Source: Herbidospora daliensis
GTDB taxonomy: Bacteria; Actinomycetota; Actinomycetes; Streptosporangiales; Streptosporangiaceae
Reading direction: 5' to 3'
Length of the DNA: 64,000 nucleotides
Assembly (NCBI RefSeq): GCF_001570585.1
Contig: NZ_BBXF01000003.1
Location: 841,353 to 905,352, forward strand
Below are positions 1 to 64,000 of this stretch, piece after piece (positions within the stretch are counted from its first letter, which is position 1; the number at the start of each line of letters is the position of its first letter). The notes below the pieces were generated by a model. The model saw only the letters and a list, made by a program, of their open reading frames with translations. It ran no database searches and had not been told where the DNA came from. The position numbers were made by a program, and so were the translations under genes.

Positions 1-489
1 ACGGTCGAGAAGGCCCTCGAACTGTGGCCGAAGCTCCAGGACGCCGGCAAGATCCTCGGCGCCCCGGCCGTCGCGTGGGGCGGCGACCGCGCGGGCGGCT
101 GGCTCGACCGCTTCATGACCGGCGCCAAGCAGCGCGGCTACCGCGTCGACTTCATCCCGCTGCACTGGTACGGCGGCGACTTCGTCACCGAGCGCGCCGT
201 CCAGCAGCTCAAGGGCTACCTCCAGGCCGTGTACGACCGCTACAAGAAGCCCATCTGGCTGACCGAGTTCGCCCTGATCGACTTCAGCAACGGCGTGCGC
301 TTCCCGACCGAGGCCCAGCAGGCGGCGTTCGTCACGGAGTCGGCCAAGATGCTCCAGTCGCTCCCGTTCGTCGAGCGCTACGCGTGGTTCGGCATCGGCG
401 CGGGCGCGAGCGGCGTCAACAGCGGCCTCTTCCGCGACAACGGCACCCCGACCGCAGCCGGCCGCGCCTTCCAGGCGCTGCCCCGCTAG
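1..489 (+). CDS. Asl1/GH128-like glycoside hydrolase, 3' part
   Basis: The open frame enters from the left edge without a start, so 162 C-terminal residues are visible. The segments LHWYGGDF (about residue 55) and WLTEFAL (about residue 86) are typical of the (beta/alpha)8 glycosyl hydrolase catalytic core found in Asl1-like/GH128 proteins. The Glu of WLTEF is the expected catalytic nucleophile, and the HWY segment lines the sugar site. Such enzymes are usually secreted and act on beta-1,3-glucan; the substrate here is inferred from the family only. Any signal peptide or carbohydrate-binding domain would lie upstream of the window. A very strong hairpin follows 20 bases after the stop, so the gene ends its own transcript. 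The family call is fairly secure, the exact GH family less so. Confidence 0.75.
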   Translation, partial: TVEKALELWPKLQDAGKILGAPAVAWGGDRAGGWLDRFMTGAKQRGYRVDFIPLHWYGGDFVTERAVQQLKGYLQAVYDRYKKPIWLTEFALIDFSNGVRFPTEAQQAAFVTESAKMLQSLPFVERYAWFGIGAGASGVNSGLFRDNGTPTAAGRAFQALPR

Positions 490-508
490 TCACCCGAACG
501 GCAGGACC

Positions 509-568
509 GCCATCCCGGGACCCGCACCCCCGGCGTTTACGCCCGGGTCCCGGGATGGCCCTTTTCTT
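509..568 (+). terminator. Rho-independent-type terminator with nested hairpin
   Basis: A perfect 16-bp inverted repeat (509-524 with 544-559, arm GCCATCCCGGGACCCG) encloses a second small hairpin GGCG-TTTA-CGCC (532-543). It is followed by the pyrimidine run CTTTTCTT. It separates the glycosidase from the next gene and makes the in-frame ATG at 555 an unlikely start. Confidence 0.8.
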
Positions 569-584
569 GCGACATAATCCGACG

Positions 585-1364
585 ATGCTCCGCCTGTTGA
601 TCTCCGTGGCCCTGGTGCTGACCGCCGTGGCGGCGGACGGGGGCGCGGCGGCCCGGGACCCGTGGCCGCACACGTGGGACGTGTCGGTGTTCCTGTGCGG
701 CGGTCTCGGCGCCGACAACTGGGGATGCCCGGAAGGCGACCCGACGCCGGCCCAGCTGGAGGCCGCCACCGCCGCGGTCGCCGCCGATCCGAGGATCACG
801 GAGGCCCGTCTCGCCGACCGGCAGGAGGCGGCCGACGACTTCAACCGCCCCGAACTGTCGAACGCTCCCGGCGAGAAGGGCTTCTCGAACCTCTTCACCG
901 CCGACGACCTGGCCTTCCAGATCGAGGCCATCGCGGTAGGCACGGCCGACCCCGACGAACTGATCGAGGATCTCGGCGAGATCCCCGGCGTCACCGTCGT
1001 CTACGTCATGCCGGTCATGTACTGGACCGGCAGGGCCGACGTCCGCGTCCAGATGTGCGGACCCGCGACCGAGAAGGACCTCAGCTGCGTGGGGCGCGGC
1101 GCCGCCACGGACGCCGAACTGGCGGCGGTCGCCGCCCACCTGCGCGCCCTGCCCGGCGAGCCGATCGTCTACGAGGCGACCCCGGCGCACTCCCGGTGGA
1201 ACCACCTCACCTACCTGCGCCGCCTCGGCCCCCGGTGGAAAGTGCCCGCCGACGTCGCCTTCAGCACGACGTTCTGGCTGGACCTGGATGACACGACAGG
1301 GCGCACCGAGCTCCTCTACCGCCTGGTCAAGCTGCCCGGAGTTCGCGAAGTCGGCCCGAACTGA
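585..1364 (+). CDS. Secreted protein with FtsX extracellular-domain-like repeats (copy 1)
   Basis: The product has 259 residues. It starts with a signal peptide (MLRLLISVALVLTAVAADGG, then AAARD) and has no later membrane helix. The mature part holds two related halves, one opening VSVFLCGG (about residue 31) and one VRVQMCGP (about residue 153). Each has a beta strand, a Cys-rich loop (GCPEGD; LSCVGRG), then a helix and a 'DPRITEARLADRQEAADDF'-like segment. This pattern is that of the FtsX extracellular domain, which in FtsX contacts the peptidoglycan hydrolase partner; here no permease part exists. The ATG at 585 is preferred over 555 because 555 lies in the terminator and because copy 2 begins with the same AATCCGACGATGCTCCGC context. 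Function is unknown; a cell-envelope role is an inference. Confidence 0.7.
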   Translation: MLRLLISVALVLTAVAADGGAAARDPWPHTWDVSVFLCGGLGADNWGCPEGDPTPAQLEAATAAVAADPRITEARLADRQEAADDFNRPELSNAPGEKGFSNLFTADDLAFQIEAIAVGTADPDELIEDLGEIPGVTVVYVMPVMYWTGRADVRVQMCGPATEKDLSCVGRGAATDAELAAVAAHLRALPGEPIVYEATPAHSRWNHLTYLRRLGPRWKVPADVAFSTTFWLDLDDTTGRTELLYRLVKLPGVREVGPN

Positions 1365-1385
1365 CACATACGCGATAATCCGACG

Positions 1386-2216
1386 ATGCTCCGCTTGTTG
1401 ATCACCCTCGCCCTCGTCTACGGCGGCGCGTCCGCCGCCGGTGGGGTGGCCGCGAAGGACCCTTGGCCGGAGGGAGGCCGCCTCGCCGTCTACATGTGTG
1501 CCGAGGACGCGATGGTGAACGGTTGTGACGCGGGCGCGGCGACGCCCGAGATGGTGCAGGCGGTCCGCAGGACGCTGGAGGCCGATCCCCGCCTCTCCGA
1601 TCTGACCTACACCAGTCCCGAGGCCATGCTGGCGGACTCGAAGAAGCTCCGGGAGGACAACCGGTCCAACGTCACGCCGCTCTTCGACGCGGAGGAGCTG
1701 GCGGATTTCGAGCCCGAGCTCTCGGAATTCGGCGGTATGTTCAACGCCGTGATCGCCCGCACGGCGGACCTGGTGGCGGTGGACGCCGACTACCCCGGCT
1801 ATCCGCGCACACCCGGCTTTCCCGGGTCGTGGGGCGCTTCGGTGACTCCGAGGCCGTACTGGGAGGGCAAGGGCGGTGATCTCTTCGTGATGATGTGCGG
1901 CGAACGGGCGAAGTGGTCGGCGCGCACCTGCGCGGGGGGACGGGGCGCGGCGACCCCGGCCGAGATGCGGGCCGTCGAGGAGGTGCTCAGGGGACTCGAT
2001 GGAGGGGTCGTGTACCCGGTGAGCCGGGCTTTCTCCCTGTGGGAGGCGACCGAAGGCGATGTCCGCGAGTCGCTGGGGAAACCGCTCGACCCGCCGGACT
2101 TCGAGGTCACCGAGGCTCATCACAGTGAGATGTTCATGGTCGACCTGCCCGCCGCGCCCGACCCCGCGCTGCTCGACCGGCTGATCCGCATGCCCGGAGT
2201 GTTGTGGGTCCAGTGA
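1386..2216 (+). CDS. Secreted protein with FtsX extracellular-domain-like repeats (copy 2)
   Basis: This 276-residue paralogue of the preceding gene begins 21 bases after it, with the same start context. It has a signal peptide (MLRLLITLALVYGGASAAGG) and two halves beginning LAVYMCAE (about residue 36) and LFVMMCGE (about residue 165). The cysteine loops (NGCDAG; ARTCAGG) and the helix 'TPEMVQAVRRTLEADPRL' match the FtsX extracellular fold pattern. It lacks transmembrane segments beyond the signal peptide. Sequence divergence from copy 1 is large outside the start region, so the duplication is not recent. The stop overlaps the probable GTG start of the acetyltransferase gene. No function can be assigned from sequence alone. 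Confidence 0.7.
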   Translation: MLRLLITLALVYGGASAAGGVAAKDPWPEGGRLAVYMCAEDAMVNGCDAGAATPEMVQAVRRTLEADPRLSDLTYTSPEAMLADSKKLREDNRSNVTPLFDAEELADFEPELSEFGGMFNAVIARTADLVAVDADYPGYPRTPGFPGSWGASVTPRPYWEGKGGDLFVMMCGERAKWSARTCAGGRGAATPAEMRAVEEVLRGLDGGVVYPVSRAFSLWEATEGDVRESLGKPLDPPDFEVTEAHHSEMFMVDLPAAPDPALLDRLIRMPGVLWVQ

Positions 2217-3019
2217 GCCTTCACGAGATGCAGGAGCTGACCTCCCGCCTGTGGTTCCCCGGCGCCCGCTGGCACGTCGGCGACCTGGCCTGGGGCCTGC
2301 GCCAGCACACCGGCCGCGACCACGAGTGGCCCACGAGGGTCTGGCGCGCGAACGGTGAGGTCGTCGCGTGGGGGTGGGCCGAGTTGCCCGGCCACCTCAA
2401 CCTTCAGGCCGTCGACGAGCGCTGGGCCGGTGAGGTCCTCGACTGGTTCACCGATATCACCGAACCCGAGAGCGTCGTCGTGTCGAGCGCCGAACCGCAC
2501 CTGGTCCGCGCCGTCGAGGCGCGCGGGTTCGTCCCGGTGGACGGGCCGTTCTTCCTGCACCTGGTACGCAACCTCGACGACCTCCCCGAACCGGCGGCCG
2601 CCTGTCACCCGGTCACCGACCTCGCCGGCCGGGTCAGGGCCCACCGGGAGGCGTTCTACCCGTCGAGAGTCACCGAGGAGAGCTACCGGAACGTCCAGGC
2701 CACCGCGCCGTACCGGAGGGAGCTCGACGTCGTCGCCGACGTCGACGGCCAGGCCGCCGCCTACTGCCTCGCCTGGCTCGACGACGCCCGGAAGGCCGTT
2801 CTGATCGAGCCCGTCGGGACCGTGCCCGACCACCGGGGCCGGGGCCTGGCCCGGGACGTCTGCCTGGCCGCCCTCCGCACCGCCCGGGACCTGGGGGCCG
2901 AGGTCGCCACTGTCAGCCCCCGGGGCGACGACGCCTGGCCGATTCCGGCGCGTCTGTACCGTTCGATGGGGTTCACCCCTATCGCCCGGACCGTGCATTA
3001 TGGTGTGGCCCGAGGATAA
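2213..3019 (+). CDS. GNAT-family N-acetyltransferase
   Basis: This is a cytoplasmic protein of about 268 residues with a degenerate N-terminal half and a canonical GNAT half at the C-terminus. The acetyl-CoA loop is visible as VPDHRGRGLARDVC, the motif A pattern (Q/R)-x-x-G-x-G/A, followed by helix 'LAALRTARDLGA' and the closing 'LYRSMGFTPIART' strand. The GTG at 2213 overlaps the TGA of the upstream gene, which suggests translational coupling; GTG 2204 and ATG 2228 are alternatives. The substrate is unknown. The duplicated GNAT arrangement resembles mycothiol-synthase-like proteins in overall plan only, and nothing else supports that role. Confidence 0.8.
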   Translation: MSLHEMQELTSRLWFPGARWHVGDLAWGLRQHTGRDHEWPTRVWRANGEVVAWGWAELPGHLNLQAVDERWAGEVLDWFTDITEPESVVVSSAEPHLVRAVEARGFVPVDGPFFLHLVRNLDDLPEPAAACHPVTDLAGRVRAHREAFYPSRVTEESYRNVQATAPYRRELDVVADVDGQAAAYCLAWLDDARKAVLIEPVGTVPDHRGRGLARDVCLAALRTARDLGAEVATVSPRGDDAWPIPARLYRSMGFTPIARTVHYGVARG

Positions 3020-3028
3020 GGAGATCAG

Positions 3029-3211
3029 GTGGACCTCAAGGCTACGTTCGACGCCATCGACGCCGACAGCGACGGATACGTCACCGAGGCGGAGATCGTC
3101 GCCCACTTCCCCCAGCTGCCCGCCGAGGCCCTGGGGGCGTACGCGACCGGTCTCGACGCCGACGGCGACGGCCGCTACTCCTTCGAGGAATTCTCCCGCC
3201 TGCTCGGGTAA
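3029..3211 (+). CDS. Small two-EF-hand calcium-binding protein
   Basis: This 60-residue protein is made almost entirely of two EF-hand loops, DADSDGYVTEAE (about residues 10-21) and DADGDGRYSFEE (about residues 43-54). Both have the acidic residues at positions 1, 3, 5 and 12 needed to bind calcium. The start is GTG at 3029, with AAGGAG about 8 bases upstream. It lies between the acetyltransferase and the sigma factor genes, closely spaced with both. Small calmodulin-like proteins (calerythrin/CabD type) are common in actinomycetes as calcium buffers or sensors. A partner cannot be named. Confidence 0.85.
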   Translation: MDLKATFDAIDADSDGYVTEAEIVAHFPQLPAEALGAYATGLDADGDGRYSFEEFSRLLG

Positions 3212-3241
3212 TGCCGGGGCCCGGAACGCCATAAGGGGGAC

Positions 3242-3757
3242 GTGACCCCCGAAACCTTCGAGGCCGTCTTCCGCGACACCTACGAACGGCTCACCCGATA
3301 CGCGGTGCGCCGTTGCGCGTCCGCGCAGGACGCCGCCGACGTCGTCGCCGACACCTACGCCGTGGCCTGGCGAAAACGCGAGAAGATCCCGCGCGGCGAC
3401 GAGGCGGTCCTCTGGCTGTACGCCGTCGCCCGCCGCGTGCTCTCCCAGCATCGCCGCGGCGGCCGCCGCGACGCGGTGCTCGACGCCGAGATGGCCGACC
3501 TCTACGCCCCGGCGCCCGGCGTCGAGATGAGCGTGATCACGCAGACCTTCCGCGCGCTGCCGGACGCCGACCGCGAACTGCTCGCCCTGGTCGCCTGGGA
3601 GGGGCTCGGCCACGACGAGATCGCCGTGACGCTCGGCATCACCCGCAACAACGTCCGCGTCCGCCTCCACCGCGCCCGCCGCCGGTTCGCGGCGGCGCTG
3701 GCCGCCAACGGCGTGCCCACCTCCTTCGCCCTGGCCTCCCTGGGAGAGACCCCATGA
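3242..3757 (+). CDS. ECF-type RNA polymerase sigma factor
   Basis: The 171-residue protein has sigma region 2 at about residues 5-70 (FRDTYERLTRYAVRR, the DAADVVADTYAVAWR helix, then LWLYAVARRVL). Region 4 lies at about 100-155 ([42 protein letters not shown]). There is no long C-terminal extension. The GTG start at 3242 has AAGGGGGA just upstream. The stop overlaps the start of the next gene by four bases (ATGA), the usual arrangement for an ECF factor and its membrane-bound regulator. Target promoters are unknown. Confidence 0.88.
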   Translation: MTPETFEAVFRDTYERLTRYAVRRCASAQDAADVVADTYAVAWRKREKIPRGDEAVLWLYAVARRVLSQHRRGGRRDAVLDAEMADLYAPAPGVEMSVITQTFRALPDADRELLALVAWEGLGHDEIAVTLGITRNNVRVRLHRARRRFAAALAANGVPTSFALASLGETP

Positions 3758-4626
3758 CCGACCTCCTGACGCCCCTCGACCCGTCGGCCCGGGGCGGCGA
3801 CCCGGACTCCCCGGGCGCCCTCGCCCTGCTGGCCCGGGTGACGGCCGAACCCGTGCCGGCGCGCCGCCGCCGCCGCTGGCTGCGTCCCGCGCTGGTCGCC
3901 GTCGCCGCCGGGCTCGTCGTGACGCTGATGCCGCCGCAGCCCATCACCTCCTACGCCAACGCGGCGGTCGAGATCCGCCTGGAGGGGCGGCAGTACGTCG
4001 CCCGCGTCATCGATCCCTTCGCCGACCACGAACGCTTCACCGAGGCGTTCCGGGCCGTCGGGCTGAACGTGCGGATCCGCCCGCTGCCGGTCTCGCCGCT
4101 CTCGGCCGGGCGGTCGCTCGGGCTGATGATCGCCGGCACGTTCGACCGCCCCGAGGAGATCGGCGGCGAGTTCGCCTACGACGGGGTGGTGCTGAGCGCC
4201 AACCCGGAGCCGAAGGGGTGCGTGCCCGCCCGGCCGGGGTGCTCGATGATCATCCGGGTGCCCGCCGGGTTCCCCGGCTCGGTCGACGTCCGGCTCGGGC
4301 GGCCGGCCCGGCCGGGGGAGGACTACGCCGACTTCGACAAGGCCCTGGAGCCCGGCGGGCCGCTCCACGGGCTGAAGCTCCGGAACGGCGCGCCCGTACG
4401 GGAAGTGACGGCCGAGGCGGAGCGCCGGGGGCTGCGGGTGACGTACCGGCGCATCGACGTCGGGGCCGACGGAGGGCTCTCCTTCACCGACGTCACCCCC
4501 GGCGACCGGTGGACCGTCTGGAACGCCTGGCAGGTCCGCGAGGGGGTGGTGCGGCTGCTGGTGACCGAGCGGCGCCTCAGTCAGAACCCGTTTTACAACG
4601 GGTCCGCGCCCCCTCCGAACCTGTAG
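3754..4626 (+). CDS. Membrane-anchored protein co-encoded with ECF sigma factor
   Basis: The 290-residue protein has a short cytoplasmic N-terminus, a basic stretch PARRRRRWLRP, and one membrane helix (PALVAVAAGLVVTLM, about residues 48-63). The large extracellular part begins ITSYANAAVEIRLEGRQY. This topology, and the four-base overlap with the sigma gene, suggest an anti-sigma or sigma-partner protein. The cytoplasmic part is short, with no HxxxCxxC zinc anti-sigma motif, so it is not a classical ZAS protein. It resembles the CU044_5270-type proteins that often follow ECF genes in actinomycetes. Two cysteines (GCVPARPGCS) could form an extracellular disulphide. The role is inferred from context. 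Confidence 0.65.
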   Translation: MTDLLTPLDPSARGGDPDSPGALALLARVTAEPVPARRRRRWLRPALVAVAAGLVVTLMPPQPITSYANAAVEIRLEGRQYVARVIDPFADHERFTEAFRAVGLNVRIRPLPVSPLSAGRSLGLMIAGTFDRPEEIGGEFAYDGVVLSANPEPKGCVPARPGCSMIIRVPAGFPGSVDVRLGRPARPGEDYADFDKALEPGGPLHGLKLRNGAPVREVTAEAERRGLRVTYRRIDVGADGGLSFTDVTPGDRWTVWNAWQVREGVVRLLVTERRLSQNPFYNGSAPPPNL

Positions 4627-4632
4627 CCGGCA

Positions 4633-4661
4633 TTGACCCGAGATGTACCGCACCGTAACAA
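4633..4661 (+). promoter_or_regulatory. Sigma70-type promoter for the inositol synthase/ebo operon
   Basis: TTGACC at 4633-4638 and TAACAA at 4656-4661 are separated by exactly 17 bases. About 175 bases of untranslated leader would precede the inositol synthase gene; that leader includes a T7 run near 4711. The spacing and boxes are good for a housekeeping sigma factor. Confidence 0.5.
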
Positions 4662-4837
4662 TATGGACGTCTCGGGCTTGGCGGCGGTGGCACGCCATAG
4701 GTCAAGCAGGGTTTTTTTGAACCGTAGACGCGTTCGGCGTGCGCGTCCTCCGACCGGGGACTCAGCGTGCCATAGGCCGGCTCCATCCGACCTCACCAAG
4801 CCGTCCCTTCGGAGATATATCGAAAGGGAAGCCGGTG

Positions 4838-5986
4838 ATGGTGAAGCAGAGTCGGACAGGCGTCTGGTTCGTTGGTGTTCGTGGGTCGGTGGCGACCACC
4901 GCGATGGCGGGCGCCACCGCGGTGCGGTTAGGGCTCGCGGCCCCGGTCGGCCTGGTCTCGGAACTGCCGGACTTCGCACAGCTTCCGTTGGCCGGATTCG
5001 GGGAGCTCGTGTTCGGCGGTCACGACATCGTGGCCACCCCCCTGGCCAAGCGCGTGGAGCAGCTGACCACCTCGGGGGTGGTCCCGCGGGACATCGCCGC
5101 GGCCGTGCTGCCCGAGGTGACGGCGGTCGAGGCGGAGATCCGCGACGGCGTGCACGTCGAGGACGCGGTGCCGCAGCTCCAGGTCGTGGCGCGGCTGGCC
5201 GCCGACATCGCGGCCTTCCGCGAGCGGCACGGGCTCGACCGGGTCGTCGTGATCAACGTGTCGTCGACGGAGCCGCCCAGCGCCTACCGTCCCGAGCACG
5301 ACGACCTCTCGGCCCTCCAGAAGGCCATGGAGACCGACGCCTACGTCCTGCCGCCCAGTTCCGTGTACGCCTACGCCGCCTTCGAGGCCGGCTGCGCCTT
5401 CGTCGACTTCACCCCGTCGACCGGCGCCCGCCTGCCCGCGCTCGACGAGCTGGCCAAGTCGCGCGGCGTCCCGTACGCCGGCAGCGACGGCAAGACCGGC
5501 GAGACGCTCATGCGGTCGGCGCTGGCGCCGATGTTCACCACGCGGGCGCTGCGCGTCCTGTCGTGGTCGGGCACCAACCTGCTGGGCGGCGGCGACGGGG
5601 CGACCCTGGCCGACCCGGCCGCCGCGGCCAGCAAGACGGCCTCCAAGCAGCGGGGCATGGCGAAGATGCTCGGGTACTCCGCCGGGGGCGAGGTCCACAT
5701 TGACTACGTTCCTGACCTGGGCGACTGGAAGACCGCCTGGGACCACATCCTGTTCGAGGGTTTCCTCGGCGTCCGGATGACCATGCAGTTCACCTGGCAG
5801 GGTTGCGACTCGGCGCTGGCCGCGCCGCTGGTGCTCGACCTGGCCCGGTTCACGGCGTGGGCGCACGAGCAGGGCGAGTCGGGCGCGCTGGCCTCGCTCG
5901 GGTTCTTCTTCAAGGATCCGGTCGGCACCGACGAGCACCGGTTGCTCGCCCAGTACGACGCGCTACGAGAGTGGGCGGTCCGATGA
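4838..5986 (+). CDS. ino1: Inositol-3-phosphate synthase
   Basis: The 382-residue enzyme starts with the NAD-binding segment VGVRGSVATTAMAGA. It contains conserved Ino1 segments such as NVSSTEPPS (about residue 145), SVYAYAAFEAGCAFVDFTPS, the lysine-containing SDGKTGET (about residue 222), SWSGTNLLGGGDG, and HIDYVPDLGDWKTAWDHI. It converts glucose-6-phosphate to 1L-myo-inositol-1-phosphate, precursor of phosphatidylinositol and mycothiol. Here it heads an operon with eboA, a TatD-like gene and eboE, so its product may feed the unknown ebo-linked metabolite rather than general inositol supply. Start ATG 4838 follows a GAAAGGGAAG ribosome site; GTG 4835 is adjacent. A TTA leucine codon occurs near the N-terminus. 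Confidence 0.88.
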   Translation: MVKQSRTGVWFVGVRGSVATTAMAGATAVRLGLAAPVGLVSELPDFAQLPLAGFGELVFGGHDIVATPLAKRVEQLTTSGVVPRDIAAAVLPEVTAVEAEIRDGVHVEDAVPQLQVVARLAADIAAFRERHGLDRVVVINVSSTEPPSAYRPEHDDLSALQKAMETDAYVLPPSSVYAYAAFEAGCAFVDFTPSTGARLPALDELAKSRGVPYAGSDGKTGETLMRSALAPMFTTRALRVLSWSGTNLLGGGDGATLADPAAAASKTASKQRGMAKMLGYSAGGEVHIDYVPDLGDWKTAWDHILFEGFLGVRMTMQFTWQGCDSALAAPLVLDLARFTAWAHEQGESGALASLGFFFKDPVGTDEHRLLAQYDALREWAVR

Positions 5987-6585
5987 CGCCCGACGACCTG
6001 CGCGCCGCGCTCGACCTCACCCCCCAGGCCGAGGAATGGTTGTCGTCCGCGCGGGCCCAGGTCGCGGACGACCCCGCCAGACTCGCCGTGCTGTTCCCCG
6101 CCGCCGGCCGCAAGGTCGGCCGGGGCGCCCTGGAGAGCCTGCCGGGCTGGACGGCCGACGACGCCGCCCGTGCCCTGCTGCTCGACGCGCTGCCCCGGCC
6201 CAGGGCCGCGGCGGCGTCGCGGGCGTACACCGAAGGGGACAACGCCGAGAAGCGGGCGGTGCTGCGCGCGCTGCCGCTCCTCGGCCTCGGCGACGAGGGG
6301 CTGCCGCTGGTGCGCGACGCCCTGCGCACCAACGACACCCGGCTCGTGGCCGCCGCCATGGGCCCCTACGCCGCCGCCCACCTCGACGAGGAGGGCTGGC
6401 GGCACGGCGTGCTCAAGTGCGTGTTCGTCGGCGTGCCCCTGGCGGCCGTCGCGGGCCTGGCCGACCGCGCCGACGCCGAGCTGGCCCGCATGCTGGGCGA
6501 CTTCGCCAAGGAACGCGAAGCGGCCGGCCGCGTGGTGCCCGACGACGTGCACCTCGTGCTCACCCTCGTAGACCAGGAGTCCTAA
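5983..6585 (+). CDS. eboA: EboA-domain protein
   Basis: The 200-residue helical protein overlaps the upstream stop by four bases. The segments WTADDAARALLLDAL, YTEGDNAEKRAVLRALPLL and EEGWRHGVLKCVFVGVPLAAVAGL resemble the EboA family, whose hallmark is the GDNAEKR region followed by a 'W-x-x-x-V-L-K-x-x-F' helix. EboA proteins form part of the ebo cluster implicated in movement of specialised metabolites or their precursors across the cytoplasmic membrane in cyanobacteria and algal symbionts. The biochemical activity is unknown. Identification rests on motif memory plus the adjacent TatD-like and EboE genes, which together make the call firm. Confidence 0.78.
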   Translation: MTPDDLRAALDLTPQAEEWLSSARAQVADDPARLAVLFPAAGRKVGRGALESLPGWTADDAARALLLDALPRPRAAAASRAYTEGDNAEKRAVLRALPLLGLGDEGLPLVRDALRTNDTRLVAAAMGPYAAAHLDEEGWRHGVLKCVFVGVPLAAVAGLADRADAELARMLGDFAKEREAAGRVVPDDVHLVLTLVDQES

Positions 6586-6587
6586 CC

Positions 6588-7445
6588 GTGCGAATCTTCG
6601 ACCCGCACATCCACATGACGTCGCGGACCACGGACGACTACGAGGCCATGTACGCGGCCGGCGTCCGGGCCCTGGTCGAGCCGGCCTTCTGGCTGGGCCA
6701 GCCGCGCACCGGGGTGCGCTCGTTCCTCGACTACTTCGACTCCCTCGTCGGCTGGGAGCCCTTCCGGGCCGCGCAGTTCGGCATCCGCCACCACTGCACG
6801 ATCGCCCTGAACCCGAAGGAGGCCAACGACCCGCGCTGCGTGGACGTCCTCGACGAGCTGCCCCGCTACCTCGAGAAGGACGGCGTGGTCGCGGTCGGCG
6901 AGGTCGGCTACGACTCGATGACGAAGGAGGAGGACGAGGCCTTCACGCGTCAGCTCGACTTGGCGAAGGAGCACGAGCTGCCGATCATGGTCCACACCCC
7001 GCACCGCGACAAGGCCGCCGGCACCCGGCGGACGCTCGACGTCGTGCGCGAGTCGGGCATCGCGCCCGGCATGGTCGTGGTCGACCACCTCAACGAGATG
7101 ACCGTGCGGATGGTCGTCGAGTCGGGCAGCTGGGCCGCGTTCTCGATCTACCCCGACACCAAGATGGACGAGGACCGCATGGTCCGCATCCTCCAGGAGT
7201 TCGGCACCGACCGGATGCTGGTCAACTCGGCCGCCGACTGGGGCCGCAGCGACCCGCTGAAGACCCGCAAGACGGGCGACGCGATGCTGGCGGCCGGGTT
7301 CTCGGCCGACGACGTCGACAAGGTGCTGTGGCGCAACCCGGTCGAGTTCTACGGCCAGTCGGGCCGCCTCGACCTTTCGGACCTGAAGACCGACGAGACC
7401 TTCGAGGGCAACTCGGTGCTGCGCGGCGTGCGCAAGGACGCCTGA
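6588..7445 (+). CDS. TatD-like metal-dependent hydrolase of the ebo cluster (EboB type)
   Basis: The 285-residue amidohydrolase-fold protein shows the N-terminal metal-binding HxH (FDPHIHM, residues 4-9), a GEVGYD segment whose Glu bridges metals, VHTPH, and a C-terminal SAADWG Asp. These are the TatD/PHP-like metal ligands in order. The start is GTG 6588, with AGGAG eight bases upstream. TatD proteins of general metabolism are DNases; the copies inside ebo clusters (called EboB) form their own branch and probably act on a small molecule. It is closely spaced with eboA (2 bases) and eboE (1 base), so the three are translated together. Confidence 0.8.
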   Translation: MRIFDPHIHMTSRTTDDYEAMYAAGVRALVEPAFWLGQPRTGVRSFLDYFDSLVGWEPFRAAQFGIRHHCTIALNPKEANDPRCVDVLDELPRYLEKDGVVAVGEVGYDSMTKEEDEAFTRQLDLAKEHELPIMVHTPHRDKAAGTRRTLDVVRESGIAPGMVVVDHLNEMTVRMVVESGSWAAFSIYPDTKMDEDRMVRILQEFGTDRMLVNSAADWGRSDPLKTRKTGDAMLAAGFSADDVDKVLWRNPVEFYGQSGRLDLSDLKTDETFEGNSVLRGVRKDA

Positions 7446-7446
7446 C

Positions 7447-8598
7447 ATGCGGCTCCGGCATTCCGACGGGTCGACGGTGCACGTCGCCTACTGCACCAAC
7501 GTCCACCCGGCCGAAAGCCTGGAGGGTGTCCTGGGCCAGCTCGCCCGCTTCGGCGAGCCGGTCAGGGAGGCCCTCGGGGTCGACCGCCTGGGCCTCGGCC
7601 TGTGGCTGGCGCGCGACGTCGCGACCGCCCTGGTCGAGGACCCCGTCCAGGTGGTGCGGCTGCGCCGCGAGCTGGCCGCCCGCGGCCTGGAGGTGGTGAC
7701 GCTGAACGCGTTCCCCTACCGGGGTTTCCACGACCCGGTGGTGAAGCGCAAGGTGTACGTCCCCGACTGGACCACCCACGACCGGCTGCGCTACACGCTC
7801 GACTGCGCCTCGGTGCTGGCCGGGCTGCTGCCCGACGACGCCGCGCGCGGCAGCGTCTCGACGCTGCCGCTGGCCTGGCGGACCGACTGGAACCCGTCCA
7901 GGGCCGCCGAGGCGCGGGCCCGGCTGGGCGAGCTGGCCGAAGGACTGTCCAAGCTGGCCGCCTCCAGCGGCCGGACGGTCCGGGTCGCCCTTGAACCCGA
8001 GCCCGGCTGCGTCGTCGAGACGATCGAGCAGGCGTGCGCCGAGTTCGCCGACCTCGACCACGACTGGCTCGGCGTCTGCCTGGACGTCTGCCACCTGGCC
8101 GTGCAGTTCGAGGACCCGGCCGGGTCGCTGGCCGCCCTGGACGCCGCGGGGCTGCCCGTGGTGAAGACCCAGGCGTCGTGCGCCCTCCACGTCGAGGACC
8201 CCGCCTCCGCCAAGGCGGAGCTGGCGGCCTTCCACGAGGAGCGGTTCCTGCACCAGACGCGGGAGCGCGGCGGCGGGTCGTGCGACGACCTCGACGAGGC
8301 GCTCGCCGGCCTGCCCGGGGACGACGCGTGGCGGGTGCACTTCCACCTGCCCCTCCACGCCGACCCCGAGCCGCCGCTGTCGAGCACGAGCGGCGTGCTG
8401 AACAGCACGCTGGAGGCTCTCTTCGGCGGCCCCTCGGCGGTGACCGACCACGTCGAGGTGGAGACCTACACCTGGCAGGTCCTCCCCGAGGACCGCCGCC
8501 CGCAGGGAGATACGGGCCTGGTGGCGGGCCTCGCCGCCGAGCTCGCCTGGACGCGCGACCGCCTGGTCGCGCTCGGACTGGAGGACCTGTCCCGATGA
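7447..8598 (+). CDS. eboE: EboE-type TIM-barrel protein (metabolite traffic protein)
   Basis: This 383-residue protein has a xylose-isomerase/AP-endonuclease-2-like TIM barrel. YCTNVHPAESLEGVLGQL lies near the N-terminus (residues 12-29), TLNAFPYRGFH around residue 85, LEPEPGCVVET around 183, GVCLDVCHLAVQFED around 210, then HFHLPLH. The NVHP start and the E/D/H ligands are typical of EboE. It ends by overlapping the next ATG by four bases. Family members occur only in ebo-type clusters and have no established reaction. A UbiA prenyltransferase (EboC), a dehydroquinate-synthase-like EboD and a phosphodiesterase EboF are not present beside it. Confidence 0.8.
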   Translation: MRLRHSDGSTVHVAYCTNVHPAESLEGVLGQLARFGEPVREALGVDRLGLGLWLARDVATALVEDPVQVVRLRRELAARGLEVVTLNAFPYRGFHDPVVKRKVYVPDWTTHDRLRYTLDCASVLAGLLPDDAARGSVSTLPLAWRTDWNPSRAAEARARLGELAEGLSKLAASSGRTVRVALEPEPGCVVETIEQACAEFADLDHDWLGVCLDVCHLAVQFEDPAGSLAALDAAGLPVVKTQASCALHVEDPASAKAELAAFHEERFLHQTRERGGGSCDDLDEALAGLPGDDAWRVHFHLPLHADPEPPLSSTSGVLNSTLEALFGGPSAVTDHVEVETYTWQVLPEDRRPQGDTGLVAGLAAELAWTRDRLVALGLEDLSR

Positions 8599-9389
8599 CG
8601 AGACTGCTGGCCCGGTTGCTGATCGCGGTGCTCTGCCTGGGCACGACGACGGTCCTCCTGGAGGGCCCGGCGTTCGCCCACGGCCAGCTCGTCGAGTCGA
8701 CCCCGGAGAAGGGCGGCACCCTCGCCGAGGCGCGCCAGACCCTCACGATGTGGTTCACCGAGGCGCCGCCGCGCAACGCCCACTTCACCGTGACCGCCCC
8801 CGGCGGCGAGCGCGTCGAGCGTCAGTGGCTCGTCGGGGCGACCAAACGCCTCGACGAGCCGGTCACGGAGCTGTTCCTGATCGACGGCAAGTGGGAGCCG
8901 CGCCTCTACCACGAGGGCTACTCGGTCGAGCTGCCCGTGGCCTACTGGCCCAAGGTCGGCGAGTACACGGTCGAGTACCTGTCGATCGCCAGCGACGGCG
9001 AGGAGGTCAAGGGCAAGCTCGAGTTCACCTACGCGGGCAAGCCGACCAAGGCGCCCGGCGACTGGACCGAGCCGACCGCCGGCCCCGACCCCGGCCTGCT
9101 GGCCGCGATCGAGGCGGCGCACTCGCAGAAGGACCAGCAGCCGGTGACGCTGCCGACCACCGACACCCAGACCGTGACGACGGCCGCGCCCACCGTGGCC
9201 CCGTCGCCGGTGGCCGCGCCCGACACGGGCGACGACAGCCCGCTGGTCTGGCTGATCCCGGTCGTGCTGGGCGCGGGCGTGATCGTCCTGCTGGCGCGGG
9301 CGATGCGGCGTCCACCCGCGAAGAAGACCAGCAGGTCGGGGAACCCCGCGAAGAACAACCGGCCCAAGGCCGGCGCGAAGAAACGTTGA
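8595..9389 (+). CDS. CopC-domain copper-binding protein with C-terminal membrane anchor
   Basis: The 264-residue protein has a signal peptide ending GPAFA, so the mature protein begins with His29 (HGQLVESTPEKGG). A free N-terminal His is the copper(II) ligand of CopC proteins, and the following beta-sandwich pattern ('LTMWFTEAPP', 'YWPKVGEYTVEYLSIASDG') agrees. A long Thr/Pro-rich linker (TLPTTDTQTVTTAAPTVAPS) leads to one membrane helix (WLIPVVLGAGVIVLLARAM) and a basic tail, an anchored periplasm-side topology. Later CopC His/Asp ligands are less clear, so the copper affinity is uncertain. The four-base overlap with eboE puts it in the same operon. No CopD domain is present. Confidence 0.78.
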   Translation: MTRLLARLLIAVLCLGTTTVLLEGPAFAHGQLVESTPEKGGTLAEARQTLTMWFTEAPPRNAHFTVTAPGGERVERQWLVGATKRLDEPVTELFLIDGKWEPRLYHEGYSVELPVAYWPKVGEYTVEYLSIASDGEEVKGKLEFTYAGKPTKAPGDWTEPTAGPDPGLLAAIEAAHSQKDQQPVTLPTTDTQTVTTAAPTVAPSPVAAPDTGDDSPLVWLIPVVLGAGVIVLLARAMRRPPAKKTSRSGNPAKNNRPKAGAKKR

Positions 9390-9400
9390 CTGGAGAACCG

Positions 9401-9745
9401 ATGAGACACCTCGCCGCGCTGCTCGTGGCGGTCATGGCCCTCACGGGTTGTGCCACCGGGGGCCCGGCCGCCGCGGTGGGCCCGATCAAGGAGATCACGA
9501 TCACGATCTCCGGCAAGAAGGTCACCCCGCCGCCCGGCCGGATCGAGGTCCGGCTCAACCAGGGCGTCAAGCTCACCGTGACCAGCGACGTCGCCGACGA
9601 GGCCCACGTCCACGGCTACGACAAGGCCGCGACGCTGCTGCCGAACCACCCCTCGGTCATCTCGTTCCTGGCCGACGAGACCGGGCTGTTCGAGGTGGAG
9701 ACGCACGACCAGGGCCTCCAGCTCTTCCAGCTCGTGGTGAGCTGA
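9401..9745 (+). CDS. Cupredoxin-like lipoprotein
   Basis: The 114-residue lipoprotein has the lipobox LTGC (Cys17). Its single beta-barrel domain begins EITITISGKKVTPPPGRIEV and resembles the EfeO/cupredoxin_1 fold, with a His pair in DEAHVHGYD and another His in FEVETHDQGLQLFQLVV. This is the pattern of small extracellular proteins that sit beside CopC-like and 'LAHG' membrane proteins in actinomycetes. Metal binding (copper or iron) is plausible but the usual Cys ligand of blue-copper proteins is absent. TGGAG precedes the ATG by 5 bases, and the stop overlaps the next start (TGATG). Confidence 0.7.
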   Translation: MRHLAALLVAVMALTGCATGGPAAAVGPIKEITITISGKKVTPPPGRIEVRLNQGVKLTVTSDVADEAHVHGYDKAATLLPNHPSVISFLADETGLFEVETHDQGLQLFQLVVS

Positions 9746-11028
9746 TGCTGCTGGCCCACGGGGTCGGCGGCCGGCAGGACCTGCCCATCCCGTTCTCCGC
9801 CGCGCTGATCGGCGCGATCGTCTGCCTCGTGGTGTCGTTCGCCGCGCTGGGGTTCCTGTGGCGGGAGCCCCGGCTCGGCCTCGGGCTCGGCGACGCCCGC
9901 CCGCTGCCGAGGTTCCTGCAGTGGCGGGCGCCCGAGTGGGTGTGGCGGGCGGTCGGGCTGGTCGCGACGGCGTACTTCCTGATCGGCTTCTTCGGTCCCG
10001 ACGACGCCGACAACCCGGTGGCCGGGGTGGTCTACGTCCTGTTCTGGGTCGGGCTGGTGCCGCTGTCGCTGGTCTTCGGCGGCGTGTGGCGGCTGTTCAA
10101 CCCGCTGCGCACGGTCGTCCTGCTGATCCGGGGCGACCGGGCGCCGCGCCCGCTGCCCGAGCGGCTCGGCTACTGGCCGGCCGCCGCCGGGTTGTTCGCC
10201 TTCGTCTGGCTGGAGCTGGTCGCCCCCGGGCGCGTCACCCTGCCGGTCATCGGCGGGTGGCTTGCCCTGTACGCCCTCGCGATGCTCGCCGGCGGCCTCG
10301 TCTACGGCGTGCGGTGGTTCGACAAGGGCGACGCCTTCGAGGTCTACAGCGACCTGGCCGGGCGGCTCTCCCCGGTCGCCCGCCGCGACGACGGCGTGCT
10401 GGTCTGGCGCAACCCGCTCGACGGCATGACCACCCTGCGGCCCGCGCCGGGCCTGGTCGTGCTGGTCATCGTGCTGCTGGGCTCGACCATGTACGACAGC
10501 GTCTCCAACGCGCCGGTCTGGGTCAGGTTCGTCCAGGAGAACAGCCTGCCCTCACCCGTGCTGGGCACGGCCGGGCTGGTGTCGGTGATCCTGCTCGTCC
10601 TGGGCGCCTACCTGCTGGCCACCCGGCTGGCGGGTCGGCGCGGCATGGGGGAGCAGGGCCGGACCGCGGGCGAGATCGCCCACTCGATCGTGCCGATCGC
10701 GATCGGCTACGTCGTGGCCCACTACTTCACCCTGTTCCTGTACGAGGGCCAGCGCACCCTCGCCCTGCTGTCGGACCCCCTGATGACGGGCGCCAACTGG
10801 CTCGGGACGGCGGACTGGACGGTCCAGTCGGCGTTCCTGACCCCCGCCGCCGTGGCCATGCTCCAGGTGACCCTGATCGTCATCGGCCACGTCCTGGGCA
10901 CGGCCCTGGCCCACGACCGGGCGCTGGTGCTGTTCCCCAGGCGCACGGCCGTGGCCGGCCAGGTGCCCCTGCTGGTGCTGATGGTCGTCTACACCGTCAC
11001 GGGGCTGATGCTGCTGTTCGCCGCCTAG
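9745..11028 (+). CDS. Polytopic membrane protein linked to copper/ebo genes
   Basis: The 427-residue protein has roughly ten or more membrane helices, for example PFSAALIGAIVCLVVSFAAL, VAGVVYVLFWVGLVPLSL, LVVLVIVLLGS and VPLLVLMVVYTVTGLMLL. The N-terminus LLAHGVGGRQDLPIPF is characteristic of a family that genome databases often label 'fenitrothion hydrolase', a label with little experimental value for this branch. A HYFTLFLYEGQ segment lies in a membrane loop. It shares an operon with the CopC-like and cupredoxin-like genes, which suggests an envelope metal-handling or assembly complex. It ends six bases from a convergent gene, and no terminator hairpin is obvious between them. Confidence 0.7.
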   Translation: MLLAHGVGGRQDLPIPFSAALIGAIVCLVVSFAALGFLWREPRLGLGLGDARPLPRFLQWRAPEWVWRAVGLVATAYFLIGFFGPDDADNPVAGVVYVLFWVGLVPLSLVFGGVWRLFNPLRTVVLLIRGDRAPRPLPERLGYWPAAAGLFAFVWLELVAPGRVTLPVIGGWLALYALAMLAGGLVYGVRWFDKGDAFEVYSDLAGRLSPVARRDDGVLVWRNPLDGMTTLRPAPGLVVLVIVLLGSTMYDSVSNAPVWVRFVQENSLPSPVLGTAGLVSVILLVLGAYLLATRLAGRRGMGEQGRTAGEIAHSIVPIAIGYVVAHYFTLFLYEGQRTLALLSDPLMTGANWLGTADWTVQSAFLTPAAVAMLQVTLIVIGHVLGTALAHDRALVLFPRRTAVAGQVPLLVLMVVYTVTGLMLLFAA

Positions 11029-11034
11029 GGTCCG

Positions 11035-11769
11035 TCAGGAGAACTTCGTCTTCGGCCGGGGCTCCAGCTCGCCGTCGACGTAGATGTCGACCTTCTCGTT
11101 GTAGAAGGCGACCAGGCCGGCGACCTTCTGGCTCTCGGGCAGCGGCGTCCGGTACGACCAGGCGAGGTCCTTGCCCCCGTTGACCGACCAGTACTCGGCC
11201 GACCCCTTGTAGGGGCAGTGCGTGACGGTGTCGGTGGCCTCCAGGAGGTCGAACCGCACGTCGGTCTTGGGCAGGTAGTACCGCGCCGGCAGCCCGGTCT
11301 CGAAGAGGATGCGCCCGTTCCGGGAGTCGGCGACGGTCTGCCCGCCGACCTCGACCCGGATGTGCCGCGACGAGGGCAGGATGTCCACCCGCGTGTACGG
11401 GTCGCGGGGGTGGACGAAGACCTCCTCGTCCTCCTCGAACCAGGCGTCCATGGCGTCCCACTCGAAGCGGACGTGGTCGCGGATCTCCTCGATCGGCGAG
11501 TCGGCGTAGACGAGCGCCGGGGCCTCCCTGCCGCCGGACGTCACCGTGTAGAGGGTGGCGTCGCCGCGCGAGGGCGAGTGCGGCCCCGCGCCCGCCTCCT
11601 TGAGCACGCCGGGCACGACGTCCTTGATCGGGATGTAGTACGTCGGATAGTAGGGCGCCTCCCAGACCATCAGCGCCGCGGTGGTGTCGGCCACCGGCTG
11701 GCCTCCGAGATAAACGCGCAGACGTTTGGCCGTCGGCTCCAGCCTGACTCGGCCTCTGGTTGTCGTCAT
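11035..11769 (-). CDS. Tandem DUF427 protein
   Basis: The 244-residue protein consists of two DUF427 domains. The first (about 5-120) has RVYLGGQPVADTTAALMVWEA and YYPTYYIPIKDV; the second (about 125-240) has IRVEVGGQTVADSRNGRIL and PARYYLPKTDV followed by the diagnostic THCPYKGSAEYWSV. DUF427 proteins are small beta-rich cytoplasmic proteins of unknown function, common in actinomycetes. The first repeat has lost the CPYKG motif, so only the second resembles an active or binding site. It is read convergently to the membrane protein gene and divergently from the esterase gene. Confidence 0.85.
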   Translation of the reverse strand: MTTTRGRVRLEPTAKRLRVYLGGQPVADTTAALMVWEAPYYPTYYIPIKDVVPGVLKEAGAGPHSPSRGDATLYTVTSGGREAPALVYADSPIEEIRDHVRFEWDAMDAWFEEDEEVFVHPRDPYTRVDILPSSRHIRVEVGGQTVADSRNGRILFETGLPARYYLPKTDVRFDLLEATDTVTHCPYKGSAEYWSVNGGKDLAWSYRTPLPESQKVAGLVAFYNEKVDIYVDGELEPRPKTKFS

Positions 11770-11901
11770 ACCGGCGGAAACCGTGCCGGAGGGGGCGGTA
11801 TTCCGGGGCCGCGCGGCCCGAAATCTTCATCTTTTCAGCGGGCCGGAACGGCCGTCGGCGCAGGCAGGCGGTCCGGATCACGAACACGGCGCGCCGGGCT
11901 C

Positions 11902-11930
11902 TTGACGATCGAGGTTTCCGGCGTGTTTGC
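11902..11930 (+). promoter_or_regulatory. Candidate promoter for the SGNH esterase gene
   Basis: TTGACG at 11902-11907 is a good -35 box. The best -10 candidate about 17 bases on (TGTTTG/GTTTGC, 11924-11930) is weak. Its position just upstream of the palindromic operator fits repressor control. Confidence 0.3.
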
Positions 11931-11945
11931 TTCGATCGCTCAGCT

Positions 11946-11969
11946 CACAATGTTAGCGCTCACATTGTG
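11946..11969 (+). promoter_or_regulatory. LacI-family operator palindrome
   Basis: A 24-bp nearly perfect palindrome has arms CACAATGT and ACATTGTG around a TAGCGCTC core; only one base pair is mismatched. The core TGTTAGCGCTCACA has the central CG step typical of LacI-family operators for sugar catabolism in actinomycetes. It lies 28 bases before the esterase start, where bound repressor would block transcription. No LacI-type gene is in the window. Confidence 0.65.
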
Positions 11970-11997
11970 AACCCCCGGCTCCCGCGAGAGGTTGATC

Positions 11998-13137
11998 ATG
12001 TCTACTGGGAAACGATTACTCACCATGGCGCTCGGGGCCGTCACCGTGCTCGCCCTTCTCGTGGGCATCCGGACGACGGCCGCCCAGGCGGAGTCCAACG
12101 GCGGGGTGCGCGTCATGCCCCTCGGCGACTCCATCACCGAGGGCACCCAGGTGCCCGGCGGCTACCGCATCGGGTTGTGGCAGCGGCTGGCATCGGCCCG
12201 CTACACCGTCGACTTCGTCGGCTCCCAGTTCAACGGGCCGGGCTCGCTCGGCGACCACGACCACCAGGGACACCCCGGCTGGCGCATCGACCAGATCGAC
12301 GCCAACATCGCCGGCTGGCTGCGCACCCAGAACCCGCGCACCGTGCTGCTCCACATCGGCACCAACGACATCCTGCAGAACTACAACGTGTCCTCCGCGC
12401 CCTCGCGGCTCTCCACGCTGGTCGACCGGATCACCGCGACGGTCCCCAACGCCGATGTGTTCGTCGCCACCATCATCCCGCTGTCGAACTCGGGTCAGAA
12501 CGCCGCGGTCCGCACGTTCAACGCCACCATCCCGGACATGGTCTGGAGCAAGGTCTCCGCGGGCAAGCGGGTGCACCTGGTCGACATGTACAGCAAGCTG
12601 ACCACGTCCGACCTGATCGACGGCATCCACCCGACGGCGGGCGGCTACGACAAGATGGCCGCCGCCTGGTACGCGGCCCTCCAGTCGGTCCCCGGCACCA
12701 TCGGCACTCCGGGCGTCGGCCCGAGCCCGACCCCCTCCCCGTCCCCGTCGGGGACGAGCGCCATCCGCGGCGCCGCCTCCGGCCGGTGCGTCGACGTGAC
12801 GGGCGTCTCCCAGGCCAACGGCGCCCGCGCGCAGATCTGGGACTGCAACGGCCAGTCGAACCAGCAGTGGACCGCCACCTCCTCGGGCGAGCTGCGCGTC
12901 TACGGCACCAAGTGCCTGGACGTCAACGGCGCCTCCACCGCCGACGGCGCCCAGGTGATCATCTGGGACTGCAACGGCCAGAACAACCAGAAGTGGCGCT
13001 TCAACTCCGACGGCAGCATCACCGCCGTCGGCGCCGGCAAGTGCCTCGACGCCCCCAACAACTCGACGGCCAACGGTGTGAAGCTGCAGACCTGGTCGTG
13101 CAACGGCGCCGCCAACCAGCGCTGGAGCCGCTCCTGA
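11998..13137 (+). CDS. Secreted SGNH esterase with ricin-type (CBM13) lectin domain
   Basis: The 379-residue protein has a signal peptide (KRLLTMALGAVTVLALLVG, cleavage near AAQA). The SGNH domain has block I MPLGDSITEG (Ser45 nucleophile), the Gly region, block III HIGTNDI (about residue 120) and block V DGIHP (Asp208/His211). The composition matches CE3-type acetylxylan esterases. A Pro/Ser linker (GPSPTPSPSPSG) leads to a C-terminal ricin B lectin domain with repeated IWDCNGQSNQQW-type units (about 255-379). It probably deacetylates xylan-type plant polysaccharide outside the cell, with the lectin binding sugar. ATG 11998 is chosen over TTG 11992 because GAGAGG lies seven bases upstream of it. 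Confidence 0.88.
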   Translation: MSTGKRLLTMALGAVTVLALLVGIRTTAAQAESNGGVRVMPLGDSITEGTQVPGGYRIGLWQRLASARYTVDFVGSQFNGPGSLGDHDHQGHPGWRIDQIDANIAGWLRTQNPRTVLLHIGTNDILQNYNVSSAPSRLSTLVDRITATVPNADVFVATIIPLSNSGQNAAVRTFNATIPDMVWSKVSAGKRVHLVDMYSKLTTSDLIDGIHPTAGGYDKMAAAWYAALQSVPGTIGTPGVGPSPTPSPSPSGTSAIRGAASGRCVDVTGVSQANGARAQIWDCNGQSNQQWTATSSGELRVYGTKCLDVNGASTADGAQVIIWDCNGQNNQKWRFNSDGSITAVGAGKCLDAPNNSTANGVKLQTWSCNGAANQRWSRS

Positions 13138-13141
13138 CGGT

Positions 13142-13774
13142 TCAGCGGCGGCACCGCACCTCCGTGCGGGTGGTCGTGGCGGTGCCGTCGACGAGGCGGT
13201 GGACGTAACAGGCCCCGGCGGGCGGCTCCCGTCCGGCCACCACGATCGCGAGCCCCTCCTTCGTGAGACGGTCGAGGGGCTCGTGATCGGCGGGCGCGTC
13301 GAGGAGCAGGATCTGCGGGTTGGCCATCAGGGCCCGCCCCACGGCGGCGGCCTGGTGTTCGGTGAGGGAAAGCGCCGCGGCGTGCGCGCGGCGCTTTTCC
13401 CGCAGGTACGGATAGAGCTCGTAGACCCGGCTGAGGGTCCAGGGGCCGGGGGCTCCCCAGCGCGCGCCGACCAGGAGGTTCTCCTCCACGGTGAGCGACG
13501 TGAACAAACGATGATTCTGCGGCATCAGACACAGACCACGGGCTTTCCGCCATTCAGGACGTTCCCGGGTGATGTCGGTGTCGTTGAAACGAATCGTCCC
13601 GTTCGTGGCGGGGTGCAGGCCGACGACAGTGCGCAGCAGCGTCGTCTTGCCCGAGCCGGGGCCGCCCACGATCGCGTGGTGTTCTCCCTGCTCAACCCGT
13701 ATCGTGACGGCGCGGATCGCGCACGCGGTGCCATATCCGGCGGACAGTGCGGTGACTTCCAGTACGGCCTTCAT
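13142..13774 (-). CDS. LivF-like ABC ATPase with degenerate catalytic motifs
   Basis: The 210-residue nucleotide-binding protein has an intact Walker A (GGPGSGKT, residues 37-44) and Q-loop (LMPQNHRLF). It resembles LivF-type branched-chain amino-acid transporter ATPases in length and in LFTSLTVEENLLVG. Two key motifs are damaged. The ABC signature is LSLTEHQ (135-141) instead of LSGGxQ, and Walker B is LLLDAP (156-161), lacking the catalytic Glu. The end is short and rich in Thr/Arg. It should bind ATP but hydrolyse it poorly or not at all. No permease or binding-protein gene is adjacent; the AraC regulator gene is divergent. It may be a decaying orphan or a regulatory ATP sensor. Confidence 0.75.
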   Translation of the reverse strand: MKAVLEVTALSAGYGTACAIRAVTIRVEQGEHHAIVGGPGSGKTTLLRTVVGLHPATNGTIRFNDTDITRERPEWRKARGLCLMPQNHRLFTSLTVEENLLVGARWGAPGPWTLSRVYELYPYLREKRRAHAAALSLTEHQAAAVGRALMANPQILLLDAPADHEPLDRLTKEGLAIVVAGREPPAGACYVHRLVDGTATTTRTEVRCRR

Positions 13775-13867
13775 TTGCGGTCAATTGTGAGAATTGCGGC
13801 GCGCTTTCGTCTTGTACCTAACGGCACACGACTTGACGCAGAGCGCACCGGGTCCCAATCTGCACAC

Positions 13868-14869
13868 ATGCTCTATATCGCTCACACTGCGGGCGTGCCC
13901 GTCGAGGAGCGTCAGGATTTCTGGCAAGATGTCGTTTCTTCGGCGTTTGTACCGCTTGAAGCAGTTTTTTCGGAAGACTGTTTTGAAGGAAAACTCCGGT
14001 CCACCTCGCTGGGCCCGATCGACGTGATCGACGTCGGCGCGACCGCCCACCAGGCCCGCCGCACCCCGAGGCTCGTGACGGCCGCGCCGTCCGACAACCT
14101 GAAGCTCGGCCTGATCGTGAGGGGCCGCGGCCGGCTGGAGCAGGGCGGCCGGCAGGCCGTCGTCGAGACCGGCGAGATGGCCGTGTACGACACCGACCGC
14201 CCCTACTGGCTCGACTTCGACGTGCCGACCCGCATGGTCGTGCTGCTGTTCCCGCGCGCCATGCTCGGCCTGCCGCACGACCGGGTCGACGAGGTGACCG
14301 GCAGGTCGATCCCCGGCTCCGCCGGCCTCGGCACCCTCGTCGCGCCGTTCCTGCTCCGCCTCGCGGGCCACCTCGACGACGTCGAGGTGCGCGACGCCAC
14401 CCGGCTGGCCGGCAACGTCGTCGACCTGGTCGCGACCATGCTCGCCGACCGGCTCGACCTGCCCCCGGCCGACCCCGACGCCGCGCGGCGGGCGATGCTG
14501 CTGCGCATCACGTCGTACATAGAAGCGCACCTGGGCGAGCCCGGCCTCGACCCGGCGCAGATCGCGGCCGCCCACTACATCTCCACCCGCTACCTGCACA
14601 AACTGTTCAGCGCCGAGAGCACGACGGTGGCCGCCTGGATCCGCACCCGCCGCCTGGAACGCTGCGTCCGCGACCTGCGCGACCCGCTCCAGGCGGCCCG
14701 CCCGGTCAGCGCGATCGGCGCGCAGTGGGGCTTCGCGGACGCCTCGCACTTCAGCCGCCTGTTCAAGGCCGCCTACGGCCTCTCACCCCGCGACTACCGC
14801 TGTGCGGTGGGCGAGGACGGAGTCGCGGATCTCACCCGCCCTGATCGCCGTGGTCGACAGCAGGGTTGA
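13868..14869 (+). CDS. AraC-family transcriptional regulator
   Basis: The 333-residue protein has an N-terminal AraC-binding-like domain (about 1-180, including FWQDVVSSAFVPLEA and GEMAVYDTDRPYWLDF). The C-terminal AraC/XylS DNA-binding domain (about 225-320) contains AAHYISTRYLHKLF, the first helix-turn-helix, and IGAQWGFADASHFSRLFKAAYGLSPRDYR, the second. It is divergent from the ABC ATPase gene and its last 87 bases overlap the 3' end of the ornithine monooxygenase gene on the other strand. AraC regulators next to siderophore genes often respond to the ferric siderophore, so control of this locus is a reasonable inference. Confidence 0.85.
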   Translation: MLYIAHTAGVPVEERQDFWQDVVSSAFVPLEAVFSEDCFEGKLRSTSLGPIDVIDVGATAHQARRTPRLVTAAPSDNLKLGLIVRGRGRLEQGGRQAVVETGEMAVYDTDRPYWLDFDVPTRMVVLLFPRAMLGLPHDRVDEVTGRSIPGSAGLGTLVAPFLLRLAGHLDDVEVRDATRLAGNVVDLVATMLADRLDLPPADPDAARRAMLLRITSYIEAHLGEPGLDPAQIAAAHYISTRYLHKLFSAESTTVAAWIRTRRLERCVRDLRDPLQAARPVSAIGAQWGFADASHFSRLFKAAYGLSPRDYRCAVGEDGVADLTRPDRRGRQQG

Positions 14870-16072
14870 GGTCAGCCCGTGGGAGTGCTCGGTGCCGCCC
14901 TGGAGGTAGACGCCGGCGCGCACGGTCGAGGCGAACTGGACGCGGTGGTCGCGGCTCACCCGGAGCGCGTCCTCGTCGTCGCGCAGGCACAACTTGCCGG
15001 TCTCGCCCAGCAGTGCGGCCACGTCGTGGGGGCGGTAGCCCGTCGCGTGGACCAGGACGTCGGCCTCGATCGTGACGTGCTCGCCGGTCGGCAGGTATTC
15101 GACGGTCACCCGCAGGCCGCCGGGGCCCTCCTCGACGTCGCGGATGCGCGAGACGTTGAGCATCTGCAACCGCTGGTGCCCGTGCACCTTCTCGCGGTAC
15201 ATGGTGGCGTACAGGGCCTGGATCAGCTCCATGTCGACCACGGAGTAGTTGGTGCTGCGGTGGTAGTCGACGAGCGACTGCTTCACCTCGGCGGGGGCGG
15301 TGAAATAGACGTCGACCGCGTCGGGGTCGAAGATGCGGTTCGCGAACGGGCTGTCGTCGGCGGGGGTGTAGCCGTATTTGGCGAAGACGGCGCAGACCTC
15401 GGCGTCGGTGAACGTCCGGTGGAGGTAGTCGACCGCCTCGGCGGCGCTCTGGCCCGCGCCGAGCACTAACGCGCGGGCGACGCGCTCGCCGCCGGCCACC
15501 TTCTCGGCCACCTTCGGCACCAGCCCGCTGGTGTGCCAGACCCGGTCCGACAGGACCGTCCCGGGCGGCAGGTGCGGCTCCAGGCCGACCGCCACCGACA
15601 GGTTCCTGGCCCGGCGCACCCGGCCGTCGGAGGTGATCACGTCGAAGTAGCGGATCTCGCCGTCCTCCTTGACGCCCTTCACCGCGGTCACCTCGGCCGA
15701 GTAGGTCACCGCGTGCGCCATCCGCGCCGCCGCCCACTCGAAGTAGTCGTGGAACTCGGCGCGGAGCGGGAAGAGGGTCTTCTGGTTCAGGAAGTCGACC
15801 AGGCGGCCCTTGTCCCGCAGGTAGCAGAGGAAACTGAACTCGCTGGCCGGATTCCGCATCGTGACCAGGTCCTTCGGAAAGGAGACCTGCATCGTCGCGT
15901 CGTCGATGAGCATGCCCCGGTGCCAGCCGAACCGCGGCTGTTTCTCCAGGAAGGCGGCGGCCATCCTGTCCGATGGCGCGGCCTGCGCGTTGTGTTCCTC
16001 GATGGCTATGGCCAGTGCCAGGTTCGACGGCCCGAATCCGATCCCCAGAACGTCGTAGACCATCGTGGTCAC
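14783..16072 (-). CDS. L-ornithine N5-monooxygenase
   Basis: The 429-residue flavin-dependent N-hydroxylase has the FAD-binding GIGFGPSNLA near the N-terminus (residues 10-19), the NADPH-binding LGAGQSAAE (about 204-212), and the C-terminal ATGYRP motif (about 341). KQPRFGWHRGMLID and MQVSFPKDLVTMRNP are typical of the SidA/PvdA/CchB family. It makes N5-hydroxy-L-ornithine, the precursor of hydroxamate groups. GTG 16072 is chosen because AAGGGAGG lies nine bases upstream; longer forms would run into the iron box. A single TTA codon occurs at 15467-15469. Expression should be repressed by iron through the box at 16105-16123, shared with the divergent formyltransferase gene. Confidence 0.93.
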   Translation of the reverse strand: MTTMVYDVLGIGFGPSNLALAIAIEEHNAQAAPSDRMAAAFLEKQPRFGWHRGMLIDDATMQVSFPKDLVTMRNPASEFSFLCYLRDKGRLVDFLNQKTLFPLRAEFHDYFEWAAARMAHAVTYSAEVTAVKGVKEDGEIRYFDVITSDGRVRRARNLSVAVGLEPHLPPGTVLSDRVWHTSGLVPKVAEKVAGGERVARALVLGAGQSAAEAVDYLHRTFTDAEVCAVFAKYGYTPADDSPFANRIFDPDAVDVYFTAPAEVKQSLVDYHRSTNYSVVDMELIQALYATMYREKVHGHQRLQMLNVSRIRDVEEGPGGLRVTVEYLPTGEHVTIEADVLVHATGYRPHDVAALLGETGKLCLRDDEDALRVSRDHRVQFASTVRAGVYLQGGTEHSHGLTSTLLSTTAIRAGEIRDSVLAHRTAVVAG

Positions 16073-16104
16073 GCGATCGCCTCCCTTGTTGCTCGTATGG
16101 TAAA

Positions 16105-16123
16105 TAAGGTTAGCCTTACCTTG
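16105..16123 (+). promoter_or_regulatory. IdeR/DmdR iron box between monooxygenase and formyltransferase genes
   Basis: TAAGGTTAGCCTTACCTTG is a close match to the 19-bp actinobacterial iron-box consensus, with clear dyad symmetry (AAGGTTA / with CTTACCTT). It lies in the 83-base divergent region, so an iron-loaded IdeR/DmdR1 repressor could silence both genes. Confidence 0.85.
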
Positions 16124-16155
16124 CAATATTGGCCGACGGAGAGGGAGCCCCCACC

Positions 16156-17094
16156 ATGCGGGTCGTCATGTTCGGACACCAGACCTGGGGGCACCGCACC
16201 CTGCGGGCGCTGCTGGAGTCGTCGCACGAGGTGGTGCTGGCGGTGACCCATCCGAAGAGCGACCACGCGTACGAGAAGATCTGGGACGACAGCGTCGCCG
16301 ACCTGGCCGTCGAGCACGACGTTCCGGTGCTCCTGCGGAACCGGCCCACCGACCCCGAATTACTGCAGGCCGTGAAGGACGCCCAGCCCGACGTCATCGT
16401 GGCCAACAACTGGCGCACGTGGCTGCCCCCGGAGATCTACGACCTGCCCCCGCACGGCACCCTGAACGTGCACGACTCGCTGCTGCCGAAATACGCCGGA
16501 TTCTCACCCATCATCTGGGCCCTCATCAACGGCGAACCGGAGGTCGGCGTCACCGCCCACCGGATGACCGAAGACCTCGACGCGGGCGACATCCTCCTCC
16601 AGCGCTCGGTCCCGGTGACCCCCACGTCGACGGCGACCGACCTCTTCTTCGCGACCGTCGACCTCATCGCCCCGATCGTCCACGAGGGCCTCGACCTCAT
16701 CGAGTCGGGCAGGGCGATCTGGACACCCCAGGACCGTTCGCAGGCGTCCTTCTTCCACAAGCGCGCGATCGACGACAGCCGCATCGACTGGACGTGGCCG
16801 GCGGAGGACCTGGAGCGCCTCGTGCGGGCCCAGTCCGATCCGTACCCGAACGCCTTCACGTTCTGGAAGGGCGAGCGGGTGCGCGTCCTGGAGGCGTCGG
16901 TGTCCGAGGGGAACTACGGCGGCACGCCGGGACGGGTGTTCATCCGCGAGGGCGACGGAATCGTCATCGTGGCGGGGCGCGAGGCGCGGTCGGGCCGCCT
17001 TCCCGGGCTCGCGATCAGGAAGGTCCGGCTCGACGACGGGACGGAACTCGCGGCGACTGAGTACTTCCGCACGATGGGCGGCTACCTCGGCTGA
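16156..17094 (+). CDS. N5-hydroxyornithine formyltransferase (methionyl-tRNA formyltransferase-like)
   Basis: The 312-residue protein has the formyltransferase catalytic segment LNVHDSLLPKYAGFSPI (Asn about 105, His about 107) and the matching Asp in TEDLDAGDILLQ (about 145). It binds 10-formyl-tetrahydrofolate. The C-terminal OB-like domain (DPYPNAFTFWKGERVRVLEA) is as in Fmt and the siderophore enzymes CchA/EtcB-type. With the divergent ornithine hydroxylase it should make N5-formyl-N5-hydroxyornithine. It carries one TTA codon (16360-16362). The start ATG has GGAGAGGGAG upstream. It is too far from a deformylase or tRNA gene context to be the housekeeping Fmt. Confidence 0.9.
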   Translation: MRVVMFGHQTWGHRTLRALLESSHEVVLAVTHPKSDHAYEKIWDDSVADLAVEHDVPVLLRNRPTDPELLQAVKDAQPDVIVANNWRTWLPPEIYDLPPHGTLNVHDSLLPKYAGFSPIIWALINGEPEVGVTAHRMTEDLDAGDILLQRSVPVTPTSTATDLFFATVDLIAPIVHEGLDLIESGRAIWTPQDRSQASFFHKRAIDDSRIDWTWPAEDLERLVRAQSDPYPNAFTFWKGERVRVLEASVSEGNYGGTPGRVFIREGDGIVIVAGREARSGRLPGLAIRKVRLDDGTELAATEYFRTMGGYLG

Positions 17095-17398
17095 CTGTGC
17101 CCTCTCGGCGGAGTCATTCGGCGGACGACGGGCCGGTTTCGAAGCCGGGTGAGTTAGTCGGTGAGGGCCGCGATCGGCACGGTGGTTCCGTAGCGGACGG
17201 CCGGAGCGATGGCCTGGGGCGCGTCTCCACGCTGCCCGGCCGTGGTCACTGCGGACGGAGACCCCTTCGGGTTTCCCGTCATGACATGCCGCAGCGCCTG
17301 TCGACTTCGACGCAGGCTCTAGCGGGCCGAGACTGTGAGCTTCGCCTTGGGAAGGCGCAATAAGCGGTACGGGCGGCGGCGCCACCTATGGTGACTTC

Positions 17399-18136
17399 AT
17401 GCGGAGCGACTGGAGGTGTGAACTCCTTGGGGGGACCCATGGCAGCTTCACGGTGTACCCGGTCGCCCCGTTTGATGAGGTGGCCGGCAACGACAGGCTG
17501 CAGCTGAAGTATCGGTGTGAAGAAGGCGCGAGCGAGTTTGCGGAGGCCTTCCGGGCAGCCCTCTCCTCACGCCGTTACCTGCAAGTCTTGGGGCGAGCAA
17601 ACCGCGGACTGGGCGACTGGTTCCAACTATGGGGCAAGGTCCGTAGGCGTCCTCCATCGACATGTGGTGATTGCGGCAGTTTCGCGCTGGAGTCGTCTCT
17701 AGCGGAGTTCCGCCGCGTCCATGGGGCGGTGTTGAGGCACCGCCACTCGTGGCTGACGTCGCTTCGCGATCTTCGCCAGGAGCGGAGGGAAGTCCCGCAC
17801 TTCGAGGCCCTTCAGGTGGACGGGCTGTTCGAAGGTGAACTGCCGTCGCTCGTCCATCGCTGCGCGGCTTCACATTTCGGTTACAGATTCAGGCGTGCGA
17901 GGCGTGTCGACCATCACGAGATGTTGGTCCGGCTCCTCACTCGCGTCGTCCGGATCGTCAGGCTGCTTCGCAAGCTGGTGACCGCGCATTTTCGTCTCCT
18001 GGCTCAACTACCGAGGTTCGGTCTGCTGGTGAGAGCCGTCATGCTCAGGTTCGGTCATCGTCACGATGGCGATGACCACCTGCGTCTTCCGCTGCGCCGA
18101 TTCGTGTTCACGGCGGGGAGAGCGACGACCATCTGA
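17399..18136 (+). CDS. Doubtful hypothetical protein, perhaps a gene fragment
   Basis: The frame encodes up to 245 residues. Only the first third (RSDWRCELLGGTHGSFTVYP to RANRGLGDWFQLWGKVRR) looks like a normal soluble protein. The rest is Arg/His/Leu-rich and reads like noncoding frame, so the true gene may have been frameshifted or truncated near 17640. There is no convincing ribosome site before the ATG. I do not recognise a family. Opposite-strand short frames overlap the C-terminal part. Confidence 0.2.
   Translation: MRSDWRCELLGGTHGSFTVYPVAPFDEVAGNDRLQLKYRCEEGASEFAEAFRAALSSRRYLQVLGRANRGLGDWFQLWGKVRRRPPSTCGDCGSFALESSLAEFRRVHGAVLRHRHSWLTSLRDLRQERREVPHFEALQVDGLFEGELPSLVHRCAASHFGYRFRRARRVDHHEMLVRLLTRVVRIVRLLRKLVTAHFRLLAQLPRFGLLVRAVMLRFGHRHDGDDHLRLPLRRFVFTAGRATTI
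17699..17857 (-). CDS. Possible small protein, 52 residues
   Basis: The frame starts MDERRQFTFEQPVHLKGLEV and ends RPMDAAELR. Its amphipathic, charged composition is plausible for a real peptide. It begins 12 bases after the stop of the next small frame upstream, so the two could be an operon. There is no clear ribosome-binding site and no recognised family. It overlaps the doubtful plus-strand frame. Confidence 0.2.
   Translation of the reverse strand: MDERRQFTFEQPVHLKGLEVRDFPPLLAKIAKRRQPRVAVPQHRPMDAAELR
17870..17989 (-). CDS. Possible small acidic peptide, 39 residues
   Basis: A 39-residue frame begins MRGHQLAKQPDDPDDASEEP and is very acidic in the middle. A perfect AGGAG lies six bases before the ATG, the best ribosome site in this poorly coding stretch. 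The peptide has no Cys, signal sequence or known motif. It could be a ribosomal-peptide precursor, a regulator or chance. Confidence 0.28.
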   Translation of the reverse strand: MRGHQLAKQPDDPDDASEEPDQHLVMVDTPRTPESVTEM

Positions 18137-18183
18137 CCGATCGCGCTCCCTGCTTTCTGCGGAAGACCGGGAGTTGAGTTCGA

Positions 18184-18390
18184 ATGGACGTCTTCCTCCG
18201 CGTGCTGGCGGAGATGGCTCCTGCGGCGGGATGGGCCGCCGCACTACTGGCGACGGTGGTCGCCGCGTTCGTGTTGTACGTCGGGGTCGCCATGGCGGCC
18301 ACCCTGCTGAGCGGGGACCGGGAGACGGCCAGGGTCCGTTACCGGGTCTTCGCCGACCTGCTGGAGCTGTTCCGCAGGCGGCCGAAATGA
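18184..18390 (+). CDS. Small single-span membrane protein
   Basis: The 68-residue protein has a strong hydrophobic segment (AAGWAAALLATVVAAFVLYVG, about residues 14-34) that may extend through AMAATLL, and a basic C-terminus ending FRRRPK. GGGAG stands ten bases before the ATG. Its last codon overlaps the start of the next small gene (ATGA), so the pair is likely translated together. No family was recognised. Confidence 0.5.
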   Translation: MDVFLRVLAEMAPAAGWAAALLATVVAAFVLYVGVAMAATLLSGDRETARVRYRVFADLLELFRRRPK

Positions 18391-18620
18391 CCGCGGTCGA
18401 GCCCCGCCGCCGTCGTGGCCGGCCGCCGTGCTGCCCGCCCGATGTGGCGTTGCGGGTCCTCGCACTGCGTGATCAGGGGTTGAGCCTGGCCGCCATCAGC
18501 CGCGTCCTCAACGAGGAGGGGGTACGGACCCCGGCGGGCGGCCGGTTCTGGCAGAAATCCCACGTGGATCGGCTGTTGCACACGCTGCACGCCAGAGAAC
18601 TGCGCGAGGACCCGTCATGA
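18387..18620 (+). CDS. Small recombinase-like helix-turn-helix protein
   Basis: The 77-residue protein has a basic N-terminus (EPRRRRGRPPCC) and a segment LRDQGLSLAAISRVLNEEGVRTPAGGRFW. That segment matches the DNA-binding part of large serine recombinases, which read 'I-A-x-x-L-N-x-x-G-x-x-T-P-x-G-x-x-W'. There is no catalytic domain, so it is either a regulator built from that motif or a remnant of an integrase. It overlaps the membrane-protein gene by four bases, and its end overlaps the 3' end of the ABC ATPase gene by six bases convergently. Confidence 0.55.
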   Translation: MTAVEPRRRRGRPPCCPPDVALRVLALRDQGLSLAAISRVLNEEGVRTPAGGRFWQKSHVDRLLHTLHARELREDPS

Positions 18621-19409
18621 CGTGTGGTGGCGGCCCATCGGGATCACGAGCGGGGTGCCGCTCACCGGGTCGGTCGTCACCTGGCAGCGCAAATCGAAGA
18701 CCTCGGCCACGTTCTCGGCCGTGATGACGTCGGCCGGGTCGCCCTCGGCCACGATGCGGCCGCCCTTCATGGCGATCACGTGGTCGGCGTAGCGGCATGC
18801 CTGGTTGAGGTCGTGCAGGACCATCACGATCGTGCGGCCCTCGTTGCGGTTCAGGTCGTGGATGAGGTCCAGGACGTCGATCTGGTGCGCGAGGTCCAGG
18901 TACGTCGTCGGCTCGTCGAGGAGCAGCACCGGCGTGCCCTGCGCGACCGCCATCGCGATCCACGCCCGTTGCCGCTGGCCGCCCGACAACTCGTCGACCG
19001 CCCGCCCGGCCAGGTCGGCGATGCCCGTGGCGGCCAGTGCGTCGTGGACGGCCATCTCGTCGGCCTTGGACCACTGCCGCCACCACGTCTGGTGCGGCGA
19101 CCGTCCCCGGGTCACCAGGTCGAGCACGGTCAGGCCCTCGGGCGCGGTCGGTCCCTGCGGCAGGATGCCCAGCCGCCGGGCCAGTTCGCGCGTCGGGATC
19201 GAGTGCAGCGCCCGCCCGTCGAGTTCCACGGCCCCCTTCCGAGGGGAGAGCAGCCGGGCCAGGGCGCGCAGCAGGGTCGACTTGCCGCACGCGTTCGCGC
19301 CGACGATCGCGGTGATGCGGCCCGGGGGCACCTTCACGTCGAGGTCGTCGACGACGATGCGCTGGTCGTAGGCGAGCTGGAGGCCGCCGGCCTGGAGTTC
19401 GGGAATCAT
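18615..19409 (-). CDS. Ferric-siderophore ABC transporter ATP-binding protein (FecE/FepC type)
   Basis: The 264-residue ATPase has Walker A GANACGKST (about 36-44), signature LSGGQRQRAWIAMAVAQG (about 141), Walker B LLLDEPTTYLD and switch His in VLHDLNQACRYADH. These are all intact and of the iron-chelate uptake class (the TTYLDLAHQ and DLNQA segments are diagnostic). It ends RHHTS. ATG 19409 is used; AGGAGG lies nine bases upstream and GTG 19412 is an alternative. It is the last gene of a three-gene importer operon transcribed divergently from the NRPS. Confidence 0.92.
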   Translation of the reverse strand: MIPELQAGGLQLAYDQRIVVDDLDVKVPPGRITAIVGANACGKSTLLRALARLLSPRKGAVELDGRALHSIPTRELARRLGILPQGPTAPEGLTVLDLVTRGRSPHQTWWRQWSKADEMAVHDALAATGIADLAGRAVDELSGGQRQRAWIAMAVAQGTPVLLLDEPTTYLDLAHQIDVLDLIHDLNRNEGRTIVMVLHDLNQACRYADHVIAMKGGRIVAEGDPADVITAENVAEVFDLRCQVTTDPVSGTPLVIPMGRHHTS

Positions 19410-19414
19410 CACGT

Positions 19415-20476
19415 TCAGCCTCCTGAGCCCGCGCGGTTGGCGCGGATGAGCAGCCAGAGCAGAATCGGGGCACCGAGGACGCCGGTGACGATGCCGACCG
19501 GGAGTTCCATCGGGAACAACCGGGCGGCGGCGAGGTCGGAGCCGACCACGAACAGCGCGCCGGTCAGGCCCGCCGCGAGCGGGGGAGGCCAGGCGGTGCC
19601 GGCCAGCCGCTGGGCGATCTGGGGGGCGGCCAGGGCGACGAAGGCGATGGGGCCGCCGGCGGCGGTGCCGAAGGCGACCAGGCCGACGCCGGTGACGAGC
19701 AGGGCGAGCCGGACGAACTGCACGCGGGTGCCGAGGCCGATCGCGACGTCGTCGCCCAGCTGGAGGGTGCGGGTCAGGCGGCCGAGCGCCAGGGCCGCCG
19801 GGACCAGCACGGCCATGGTGAGCGCCAGCGGCAGCGCCTGCGACCAGTCGCGGCCGTTGAGGTTGCCGGTGAGCCAGCCGAGGGCGGCGTGCGCCTGGAA
19901 CTGCATGCCGCGGGCGACCAGGTAGTCGGTGGCGGAGGTGGCCATCCACTGGAGGCCGATGCCGACCAGGATGATGCGGTAGCCGGTGGTGCCGCGCCGC
20001 CAGGCCAGGACGTACACGAGAGCGGCCATGACGAAGGTGCCGAGCAGGCCGAGGACCTGGGTGCTGACGGTGCTCGTCCAGCCGAAGACGATGCCGGCCA
20101 CCACGGCGGTGCCGGCGCCCTGGGTGAAGCCGATCATGTCGGGGCTGGCCAGCGCGTTGCGGGTCATCGTCTGGAAGATCGCGCCCGACAGTCCGAACGC
20201 GAAGCCGACCAGCACGCCCACGACCGCGCGCGGCAGGCGCAGTTCCTGGACGATCAGCAGGGTGCCCGGGTCGCCGATGCCGACGACGGCCTTCAGCGCC
20301 TCGGTGAACGTGATGGGGAAGTCGCCCATCGACACCGCCCAGGCCACCGCGAGGAAGGTGGCCGAGGCCAGCGCGGTGCAGACGGTGATCAGGCGGGGGC
20401 GCAGTTGTCCGGAGAGGGGCGGCAGGGCGAGCCGGAAGTGCGCGCCGGACTTGGGGGAGAGGGTTTTGGTCGCCAC
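19415..20476 (-). CDS. Ferric-siderophore permease (FecCD family), second subunit
   Basis: The 353-residue protein has about ten membrane helices of the FecCD/BtuC type. Family segments include LRLPRAVVGVLVGFAFGLSG, FQTMTRNALASPDMIGFTQG, GLQWMATSATDYLVARG, PIAFVALAAPQIAQRL and PVGIVTGVLGAPILLWLL. The GTG start at 20476 is one base after the stop of the first permease gene, so the two subunits are coupled. Together they form the heterodimeric channel that takes up the ferric siderophore. The binding lipoprotein that should deliver the substrate is not in this window. Confidence 0.92.
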   Translation of the reverse strand: MATKTLSPKSGAHFRLALPPLSGQLRPRLITVCTALASATFLAVAWAVSMGDFPITFTEALKAVVGIGDPGTLLIVQELRLPRAVVGVLVGFAFGLSGAIFQTMTRNALASPDMIGFTQGAGTAVVAGIVFGWTSTVSTQVLGLLGTFVMAALVYVLAWRRGTTGYRIILVGIGLQWMATSATDYLVARGMQFQAHAALGWLTGNLNGRDWSQALPLALTMAVLVPAALALGRLTRTLQLGDDVAIGLGTRVQFVRLALLVTGVGLVAFGTAAGGPIAFVALAAPQIAQRLAGTAWPPPLAAGLTGALFVVGSDLAAARLFPMELPVGIVTGVLGAPILLWLLIRANRAGSGG

Positions 20477-20477
20477 G

Positions 20478-21527
20478 TCACACCTCGGCCAGCTTGCGGC
20501 GGCGGACCAGCATGATGAAGAACGGCCCGCCCAGGAACGCGATGAGCACGCCGGCCTGCACCTCGGTCGGTTTGGCGATCAGGCGTCCGGCGATGTCGGC
20601 CACCAGCAGCAGCGCCGGGGCGATGAGCGCCGAGAGCGGCAGCAGCCAGCGGTGGTCGGGGCCGAGCCCGGCCGCCTGGGCCAGCGCGCGGGCCACGTGG
20701 GGCACGACCAGGCCGATGAAGACGACCGGGCCGATCGCGGCGACGGCCGCGCCGGTCAGCAGCATGATGGCGACCACTCCCTGGGTGCGGACCAGGGCCA
20801 GGTTGCGCCCCAGTGAGGTGGCCACGTCGTCGCCGAGCGCGAGGCTGTTGAGCGCGGGGGCCGAGGCGAGCGCGAGCACCGCGCCGATCACCACGAACGG
20901 GAGGATCTGGACGGCCACGTCGCCGTTCAGCCCGGCCAGCGACCCGGCCGACCAGAAGCGGTAGCGGTCGAGCGCCTCGACGTCCATGAGCACCATCGCG
21001 CTGGTCACCGAGCCGAGGAACGCGGTCACCGCGATGCCCGCCAGGGCGAGCTTCACGGGCGTGAGGCCCGAGCGGCCCATGCGGCCCAGCACGAACACGA
21101 CCACGCTGGCCGCCGCCGCGCCGAGCAGGGCGAACCAGATGAAGCCGTAGAGGGTGCCGATGCCGAAGGCGACGATCGAGACGACGATGCCGAACGACGC
21201 GCCCGCGCTGACGCCGAGCAGGCCGGGGTCGGCGAGCGGGTTGCGGGTGAGCGCCTGCATGAGGGTGCCGCCCAGGCCGATGGCGACGCCGGTGGTCAGG
21301 CCGATGGCGGTGCGGGGGCCGCGCACCGACCACACGATGTTCTCGACGTTCGACGGCACCGGGTCTCCGGTGAGGGCCCCGACGACCTGGCCGAGGGGGA
21401 TCGCGACGGCGCCGAGGGCGAGCGAGAGCAGGCAGACGAGGACGAGCAGGGCGACCAGCAGGGTCAGCAGCACCGCCGGCCGGACCCCGGGGGGTGACTT
21501 ACTGGGAGTAACTGAACCGATCGCCAC
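20478..21527 (-). CDS. Ferric-siderophore permease (FecCD family), first subunit
   Basis: The 349-residue FecCD permease has about ten helices. Typical segments are VRGPRTAIGLTTGVAIGLGG, MQALTRNPLADPGLLGVSAGASFGIV, VKLALAGIAVTAFLGS, GPVVFIGLVVPHVARAL and PTEVQAGVLIAFLGGPFFIML. It is the first gene of the importer operon. The GTG at 21527 lies 12 bases from an iron box (21539-21557) on its promoter side, so iron repression is expected. The divergent NRPS gene begins about 120 bases away. Confidence 0.93.
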   Translation of the reverse strand: MAIGSVTPSKSPPGVRPAVLLTLLVALLVLVCLLSLALGAVAIPLGQVVGALTGDPVPSNVENIVWSVRGPRTAIGLTTGVAIGLGGTLMQALTRNPLADPGLLGVSAGASFGIVVSIVAFGIGTLYGFIWFALLGAAAASVVVFVLGRMGRSGLTPVKLALAGIAVTAFLGSVTSAMVLMDVEALDRYRFWSAGSLAGLNGDVAVQILPFVVIGAVLALASAPALNSLALGDDVATSLGRNLALVRTQGVVAIMLLTGAAVAAIGPVVFIGLVVPHVARALAQAAGLGPDHRWLLPLSALIAPALLLVADIAGRLIAKPTEVQAGVLIAFLGGPFFIMLVRRRKLAEV

Positions 21528-21538
21528 GAATCCTCATC

Positions 21539-21557
21539 TTAGGTTAGGCAGCCCTTA
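21539..21557 (-). promoter_or_regulatory. IdeR/DmdR iron box for the importer operon
   Basis: TTAGGTTAGGCAGCCCTTA matches the 19-bp iron-box consensus at about 15 of 19 positions, with the left half perfect. It overlaps the expected promoter or leader of the permease operon. Confidence 0.75.
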
Positions 21558-21595
21558 ACTCTAGCGCCCGGGTTTAGGTAGCCTTTCCCGAGAAC

Positions 21596-21614
21596 TTAGG
21601 TAATGCTTACCTTG
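21596..21614 (+). promoter_or_regulatory. IdeR/DmdR iron box for the NRPS gene
   Basis: TTAGGTAATGCTTACCTTG has perfect dyad arms AGGTAA and TTACCT around TGC, and about 14 of 19 consensus matches. It lies 36 bases before the chosen NRPS start, so it probably covers the promoter. Confidence 0.78.
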
Positions 21615-21650
21615 GTAGTAGCGTTTATGGTTTGGGAGGCTCGGTCTTTC

Positions 21651-41815
<20,165 letters not shown>

Positions 41816-41819
<4 letters not shown>

Positions 41820-42013
41820 GCAGCAACCCGTTCGAGAACCCCGACGGGATCTACGTCGTCCTGGTGAACGAGGAGGGCCAGCACAGCCTGTGGCCCGAGT
41901 TCGCCGACGTGCCCGCGGGCTGGACGGTGAGCTTCGGGCCGGGGGCGCGGCAGGCGTGCCTGGACCACATCGAGGCGACCTGGACGGACATGCGCCCCAA
42001 GAGCCTGCGCTAG
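41816..42013 (+). CDS. mbtH: MbtH-family NRPS accessory protein
   Basis: This 65-residue protein contains the MbtH signature: [19 protein letters not shown], then [14 protein letters not shown] with the conserved Ser-Leu-Trp-Pro, and [11 protein letters not shown] at the C-terminus. MbtH proteins bind A domains and are often needed for their solubility and activity. Its ATG overlaps the NRPS stop (ATGA), with GAAGGGA upstream, so it should be made in step with the synthetase. It closes the siderophore operon. Confidence 0.97.
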
Positions 42014-42019
42014 GACGAC

Positions 42020-42053
42020 GAGAAGCCGGGCTCCGGTGAGCCCGGCTTTCTCG
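42020..42053. terminator. Bidirectional terminator between mbtH and the caspase-Hsp90 gene
   Basis: An 11-bp perfect stem AAGCCGGGCTC (42023-42033) pairs with GAGCCCGGCTT (42038-42048) around loop CGGT. It extends by GAG/CTC with a one-base bulge. It sits seven bases after mbtH and one base beyond the 3' end of the convergent gene. Confidence 0.8.
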
Positions 42054-42054
42054 G

Positions 42055-45000
42055 TCAAGGAGTGTCGTGCTTCCGCAGCACCCCAGGAACACCCGGGAGG
42101 TCCGGCAAGGTGTAGCCAAGGGACCGGAACCGCTCGACCACGACAGGCACCGGCAGATTGGTGTGGACCGCCCCGGCGAACACGTTCCAAAGCGGCACGG
42201 GCTCCTCCTGATCGATCCACCAGCTCCGGCGCGCGTTTCTGTTGAAATTCGGCGTTTTGATCGTCGAGAAATCACTGAGTTCGTGGCTCATGAGAATGAG
42301 GTCGACGGCGTCCACGGACCTGGACGGCAGAAGCGGAATGGACAGCCCGAGCGCGGCAAGCCGTTCTGTCGTTCTCTCCGCCGTCCAGGTCAGCTGTCCC
42401 GCGGCCGTGTAGACATGGCCGAGGGGAACGACTCCATCCTCCAGCCACGGCTTGCCGCCGTTGAGCCATCGGCTGGCCAGGAGCCTGTCGCCGGGTTCGA
42501 CACGGCCGACGGAGAAATAGCCGGCCGGCACCAGAAAACCCAGCTGTGCCAGCCGGTCGGCGATTTCACCGACGGGCTGATCGAGTTTTCCGGCCACCGC
42601 CACGAGGTGACCGATGGTGACCGGTTTGAGCGCGTCGCCCCTGTCCCATTGGGGTAGGTGAAATTCTTCCTTCTCGTCCCCTATGCCGAGCATGATCGCG
42701 TCTGCCGGCCGGTAGTCCCCGGCAGTGAGAAGGGGTGAGGGGACGTCGAAGCCGAGCTTCGCCAGCCGCCTGGCCACCTCTTCGACGCTCCGGCCTGACT
42801 TACTCGCGACCTCGACCACATGGTGTGAATCGACGATCTCCGTCGAGTCGAGCCAGCGCGGGGTTCCGCCGGCATCCCGTGCGACCAGGAGCAGATCATC
42901 GTCGTGTGCGAGCGGCAGGGCGTCCGGTATCCGGAACCCGAGGTCGGCGAGTCGTGCGGCGATTTCGCCAACCGGCCTTCCTGTTCTCTTCCCTGCCATG
43001 AGCAGATGTCCGAGGGGAACGACGGGGACACCGGGCAAGGTAGGAGGCCTCGCGTCGAAGTTCCTGCTCAGCAGGATGAGGTCGTCGTGGCCGAGCCGGC
43101 CTCTGACCGGTAGTTCGCGGGGCACCGTGAACGAGAGATGCCGCAGTTTTTCGGCGACCGCTTCGACGTCGCGCCCCAACTGCGCGGCGACGGCGACCAC
43201 ATGGCCGGCCGCGACGGGTGCCGGATCTCCCGAGTCGTCGATCGGCTCCAGCCAGGGTTGCTCGCCGTCCAGATCCCGGCTCAGCAGAATACGGTCGGCA
43301 GGTTCGGCCCTTTGGCCATCGACTCCAGCTGGAACGTGGACCCCGAATTCGATGAGTCGATCGAGTACCTGCCTGATCGGCCACCCCAGCTGAGTCGCCA
43401 GGGCGACGACGTGCCCGATGGACGCGGCAGGTGGGGTGTCGGCAGGAAGGCCCTCATCCAGAGAGCCTTCGTCGTCGTAGATATTCGCGCGCAGCAGGAC
43501 GAGATCCGACTCCTCCGGCGAGCCCAGGGCGCAGGTCGCGACGGGAACGTCATATCCCAGCTCGGCGAGACGCCGGGCCGTCTCGCCGATGCCGTATCCC
43601 GCTGCGAGCGCCGCGCGCACCACCTGATGTCTGAGGACGGGTGTGTCCCGCGGCAGCCACGGTTCCTCCAGCCGTGAATAGAAATAGCCAGGTCTCTGGC
43701 CGAGAATGACCGCGTCGGTGGGCCGTGCGGGAGGGCCGGGAGTGGGGAGATCGGGGTTCTCGGCCGCGCACATGGCCGCCAGACGCCACCTGATCAGATC
43801 GTCGGACAGGGGACGGATGCCCTGATACTGCCGTCGTCGTGCCTGGCCGTCGGTGGAGTAGTCCGGCTGCCGGTAGTTGATATCCGGGGGGACGAGATCC
43901 CGATCCCCGGCGAAGAAGCCGAGCCGGGAGAAGTCGATCTCATGCCCGTTCAGAGTGATCGACTTCCCGGTCGAGACGGTTTGAGCGAAGACCAGGTCCG
44001 CGATCAGGGGATGCCGGTGGTAGAGCAGTTCGCCGAGCCAGTCGAACGTCGGCGAAACAGGCGCGTCGTCGCTGGCGAGCTGCTCGACGGCCTGTGACAA
44101 GACACGTATGAGGACATCCGAATTGCGGGCCGAGTTGAGAAACTCCGTTCGGTCGATGGTCAGTTCCGGGCTGTTCTCGCCACTGAGGTTGACGATCATT
44201 CCGAAGCTGGTCGTATTCGTCTGCAGACCGTCGGCGAGGACGCTCGCCGAGCCTTCCCGCCACCAGACCGGCCCTCTGGAACGTTTGTCGGCGATCGGCT
44301 CGCCGTACAGTTTCAGCTCTTTCGGGGTCCATACGATCCGCTCGTCGCCATAGGCGGCTTCGACGGAGAACTCGGAGTAGTTCAGTACCTGTCGGAGCGT
44401 CTCCGTGCAGGAAACTCGATCCGTGTTTCCCGTGGCTCGCAGGTGAAGACGGAGAACCGTGCCCGCGTCGTCGCCCGGTCCGCAGTCCTGAATGTGGAAG
44501 AGCGTTCCAGGGCCCGCGATGGAGACGCGGAGACGGTGGCCGGGGCGGCCGTCCCTTCCCAACCGGCAGGTCGTCACGGTGATCTCGTCGGCGAGCATGA
44601 AGTAGCTCAGGACGCCGATGCCGAACTGGCTGTTGGGATAGAGCACGACGGGAGGATCGAGCTTCTCCCATTCGGCCTGCTCCTCGATGAACTCGGGCAG
44701 TTCGGCGAATCGCATGCCGGCTTTCGCGAAGACGTCCTGGAGTTCTCGTACCCCCATGCCGATCCCGTTGTCGGCGCAATCGATATAGGGGCGGCCCTGC
44801 TCGTCGATGCCCTGGGAGAAGCTGATGTGACCCTCCCAGTCGGGGAGGCCGACACCGGTCCGGCGGAGATACTCGGTTCGGGCCCGCCGGTAGCGGCAGG
44901 CGTCGAGGGCGTTCTGGTAGACCTCGCGCAGCGCCAGGTCACGATCGGTGTAGAGCCGTTCGCCCATCAGCAGTTCCTGGACGCGCTCCTCGTCCAGGCG

Positions 45001-46857
45001 GAACCGGATGCCGGCGGACGTGTACGCGGCGACCCCGTTCGGCTCGGCGGCTCTGACCTGGTCGGCGTCGGCATGACCGGGCAGCCCGGCGAGTTCGGCG
45101 AGTGACGGGTCGTCGGCGTTGCCGATGTCGGCGAGGATACGGTCGAGATCGGAGACGTGCTCGCGCAGGGCTACTTCGATGGCCGGATGCGGGCAGGCGG
45201 CTCTGAGTACGCGTCCTGTCCCACGGGGTTCCCACCGGGCCTGGTCGATCGTCTGGAGCACGTCTTCCGGGGTGAGGGACTGGACGATGCCGATGTGGTC
45301 GACGAGGACGCCGCCGAGTCCGGTCATCTCGATGGCCATGCGGTGGGCCACCACGACGAGGTAGGCCACCAGCCTCTCTCTGATCGTCTGCTCCCCGATA
45401 CGACCGGGTGCGATCAGACGGGAGGCCGACAGCCCGTGCGGCCGGTCGGTGCGTGCGATGAAACCCGCGTCCGCGTAGACGAGCCGGATCAGCTCACTCA
45501 ACCGCGTTTTGGTCAGAACCTCGTCGCTCAGCCGAGATCCGGAGCTGTGGCCGTCGAGCGAGACGGCCACGGCCTGTGAACTGAATGACGTGGCCAGCCT
45601 GCTGGTCCAGCGATGAAGAAGCCACCATCCGATCTGCCTGGAGACGCCGGTCTCACCTCGGCCGGCGGCGTCGACGGCACGGCGGAGCAGCCGGGGGTGG
45701 CTGCGTGTGTACGTCTCATAGGCCTTACGCCGCTCGGTGGGCGCACCGGCGGGAGCCAGGTCGGCGGGGTTGACGACGCTCGCCTCGGCCGCGATGTGCG
45801 CCCAGTGGGTGTCGTGCACGAACGGGGCCACCACCAGCAGCGCGGCCTCCGCGGGTGACAGGCGCAGGTCGTCGAGCAGGGATCCGAGGATGAAGTTCAT
45901 CCGCTCGCTCATCCGGAGCGCGAATCGGGAGTCGTGCCACGGATCTTCGGCCAGCTTTCCGCCGGCCGCCCACCGCCGGGCCGCCAGACGCCGGACGACC
46001 GCGACGGTGTCCTCGCGCAGGCCCGCGCTTCCGAGAACGTTGTGAATCTTCTTCCAGGCGACGTGCGCGTCGGCGATCTCCGCCCAGTCGTCACCGTGCT
46101 CCAGGACGGAAGCCCGGCCGGGCAGCACGACGAAGGCGTCATGGTCGGCTTCGCCTGCCAGCCGAACCTGCTGAGCGGGCACCCGATGCTCGATGGCCAG
46201 CGCCGTCAGGTTCTCGGCCACCTGGCGCTTGAAACTCGACAAGGTGTCGGGCGCGGCCCCCGCGCCGATGGCCAGTTCGACCGCCCGGGCGAACAGGCTG
46301 AACGACCTTCCGCCGGGCTGGACCGGCACGTATCGGGCGACCTCCCCGGGCGAGCAGGGGAACAACCAGGCGACGTTCCGCCGGGCGGCGTTGGCGATCT
46401 TGTCTGGCGCCCAAGCCGTGCGGGCGAACGCGGACTTGGTGTTCTCGTGGAAGCCTTCGCGGCAGGCGTCCACCAGGAACAGGATTCCGGCGGCCCTGCT
46501 CTGCTCGATCATGGGACCCCACGTGGTCAGCGGCACCGCCACGTCGGCCAGGCTCAGCCACTTCAGATCCGCGTCGCTCGGCAACAGGTAGTCGACGTCG
46601 TCGCCGTGGGCGCCGTGCCCGCTGAGGTAGATCAGGAGCGTGTCACCCGGGCTCGCGGTGACCAGGAAGCGGCTGACCTCGGTCCGGATTCGGGTCTGCC
46701 CCAGCCGCCCGCTCCCTTCGGGAGCCTCCACGGTGCAGCCACGCGCCTCCAACGCCATGGCGACGTCGATGAGATCGTCGGTGACGAACGGAAGGTCCTT
46801 GATGCTGGGATCGTCGTACTCGGCCACTCCCAGAAGGAGTGCCCTGAACCTGCCCAC
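42055..46857 (-). CDS. Caspase - HD-like - Hsp90-type ATPase protein with C-terminal wHTH-like repeats
   Basis: The 1600-residue protein has these parts. (a) A caspase-fold peptidase domain (1-240): catalytic His81 in LIYLSGHGAHGDD and Cys132 in FLVDACREG. (b) A helical HD-like region (about 260-560: MNFILGSLLDDL, VAPFVHDTHW) lacking a clear metal-binding HD pair. (c) A GHKL/Hsp90-type ATPase (about 610-880): REVYQNALDACRYRR (Asn box), DCADNGIGMG and FGIGVLSYFMLADEI. (d) About eight repeats of 60-80 residues (about 1050-1600), each like IGHVVAVAAQLGRDVEAVAEKLRHLG...VP. The last match the winged-helix-like repeats reported beside Hsp90-type domains in bacterial conflict systems. Likely role: Hsp90-gated protease effector triggered by invasion, by inference. 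GTG start at 46857, preceded by GAGGCGG; it follows the small Pepco-like gene by 10 bases. Confidence 0.82.
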   Translation of the reverse strand: MGRFRALLLGVAEYDDPSIKDLPFVTDDLIDVAMALEARGCTVEAPEGSGRLGQTRIRTEVSRFLVTASPGDTLLIYLSGHGAHGDDVDYLLPSDADLKWLSLADVAVPLTTWGPMIEQSRAAGILFLVDACREGFHENTKSAFARTAWAPDKIANAARRNVAWLFPCSPGEVARYVPVQPGGRSFSLFARAVELAIGAGAAPDTLSSFKRQVAENLTALAIEHRVPAQQVRLAGEADHDAFVVLPGRASVLEHGDDWAEIADAHVAWKKIHNVLGSAGLREDTVAVVRRLAARRWAAGGKLAEDPWHDSRFALRMSERMNFILGSLLDDLRLSPAEAALLVVAPFVHDTHWAHIAAEASVVNPADLAPAGAPTERRKAYETYTRSHPRLLRRAVDAAGRGETGVSRQIGWWLLHRWTSRLATSFSSQAVAVSLDGHSSGSRLSDEVLTKTRLSELIRLVYADAGFIARTDRPHGLSASRLIAPGRIGEQTIRERLVAYLVVVAHRMAIEMTGLGGVLVDHIGIVQSLTPEDVLQTIDQARWEPRGTGRVLRAACPHPAIEVALREHVSDLDRILADIGNADDPSLAELAGLPGHADADQVRAAEPNGVAAYTSAGIRFRLDEERVQELLMGERLYTDRDLALREVYQNALDACRYRRARTEYLRRTGVGLPDWEGHISFSQGIDEQGRPYIDCADNGIGMGVRELQDVFAKAGMRFAELPEFIEEQAEWEKLDPPVVLYPNSQFGIGVLSYFMLADEITVTTCRLGRDGRPGHRLRVSIAGPGTLFHIQDCGPGDDAGTVLRLHLRATGNTDRVSCTETLRQVLNYSEFSVEAAYGDERIVWTPKELKLYGEPIADKRSRGPVWWREGSASVLADGLQTNTTSFGMIVNLSGENSPELTIDRTEFLNSARNSDVLIRVLSQAVEQLASDDAPVSPTFDWLGELLYHRHPLIADLVFAQTVSTGKSITLNGHEIDFSRLGFFAGDRDLVPPDINYRQPDYSTDGQARRRQYQGIRPLSDDLIRWRLAAMCAAENPDLPTPGPPARPTDAVILGQRPGYFYSRLEEPWLPRDTPVLRHQVVRAALAAGYGIGETARRLAELGYDVPVATCALGSPEESDLVLLRANIYDDEGSLDEGLPADTPPAASIGHVVALATQLGWPIRQVLDRLIEFGVHVPAGVDGQRAEPADRILLSRDLDGEQPWLEPIDDSGDPAPVAAGHVVAVAAQLGRDVEAVAEKLRHLSFTVPRELPVRGRLGHDDLILLSRNFDARPPTLPGVPVVPLGHLLMAGKRTGRPVGEIAARLADLGFRIPDALPLAHDDDLLLVARDAGGTPRWLDSTEIVDSHHVVEVASKSGRSVEEVARRLAKLGFDVPSPLLTAGDYRPADAIMLGIGDEKEEFHLPQWDRGDALKPVTIGHLVAVAGKLDQPVGEIADRLAQLGFLVPAGYFSVGRVEPGDRLLASRWLNGGKPWLEDGVVPLGHVYTAAGQLTWTAERTTERLAALGLSIPLLPSRSVDAVDLILMSHELSDFSTIKTPNFNRNARRSWWIDQEEPVPLWNVFAGAVHTNLPVPVVVERFRSLGYTLPDLPGVPGVLRKHDTP

Positions 46858-46867
46858 AGCGCCCGCC

Positions 46868-47194
46868 TCAGGTGCCGAACACCAGCGTGATGGCCGCTGT
46901 GGCGCCGACCTTGGCGGTGCCGATGAGCTGGATGCCGCCTTCGCCCGTGATCTCGACGCCGATCTGGGCTTCTTTGAGCCGCAGCCCGTCGGTCGCCTTC
47001 GCCATGTCCTCGAACACCGCGCGCAGCGACTCAGCCGTTTGCCGCAGGTTCTCCCGGAGCACGTCGACGGGGATCTGGCGGAGGATCGCCGCGTGATCCG
47101 CCCCGGGGAACAGACCCATCGTGGAGTCCTGACCGTCGTCGGAGACGATGAAGGTCAAGGAGTCGATCACCGGAGGGGAGGAAGGTTCTTGCAC
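46868..47194 (-). CDS. Small Pepco/Trypco-like protein paired with the caspase gene
   Basis: The 108-residue protein has an N-terminal strand (DSLTFIVSDDGQDSTMGLFPG), a helical middle (LRENLRQTAESLRAVFEDMAKAT), and a C-terminal part LKEAQIGVEITGEGGIQLIG followed by TAKVGATAAITLVFG. This layout resembles the small peptidase-co-occurring (Pepco/Trypco) domains found next to caspase or trypsin effectors in bacterial conflict loci. It would act as a sensor or regulator of the neighbouring caspase protein, by inference. The start is GTG 47194 with GAGGA upstream. It heads a two-gene operon divergent from the WGR-DUF4132 operon. Confidence 0.6.
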   Translation of the reverse strand: MQEPSSPPVIDSLTFIVSDDGQDSTMGLFPGADHAAILRQIPVDVLRENLRQTAESLRAVFEDMAKATDGLRLKEAQIGVEITGEGGIQLIGTAKVGATAAITLVFGT

Positions 47195-47396
47195 CGTATG
47201 TCCTCTTCAGTCGAACCTCGATTGCCACGATAGGAACCAGGCTGTCACGATCACGCCAGGCGCGCCACACGATCCGCTGTGACTGCCGCAGGAGCGGATC
47301 GCCGCGCTGGACATGATCATCCGTCCCGTGAGGATTGTCGGTCGAGATCGCTAGGTTGTGCCTACTTTCCCGCTTTGACCTTTGCGAGGTACCGGC
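47195..47396. promoter_or_regulatory. Divergent promoter region between the two conflict-type operons
   Basis: The 202-base spacer separates the Pepco-like gene from the WGR gene and must hold both promoters. I see no strong paired -35/-10 boxes and no clear palindrome. TAGGTT (47352-47357) is the best -10 candidate for the plus strand, but a good -35 is missing. Confidence 0.3.
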
Positions 47397-50300
47397 ATGT
47401 CCACGGAACGGAAGCTGACCTACGTCGGCGGCGATTCGGCCAAGTTCTGGCACGTCAGGCAGGACGCCACCGAACTGGTCATCCGGTACGGACGCCTCGA
47501 TGCCGAGGGCCGGACGCAGGTCACGTCCTTCGACTCCGAAGCCGCCGCGACGGCGGCCGTAGAGAAGCTGGTGGCCGAGAAGCTGCGCAAGGGCTACACC
47601 GAAGACGACACTGCCGCCCCCGAGACGGCCGCGCCCGACGACGAAGACGTTCTCACGATGCCGGCCGCCTGGTTACGCGCCCTCCACCCCCGCCGAGGCG
47701 GCGTCCGGGTGCCCGAGCGGCGGCGCGACGCCGACGCCGACGCGAAGGTCGCCGCGAGGGTGGCCGAGCACCGGCAGATGATCCGCGACTGCCTGGAGCT
47801 GACCACCGACCCCGGGATCGCCGAGGCGGGCGCAACCTGGCTCGACGGCGACGCGGCGGGCGGTCCGCTCGGCGCGGCGGTGGTGGCCGAGGTGGTCGCC
47901 GCCCATCTGAACTGGGACGACTCGGCGATGCTGGCCGCGTTCGCGGAGACGTGGCTGGCGGAGCGCGGGCTGGTGTTCGCGGCCGAGGCGGTGGTGGAGC
48001 TCATCTCGCTGAAGTGCGGAGACGACAGCTACTACTACCGTAGTTTCCAGCCTGCCATGCCGGTCCGGCGGCTGCCCGACGGCACCGGCACCTCCCGCTG
48101 GTGGTTCGGCCACGCGGCCGGGTTGCCGGCGCGGGTCCGGGCCGCCGTGGCGGCGGCGGGCGACGCGGAGTACGCCGAGGTCGTCGCCGTGCTGACCCGT
48201 TGTCGTGAGGCGGGGGCGCACCACCGGATGGCCACGTCCTACCTCGCGCCCTCCGAGGTCGCGTGGGTCGACGCCGACTGCGCCGAGGCCGCCGCGCCCG
48301 GCACGGGCCAGAGCCAGGGGCTCATCACCGCGGTCAGCACCCCGGCGCAGGCGGCGCTCATCGCCGACGACCTGCGGCTCTTCTGGGTGAGCAGCAGTCT
48401 CGCGGTGCCGGCCACGGTCGTCGACGGCATGGGCGAGGCCGCCGTGCCGGTGCTGACCGACTGGCTCGACAGGATCGACGGAGCCGACGAACGGAAACGG
48501 CTCCAGTCGGTCCTCGCCGAGCTGCCGGGCGACGCGGCGATGCAGGTGCTGATCGACCGCGTCGACGGGAAGTACGGCCAGCCGGCGCTGCTTCGGGCGG
48601 CGGCCCGCTTCCCGCGCCGGGCGATGCGGCTGATGGCGGCGTCCAAGGGGAAGGTCGTGGCCGAGTTGCTGCGGGCCCACGTGCTGGCCCACCCCGACCT
48701 GGTCGGCGAGGTGCTCGCGGAGGTCGACGGCACCGTCGCCGCGCAGCGGATCGGCGCTCTCGCGGACACGGCGGCCGTCGCGGTCGCGCCGCCCGAGGCC
48801 CTGCCCGAGGTGCTGGTCAGCCCGCCGTGGACGCGGCCCCGGGTGGTCCGCACGCCGGTGGTGATCGACGGCCTGGTCTGCGCCGGCGAACCGGCGACGG
48901 CGTGGGCGCCGGGCGAGCGGGACGCCTGGCGGTCGAGCGCCCCCGACTGGTGCGAACGAGGCCACCTGACCTGGGAGCAGATGGCCGCCGTCGTCTCCGG
49001 ACCCCGCCGCAACGGCTGGTTCGAGGGCCCGACCCTGATCGTGGCCGGGCCGGAGGAACTGGCCAGGCCGGTCCTCGAAACATGGCGTCCGGACCACATG
49101 TGGCAGGCCGCCGACTGGATGCGGGCGGCGGTCGCCAGGTTCGAGTTCGCGGCGCTGCCCCTGGTGGTCCACTACGCCCGGAAGCAGGCTGCGGAGGTCG
49201 CGCCGGCGCTGCTGCCGCTGGCCACTCCCGAGATCGCCGTGCTGATGGCCGACTGGCTGGCCCGGCTCAAGTCGGTGCGGGCGACCGCGCTGGCGTGGTT
49301 CTCGCGGCATCCCGACGCCGCCGCCCGCGCGCTGGTCCCCCCGGCGCTGGGCAAGCCCGGCTCGGCCCGCCGCCAGGCCGAGCAGGCGCTGTCGGCCCTG
49401 GTCGCCGGCGGGCACCGCGACGCCGTGACGCGGGCCGCCGCCGGATACGGCCCGGCCGCCGAGGCCGCGATCGCCGAACTCCTCGCGGCCGGTCCGCTCG
49501 ACGCGCTGCCCGCCAAGATGCCTGCGACGCCCCAGTGGGCCGACCCCTCGATCCTGACCCGGATCCACCTGCGCGGCGGCGGCCTGGCGCTGCCGCTGGA
49601 GGCCGCCCGCCACGTGGTGACCATGCTGGCGATCTCCCGGCCCGGCGACCCCTACGCGGGGATCGCCCTGGTCAAGGAGGCGTGCGACGAGCGCAGCCTG
49701 GCCGACTTCGGGTGGGCGCTGTTCCAGCGGTGGCAGGCCGCGGGGCATCCGTCCAAGGAGAGCTGGATGTTCGACGCCCTCGCCCTGATCGGCGACGACG
49801 AGACCGTGCGGCGGCTGACCCCGCTGATCCGGGCCTGGCCCGGCGAGGGCGGGCACGCCCGCGCCGTCACCGGCCTCGACGTGCTGGCCACGCTCGGCAC
49901 CGAGGTCGCGCTGATGCACCTCCACGGCGTCGCCGAGAAGGTCAAGTTCACCGGGCTCAAGAACCGGGCGCGGCTGAAGATGGCCGAGGTCGCGGGGCGG
50001 CTGAACCTGACGCCCGAGGAGCTGGCCGACCGGCTGGTGCCCGACTTCGGGCTGGCCGCCGACGGCAGCCTGACCCTCGACTACGGGCCCCGCCGGTTCG
50101 TCGTCGGCTTCGACGAGCAGCTCAAGCCCTATGTCGTGGACGAGGCCGGCAAGCGCCTCAAGACCCTGCCCAAGCCGGGCGTCAAGGACGACGCCGAGCT
50201 GGCGCCGGAGGCGTACCGGCGATTCGCGGGCCTGAAGAAGGACGTGCGCACCGTGGCCGCCGACACCATCCACCGCCTGGAGCGGGCGATGGCCGACCGG

Positions 50301-50900
50301 CGCCGCTGGGGCGCCGGCGACTTCGCCCGGCTGTTCGTCGGCCATCCGCTGCTCTGGCACATCACGCGGCGGCTGGTGTGGGGCTACTACGACGCCGACG
50401 GCGCCCTGCTCGGCACGCTGCGGGTCGCCGAGGACCGCGGCTTCGCCGACGTCGACGACGAGACGCTGACCCTGCCCGGCGGGGTGACCGTCGGGCTCGT
50501 CCACCCGCTGGAGCTGGGGGAGACGCTGGGCGCATGGGCCGAGGTGTTCGCCGACTACGAGATCCTCCAGCCGTTCCCACAGCTTGGACGGGACGTCTAC
50601 ACCGCGCCGGACGCCCTCGACCCCGACCGGTTCACCAAGATCCCGACTGGCCGGGTGCTCGGTCTGGAACGGCGCGGCTGGCGGCGCGGCGCCCCGCAGG
50701 ACGCCGGCTGGCAGGGCTGGATCGAGCGGGAGGCGCCCGGTGGCAGGATCGTCACGATCCATCTCGCTCCCGGCGTCTGCGTCGGCTACGTGGACATGGA
50801 GGAGGAGCAGACGGTGATGGTCGAGGAGGGCCACTTCCGCGGCCTCGACCCCATCACCGTCTCCGAGATCATGCGCGACCTCGAGGAGCTCGTCCGATGA
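47397..50900 (+). CDS. WGR-domain DUF4132 protein (YehI/MolR-like)
   Basis: The 1167-residue protein begins with a WGR domain (about 1-75; KFWHVRQDATELVIRYGRLDAEG). That domain is known elsewhere from PARP-type DNA-break sensors. A long helical-repeat region (about 90-900) follows. The C-terminal DUF4132 domain (about 930-1167) has RRWGAGDFARLFVGHPLLWH, LVWGYYDADG, DVDDETLTLPGG and FPQLGRDVYT. E. coli YehI, formerly called MolR, has the same plan. It starts at ATG 47397 with GAGG upstream (TTG 47382 is unlikely). It is the first gene of a tightly overlapping six-gene set and overlaps its own paralogue by four bases. Biochemical function is unknown; nucleic-acid sensing by the WGR domain is an inference. 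Confidence 0.85.
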   Translation: MSTERKLTYVGGDSAKFWHVRQDATELVIRYGRLDAEGRTQVTSFDSEAAATAAVEKLVAEKLRKGYTEDDTAAPETAAPDDEDVLTMPAAWLRALHPRRGGVRVPERRRDADADAKVAARVAEHRQMIRDCLELTTDPGIAEAGATWLDGDAAGGPLGAAVVAEVVAAHLNWDDSAMLAAFAETWLAERGLVFAAEAVVELISLKCGDDSYYYRSFQPAMPVRRLPDGTGTSRWWFGHAAGLPARVRAAVAAAGDAEYAEVVAVLTRCREAGAHHRMATSYLAPSEVAWVDADCAEAAAPGTGQSQGLITAVSTPAQAALIADDLRLFWVSSSLAVPATVVDGMGEAAVPVLTDWLDRIDGADERKRLQSVLAELPGDAAMQVLIDRVDGKYGQPALLRAAARFPRRAMRLMAASKGKVVAELLRAHVLAHPDLVGEVLAEVDGTVAAQRIGALADTAAVAVAPPEALPEVLVSPPWTRPRVVRTPVVIDGLVCAGEPATAWAPGERDAWRSSAPDWCERGHLTWEQMAAVVSGPRRNGWFEGPTLIVAGPEELARPVLETWRPDHMWQAADWMRAAVARFEFAALPLVVHYARKQAAEVAPALLPLATPEIAVLMADWLARLKSVRATALAWFSRHPDAAARALVPPALGKPGSARRQAEQALSALVAGGHRDAVTRAAAGYGPAAEAAIAELLAAGPLDALPAKMPATPQWADPSILTRIHLRGGGLALPLEAARHVVTMLAISRPGDPYAGIALVKEACDERSLADFGWALFQRWQAAGHPSKESWMFDALALIGDDETVRRLTPLIRAWPGEGGHARAVTGLDVLATLGTEVALMHLHGVAEKVKFTGLKNRARLKMAEVAGRLNLTPEELADRLVPDFGLAADGSLTLDYGPRRFVVGFDEQLKPYVVDEAGKRLKTLPKPGVKDDAELAPEAYRRFAGLKKDVRTVAADTIHRLERAMADRRRWGAGDFARLFVGHPLLWHITRRLVWGYYDADGALLGTLRVAEDRGFADVDDETLTLPGGVTVGLVHPLELGETLGAWAEVFADYEILQPFPQLGRDVYTAPDALDPDRFTKIPTGRVLGLERRGWRRGAPQDAGWQGWIEREAPGGRIVTIHLAPGVCVGYVDMEEEQTVMVEEGHFRGLDPITVSEIMRDLEELVR

Positions 50901-53900
50901 GCATCGTCGTCGACGAAGACCACTTCACCATTCCGGTCGCCTGGTTACGCGGTCTCCATCCCCGGCGGGGCGGGGTGCGGGCGCCCGCCAAGCGGCTCGA
51001 CCCCGGCGCGGCGGCCAAGGTCGCCGCGGCGCTCGGCAAGTACCGGGAGCTGGTCGACGGCTGCCTGGCGTTGTGCACCGACGCGGAGCTTGCCGCCGCC
51101 GGCGCCGCCCACCTGGCGGGAGAGCCCGACAGCAGCGCGCTCGGCGCCGCGGTGGTCGCCGAGGCCGTGGCGAGTTGCCTGAACTGGGACGAGTCGAAGG
51201 TGCTGCTCTCGATCGCCGAAACGTGGCTGACGGAGCGCGGTCTGGTGTTCGCGGTGACGGCGACGGCGGAGCTGAGCGCGCTGCAGTGCGGCGGCGAGTA
51301 CCAGCGGAACGTGAGCGCGCAGCATCTCCTGCCGGTCAGGCGGCTGGCCGCCGACGGCCAGGGCCGCTGGTGGGGCGGGAGCCGCCGGGAGTTGTTCCGG
51401 CGGGTCCGGGCCGCCGTCGCCGAGGCGGCGGACGACGAGTACGCCGAGGTGGCCGGCGCGCTGGCCCGCTGCCGTGAGGCGGGGCCGCGCCAGCGGGTCG
51501 CCGCGTCCTACTTGGCGCCGACCGAGCGCGCGTGGGTGGACGCCGACTGCGCCGAGGCCGCCGGGCTCGATCCCGATGTGTCCTACGGCCTGATTCTCGC
51601 GATCAGCACCCCGGCCCAGGCGGCGCTGATCGCGGACCTGGTGCAGGGGCACTGGGTGAGGCACGAGCCCGGCCTGCCGGCGACGGTCGTCGACGGTCTG
51701 GGCGGCGCGGCCGCGCCGCTGCTGGCCGCCTGGTTCGACGACGCGTACGACCCCGACGAGCAGCGCCTGCTGCTGGCCATGCTCGCCGAGCTCCCCACCG
51801 ACGAGGCGATGCGGGCGCTGATCGAGCGCGCCGACCGCACGTTCGTCCAGCCCGCGCTGCTGAGCGCGGCGGCCCGCTACCCGCGCCGGGCGATGCGGCT
51901 GCTGGCCGAGGGCGGCGGCAAGGTCGTGGACGAACTGCTGAAGGCCCACGTGCGGGCCCGGCCCGACCTGGTCGCCGAGGTACTGGCCGACCTCACCGGT
52001 CCGGCCGCGGAGCGCGTCGCCGCGGTCGAGGCCGCCCCGATCGCGCCTGCCGCGCCGCCCGGGGCGCTGCCCGACGTGCTGGTCGTCCCACCGTGGTCGC
52101 GGGATCGGACGGTGCGCACGCCGGTTGTGGTGAGTGGCCTGGTCTGCACGGACGAGCCGACGGTGGCGTGGGGGCGGGGCGAGCGGGACGCCTGGCGGTC
52201 GAGCGCGCCGGAATGGTGCCGGGTGGACAGACGCGACTGGCCGCCCGTCGCCGTCGGCGGCGCGCCGGGATACAAGGGCTGGTACGAGGCGCCGGCCCTG
52301 TTCGTGTCCGGGCCCGACGACCTGGCCGTGCAGCTGATCGAGGTGTGGCGGCCCGACGAGATGTGGCGCACCCCCGAATGGGTCAGGGCCGTGGCCGCCA
52401 GATTCGAGTCCGCCGCGCTGCCCCTGGTGGTCGACATGGCGCGGCGGAACCCCACGGGGATCGCTCCGGCGCTGGTCCCGTTCGCGACCCCCGGGATCGC
52501 GAGCCTGATGGCCGAGTGGCTGGGCCGGCTGAAGACGGTGCGGGCGACCGCGCTGACCTGGCTGGCGCGTCATCCCGACGCCGCCGCCCGCGCTCTGGTC
52601 CCGGCCGCGCTCGGCAGGGCGGGCGCGGCCCGGCACCAGGCCGAGCAGGCGTTGTCGGCGCTGGCCGCGCGTGGCGGCCGCGACGCCGTGATCCGGGCCG
52701 CCGCCGGTCACGGTCCGGCCGCCGAGGCCGCGATCACCGCGCTGCTCGACGCCGACCCGCTCGACGCGCTGCCCGCCACGATGCCCGTCGTCCCCGAATG
52801 GGCCGACCCCCTGATGCTGCCCCCGATCCTGCTGCGGGGCGGCGGTGCGACGCTGCCGGTCGAGGCGGCCCGTCATGTCGTGACGATGTTCTCGGTCTCC
52901 CGGCCCGGTGACCCCTATGCCGGGATCGCCGTGGTCAAAGAGGCCTGCGACGGCCAGAGCCTCGCCGACTTCGGGTGGGCGCTGTTCCAGCGGTGGCGGG
53001 CCGCCGGGCATCCGCCCGCCACAGGCTGGATCTTCGACGCGCTCGCGCTGGTGGGCGATGACGAGACCGTCCGCAGGCTGACCCCGGTGATCCGGGCCTG
53101 GCCCGGCGAAGGAGGGTTCGCCCGCGCCGTCACCGGCCTGGAGATCCTCACGACCCTCGGGACCGAGGTCGCGCTCATGCACCTCCACAGCCTCGCGGAG
53201 AAGGGCAGGTTCAACGGGCTGAAGAACCGGGCGCGGCAGAAGATGGCCGAGGTCGCCGCGCGGCTGGACCTGTCGCCCGAGGAACTGGCCGACCGGCTGG
53301 TGCCCGGCTTCGGGCTGGCCGCCGACGGCAGCCTGACCCTCGACTACGGCCCCCGGCGGTTCGTGGTCGGCTTCGACGAGCAGCTCAAGCCCTATGTCGT
53401 GGACGCCGCCGGCAAGCGCCTCAAGAGCCTGCCCAAGCCGGGCGTCAAGGACGACGCCGAGCTGGCGCCGGAGGCGTACCGGCGATTCGCGGGCCTGAAG
53501 AAGGACGTGCGCACGGTGGCCGCCGACACCATCCACCGCCTGGAGCGGGCGATGGTCGACCGGCGCCGCTGGAGCGCCGGCGACTTCACCCGGCTGTTCG
53601 TCGGCCACCCGCTGCTCTGGCACATCACCCGGCGGCTGGTCTGGGGCTGTTACGACGCGGAAGGCAGGCAGGTCGACGCGTTCCGGGTCGCCGAGGACCG
53701 CGGCTTCGCCGACGTCGACGACGAGACGCTGACCCTGCGCGCCGACGTCGAGATCGGGCTCGTCCACCCGCTGGAACTGGGGGAGGCGCTCGGCCTCTGG
53801 GCCGAGGTGTTCGCCGACTACGAGATCCTCCAGCCCTTCCCGCAACTCGGCCGGGAGGTCTTCACCGTGGCGGCCGGCTTCGACACCGAGCGGTTCGGCA

Positions 53901-54160
53901 GGGTCCCGACCGGCCGGGTGATCGGCCTGGAGCGGCGCGGCTGGCGGCGCACCTCCCCGCAGGACGCCGGCTGGCAGGGCGGGATCGAGCGGGAGGTGCC
54001 CGGTGGCCGGATCACGGTCGGTCTCAACCCCGGGGTCTCGGTCGGCTACGTCGACATGGACGCCGACCAGGAGTTGATCGTCTCCACCGACGACCTCACG
54101 GGCCTCGATCCCGTCACCGCCTCCGAGATCATGCGCGACCTCCAGGAGCTGATCCGATGA
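50897..54160 (+). CDS. DUF4132 paralogue lacking the WGR domain
   Basis: This 1087-residue paralogue of the previous protein starts directly at the segment equivalent to LTMPAAWLRALHPRRGGVR (here FTIPVAWLRGLHPRRGGVR), so the WGR domain is missing. Helical repeats and the C-terminal DUF4132 part (RRWSAGDFTRLFVGHPLLWH, FPQLGREVFT) are kept. Near 53380-53640 the DNA is about 95% identical to the first copy (50120-50380), while the N-terminal halves have diverged strongly, a pattern of gene conversion. Both copies hold a TTA codon at the same Trp-Leu-Arg site. The pair may form a heteromeric complex in which only one member carries the sensor. Confidence 0.85.
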   Translation: MSIVVDEDHFTIPVAWLRGLHPRRGGVRAPAKRLDPGAAAKVAAALGKYRELVDGCLALCTDAELAAAGAAHLAGEPDSSALGAAVVAEAVASCLNWDESKVLLSIAETWLTERGLVFAVTATAELSALQCGGEYQRNVSAQHLLPVRRLAADGQGRWWGGSRRELFRRVRAAVAEAADDEYAEVAGALARCREAGPRQRVAASYLAPTERAWVDADCAEAAGLDPDVSYGLILAISTPAQAALIADLVQGHWVRHEPGLPATVVDGLGGAAAPLLAAWFDDAYDPDEQRLLLAMLAELPTDEAMRALIERADRTFVQPALLSAAARYPRRAMRLLAEGGGKVVDELLKAHVRARPDLVAEVLADLTGPAAERVAAVEAAPIAPAAPPGALPDVLVVPPWSRDRTVRTPVVVSGLVCTDEPTVAWGRGERDAWRSSAPEWCRVDRRDWPPVAVGGAPGYKGWYEAPALFVSGPDDLAVQLIEVWRPDEMWRTPEWVRAVAARFESAALPLVVDMARRNPTGIAPALVPFATPGIASLMAEWLGRLKTVRATALTWLARHPDAAARALVPAALGRAGAARHQAEQALSALAARGGRDAVIRAAAGHGPAAEAAITALLDADPLDALPATMPVVPEWADPLMLPPILLRGGGATLPVEAARHVVTMFSVSRPGDPYAGIAVVKEACDGQSLADFGWALFQRWRAAGHPPATGWIFDALALVGDDETVRRLTPVIRAWPGEGGFARAVTGLEILTTLGTEVALMHLHSLAEKGRFNGLKNRARQKMAEVAARLDLSPEELADRLVPGFGLAADGSLTLDYGPRRFVVGFDEQLKPYVVDAAGKRLKSLPKPGVKDDAELAPEAYRRFAGLKKDVRTVAADTIHRLERAMVDRRRWSAGDFTRLFVGHPLLWHITRRLVWGCYDAEGRQVDAFRVAEDRGFADVDDETLTLRADVEIGLVHPLELGEALGLWAEVFADYEILQPFPQLGREVFTVAAGFDTERFGRVPTGRVIGLERRGWRRTSPQDAGWQGGIEREVPGGRITVGLNPGVSVGYVDMDADQELIVSTDDLTGLDPVTASEIMRDLQELIR

Positions 54161-55221
54161 ACGACCACGTCCAGCGGCCCCCGGCCGAGGTCCGCTACGC
54201 CGACGAGCTGGCCCGGCTCCGCGACGCCGACGACGGCGCCCGGCCGCCCGGCTGGGCACTCAGCCTGCGGGCCGCCCGCCGGTTCGTCATCGGCGACGAG
54301 AAGCTCGGCGTCACCCGCAAGTTCGTCGGCGACCCGTCGCTGATCGACCGCGCCCTGGTGACGCTGGCGACGAGCCGGGGGCTGATGCTCGTCGGCGAGC
54401 CCGGCACGGCCAAGTCGCTGCTCTCGGAGCTGCTCGCGGCGGCGGTCAGCGGCACGTCCACCCTCACCATCCAGGGCGGCGCGGCCACCACCGAAGACCA
54501 GATCAAGTACTCGTGGAACTACGCGCTGCTGGTCGCCGAAGGGCCGTCGCCCCGGTCGCTGGTGGCCGCGCCGCTGCTGCGCGGCATGGCGGAGGGCCGG
54601 GTGGTGCGCTTCGAGGAGATCACCCGCTGCCCGCTGGAGGTGCAGGACTGCCTGCTGTCGCCGCTGTCCGACCGGGTGCTCGCGATCCCCGAGCTGACCG
54701 GCCCCGACGCCATGGTGTTCGCCCGCGAGGGCTTCAGCGTCATCGCCACCGCCAACACCCGCGACCGGGGCGTCAACGAGATGAGCGCCGCGCTCAAACG
54801 GCGCTTCAACTTCGAGACCGTCTTCCCGATCGCCGACTTCGGCACCGAGTTGTCGCTGGTCGAGGCCGAGGCGACGGCGCTGCTCCAACGCTCCGGGGTC
54901 GGCGCGCTCCCGCACCGCGACGTGCTGGAGGTGCTGGTCAGGGCGTTCCGCGAGCTGCGGCAGGGCCAGACCGCGCGGGGCGACGCCACCGACCGGTTGT
55001 CGGGCGTCATGAGCACCGCCGAGGCCGTCTCGGTCGCGCACGCCGTCGGGCTGCGCGGCTGGTTCCTGCGCGGCGAGCCCGGCACCGCCGCCGACCTGGT
55101 GACCTGCCTCGCGGGCACGGCCGCCAAGGACAGCCCCGACGACCTGGCCAAACTCCGCAGGTACCTGGAACACCAAGGTTCCGGGCCCCTGTACGACGCC
55201 CGTCACCTCCTGCCGGGCTGA
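54157..55221 (+). CDS. MoxR-type AAA+ ATPase (YehL-like)
   Basis: The 354-residue protein has Walker A GEPGTAKS (residues 80-87), an unusual Walker B GRVVRFEEITRC (Glu153/Glu154), sensor 1 region VIATANTRDRGVNEMSAALKRRFN with the arginine finger, and a lid domain. MoxR ATPases act as chaperones that remodel or insert cofactors into partner proteins together with VWA proteins. It overlaps the DUF4132 gene by four bases and is followed three bases later by the DUF5682 gene. The order DUF4132-MoxR-DUF5682-VWA-SWIM equals the E. coli yehI-L-M-P-Q set. Confidence 0.9.
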   Translation: MNDHVQRPPAEVRYADELARLRDADDGARPPGWALSLRAARRFVIGDEKLGVTRKFVGDPSLIDRALVTLATSRGLMLVGEPGTAKSLLSELLAAAVSGTSTLTIQGGAATTEDQIKYSWNYALLVAEGPSPRSLVAAPLLRGMAEGRVVRFEEITRCPLEVQDCLLSPLSDRVLAIPELTGPDAMVFAREGFSVIATANTRDRGVNEMSAALKRRFNFETVFPIADFGTELSLVEAEATALLQRSGVGALPHRDVLEVLVRAFRELRQGQTARGDATDRLSGVMSTAEAVSVAHAVGLRGWFLRGEPGTAADLVTCLAGTAAKDSPDDLAKLRRYLEHQGSGPLYDARHLLPG

Positions 55222-55223
55222 CG

Positions 55224-57488
55224 ATGACCGCCACCTTCATCGGCGTCCGGCACCACAGTCCCGCCTGCGCGCGGCTGGTCGCCGACACGATCACGGCCCT
55301 GCGGCCGGCGTACGTGCTCGTCGAGGGCCCGGCCGACATGAACCCCCGGCTGGGGGAGCTGCTGCTGGGCCACGACCTGCCGATCGCGGTCTACACCGGC
55401 TACCGCGACGCCGAGCGCCGGCACGGCTCGTGGGCGCCGCTGTGCGACTACTCGCCGGAGTGGACGGCGCTGACCGCCGGCCGCGACGTCGGCGCGGAGG
55501 TGCGGTTCATCGACCTGCCCGCCTGGCATCCGGCGCTGGCCGACGTGCGCAACCGCTACGCCGACGCCGAGGCCCGCTACGCCGAGGTGACCGAGCGGCT
55601 CTGCCGCGACTTCGCCGTCGACAACCCCGACGCGCTCTGGGACCACCTGTTCGAGATCGAACCCGCCGACGGCCTGGCCGACCGGCTGGCCGCCTACTTC
55701 GATCTCGTCCGGGGAGACGCGCGCACCGCCCCCGACGACGAGGCGCGGGAGGCGTACATGGCGCACTGGGTCAGGGCGGCGGTCGCCGACGCGGGCGACC
55801 GGCCGGTCGTCGTGGTCACCGGCGGCTTCCACCGCCCGGCGCTGGTCCGGTTTGCCGAGGAGGGCGACCGGACCTGGCCGGAGCTGCCCCAACCGCCCGG
55901 GGACGCGGTCGTCGGCAGCTACCTGGTGCCCTACTCGTTCCGGCGGCTGGACGCCTTCGACGGCTACCAGTCGGGCATGCCCTCGCCCGCCTACTACCAG
56001 CACCTGTGGGAGTCGGGCCCCCACGAGGCCGCCCGGGGGCTCACCGAGGCGGTCACCGCGCGGCTGCGCGGCCGGGGGCAGCCGGTCTCCACCGCCGACC
56101 TGATCGCCGCCCGCGCCACCGCCGAGGGCCTGGCGGCGGTACGCGGCCACGTCCACCCCGCCCGGGTCGACGTGCTCGACGGGCTGGCGAGCGCGCTGGT
56201 CGGCGAGGCCCTGGACACGCCGCTGCCGTGGGCGACCGGCGGCCGGATCAGGCCCGGCGGGCACCCCGTCATCGTCGAGATGGTCGCGGCGCTCAGCGGC
56301 GACCGGGTGGGCCGGCTGCACCCGTCGACCCCGCTGCCGCCGCTCGTGCACGCCGTCGCCGACCGGCTGCGCGCCACGGGGCTCGGCGGCTCCGGCGAGG
56401 TCCGCCTCGACCTCGGGAAGCCCGCCGACCTCGACCGCAGCCGCCTGCTGCACCGCCTGCGCGTGCTGGCGATCCCCGGGGTGGTGCGCGACTCCGGGCC
56501 GGGGCCGGGAGGCGACCCCGTACCGGCGGAGCAGTGGACGCTGACCGACTCCGACGACCGCCTGCCCGCCCTCATCGAGGCCGGCGGCTACGGCGTCGAC
56601 CCCGAGGAGGCCGCCGCCGCTGTGCTCGCCGAACGCATCGCCGCCACGCCCGGCGACATGGACGTGCTGGCGGGCCTGCTGTTCGACGCGGCGCTCTGCG
56701 GCGTCGGCGCGCTGACCGGCCAGGTGCTCGACGACCTGGCACGCGCCGTCGGCGCGGCGGCCGACCTGGGCTCGCTGGGCCGCACGCTGGCCGTCGCCCT
56801 GGCGATGTGGCGGCACGACGGCCTGTTCCACACCGGCGGCGGTCCGGCCTTCGGCGCGCTGATCGCCGCGGCGGTGCGGCGCGCTTTGTGGCTGGCCGAG
56901 GGCGTGCGCGGCGGTCCCGCCCCGGCCGACCCGAAGCGGATCGGCGCGATGGCGGCCGTGCGCGACGCGCTGGTCCACGCCGCGGCCCCGCTCGGGCTGG
57001 ACACCACGGCCGCGCTGGGCGTCGCCGACCGCGTCGCCGCCTGCCACGACGCGCCGCCCGACCTGCGCGGGGCCGCCTTCGGGCTGGGCTGGTCGTTGCG
57101 CGGCACGGCCGCCGCCGACCCCGGCCGGGCGGTGCGCGGCACCTTCACCCCGGCCCTGGCGGGCGACTGGCTGGCCGGGCTGTTCGCGCTCGCCCGCGAG
57201 GAGGTGCTGCACACGCCCGGGATGCTGGAGCTGCTCGACGAGCTGGTCGAGGCGATGACCGACGACGGGTTCCTGATCGCGCTCCCGGCGCTGCGCCAGG
57301 CGTTCGGCTACTTCCCGCCCCGCGAACGGCACCTCATCGCCGCCCGGCTGGTTCGCCTGCGCACGGGCGGGACCTCCGGGCCCGACCTGATGCGGCTCGA
57401 CGCGACCCCGGAGCTGGTGGCCGCCGGGATGAGACTGGACGAACGGGTCGACACGGCGCTGCGCCGGGAGGGACTGATCACGTCATGA
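55224..57488 (+). CDS. DUF5682 protein (YehM-like, TraB/ChaN-type fold suspected)
   Basis: The 754-residue protein has an N-terminal domain opening FIGVRHHSPACARLVADTI and YVLVEGPADMN. A later Asp/His set (DLPAWHPAL, VTGGFHRPAL) recalls the EreA/ChaN/TraB hydrolase-like superfamily. It continues with PYSFRRLDAFDGYQSGMPSPAYYQ, which is diagnostic for DUF5682. The remaining 450 residues are mostly helical. Enzyme activity has not been established for the family. Its place between the MoxR ATPase and VWA protein genes suggests it is the third partner or the client of that chaperone pair. Confidence 0.82.
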   Translation: MTATFIGVRHHSPACARLVADTITALRPAYVLVEGPADMNPRLGELLLGHDLPIAVYTGYRDAERRHGSWAPLCDYSPEWTALTAGRDVGAEVRFIDLPAWHPALADVRNRYADAEARYAEVTERLCRDFAVDNPDALWDHLFEIEPADGLADRLAAYFDLVRGDARTAPDDEAREAYMAHWVRAAVADAGDRPVVVVTGGFHRPALVRFAEEGDRTWPELPQPPGDAVVGSYLVPYSFRRLDAFDGYQSGMPSPAYYQHLWESGPHEAARGLTEAVTARLRGRGQPVSTADLIAARATAEGLAAVRGHVHPARVDVLDGLASALVGEALDTPLPWATGGRIRPGGHPVIVEMVAALSGDRVGRLHPSTPLPPLVHAVADRLRATGLGGSGEVRLDLGKPADLDRSRLLHRLRVLAIPGVVRDSGPGPGGDPVPAEQWTLTDSDDRLPALIEAGGYGVDPEEAAAAVLAERIAATPGDMDVLAGLLFDAALCGVGALTGQVLDDLARAVGAAADLGSLGRTLAVALAMWRHDGLFHTGGGPAFGALIAAAVRRALWLAEGVRGGPAPADPKRIGAMAAVRDALVHAAAPLGLDTTAALGVADRVAACHDAPPDLRGAAFGLGWSLRGTAAADPGRAVRGTFTPALAGDWLAGLFALAREEVLHTPGMLELLDELVEAMTDDGFLIALPALRQAFGYFPPRERHLIAARLVRLRTGGTSGPDLMRLDATPELVAAGMRLDERVDTALRREGLITS

Positions 57489-58606
57489 CCGACCCCACCC
57501 TGGAACGCTGGCGGCTGCTGCTCGGCGAACCCGGCGGCGCCTGCCTCGGCGGGCAGCCTCTCGGTGAGCAGGCCGCCGCCCGCGACGCGGCCATGGACTG
57601 GCTCTACGGCCGCGACGACGACCTGCGCCGCCGGGGGGTTCGGCGCGACGGCGGCTCGGGCGCGTCGACGCTGACGACCGTCGACTGGCTCGACGACATC
57701 ACCCGGCTGTTCCCCAAGGAGACCGTCGAACGGCTCCAGCGCGACGCGGTCGAACGCTACGAGATCCACGACGTGGTGACCGACCCCGCCGTGCTGGCGC
57801 GCATCGAACCCAACCCGGCGCTGCTCAAGGCGGTGCTGCGCACCAAGCACCTGATGAACCCGCAGGTGCTCCGCCTGGCCCGGCGCATCGTCGAGGCGGT
57901 CGTCCGCGACCTCACCGACCGGCTCGCCACCGAGGTCCGCGCCGCCTTCTCCGGCGCGAAGGCCCGCCGTCCGGGACGGCTGAAGCAGGCCCGCAACTTC
58001 GACCTGACCCGCACCCTGCGCGCCAACCTCGGCCGCTACCGGCCCGAGACCGGCCAGGTCGTCATCGAGACCCCCTACTTCTTCACCCGCACCCGCCGCC
58101 ACCTCGACCAGTGGCAGGTGATCCTGCTCGTCGACCAGTCGGGCTCCATGGTCGGCTCGGTGATCCACTCGGCCGTCACCGCGGCCTGCCTGTGGGGTCT
58201 GCCGGGCGTGCGCACCCACCTGGTCGCCTTCGACACCGATGTCGTCGACCTGACCGCCGACGTCGACGACCCGGTCGACCTGCTGATGAAGGTCCAGCTC
58301 GGCGGCGGCACCGACATCGGCCGCGCCGCCGCGTACGGCGCCGGTCTGATCGACCGGCCGCGCAAGGCGATCGTCGTGCTGATCTCCGACTTCTACGAGG
58401 GCGGCACCCCCGAACGGCTGGTGCGCACGGTACGCGGCCTGGTCGAACAGGGCAGCCAGGTGCTCTGCCTGGCCGCCCTCGACGAACAGGCCAACCCCGA
58501 CTACGACCGGGCGCTCGCGCAGCGCCTGGCGAACGCGGGCGCGCACGTGGGCGCGATGACCCCGGGAGAACTGGCCGCCTTCGTCGCGGAACACGTGGGC
58601 CGATGA
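57485..58606 (+). CDS. VWA-domain (CoxE/YehP-like) protein
   Basis: The 373-residue protein has a basic helical N-terminus and a C-terminal von Willebrand A domain (about 210-373). It has a complete MIDAS: DQSGSM near residue 216, the Thr in GGGTDIG, and the Asp in LISDFYEGG. VWA proteins of this class work with MoxR ATPases as adaptor or recruiter. It overlaps both neighbours by four bases (ATGA). Cytoplasmic, no signal peptide. Confidence 0.88.
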   Translation: MTDPTLERWRLLLGEPGGACLGGQPLGEQAAARDAAMDWLYGRDDDLRRRGVRRDGGSGASTLTTVDWLDDITRLFPKETVERLQRDAVERYEIHDVVTDPAVLARIEPNPALLKAVLRTKHLMNPQVLRLARRIVEAVVRDLTDRLATEVRAAFSGAKARRPGRLKQARNFDLTRTLRANLGRYRPETGQVVIETPYFFTRTRRHLDQWQVILLVDQSGSMVGSVIHSAVTAACLWGLPGVRTHLVAFDTDVVDLTADVDDPVDLLMKVQLGGGTDIGRAAAYGAGLIDRPRKAIVVLISDFYEGGTPERLVRTVRGLVEQGSQVLCLAALDEQANPDYDRALAQRLANAGAHVGAMTPGELAAFVAEHVGR

Positions 58607-60516
58607 GACCCGACCTGCTCGCCCTCACCCCCGACTCCCTCGCCGCTCTGACCAACAAGGGCCTGGTCAAACGCGCGACCCGGGAGCTCGACGCCGCCGC
58701 CCCGGCCCTGCGCACCGACCCCGACGGCACCGTCCACGGCGACTTCCCCGACGGCCCGACCGCCAGCCTCCCGGCCGGCGGCCTCGACGGCGGCCGCTGC
58801 ACCTGCGCGGCCACGGGCGTCTGCCGCCATCTGATCGGGCTGGTGCTGGCGTACCAGCGAGCCGACCAGAGCCCGGACGTGGCAGCCGACCTGCCCTGGT
58901 CGCCCGGTCAGGTCACCGACGACGAGCTCACCGCCAGGATCGGGGCCCGGTCGATGGCCGCCGCCCGGCGGGCCGAGAAGGCCGGGTACACCGCGCGGGT
59001 GCGCCGGGCCAACGCCGCCGACCCGGTGCCGCAGGTCGAGCTGGCCACCGCGACCGTGCGGTTCCTGGTGCCCGGCGACCTGGGGTTCGTGCACACCGAC
59101 GCCGCCGACGGGAGCAGGGACGACGCCCTGGCGCTGGCCGTGTGGGCGTTCCGGGCCGCCGACGAACGGCATCCCGGCCTGGACGACGTGCGGATCGACG
59201 TCGGGGGAGCCCCGGAAGAGGGCGCCGGTCCGGGGCTGGAACGCGCGCTCGGGCTGGCCGCGACGGTGCTCCGCGAAGGTGCGACGCATCTCGGCGCGGG
59301 CTTCGAGGCCGTCGTCGCCGACACGCGGCGGCACCTCGACGAGGCCGGGCTGCGCTGGCCGCTGCTGGCCGTCGACGACCTCGCCGACCAACTGGCCGCC
59401 TACCACGGCCGAGGCGCCCACTACCGTCCCGAACTGCTCGCGAGCCACCTCGCCGAACTGCACGCCCGCCACCGGGCGGTGACCCGGCCGGACGCCACCC
59501 TGCGCAGCAGCGTCCTGGGCACCGCCGAGGCCGCCGAGACGCCGCTGCGGCGGGCCCGGCTCGACGCCCTCGGCTGCCGGATAAGGGCGATCGGCGGCCG
59601 CCGCATCGCCGAGGTCTACCTGGCCCACGCGGCGAGCGCCGGTGTGTTCGTGCTGCGCCGCCACTGGGACGACGAGGAGGCCGACGGCCCCGCGCTGGCC
59701 CGGCGGCGCATCGGCGCCACCCCGCTGGCCGCGCTCGCGGCGGGCAACCTCGTCACCGAGTCGGCCGTCCGCAGCGCCAGCCGCACGGTACGCCTGGCCG
59801 CCGGCCGGATCGCCAAGACCACGGTCAGCCCGTCGCGCGGCCTCTGGGACGACCTGCCGTCGTCGATCCTGGCGGCCGACGTGGCGGCCCTCGCCCGCGA
59901 ACTCGACGCCCTGCCGCCCCGCCCGATCCGGCCGAGGATCGAGGCGGAACTGGTCCGGGTGATCCCGGTCGCCGGGGTGGAGAGCATCGCCTACACCCCG
60001 GGCGACCAGCGCCTCGACGCCGTGATCGCCGACCACGCGGGCACCCCGGCGACGATCGCCGCCGTCCACACCGCCGCCGCCCCGGGCCGCCTCGACGCGC
60101 TGGCCGCCGCGCTCACCGGCGGGCACGTGCGCTTCGTCAGCGGCGTGGTCCGGCGCACGGCCGGCACCGTGGTCGTCGAACCGATCGGCCTGGTGGCCGG
60201 AGACCAGCTGATCGTCCCCGACCTGCGGGAACCCGCCGCCGTCGGGCTGGCCGACGCGGGCGAGGCGGCGGCCGACCCGCTCACGGCCGCGCTGACCGAG
60301 GCGCGGGACCTGCTCGCCGAGGCCGCCCATCGGGGCCTGAACCACCTGCCGCCTACCTACGGGGCGCGGCTCACGACCGCCGCCGAGCGGCTGGCCGCAA
60401 TCGGCCTGCGCCGCATCGCTGGCGACGTCATGGCCTTCGCGGCCGCTCGAACCGAAGACGCCTGGGTCGACGCGTATCTGCGCCTGGAACTCGCCCTCGA
60501 CCTGATCTCCCCGTAG
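58603..60516 (+). CDS. SWIM zinc-finger protein (YehQ-like)
   Basis: The 637-residue protein has a SWIM finger near the N-terminus: Cys66-x-Cys68-x5-Cys74-x-His76 (CTCAATGVCRH). The long remainder is of mixed structure with segments such as RRARLDALGCRIRAIGGRR and AAGRIAKTTVSPSRGLWDDL. SWIM fingers bind nucleic acid or protein. It is the last gene of the yeh-like operon; the frame overlaps the VWA gene by four bases. A TAG stop at 60516 is followed by 89 bases before the next probable start. Confidence 0.85.
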   Translation: MRPDLLALTPDSLAALTNKGLVKRATRELDAAAPALRTDPDGTVHGDFPDGPTASLPAGGLDGGRCTCAATGVCRHLIGLVLAYQRADQSPDVAADLPWSPGQVTDDELTARIGARSMAAARRAEKAGYTARVRRANAADPVPQVELATATVRFLVPGDLGFVHTDAADGSRDDALALAVWAFRAADERHPGLDDVRIDVGGAPEEGAGPGLERALGLAATVLREGATHLGAGFEAVVADTRRHLDEAGLRWPLLAVDDLADQLAAYHGRGAHYRPELLASHLAELHARHRAVTRPDATLRSSVLGTAEAAETPLRRARLDALGCRIRAIGGRRIAEVYLAHAASAGVFVLRRHWDDEEADGPALARRRIGATPLAALAAGNLVTESAVRSASRTVRLAAGRIAKTTVSPSRGLWDDLPSSILAADVAALARELDALPPRPIRPRIEAELVRVIPVAGVESIAYTPGDQRLDAVIADHAGTPATIAAVHTAAAPGRLDALAAALTGGHVRFVSGVVRRTAGTVVVEPIGLVAGDQLIVPDLREPAAVGLADAGEAAADPLTAALTEARDLLAEAAHRGLNHLPPTYGARLTTAAERLAAIGLRRIAGDVMAFAAARTEDAWVDAYLRLELALDLISP

Positions 60517-60605
60517 CGATCGACGCCTATTCCGCGATGCCTTGGTGGACCCGCGAGTCGTACCGACCCGAGGGACGGACCTGGAAGAGACGACGGGGGT
60601 CGCGC

Positions 60606-63600
60606 GTGGAGGTGCCGGAGCCGATCACCTCCGCACAGGAAGGCGCACGGAACTGGGTCCGGCGGGCCTGCGCGGCATCGGCTCGGGGGGTGGCGTGGGC
60701 GAGCCCGCGAGCGATGCTCGCCGGGCTCTGCGCGAGCGCGCTGCTGCCGATCGCCATGGCCGATTCTGGCGCTGAGGCCGGATTGGTCGTGCTGGGGTCG
60801 GTCGGTTCCAACGTGCTGGCGACCCTCATCAGCCAATCTCTGGACGCCGCCCGCGCCCGCACCCGGCTCCGGTCGTCCACGGCGGAAGCGCCGACGCACC
60901 CCGACGGAAGCGACCCCGCGTTCGCGGACCAGGTCCGCGAGGAGATCGCCGCCCGCATCGAAGAGGTCCTGTCGCGCCAGGACGGGCAGGCGGAAGAACT
61001 GGCAGGGACCCTCGCGGTCGTCCTGGAGCGGATCGACGCCACCGCACTGATCATCCGTGACGTGGTCGTCGACGGTCACGAGCGCCTGCTGGAGGACCTC
61101 AGGACCGGATTCACCGAACTGGGAAGCCAGCTGGACGGGATCGCTCCGCTGCTGCGGGGACTGGACAGTTCGATCCTGCACATCCAGCGGACCCTGTCGC
61201 AGCAGGCGGTCGAACGGCGACTCGATCGATCCCGGAACGAGTTCATGATCGCGCTGCTTCTCGAGTTCCACGAGCAGCTGACCGAACTCATCGTCCGCCC
61301 GCCCGGGGAGGCGAACGCATTAGGGCCGGCCGAGCAGTGGATCGACTGTCCCTACCAAGGGCTGCGCCCTTTCGGTCCCGACCAGGCGGGGGTCTTCTTC
61401 GGCCGGAGGCAGTCGACCGCCCGGCTGCTCACCATGGTCGTCACCTACGTCCATGACGGGCCGATCATCGTGACCGGTGACTCCGGAGCGGGGAAGTCCT
61501 CCCTCCTGCGGGCCGGCGTGTTGCCCAAACTCGGCGGGTCGGCGAACGGATCGGCCGACTGGACGCCGATCGTCTTCAACGCCGGCGCCGATCCGTTGCG
61601 GGTGCTGGCCGTCCAGATGGCCGCACGGTGCAACGCCGACGCCGATCACGTACTGGCCGAACTGCGTGCCGACCCCGCCGGGGCCGCGGTCCGGAGGGGG
61701 CGGCAGATTCTGGAGATCGAGCGGATTCGGCGGGCTTCTCGCGAAAGGCGGCTGATCCTGGTCGTCGACCAGTTCGAGGAGCTCTTCACGCTGGCGTCCG
61801 GCCCGTCGGCCGATCTCGAAGAGGCAGACCGGTTCCTGACGGCGATCGATGCTCTCACCCGCCCGGCCGCCGAGGGTGCGCCGGACGAGCCGGTCGGGGT
61901 CGTCGTGCTCGCGATCCGCGGAGATTTCCTGGGACGCTGCGCCGCATATCCGATTCTGGTGCGCGCCTTGGAGCAACGCACGTTCGTGCTCGGCCCCATG
62001 ACCCGGCAGGAACTGCGCCGGACCATCACCGGGCCCGCCGCGGCGGCGAGGCTGCACGTGGAGGAAGGGCTGGCGCAGCAGATCGTCGAGGACCTCGTCA
62101 GTCACGTACGCGGATCGTCGGGTCCGGACCTGGCGGGGGCCCTGCCGCTGCTCTCCGTCGCGATGGCGCGCACATGGGCCAACCGGGAAGGCGACCGGTT
62201 GACCCACGCCGCCTACGATCGGGCCGGCGGGGTCGCGTCCGCCGTCACCGACGCGGCCGAGGCCACGTACGCCGATCTGGATTCCGGGCAACGGCGGATC
62301 GCCCGGCGGATCTTCCTGGCGCTCACCGTCACCGGCGCCGACGGGCAGACCACCCGGCGTCGCGCGTTCCCGGACGAACTGACGTCGGCCTGCGCACCGG
62401 AACGGCCCCACGCGGTGTGGCAGGTCGTGGAGGCGTTCACGTCGGCGCGGCTGATGGTCGTCGCGCGGGTCGACGATCAGGGAGGCGACGCCGGAAGTGT
62501 CGTCGAACTCGCACACGACGTCCTGGTGACGACGTGGCCACGCCTCCACGAGTGGCTGAAAGAGGACCTCGACGACCGAGTCCTGCACGGAACGATCCTG
62601 CGCGACGCCGCCACCTGGCGCGAGTCCGCCGACGACGCCGCATTCCTCTACCGGGGTGGACGCCTGGAGACGGCCCGTTTCGCGGCCGAGCGCTGGCGTG
62701 CCGACCCCGTCCGATATCCGGCCCTGACCGCGCTCGCCGGCGAGTTCCTCCGGGCCGGCGCCCGGGCCGCCACCCGCTCCCAGCGTCGTTGGCGCACCCT
62801 GTCGATGTTCCTGGCCGCGTTCCTCGTCATCGCGATCACGGCGGGTGTGATCGCTCTGCGCTTCGGTCTCGACGCGCAGACGCGCAACGCCGAGGTGCTT
62901 TCCCGGCAGATGGTGACCTACGGCCGGGCGTTCTCCGATGATCCTGCCACCTCGGCCCGTCTCCTCGCCGCGGCCTGGTCCACCGCGCCGACCGAGGAGG
63001 CGCGCGCCGCGATGGTGGCCATGGTCAGTTCGCCGCTACGGGGAATCGTGACCGATTCCGGGGACCTGACGGCGGTCAGTCCGGCCGGGACGATCACGGC
63101 CTCGGCCACGTCCGAACGAATACGGACCTGGAACCTCGCCACGCGTGCACCGGTTCACGACTTCCCGGTGTCCGAATGGCTGACCCCGCCCCACTCCCTG
63201 GCTCTGGACCCCGGCGGGAGATTCCTGGCCACGGGGGAGTTCGCGGACGTTCGCATCTGGGACCTGGCGGACCGTACACCCGTCGGCCGGTCACTGGGCA
63301 GCCATCTCGGCGACGTCACCACTGTGGCCTTCAGTCCTGACGGCGCCCGTCTGGTCTCCGTCTCTCGCGAGGGCATTCAGATCTGGGACATGGCGAGCCG
63401 CCGGAGAGTCGGTCCGATTCTGGGTGAGCCATCGGACTCGATCCAGTCTCTCGCCTACGACCCGGACGGCTCCCGTCTCGCCTCCGGCGAGTTCGGGAAG
63501 GTGCGGATCTGGGATCCGGAAACCGGCCGGCAGGTCGGTCCGACCATCACGGGGTTCGCGGGAGAGGTGCCGTCGCTGGTTTTCAGCCCTGACGGAAGGC

Positions 63601-63638
63601 GGCTTGCCTTCGTGATCTCCACGAAGATACACATCTAG
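60606..63638 (+). CDS. Membrane nSTAND-type NTPase with WD40 repeats, cut by an amber codon
   Basis: The visible product has 1010 residues. It has an N-terminal hydrophobic pair (AMLAGLCASALLPIAMA; LVVLGSVGSNVLATLIS), a coiled-coil-like segment (about 100-220), then the nSTAND1 entry CPYQGLRPFGPDQAGVFFGR. The NTPase has Walker A GDSGAGKS (291-298) and Walker B LILVVDQFEEL. A membrane helix (TLSMFLAAFLVIAITAGVIAL, about 732-752) precedes WD40-type repeats (FSPDGARLVSVSREGIQIWD and relatives). The frame ends at TAG 63636-63638 in ...KIHI*DTVAGEE, exactly where the WD40 Trp codon TGG is expected. Start GTG 60606 is tentative; ATG 60537 is an alternative. Such proteins sense a signal through the propeller and trigger through the NTPase. 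Confidence 0.78.
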   Translation: MEVPEPITSAQEGARNWVRRACAASARGVAWASPRAMLAGLCASALLPIAMADSGAEAGLVVLGSVGSNVLATLISQSLDAARARTRLRSSTAEAPTHPDGSDPAFADQVREEIAARIEEVLSRQDGQAEELAGTLAVVLERIDATALIIRDVVVDGHERLLEDLRTGFTELGSQLDGIAPLLRGLDSSILHIQRTLSQQAVERRLDRSRNEFMIALLLEFHEQLTELIVRPPGEANALGPAEQWIDCPYQGLRPFGPDQAGVFFGRRQSTARLLTMVVTYVHDGPIIVTGDSGAGKSSLLRAGVLPKLGGSANGSADWTPIVFNAGADPLRVLAVQMAARCNADADHVLAELRADPAGAAVRRGRQILEIERIRRASRERRLILVVDQFEELFTLASGPSADLEEADRFLTAIDALTRPAAEGAPDEPVGVVVLAIRGDFLGRCAAYPILVRALEQRTFVLGPMTRQELRRTITGPAAAARLHVEEGLAQQIVEDLVSHVRGSSGPDLAGALPLLSVAMARTWANREGDRLTHAAYDRAGGVASAVTDAAEATYADLDSGQRRIARRIFLALTVTGADGQTTRRRAFPDELTSACAPERPHAVWQVVEAFTSARLMVVARVDDQGGDAGSVVELAHDVLVTTWPRLHEWLKEDLDDRVLHGTILRDAATWRESADDAAFLYRGGRLETARFAAERWRADPVRYPALTALAGEFLRAGARAATRSQRRWRTLSMFLAAFLVIAITAGVIALRFGLDAQTRNAEVLSRQMVTYGRAFSDDPATSARLLAAAWSTAPTEEARAAMVAMVSSPLRGIVTDSGDLTAVSPAGTITASATSERIRTWNLATRAPVHDFPVSEWLTPPHSLALDPGGRFLATGEFADVRIWDLADRTPVGRSLGSHLGDVTTVAFSPDGARLVSVSREGIQIWDMASRRRVGPILGEPSDSIQSLAYDPDGSRLASGEFGKVRIWDPETGRQVGPTITGFAGEVPSLVFSPDGRRLAFVISTKIHI

Positions 63639-64000
63639 GACACGGTCGCCGGTGAGGAGGTCGGTTCGCCGCTGACCGGTCACACCGGGACGGTCAACTC
63701 AATGGTCTTCAGCGACGACGGCGCGCGTCTGATCTCCGGAGCCGACGACGGGATACGGATCTGGGACACGGCCACACATGAGCAGATCGGCACGATCGGT
63801 GACCCTGATCCCGATCGCGAGGTGGGCGTGGTGGCGTTCGCCGCGAACGGCGGGCTGGTCTCTGACGAAGGCGGAGCCGTCCTCATCTGGGACGCCACCA
63901 CGCACCAGCAGGTGGGCCGCAGCCTGACCGGGCACGAGGCGTGGGTGGAGTCGGTGACCTTCGACCACGGCGGCACCCGAATAGCCTCCGCGTCCGCGGA
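63639..64000 (+). pseudogene. Continuation of the WD40 propeller beyond the amber codon
   Basis: The same frame stays open from 63639 to the window edge and encodes further WD40 blades: LTGHTGTVNSMVFSDDGARL, GIRIWDTATHEQIG, VLIWDATTHQQVGRSLTGHE. Sense, frame and repeat phase are continuous with the upstream gene. The interruption is therefore a single TGG-to-TAG change and not the true end. It is either a nonsense mutation, a sequencing error or readthrough. Confidence 0.8.

Follow-up and report, generated by a model that had tools for sequence, protein, structure and literature searches.

Two kinds of described system are among the closest to the locus analysed here. System 4, in the account that Kaur et al. 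(2020; PMC7159879) give of it, comprises EACC1–caspase two-gene systems with a small 5' gene and a larger protein made of an N-terminal caspase and an exchangeable C-terminal part. Immune receptors of the NLR/STAND type that carry BASS amyloid motifs are described in PMC7889193, which asks whether bacterial signalling amyloids also serve NLR-independent pathways. The domains of the present system are already named in Pfam. As far as is known, a P-loop NTPase lies at the heart of every NLR, inflammasome and bacterial STAND defence system. The original prediction knew of no experimental description of a caspase–iHD–Hsp90 system, and none was found in the literature searched; an earlier mention of the architecture elsewhere is possible.

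Gene pair and domain assignment

The window (the whole stretch of 64,000 nucleotides of DNA that was analysed, from the soil bacterium Herbidospora daliensis) contains a co-linear two-gene unit on the minus strand, and all coordinates given below refer to features on that strand. The first gene (46868..47194) encodes a 108-residue Pepco protein (PF24393; E = 2e-16, 60.9 bits against a cut-off of 27), and 10 bases separate its end from the second gene (42055..46857), which has a GTG start and encodes a protein of 1600 residues, assigned from the open reading frame and from Pfam and NCBIfam matches. A caspase, an Hsp90-type ATPase, a repeat array and a Pepco-like partner had been predicted for this pair, and all were confirmed.

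The caspase (peptidase C14) domain occupies residues 1–245 (46123..46857). Peptidase_C14 (PF00656) matched the 1600-residue protein at residues 5–214 (E = 1.2e-9), and both residues of the dyad, which had been predicted to be intact, are present: His81 in SGHG (codon 46615-46617) and Cys132 in VDACRE (codon 46462-46464). The NCBIfam model caspase_w_EACC1 matched residues 5–197 with E = 2.4e-13 and 50 bits, below its cut-off of 140. An AlphaFold model of residues 1–1040 (pLDDT 88) matched MALT1 paracaspase and the N and middle domains of Hsp90; MALT1 was the best PDB fold match to the caspase and was absent among the 60 of 99 PDB sequence matches listed. By fold, profile and dyad the domain is a predicted protease. 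The only match of the system in PADLOC was to its caspase model (E = 1.7e-7). A PF00656 search of the organism's own whole genome returned nothing, the window gene included; since the window protein does match this family, that search was too insensitive to count caspases.

The region that had been called HD-like was identified as iHD-CE (PF24401; residues 258–604, 45046..46086, E = 5.3e-91), with 306 bits for iHD-CE against 125 bits for HD-CE. Relatives do not conserve the Asp of the HD pair: the window protein reads VHDT, but at position 349 (the Asp) an alignment of 62 proteins has E in 24, Q in 19 and D in eight. With one member of the metal-binding pair so variable, the domain was not classed as a catalytic HD phosphohydrolase and is presumed to be non-catalytic. 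Other residues of the domain are conserved in the alignment (His557 in 62/62, His521 in 61/62 and Cys555 in 60/62).

Residues 606–1010 (43828..45042) were assigned to the N and middle domains of an Hsp90-type GHKL ATPase. Pfam HATPase and HSP90 models gave no match to the 1600-residue protein at E ≤ 1. The original prediction of this ATPase was borne out by the NCBIfam HtpG profile, of which positions 15–197 of 614 matched residues 630–830 (E = 3.4e-14, under the 371-bit cut-off), by HtpG and TRAP1 among the PDB sequence matches, and by PDB fold matches of the modelled region to the N and middle domains of TRAP1/Hsp90. GHKL ATPases are marked by the Glu/Asn/Asp of the N-box and by the DxGxG and GxxGxG motifs. 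All of these were found in 62/62 aligned proteins, and E645, N649, D652, D696, G698, G700, G746, G748, T800 and R903 are each invariant (62/62). The protein was not filed as an Hsp90 chaperone proper because the HtpG match stops early and repeats fill residues 1040–1600, where no C-terminal dimerisation domain was recognised.

Eight stretches at the C-terminus matched wHTH-HSP90_Na-assoc (PF24410; E = 5.7e-86), in keeping with the predicted count of about eight wHTH-like repeats. By Pfam and a repeat profile, repeats 1 to 5 were placed at 43543..43728, 43324..43518, 43117..43314, 42919..43089 and 42733..42909, respectively, the detected core of repeat 6 at 42523..42636, and repeats 7 and 8 at 42331..42501 and 42097..42318, respectively.

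Survey of relatives

The survey found 182 proteins; 11 with an iHD segment identical to that of another were counted once, giving 171 relatives. At their N-termini 103 carry a caspase, six an EACC1-type caspase and seven a TIR domain over a dead caspase, and in 55 neither caspase nor TIR was recognised. The effector is thus exchanged on a constant core. The order of parts and the repeat count, both of which had been thought unusual, proved to be ordinary: 109 of the 171 relatives have caspase, iHD and Hsp90 parts, the same order is widespread, and eight is the most frequent number of repeats among the 166 relatives longer than 1200 residues (26 proteins, followed by seven repeats in 25; range 0 to 14). 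Repeats were detectable in 101 of the 109. Among the other eight, L093, L103, L112 and L121 are short or split genes, and in L114, L204, L206 and L219 none was detected by the repeat profile. This profile was seeded from the window's own repeats and may have overlooked some in distant relatives for which the count is low.

The catalytic dyad is intact in 102/102 ordinary caspases (102 of the 103 were read in the alignment, one having dropped out through a duplicated locus name) and in 6/6 EACC1-type caspases, and so in all 108 outside the TIR group. It is lost in the 7/7 TIR-bearing, Frankia-type proteins, in which the catalytic Cys is gone from the caspase; the TIR domain was confirmed by Pfam in all seven. 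Catalysis therefore appears to be kept unless another effector is added, although the loss may be a single event because the seven TIR proteins form one clade.

All six EACC1-type caspases have an EACC1-type partner, confirmed by Pfam in five and called in the sixth (L108) by our own profile only. These caspases form one clade (support 100/100), whereas monophyly of the corresponding cores was rejected (p-AU = 5e-62), also when the long-branched L130 and L084 were left out (p-AU = 4e-66). With one caspase clade on several core lineages, caspase and small partner have moved together at least twice; the full core tree, built from 168 rows including the window and leaving out four of the 171 with short core matches, gives three transfers.

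Motifs resembling RHIM/BASS were found by pattern in 13 of the 55 caspase-less proteins and by eye in two more (L031 and L122); pattern matches in L186 (caspase-less group) and L220 (caspase group) were judged misfits by eye. No effector was recognised in 40 of the 55. A matched amyloid-motif partner beside the 15 RHIM-like members was convincing for L122 only, where the neighbouring protein, helical as judged by eye, has a similar C-terminal motif; this call was made by eye and the neighbour has no Pfam match.

Pepco adjoins 48 of the 103 relatives with an ordinary caspase and none of the 68 others, within a search range from 700 bases of overlap to 400 bases upstream of the large gene. The pairing occurs, among others, in actinomycetes, cyanobacteria, one planctomycete bin and one archaeal bin. 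The predicted linkage to the small gene is thus conserved but not universal. Pepco was not detected within this range for the remaining 55 and so is not essential everywhere; one of the 55 has a Pepco gene 1.3 kb away, beyond the range. The name Pepco implies co-occurrence with a caspase-superfamily peptidase. Such co-occurrence was found in the survey, and Streptomyces Pepco genes that lack the Hsp90 protein adjoin caspase (three) or CHAT (three) proteins. From these neighbourhoods, Pepco probably belongs to the protease side of the system and not to the core. Profile comparison did not support Pepco and EACC1 as a single family (E = 0.34).

Distribution and sequence divergence

The locus is patchy, being present in 2/7 Herbidospora genomes, 19/297 genomes of the family and 61/392 genomes of the genus Streptomyces. 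Between two Herbidospora it has diverged further than the flanking sequence, with dS values of 0.30 for Pepco, 0.62–0.67 for the core and 1.28 for the repeats against 0.085–0.21 for five flanking genes or gene parts. No positive selection was seen, since dN/dS is 0.07–0.27 in every part of the system; by repeat it is 0.11–0.27, with repeat dS near saturation. Two flanking genes have higher dN/dS values (WGR, 0.54; VWA, about 0.8). Searches by tblastn for mobile carriage gave only partial matches, none covering 80% of the query: 17 plasmid records (the best, from Azospirillum, covering 50%) and three phage records matching in the Hsp90 region only. The immediate neighbours are an NRPS-like open reading frame and a WGR/MoxR/VWA block, and no classical defence island surrounds the pair.

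Proposed function

Because other modules replace the protease in some related proteins, the gene pair is probably an intracellular immune receptor for infected-cell suicide (probability about 0.6). Its layout is that of an NLR, except that an Hsp90-type (GHKL) ATPase stands where an NLR has its STAND NTPase. Sensing would fall to the acidic repeat array at the C-terminus, which would keep the protein inactive until a protein signal, or some structure that arises in the course of infection, is bound. The N and middle domains of the Hsp90 unit would then take up ATP and either close or form a dimer. The iHD domain would relay the change and gather the N-terminal caspases, and these would cleave cell proteins so that growth stops. 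Pepco would work on the caspase side rather than with the core, and might be an adaptor, an inhibitor or the first substrate. Gating of the protease by the ATPase, as originally predicted, would agree with effectors being exchanged and with ATP-site residues that do not vary; any phage target is conjectural. Also in favour of this reading are the conserved dyad of the caspases outside the TIR group, the patchy distribution of the locus and its divergence beyond that of the flanking genes. Several observations count against an immune receptor: Pepco went undetected in 55/103 caspase-bearing relatives and an effector unrecognised in 40/55 caspase-less ones, and neither positive selection, a plasmid or phage copy covering 80% of the query, nor a classical defence island was seen.

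The pair might instead be a regulated protease that serves development, or programmed cell death, of hyphal bacteria, with an internal stress cue rather than a phage opening the Hsp90 switch. Hyphal actinomycetes and filamentous cyanobacteria, as their growth habit is generally understood, make up most of the 80 relatives listed, and the locus lies outside any obvious defence island; patchiness within a genus (two of seven Herbidospora) and exchange with TIR and EACC1 modules are nevertheless more like conflict genes, and we regard this explanation as unlikely. The same exchange bears on a client-handling machine in which the Hsp90 unit and repeats pass misfolded proteins to the caspase. Retention of all tested catalytic residues in the Hsp90 N and middle domains speaks for it, but a degradation machine would have no use for a core that elsewhere bears TIR domains or short N-terminal motifs, the repeats occupy the place of the Hsp90 C-terminal domain and caspases cut at specific sites, which together make it very improbable.

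Recognition of nucleic acid by the repeats, an element of the original prediction, is weakened by our results. It would make the protein a sensor of phage DNA or RNA through its wHTH-like repeats, a role that the Pfam family name and the modelled repeat unit, a short helix with two adjacent helices, might suggest. However, the wHTH identity rests on the Pfam name: a PDB search with the predicted fold of the array gave no match at E ≤ 0.001, and hence none to DNA-binding wHTH proteins. Net charge in the repeat tails averages −3.5 per 100 residues over 164 proteins, with a maximum of +0.8; this acidity is a mild argument because the caspase and Hsp90 parts of the window protein are as acidic as its repeats. 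We consider such a sensor improbable.

Comparison with known systems

The window proteins far exceed every gathering cut-off of the Pfam families iHD-CE, wHTH-HSP90_Na-assoc and Pepco and depart from them in nothing that was tested; the family names say nothing on function. MALT1 paracaspase, closest in fold to the caspase, has different partners. With the HtpG/Hsp90 chaperone the window protein shares the N and middle ATPase domains, the catalytic Glu and the middle-domain Arg, but it has no matching Hsp90 C-terminal domain and is fused instead to caspase, iHD and repeats. Like the EACC1–caspase systems, as Kaur et al. (PMC7159879) present them under System 4, the pair consists of a small 5' gene and an N-terminal caspase with an exchangeable C-terminal part, and in six relatives the iHD–Hsp90 core bears an EACC1-type caspase and is accompanied by an EACC1-type gene. 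The window nevertheless falls outside those systems: its upstream gene is Pepco, not detectably related to EACC1, and its caspase scores below the caspase_w_EACC1 cut-off and lies outside the EACC1-type clade. If Pepco is rightly placed, its gene goes with the protease in systems of this kind.

With the NLR/STAND receptors with BASS motifs, as laid out in PMC7889193, the family shares an N-terminal effector or RHIM-like motif, a central ATPase switch and C-terminal repeats. The switch is a P-loop NACHT or NB-ARC module in those receptors and Hsp90/GHKL here; no P-loop NTPase model is among the Pfam matches of the window protein, which is proposed to work like these receptors and not to belong to them. 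More tentatively, the caspase–iHD–Hsp90 family may be a second, P-loop-independent lineage of NLR-like receptors, in which the Hsp90-type ATPase and repeats would drive whichever effector is plugged in: a caspase together with either Pepco or EACC1, a TIR domain, or an amyloid motif of the RHIM/BASS kind recruiting a separate killer protein. The natural series of relatives, which have an active caspase, a dead one beneath TIR, an EACC1 graft or an amyloid-like motif, would then make the role of the core directly testable apart from the effector. The question of NLR-independent amyloid signalling, as posed in PMC7889193, would be answered yes, and the same immune layout would have arisen on two unrelated ATPases.

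Domain architecture and predicted structure

The system lies on the minus strand of the window and consists of two genes. The first (46868–47194, −) encodes a protein of 108 residues that matches Pepco in Pfam (E = 2e-16), and the second (42055–46857, −), which starts 10 bases past the end of the Pepco gene, encodes a protein of 1600 residues. In the latter, Pfam models identify Peptidase_C14 (residues 5–214; E = 1.2e-9), iHD-CE (residues 258–604; E = 5.3e-91) and eight stretches of wHTH-HSP90_Na-assoc (E = 5.7e-86). The Pfam HATPase and HSP90 models gave no match to this protein at E ≤ 1. The NCBIfam HtpG profile matches residues 630–830 (E = 3.4e-14) with a score under the cut-off of the profile, and HtpG and TRAP1 were found as PDB sequence matches, supporting the ATPase. 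Since the domains and Pepco already have Pfam names, the pair is a typical member.

AlphaFold models of residues 1–1040 (pLDDT 88, pTM 0.77) and 1000–1600 (pLDDT 85, pTM 0.80) were both good. Searched against the PDB, the first matched Hsp90 N-terminal and middle domains (TRAP1, PDB entry 4z1i; E = 3.7e-10) and the MALT1 paracaspase (PDB entry 4i1p, E = 6.4e-10; PDB entry 3v4o, TM 0.74 on the target). The model of the repeat array matched no PDB fold at E ≤ 0.001, with designed helical repeats among the best hits (E ≥ 0.03). As the repeat unit is predicted to comprise one short and two longer helices and has no PDB match, wHTH is here a Pfam name without backing from a solved structure.

Survey of relatives and partner genes

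A tblastn search of genome contigs gave 383 relatives, of which the best 80 were retained; these include cyanobacteria and planctomycete, Pyrinomonadaceae and archaeal bins. Together with regions from further genomes they form a set of 182 proteins, 171 of them unique by iHD segment, that is biased to close relatives and two actinomycete groups. By N-terminus, the 171 divide into ordinary caspases (103), EACC1-type caspases (six), TIR with a caspase fold (seven) and neither (55). At least one repeat was detectable in 101 of the 109 active-type caspase proteins and at least three in 81.

Within the range searched, a Pepco gene lies upstream at 48 of 103 ordinary-caspase loci versus 0 of 68 others, and an EACC1-type gene at 6/6 EACC1-type loci versus 0/165 others (confirmed by Pfam in five, and in the sixth by our own profile alone); Fisher values for these co-occurrences exaggerate independence, because the sequences are related. 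Among 199 Streptomyces genomes, the Pepco profile gave 21 matches in 20 genomes. By coordinates, ten directly adjoin an iHD protein and one lies 1.3 kb away from one. Of the other ten, three adjoin a caspase without Hsp90 and three a CHAT protein; the remaining four comprise two without a Pfam scan, one beside a ribosomal L4 gene and one under the cut-off. It is thus caspase-superfamily proteins, rather than the Hsp90 core, that Pepco accompanies. The Pepco-type genes adjoining CHAT-domain proteins are at Streptomyces loci L289, L291 and L292, where the fetched stretch contains no Hsp90 protein. At a further locus, L293, a 498-residue caspase protein with Pepco (5208–6704, +) has a C-terminus that matches the DnaB-binding domain of DnaG (E = 2.2e-9).

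Effector exchange

In an alignment of the caspase domains, the catalytic His and Cys were both present in 102/102 ordinary and 6/6 EACC1-type proteins and in 0/7 TIR-bearing proteins; a separate 62-row alignment gave the identical pattern. The seven TIR-bearing proteins (loci L070, L072, L075, L076, L086, L100 and L102; about 2150–2300 residues) belong to Frankia, Pseudofrankia and Parafrankia and consist of TIR (Pfam TIR_2, E = 1e-32 or better in all seven), a caspase fold without the catalytic Cys, iHD, Hsp90 and 10–14 detected repeats. As they form one clade, loss of the dyad may have been a single event.

The EACC1-type caspases are monophyletic (support 100/100) but the cores bearing them are not: forced grouping was rejected (p-AU = 5e-62), also when L130, which has a long branch, and L084 were omitted (p-AU = 4e-66, quick trees). 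The caspase and its small partner were thus swapped jointly at least twice; the full tree requires three EACC1 changes.

A GG..GPVVQAGSI..LHVH-type motif was found in the short N-terminus of 13 of the 55 caspase-less proteins (14 by raw pattern) and, as a misfit, in one of 116 effector-bearing proteins; in 1000 rounds of shuffling the 55 sequences, the pattern occurred 0.5 times on average and four times at most. Two further members, L031 and L122, were added by eye. Judged by eye, the motif resembles the RHIM-like BASS3 motifs described for NLRs. Directly after the caspase-less Hsp90 receptor of L122 (Amycolatopsis xylanica), a gene at 13575–13982 (+) encodes a protein, helical and Bell-like by eye, that has no Pfam match and ends in a similar C-terminal motif, an arrangement like that of NLR–Bell pairs. 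Pattern search of the fetched stretches gave no convincing counterpart for the other 14 motif-bearing members. At L128, a protein judged NLR-like by sight carries a motif of this kind at its N-terminus and lies 1.3 kb away, and a 203-residue neighbour at L181 matches the bare core pattern only. The Actinomadura caspase-less members have HTH-like N-termini (HTH_31, E = 2.5e-4, under the cut-off), and in the remainder no N-terminal module was recognized. Dactylosporangium and Lentzea cores (part of L060–L068, L083 and part of L091–L110) are among those with no recognized N-terminal effector, and the ORFs listed for them include no obvious partner gene.

The ATP site is strictly conserved (62/62), Arg903 of the middle domain included, and His521 (61/62), Cys555 (60/62) and His557 (62/62) mark a shared site in iHD. 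The order of parts, this ATP site, a core that stays constant while its effectors change, and catalytic residues that persist where the caspase is the sole recognized effector all fit a receptor whose core would sense and switch and whose N-terminus would kill. The proposed signal, the change in conformation, the targets of the protease and protection from phage are all inferred.

Repeat array and sequence divergence

Across 166 proteins longer than 1200 residues, 0–14 repeats were detectable, with a mode of eight (26 proteins) followed by seven (25). Repeats of the window and of Herbidospora sakaeratensis, the nearest named relative (Streptosporangiaceae, same genus; 73% by tblastn), match at 66% in register and 35% off register, and repeats compared inside one array average 34% in the window and 49% in a Dactylosporangium array. 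The arrays are therefore old and were perhaps homogenized at times. Tail net charge averages −3.5 per 100 residues (164 proteins); the window caspase (−3.3) and Hsp90 (−4.0) are likewise acidic.

Between the two Herbidospora, dS in the flanks is 0.085 (MbtH), 0.21 (NRPS tail), 0.18 (WGR), 0.09 (AAA_5) and 0.085 (VWA); in the system it is 0.30 for Pepco, 0.62–0.67 for the caspase, iHD and Hsp90 N domain, 0.98 for the Hsp90 middle domain and 1.28 for the repeats. These parts of the system have dN/dS values of 0.07–0.24, which the flanking WGR (0.54) and VWA (about 0.8) genes exceed. That silent divergence is raised inside the gene points, among other possible causes, to an exchange of old alleles with its centre in the repeat arm and not to positive selection.

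Genomic setting and distribution

The neighbours include a 6738-residue ORF, NRPS-like by sight, with an MbtH-like gene (also by sight) beside it. After the system, WGR+DUF4132, MoxR-like AAA_5, CoxE-type VWA and nSTAND1–WD40 genes follow (47397–63638, +), a block that is likely another conflict cluster. In the other five Herbidospora genomes continuous similarity ends at window positions 42009–42046, directly past the MbtH-like gene, and the Pepco and caspase–Hsp90 genes are absent from the stretch fetched (about 2 kb in two cases). iHD-CE is present in 2/7 Herbidospora genomes, 19/297 genomes of the family and 61/392 Streptomyces genomes, and above the cut-off in three genomes of a 396-genome phylum sample, in which the genome of the window was itself counted.

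Comparison with known systems

No experimental account of the system was found in the open literature searched, outside which most subscription papers lie. Hsp90, Pepco and wHTH are absent from PMC8195603 and PMC10907252, as is Trypco from the former. Kaur et al. (2020; PMC7159879) describe EACC1–caspase systems with many C-terminal domains; in a term search of the main text of that paper, Hsp90, iHD and Pepco did not occur, and the single wHTH was unrelated. As far as these searches reach, placing Pepco on the side of the protease appears to be new, as does the exchange of effectors, in which TIR sits over a dead caspase, EACC1 was grafted repeatedly and some N-termini are RHIM-like.
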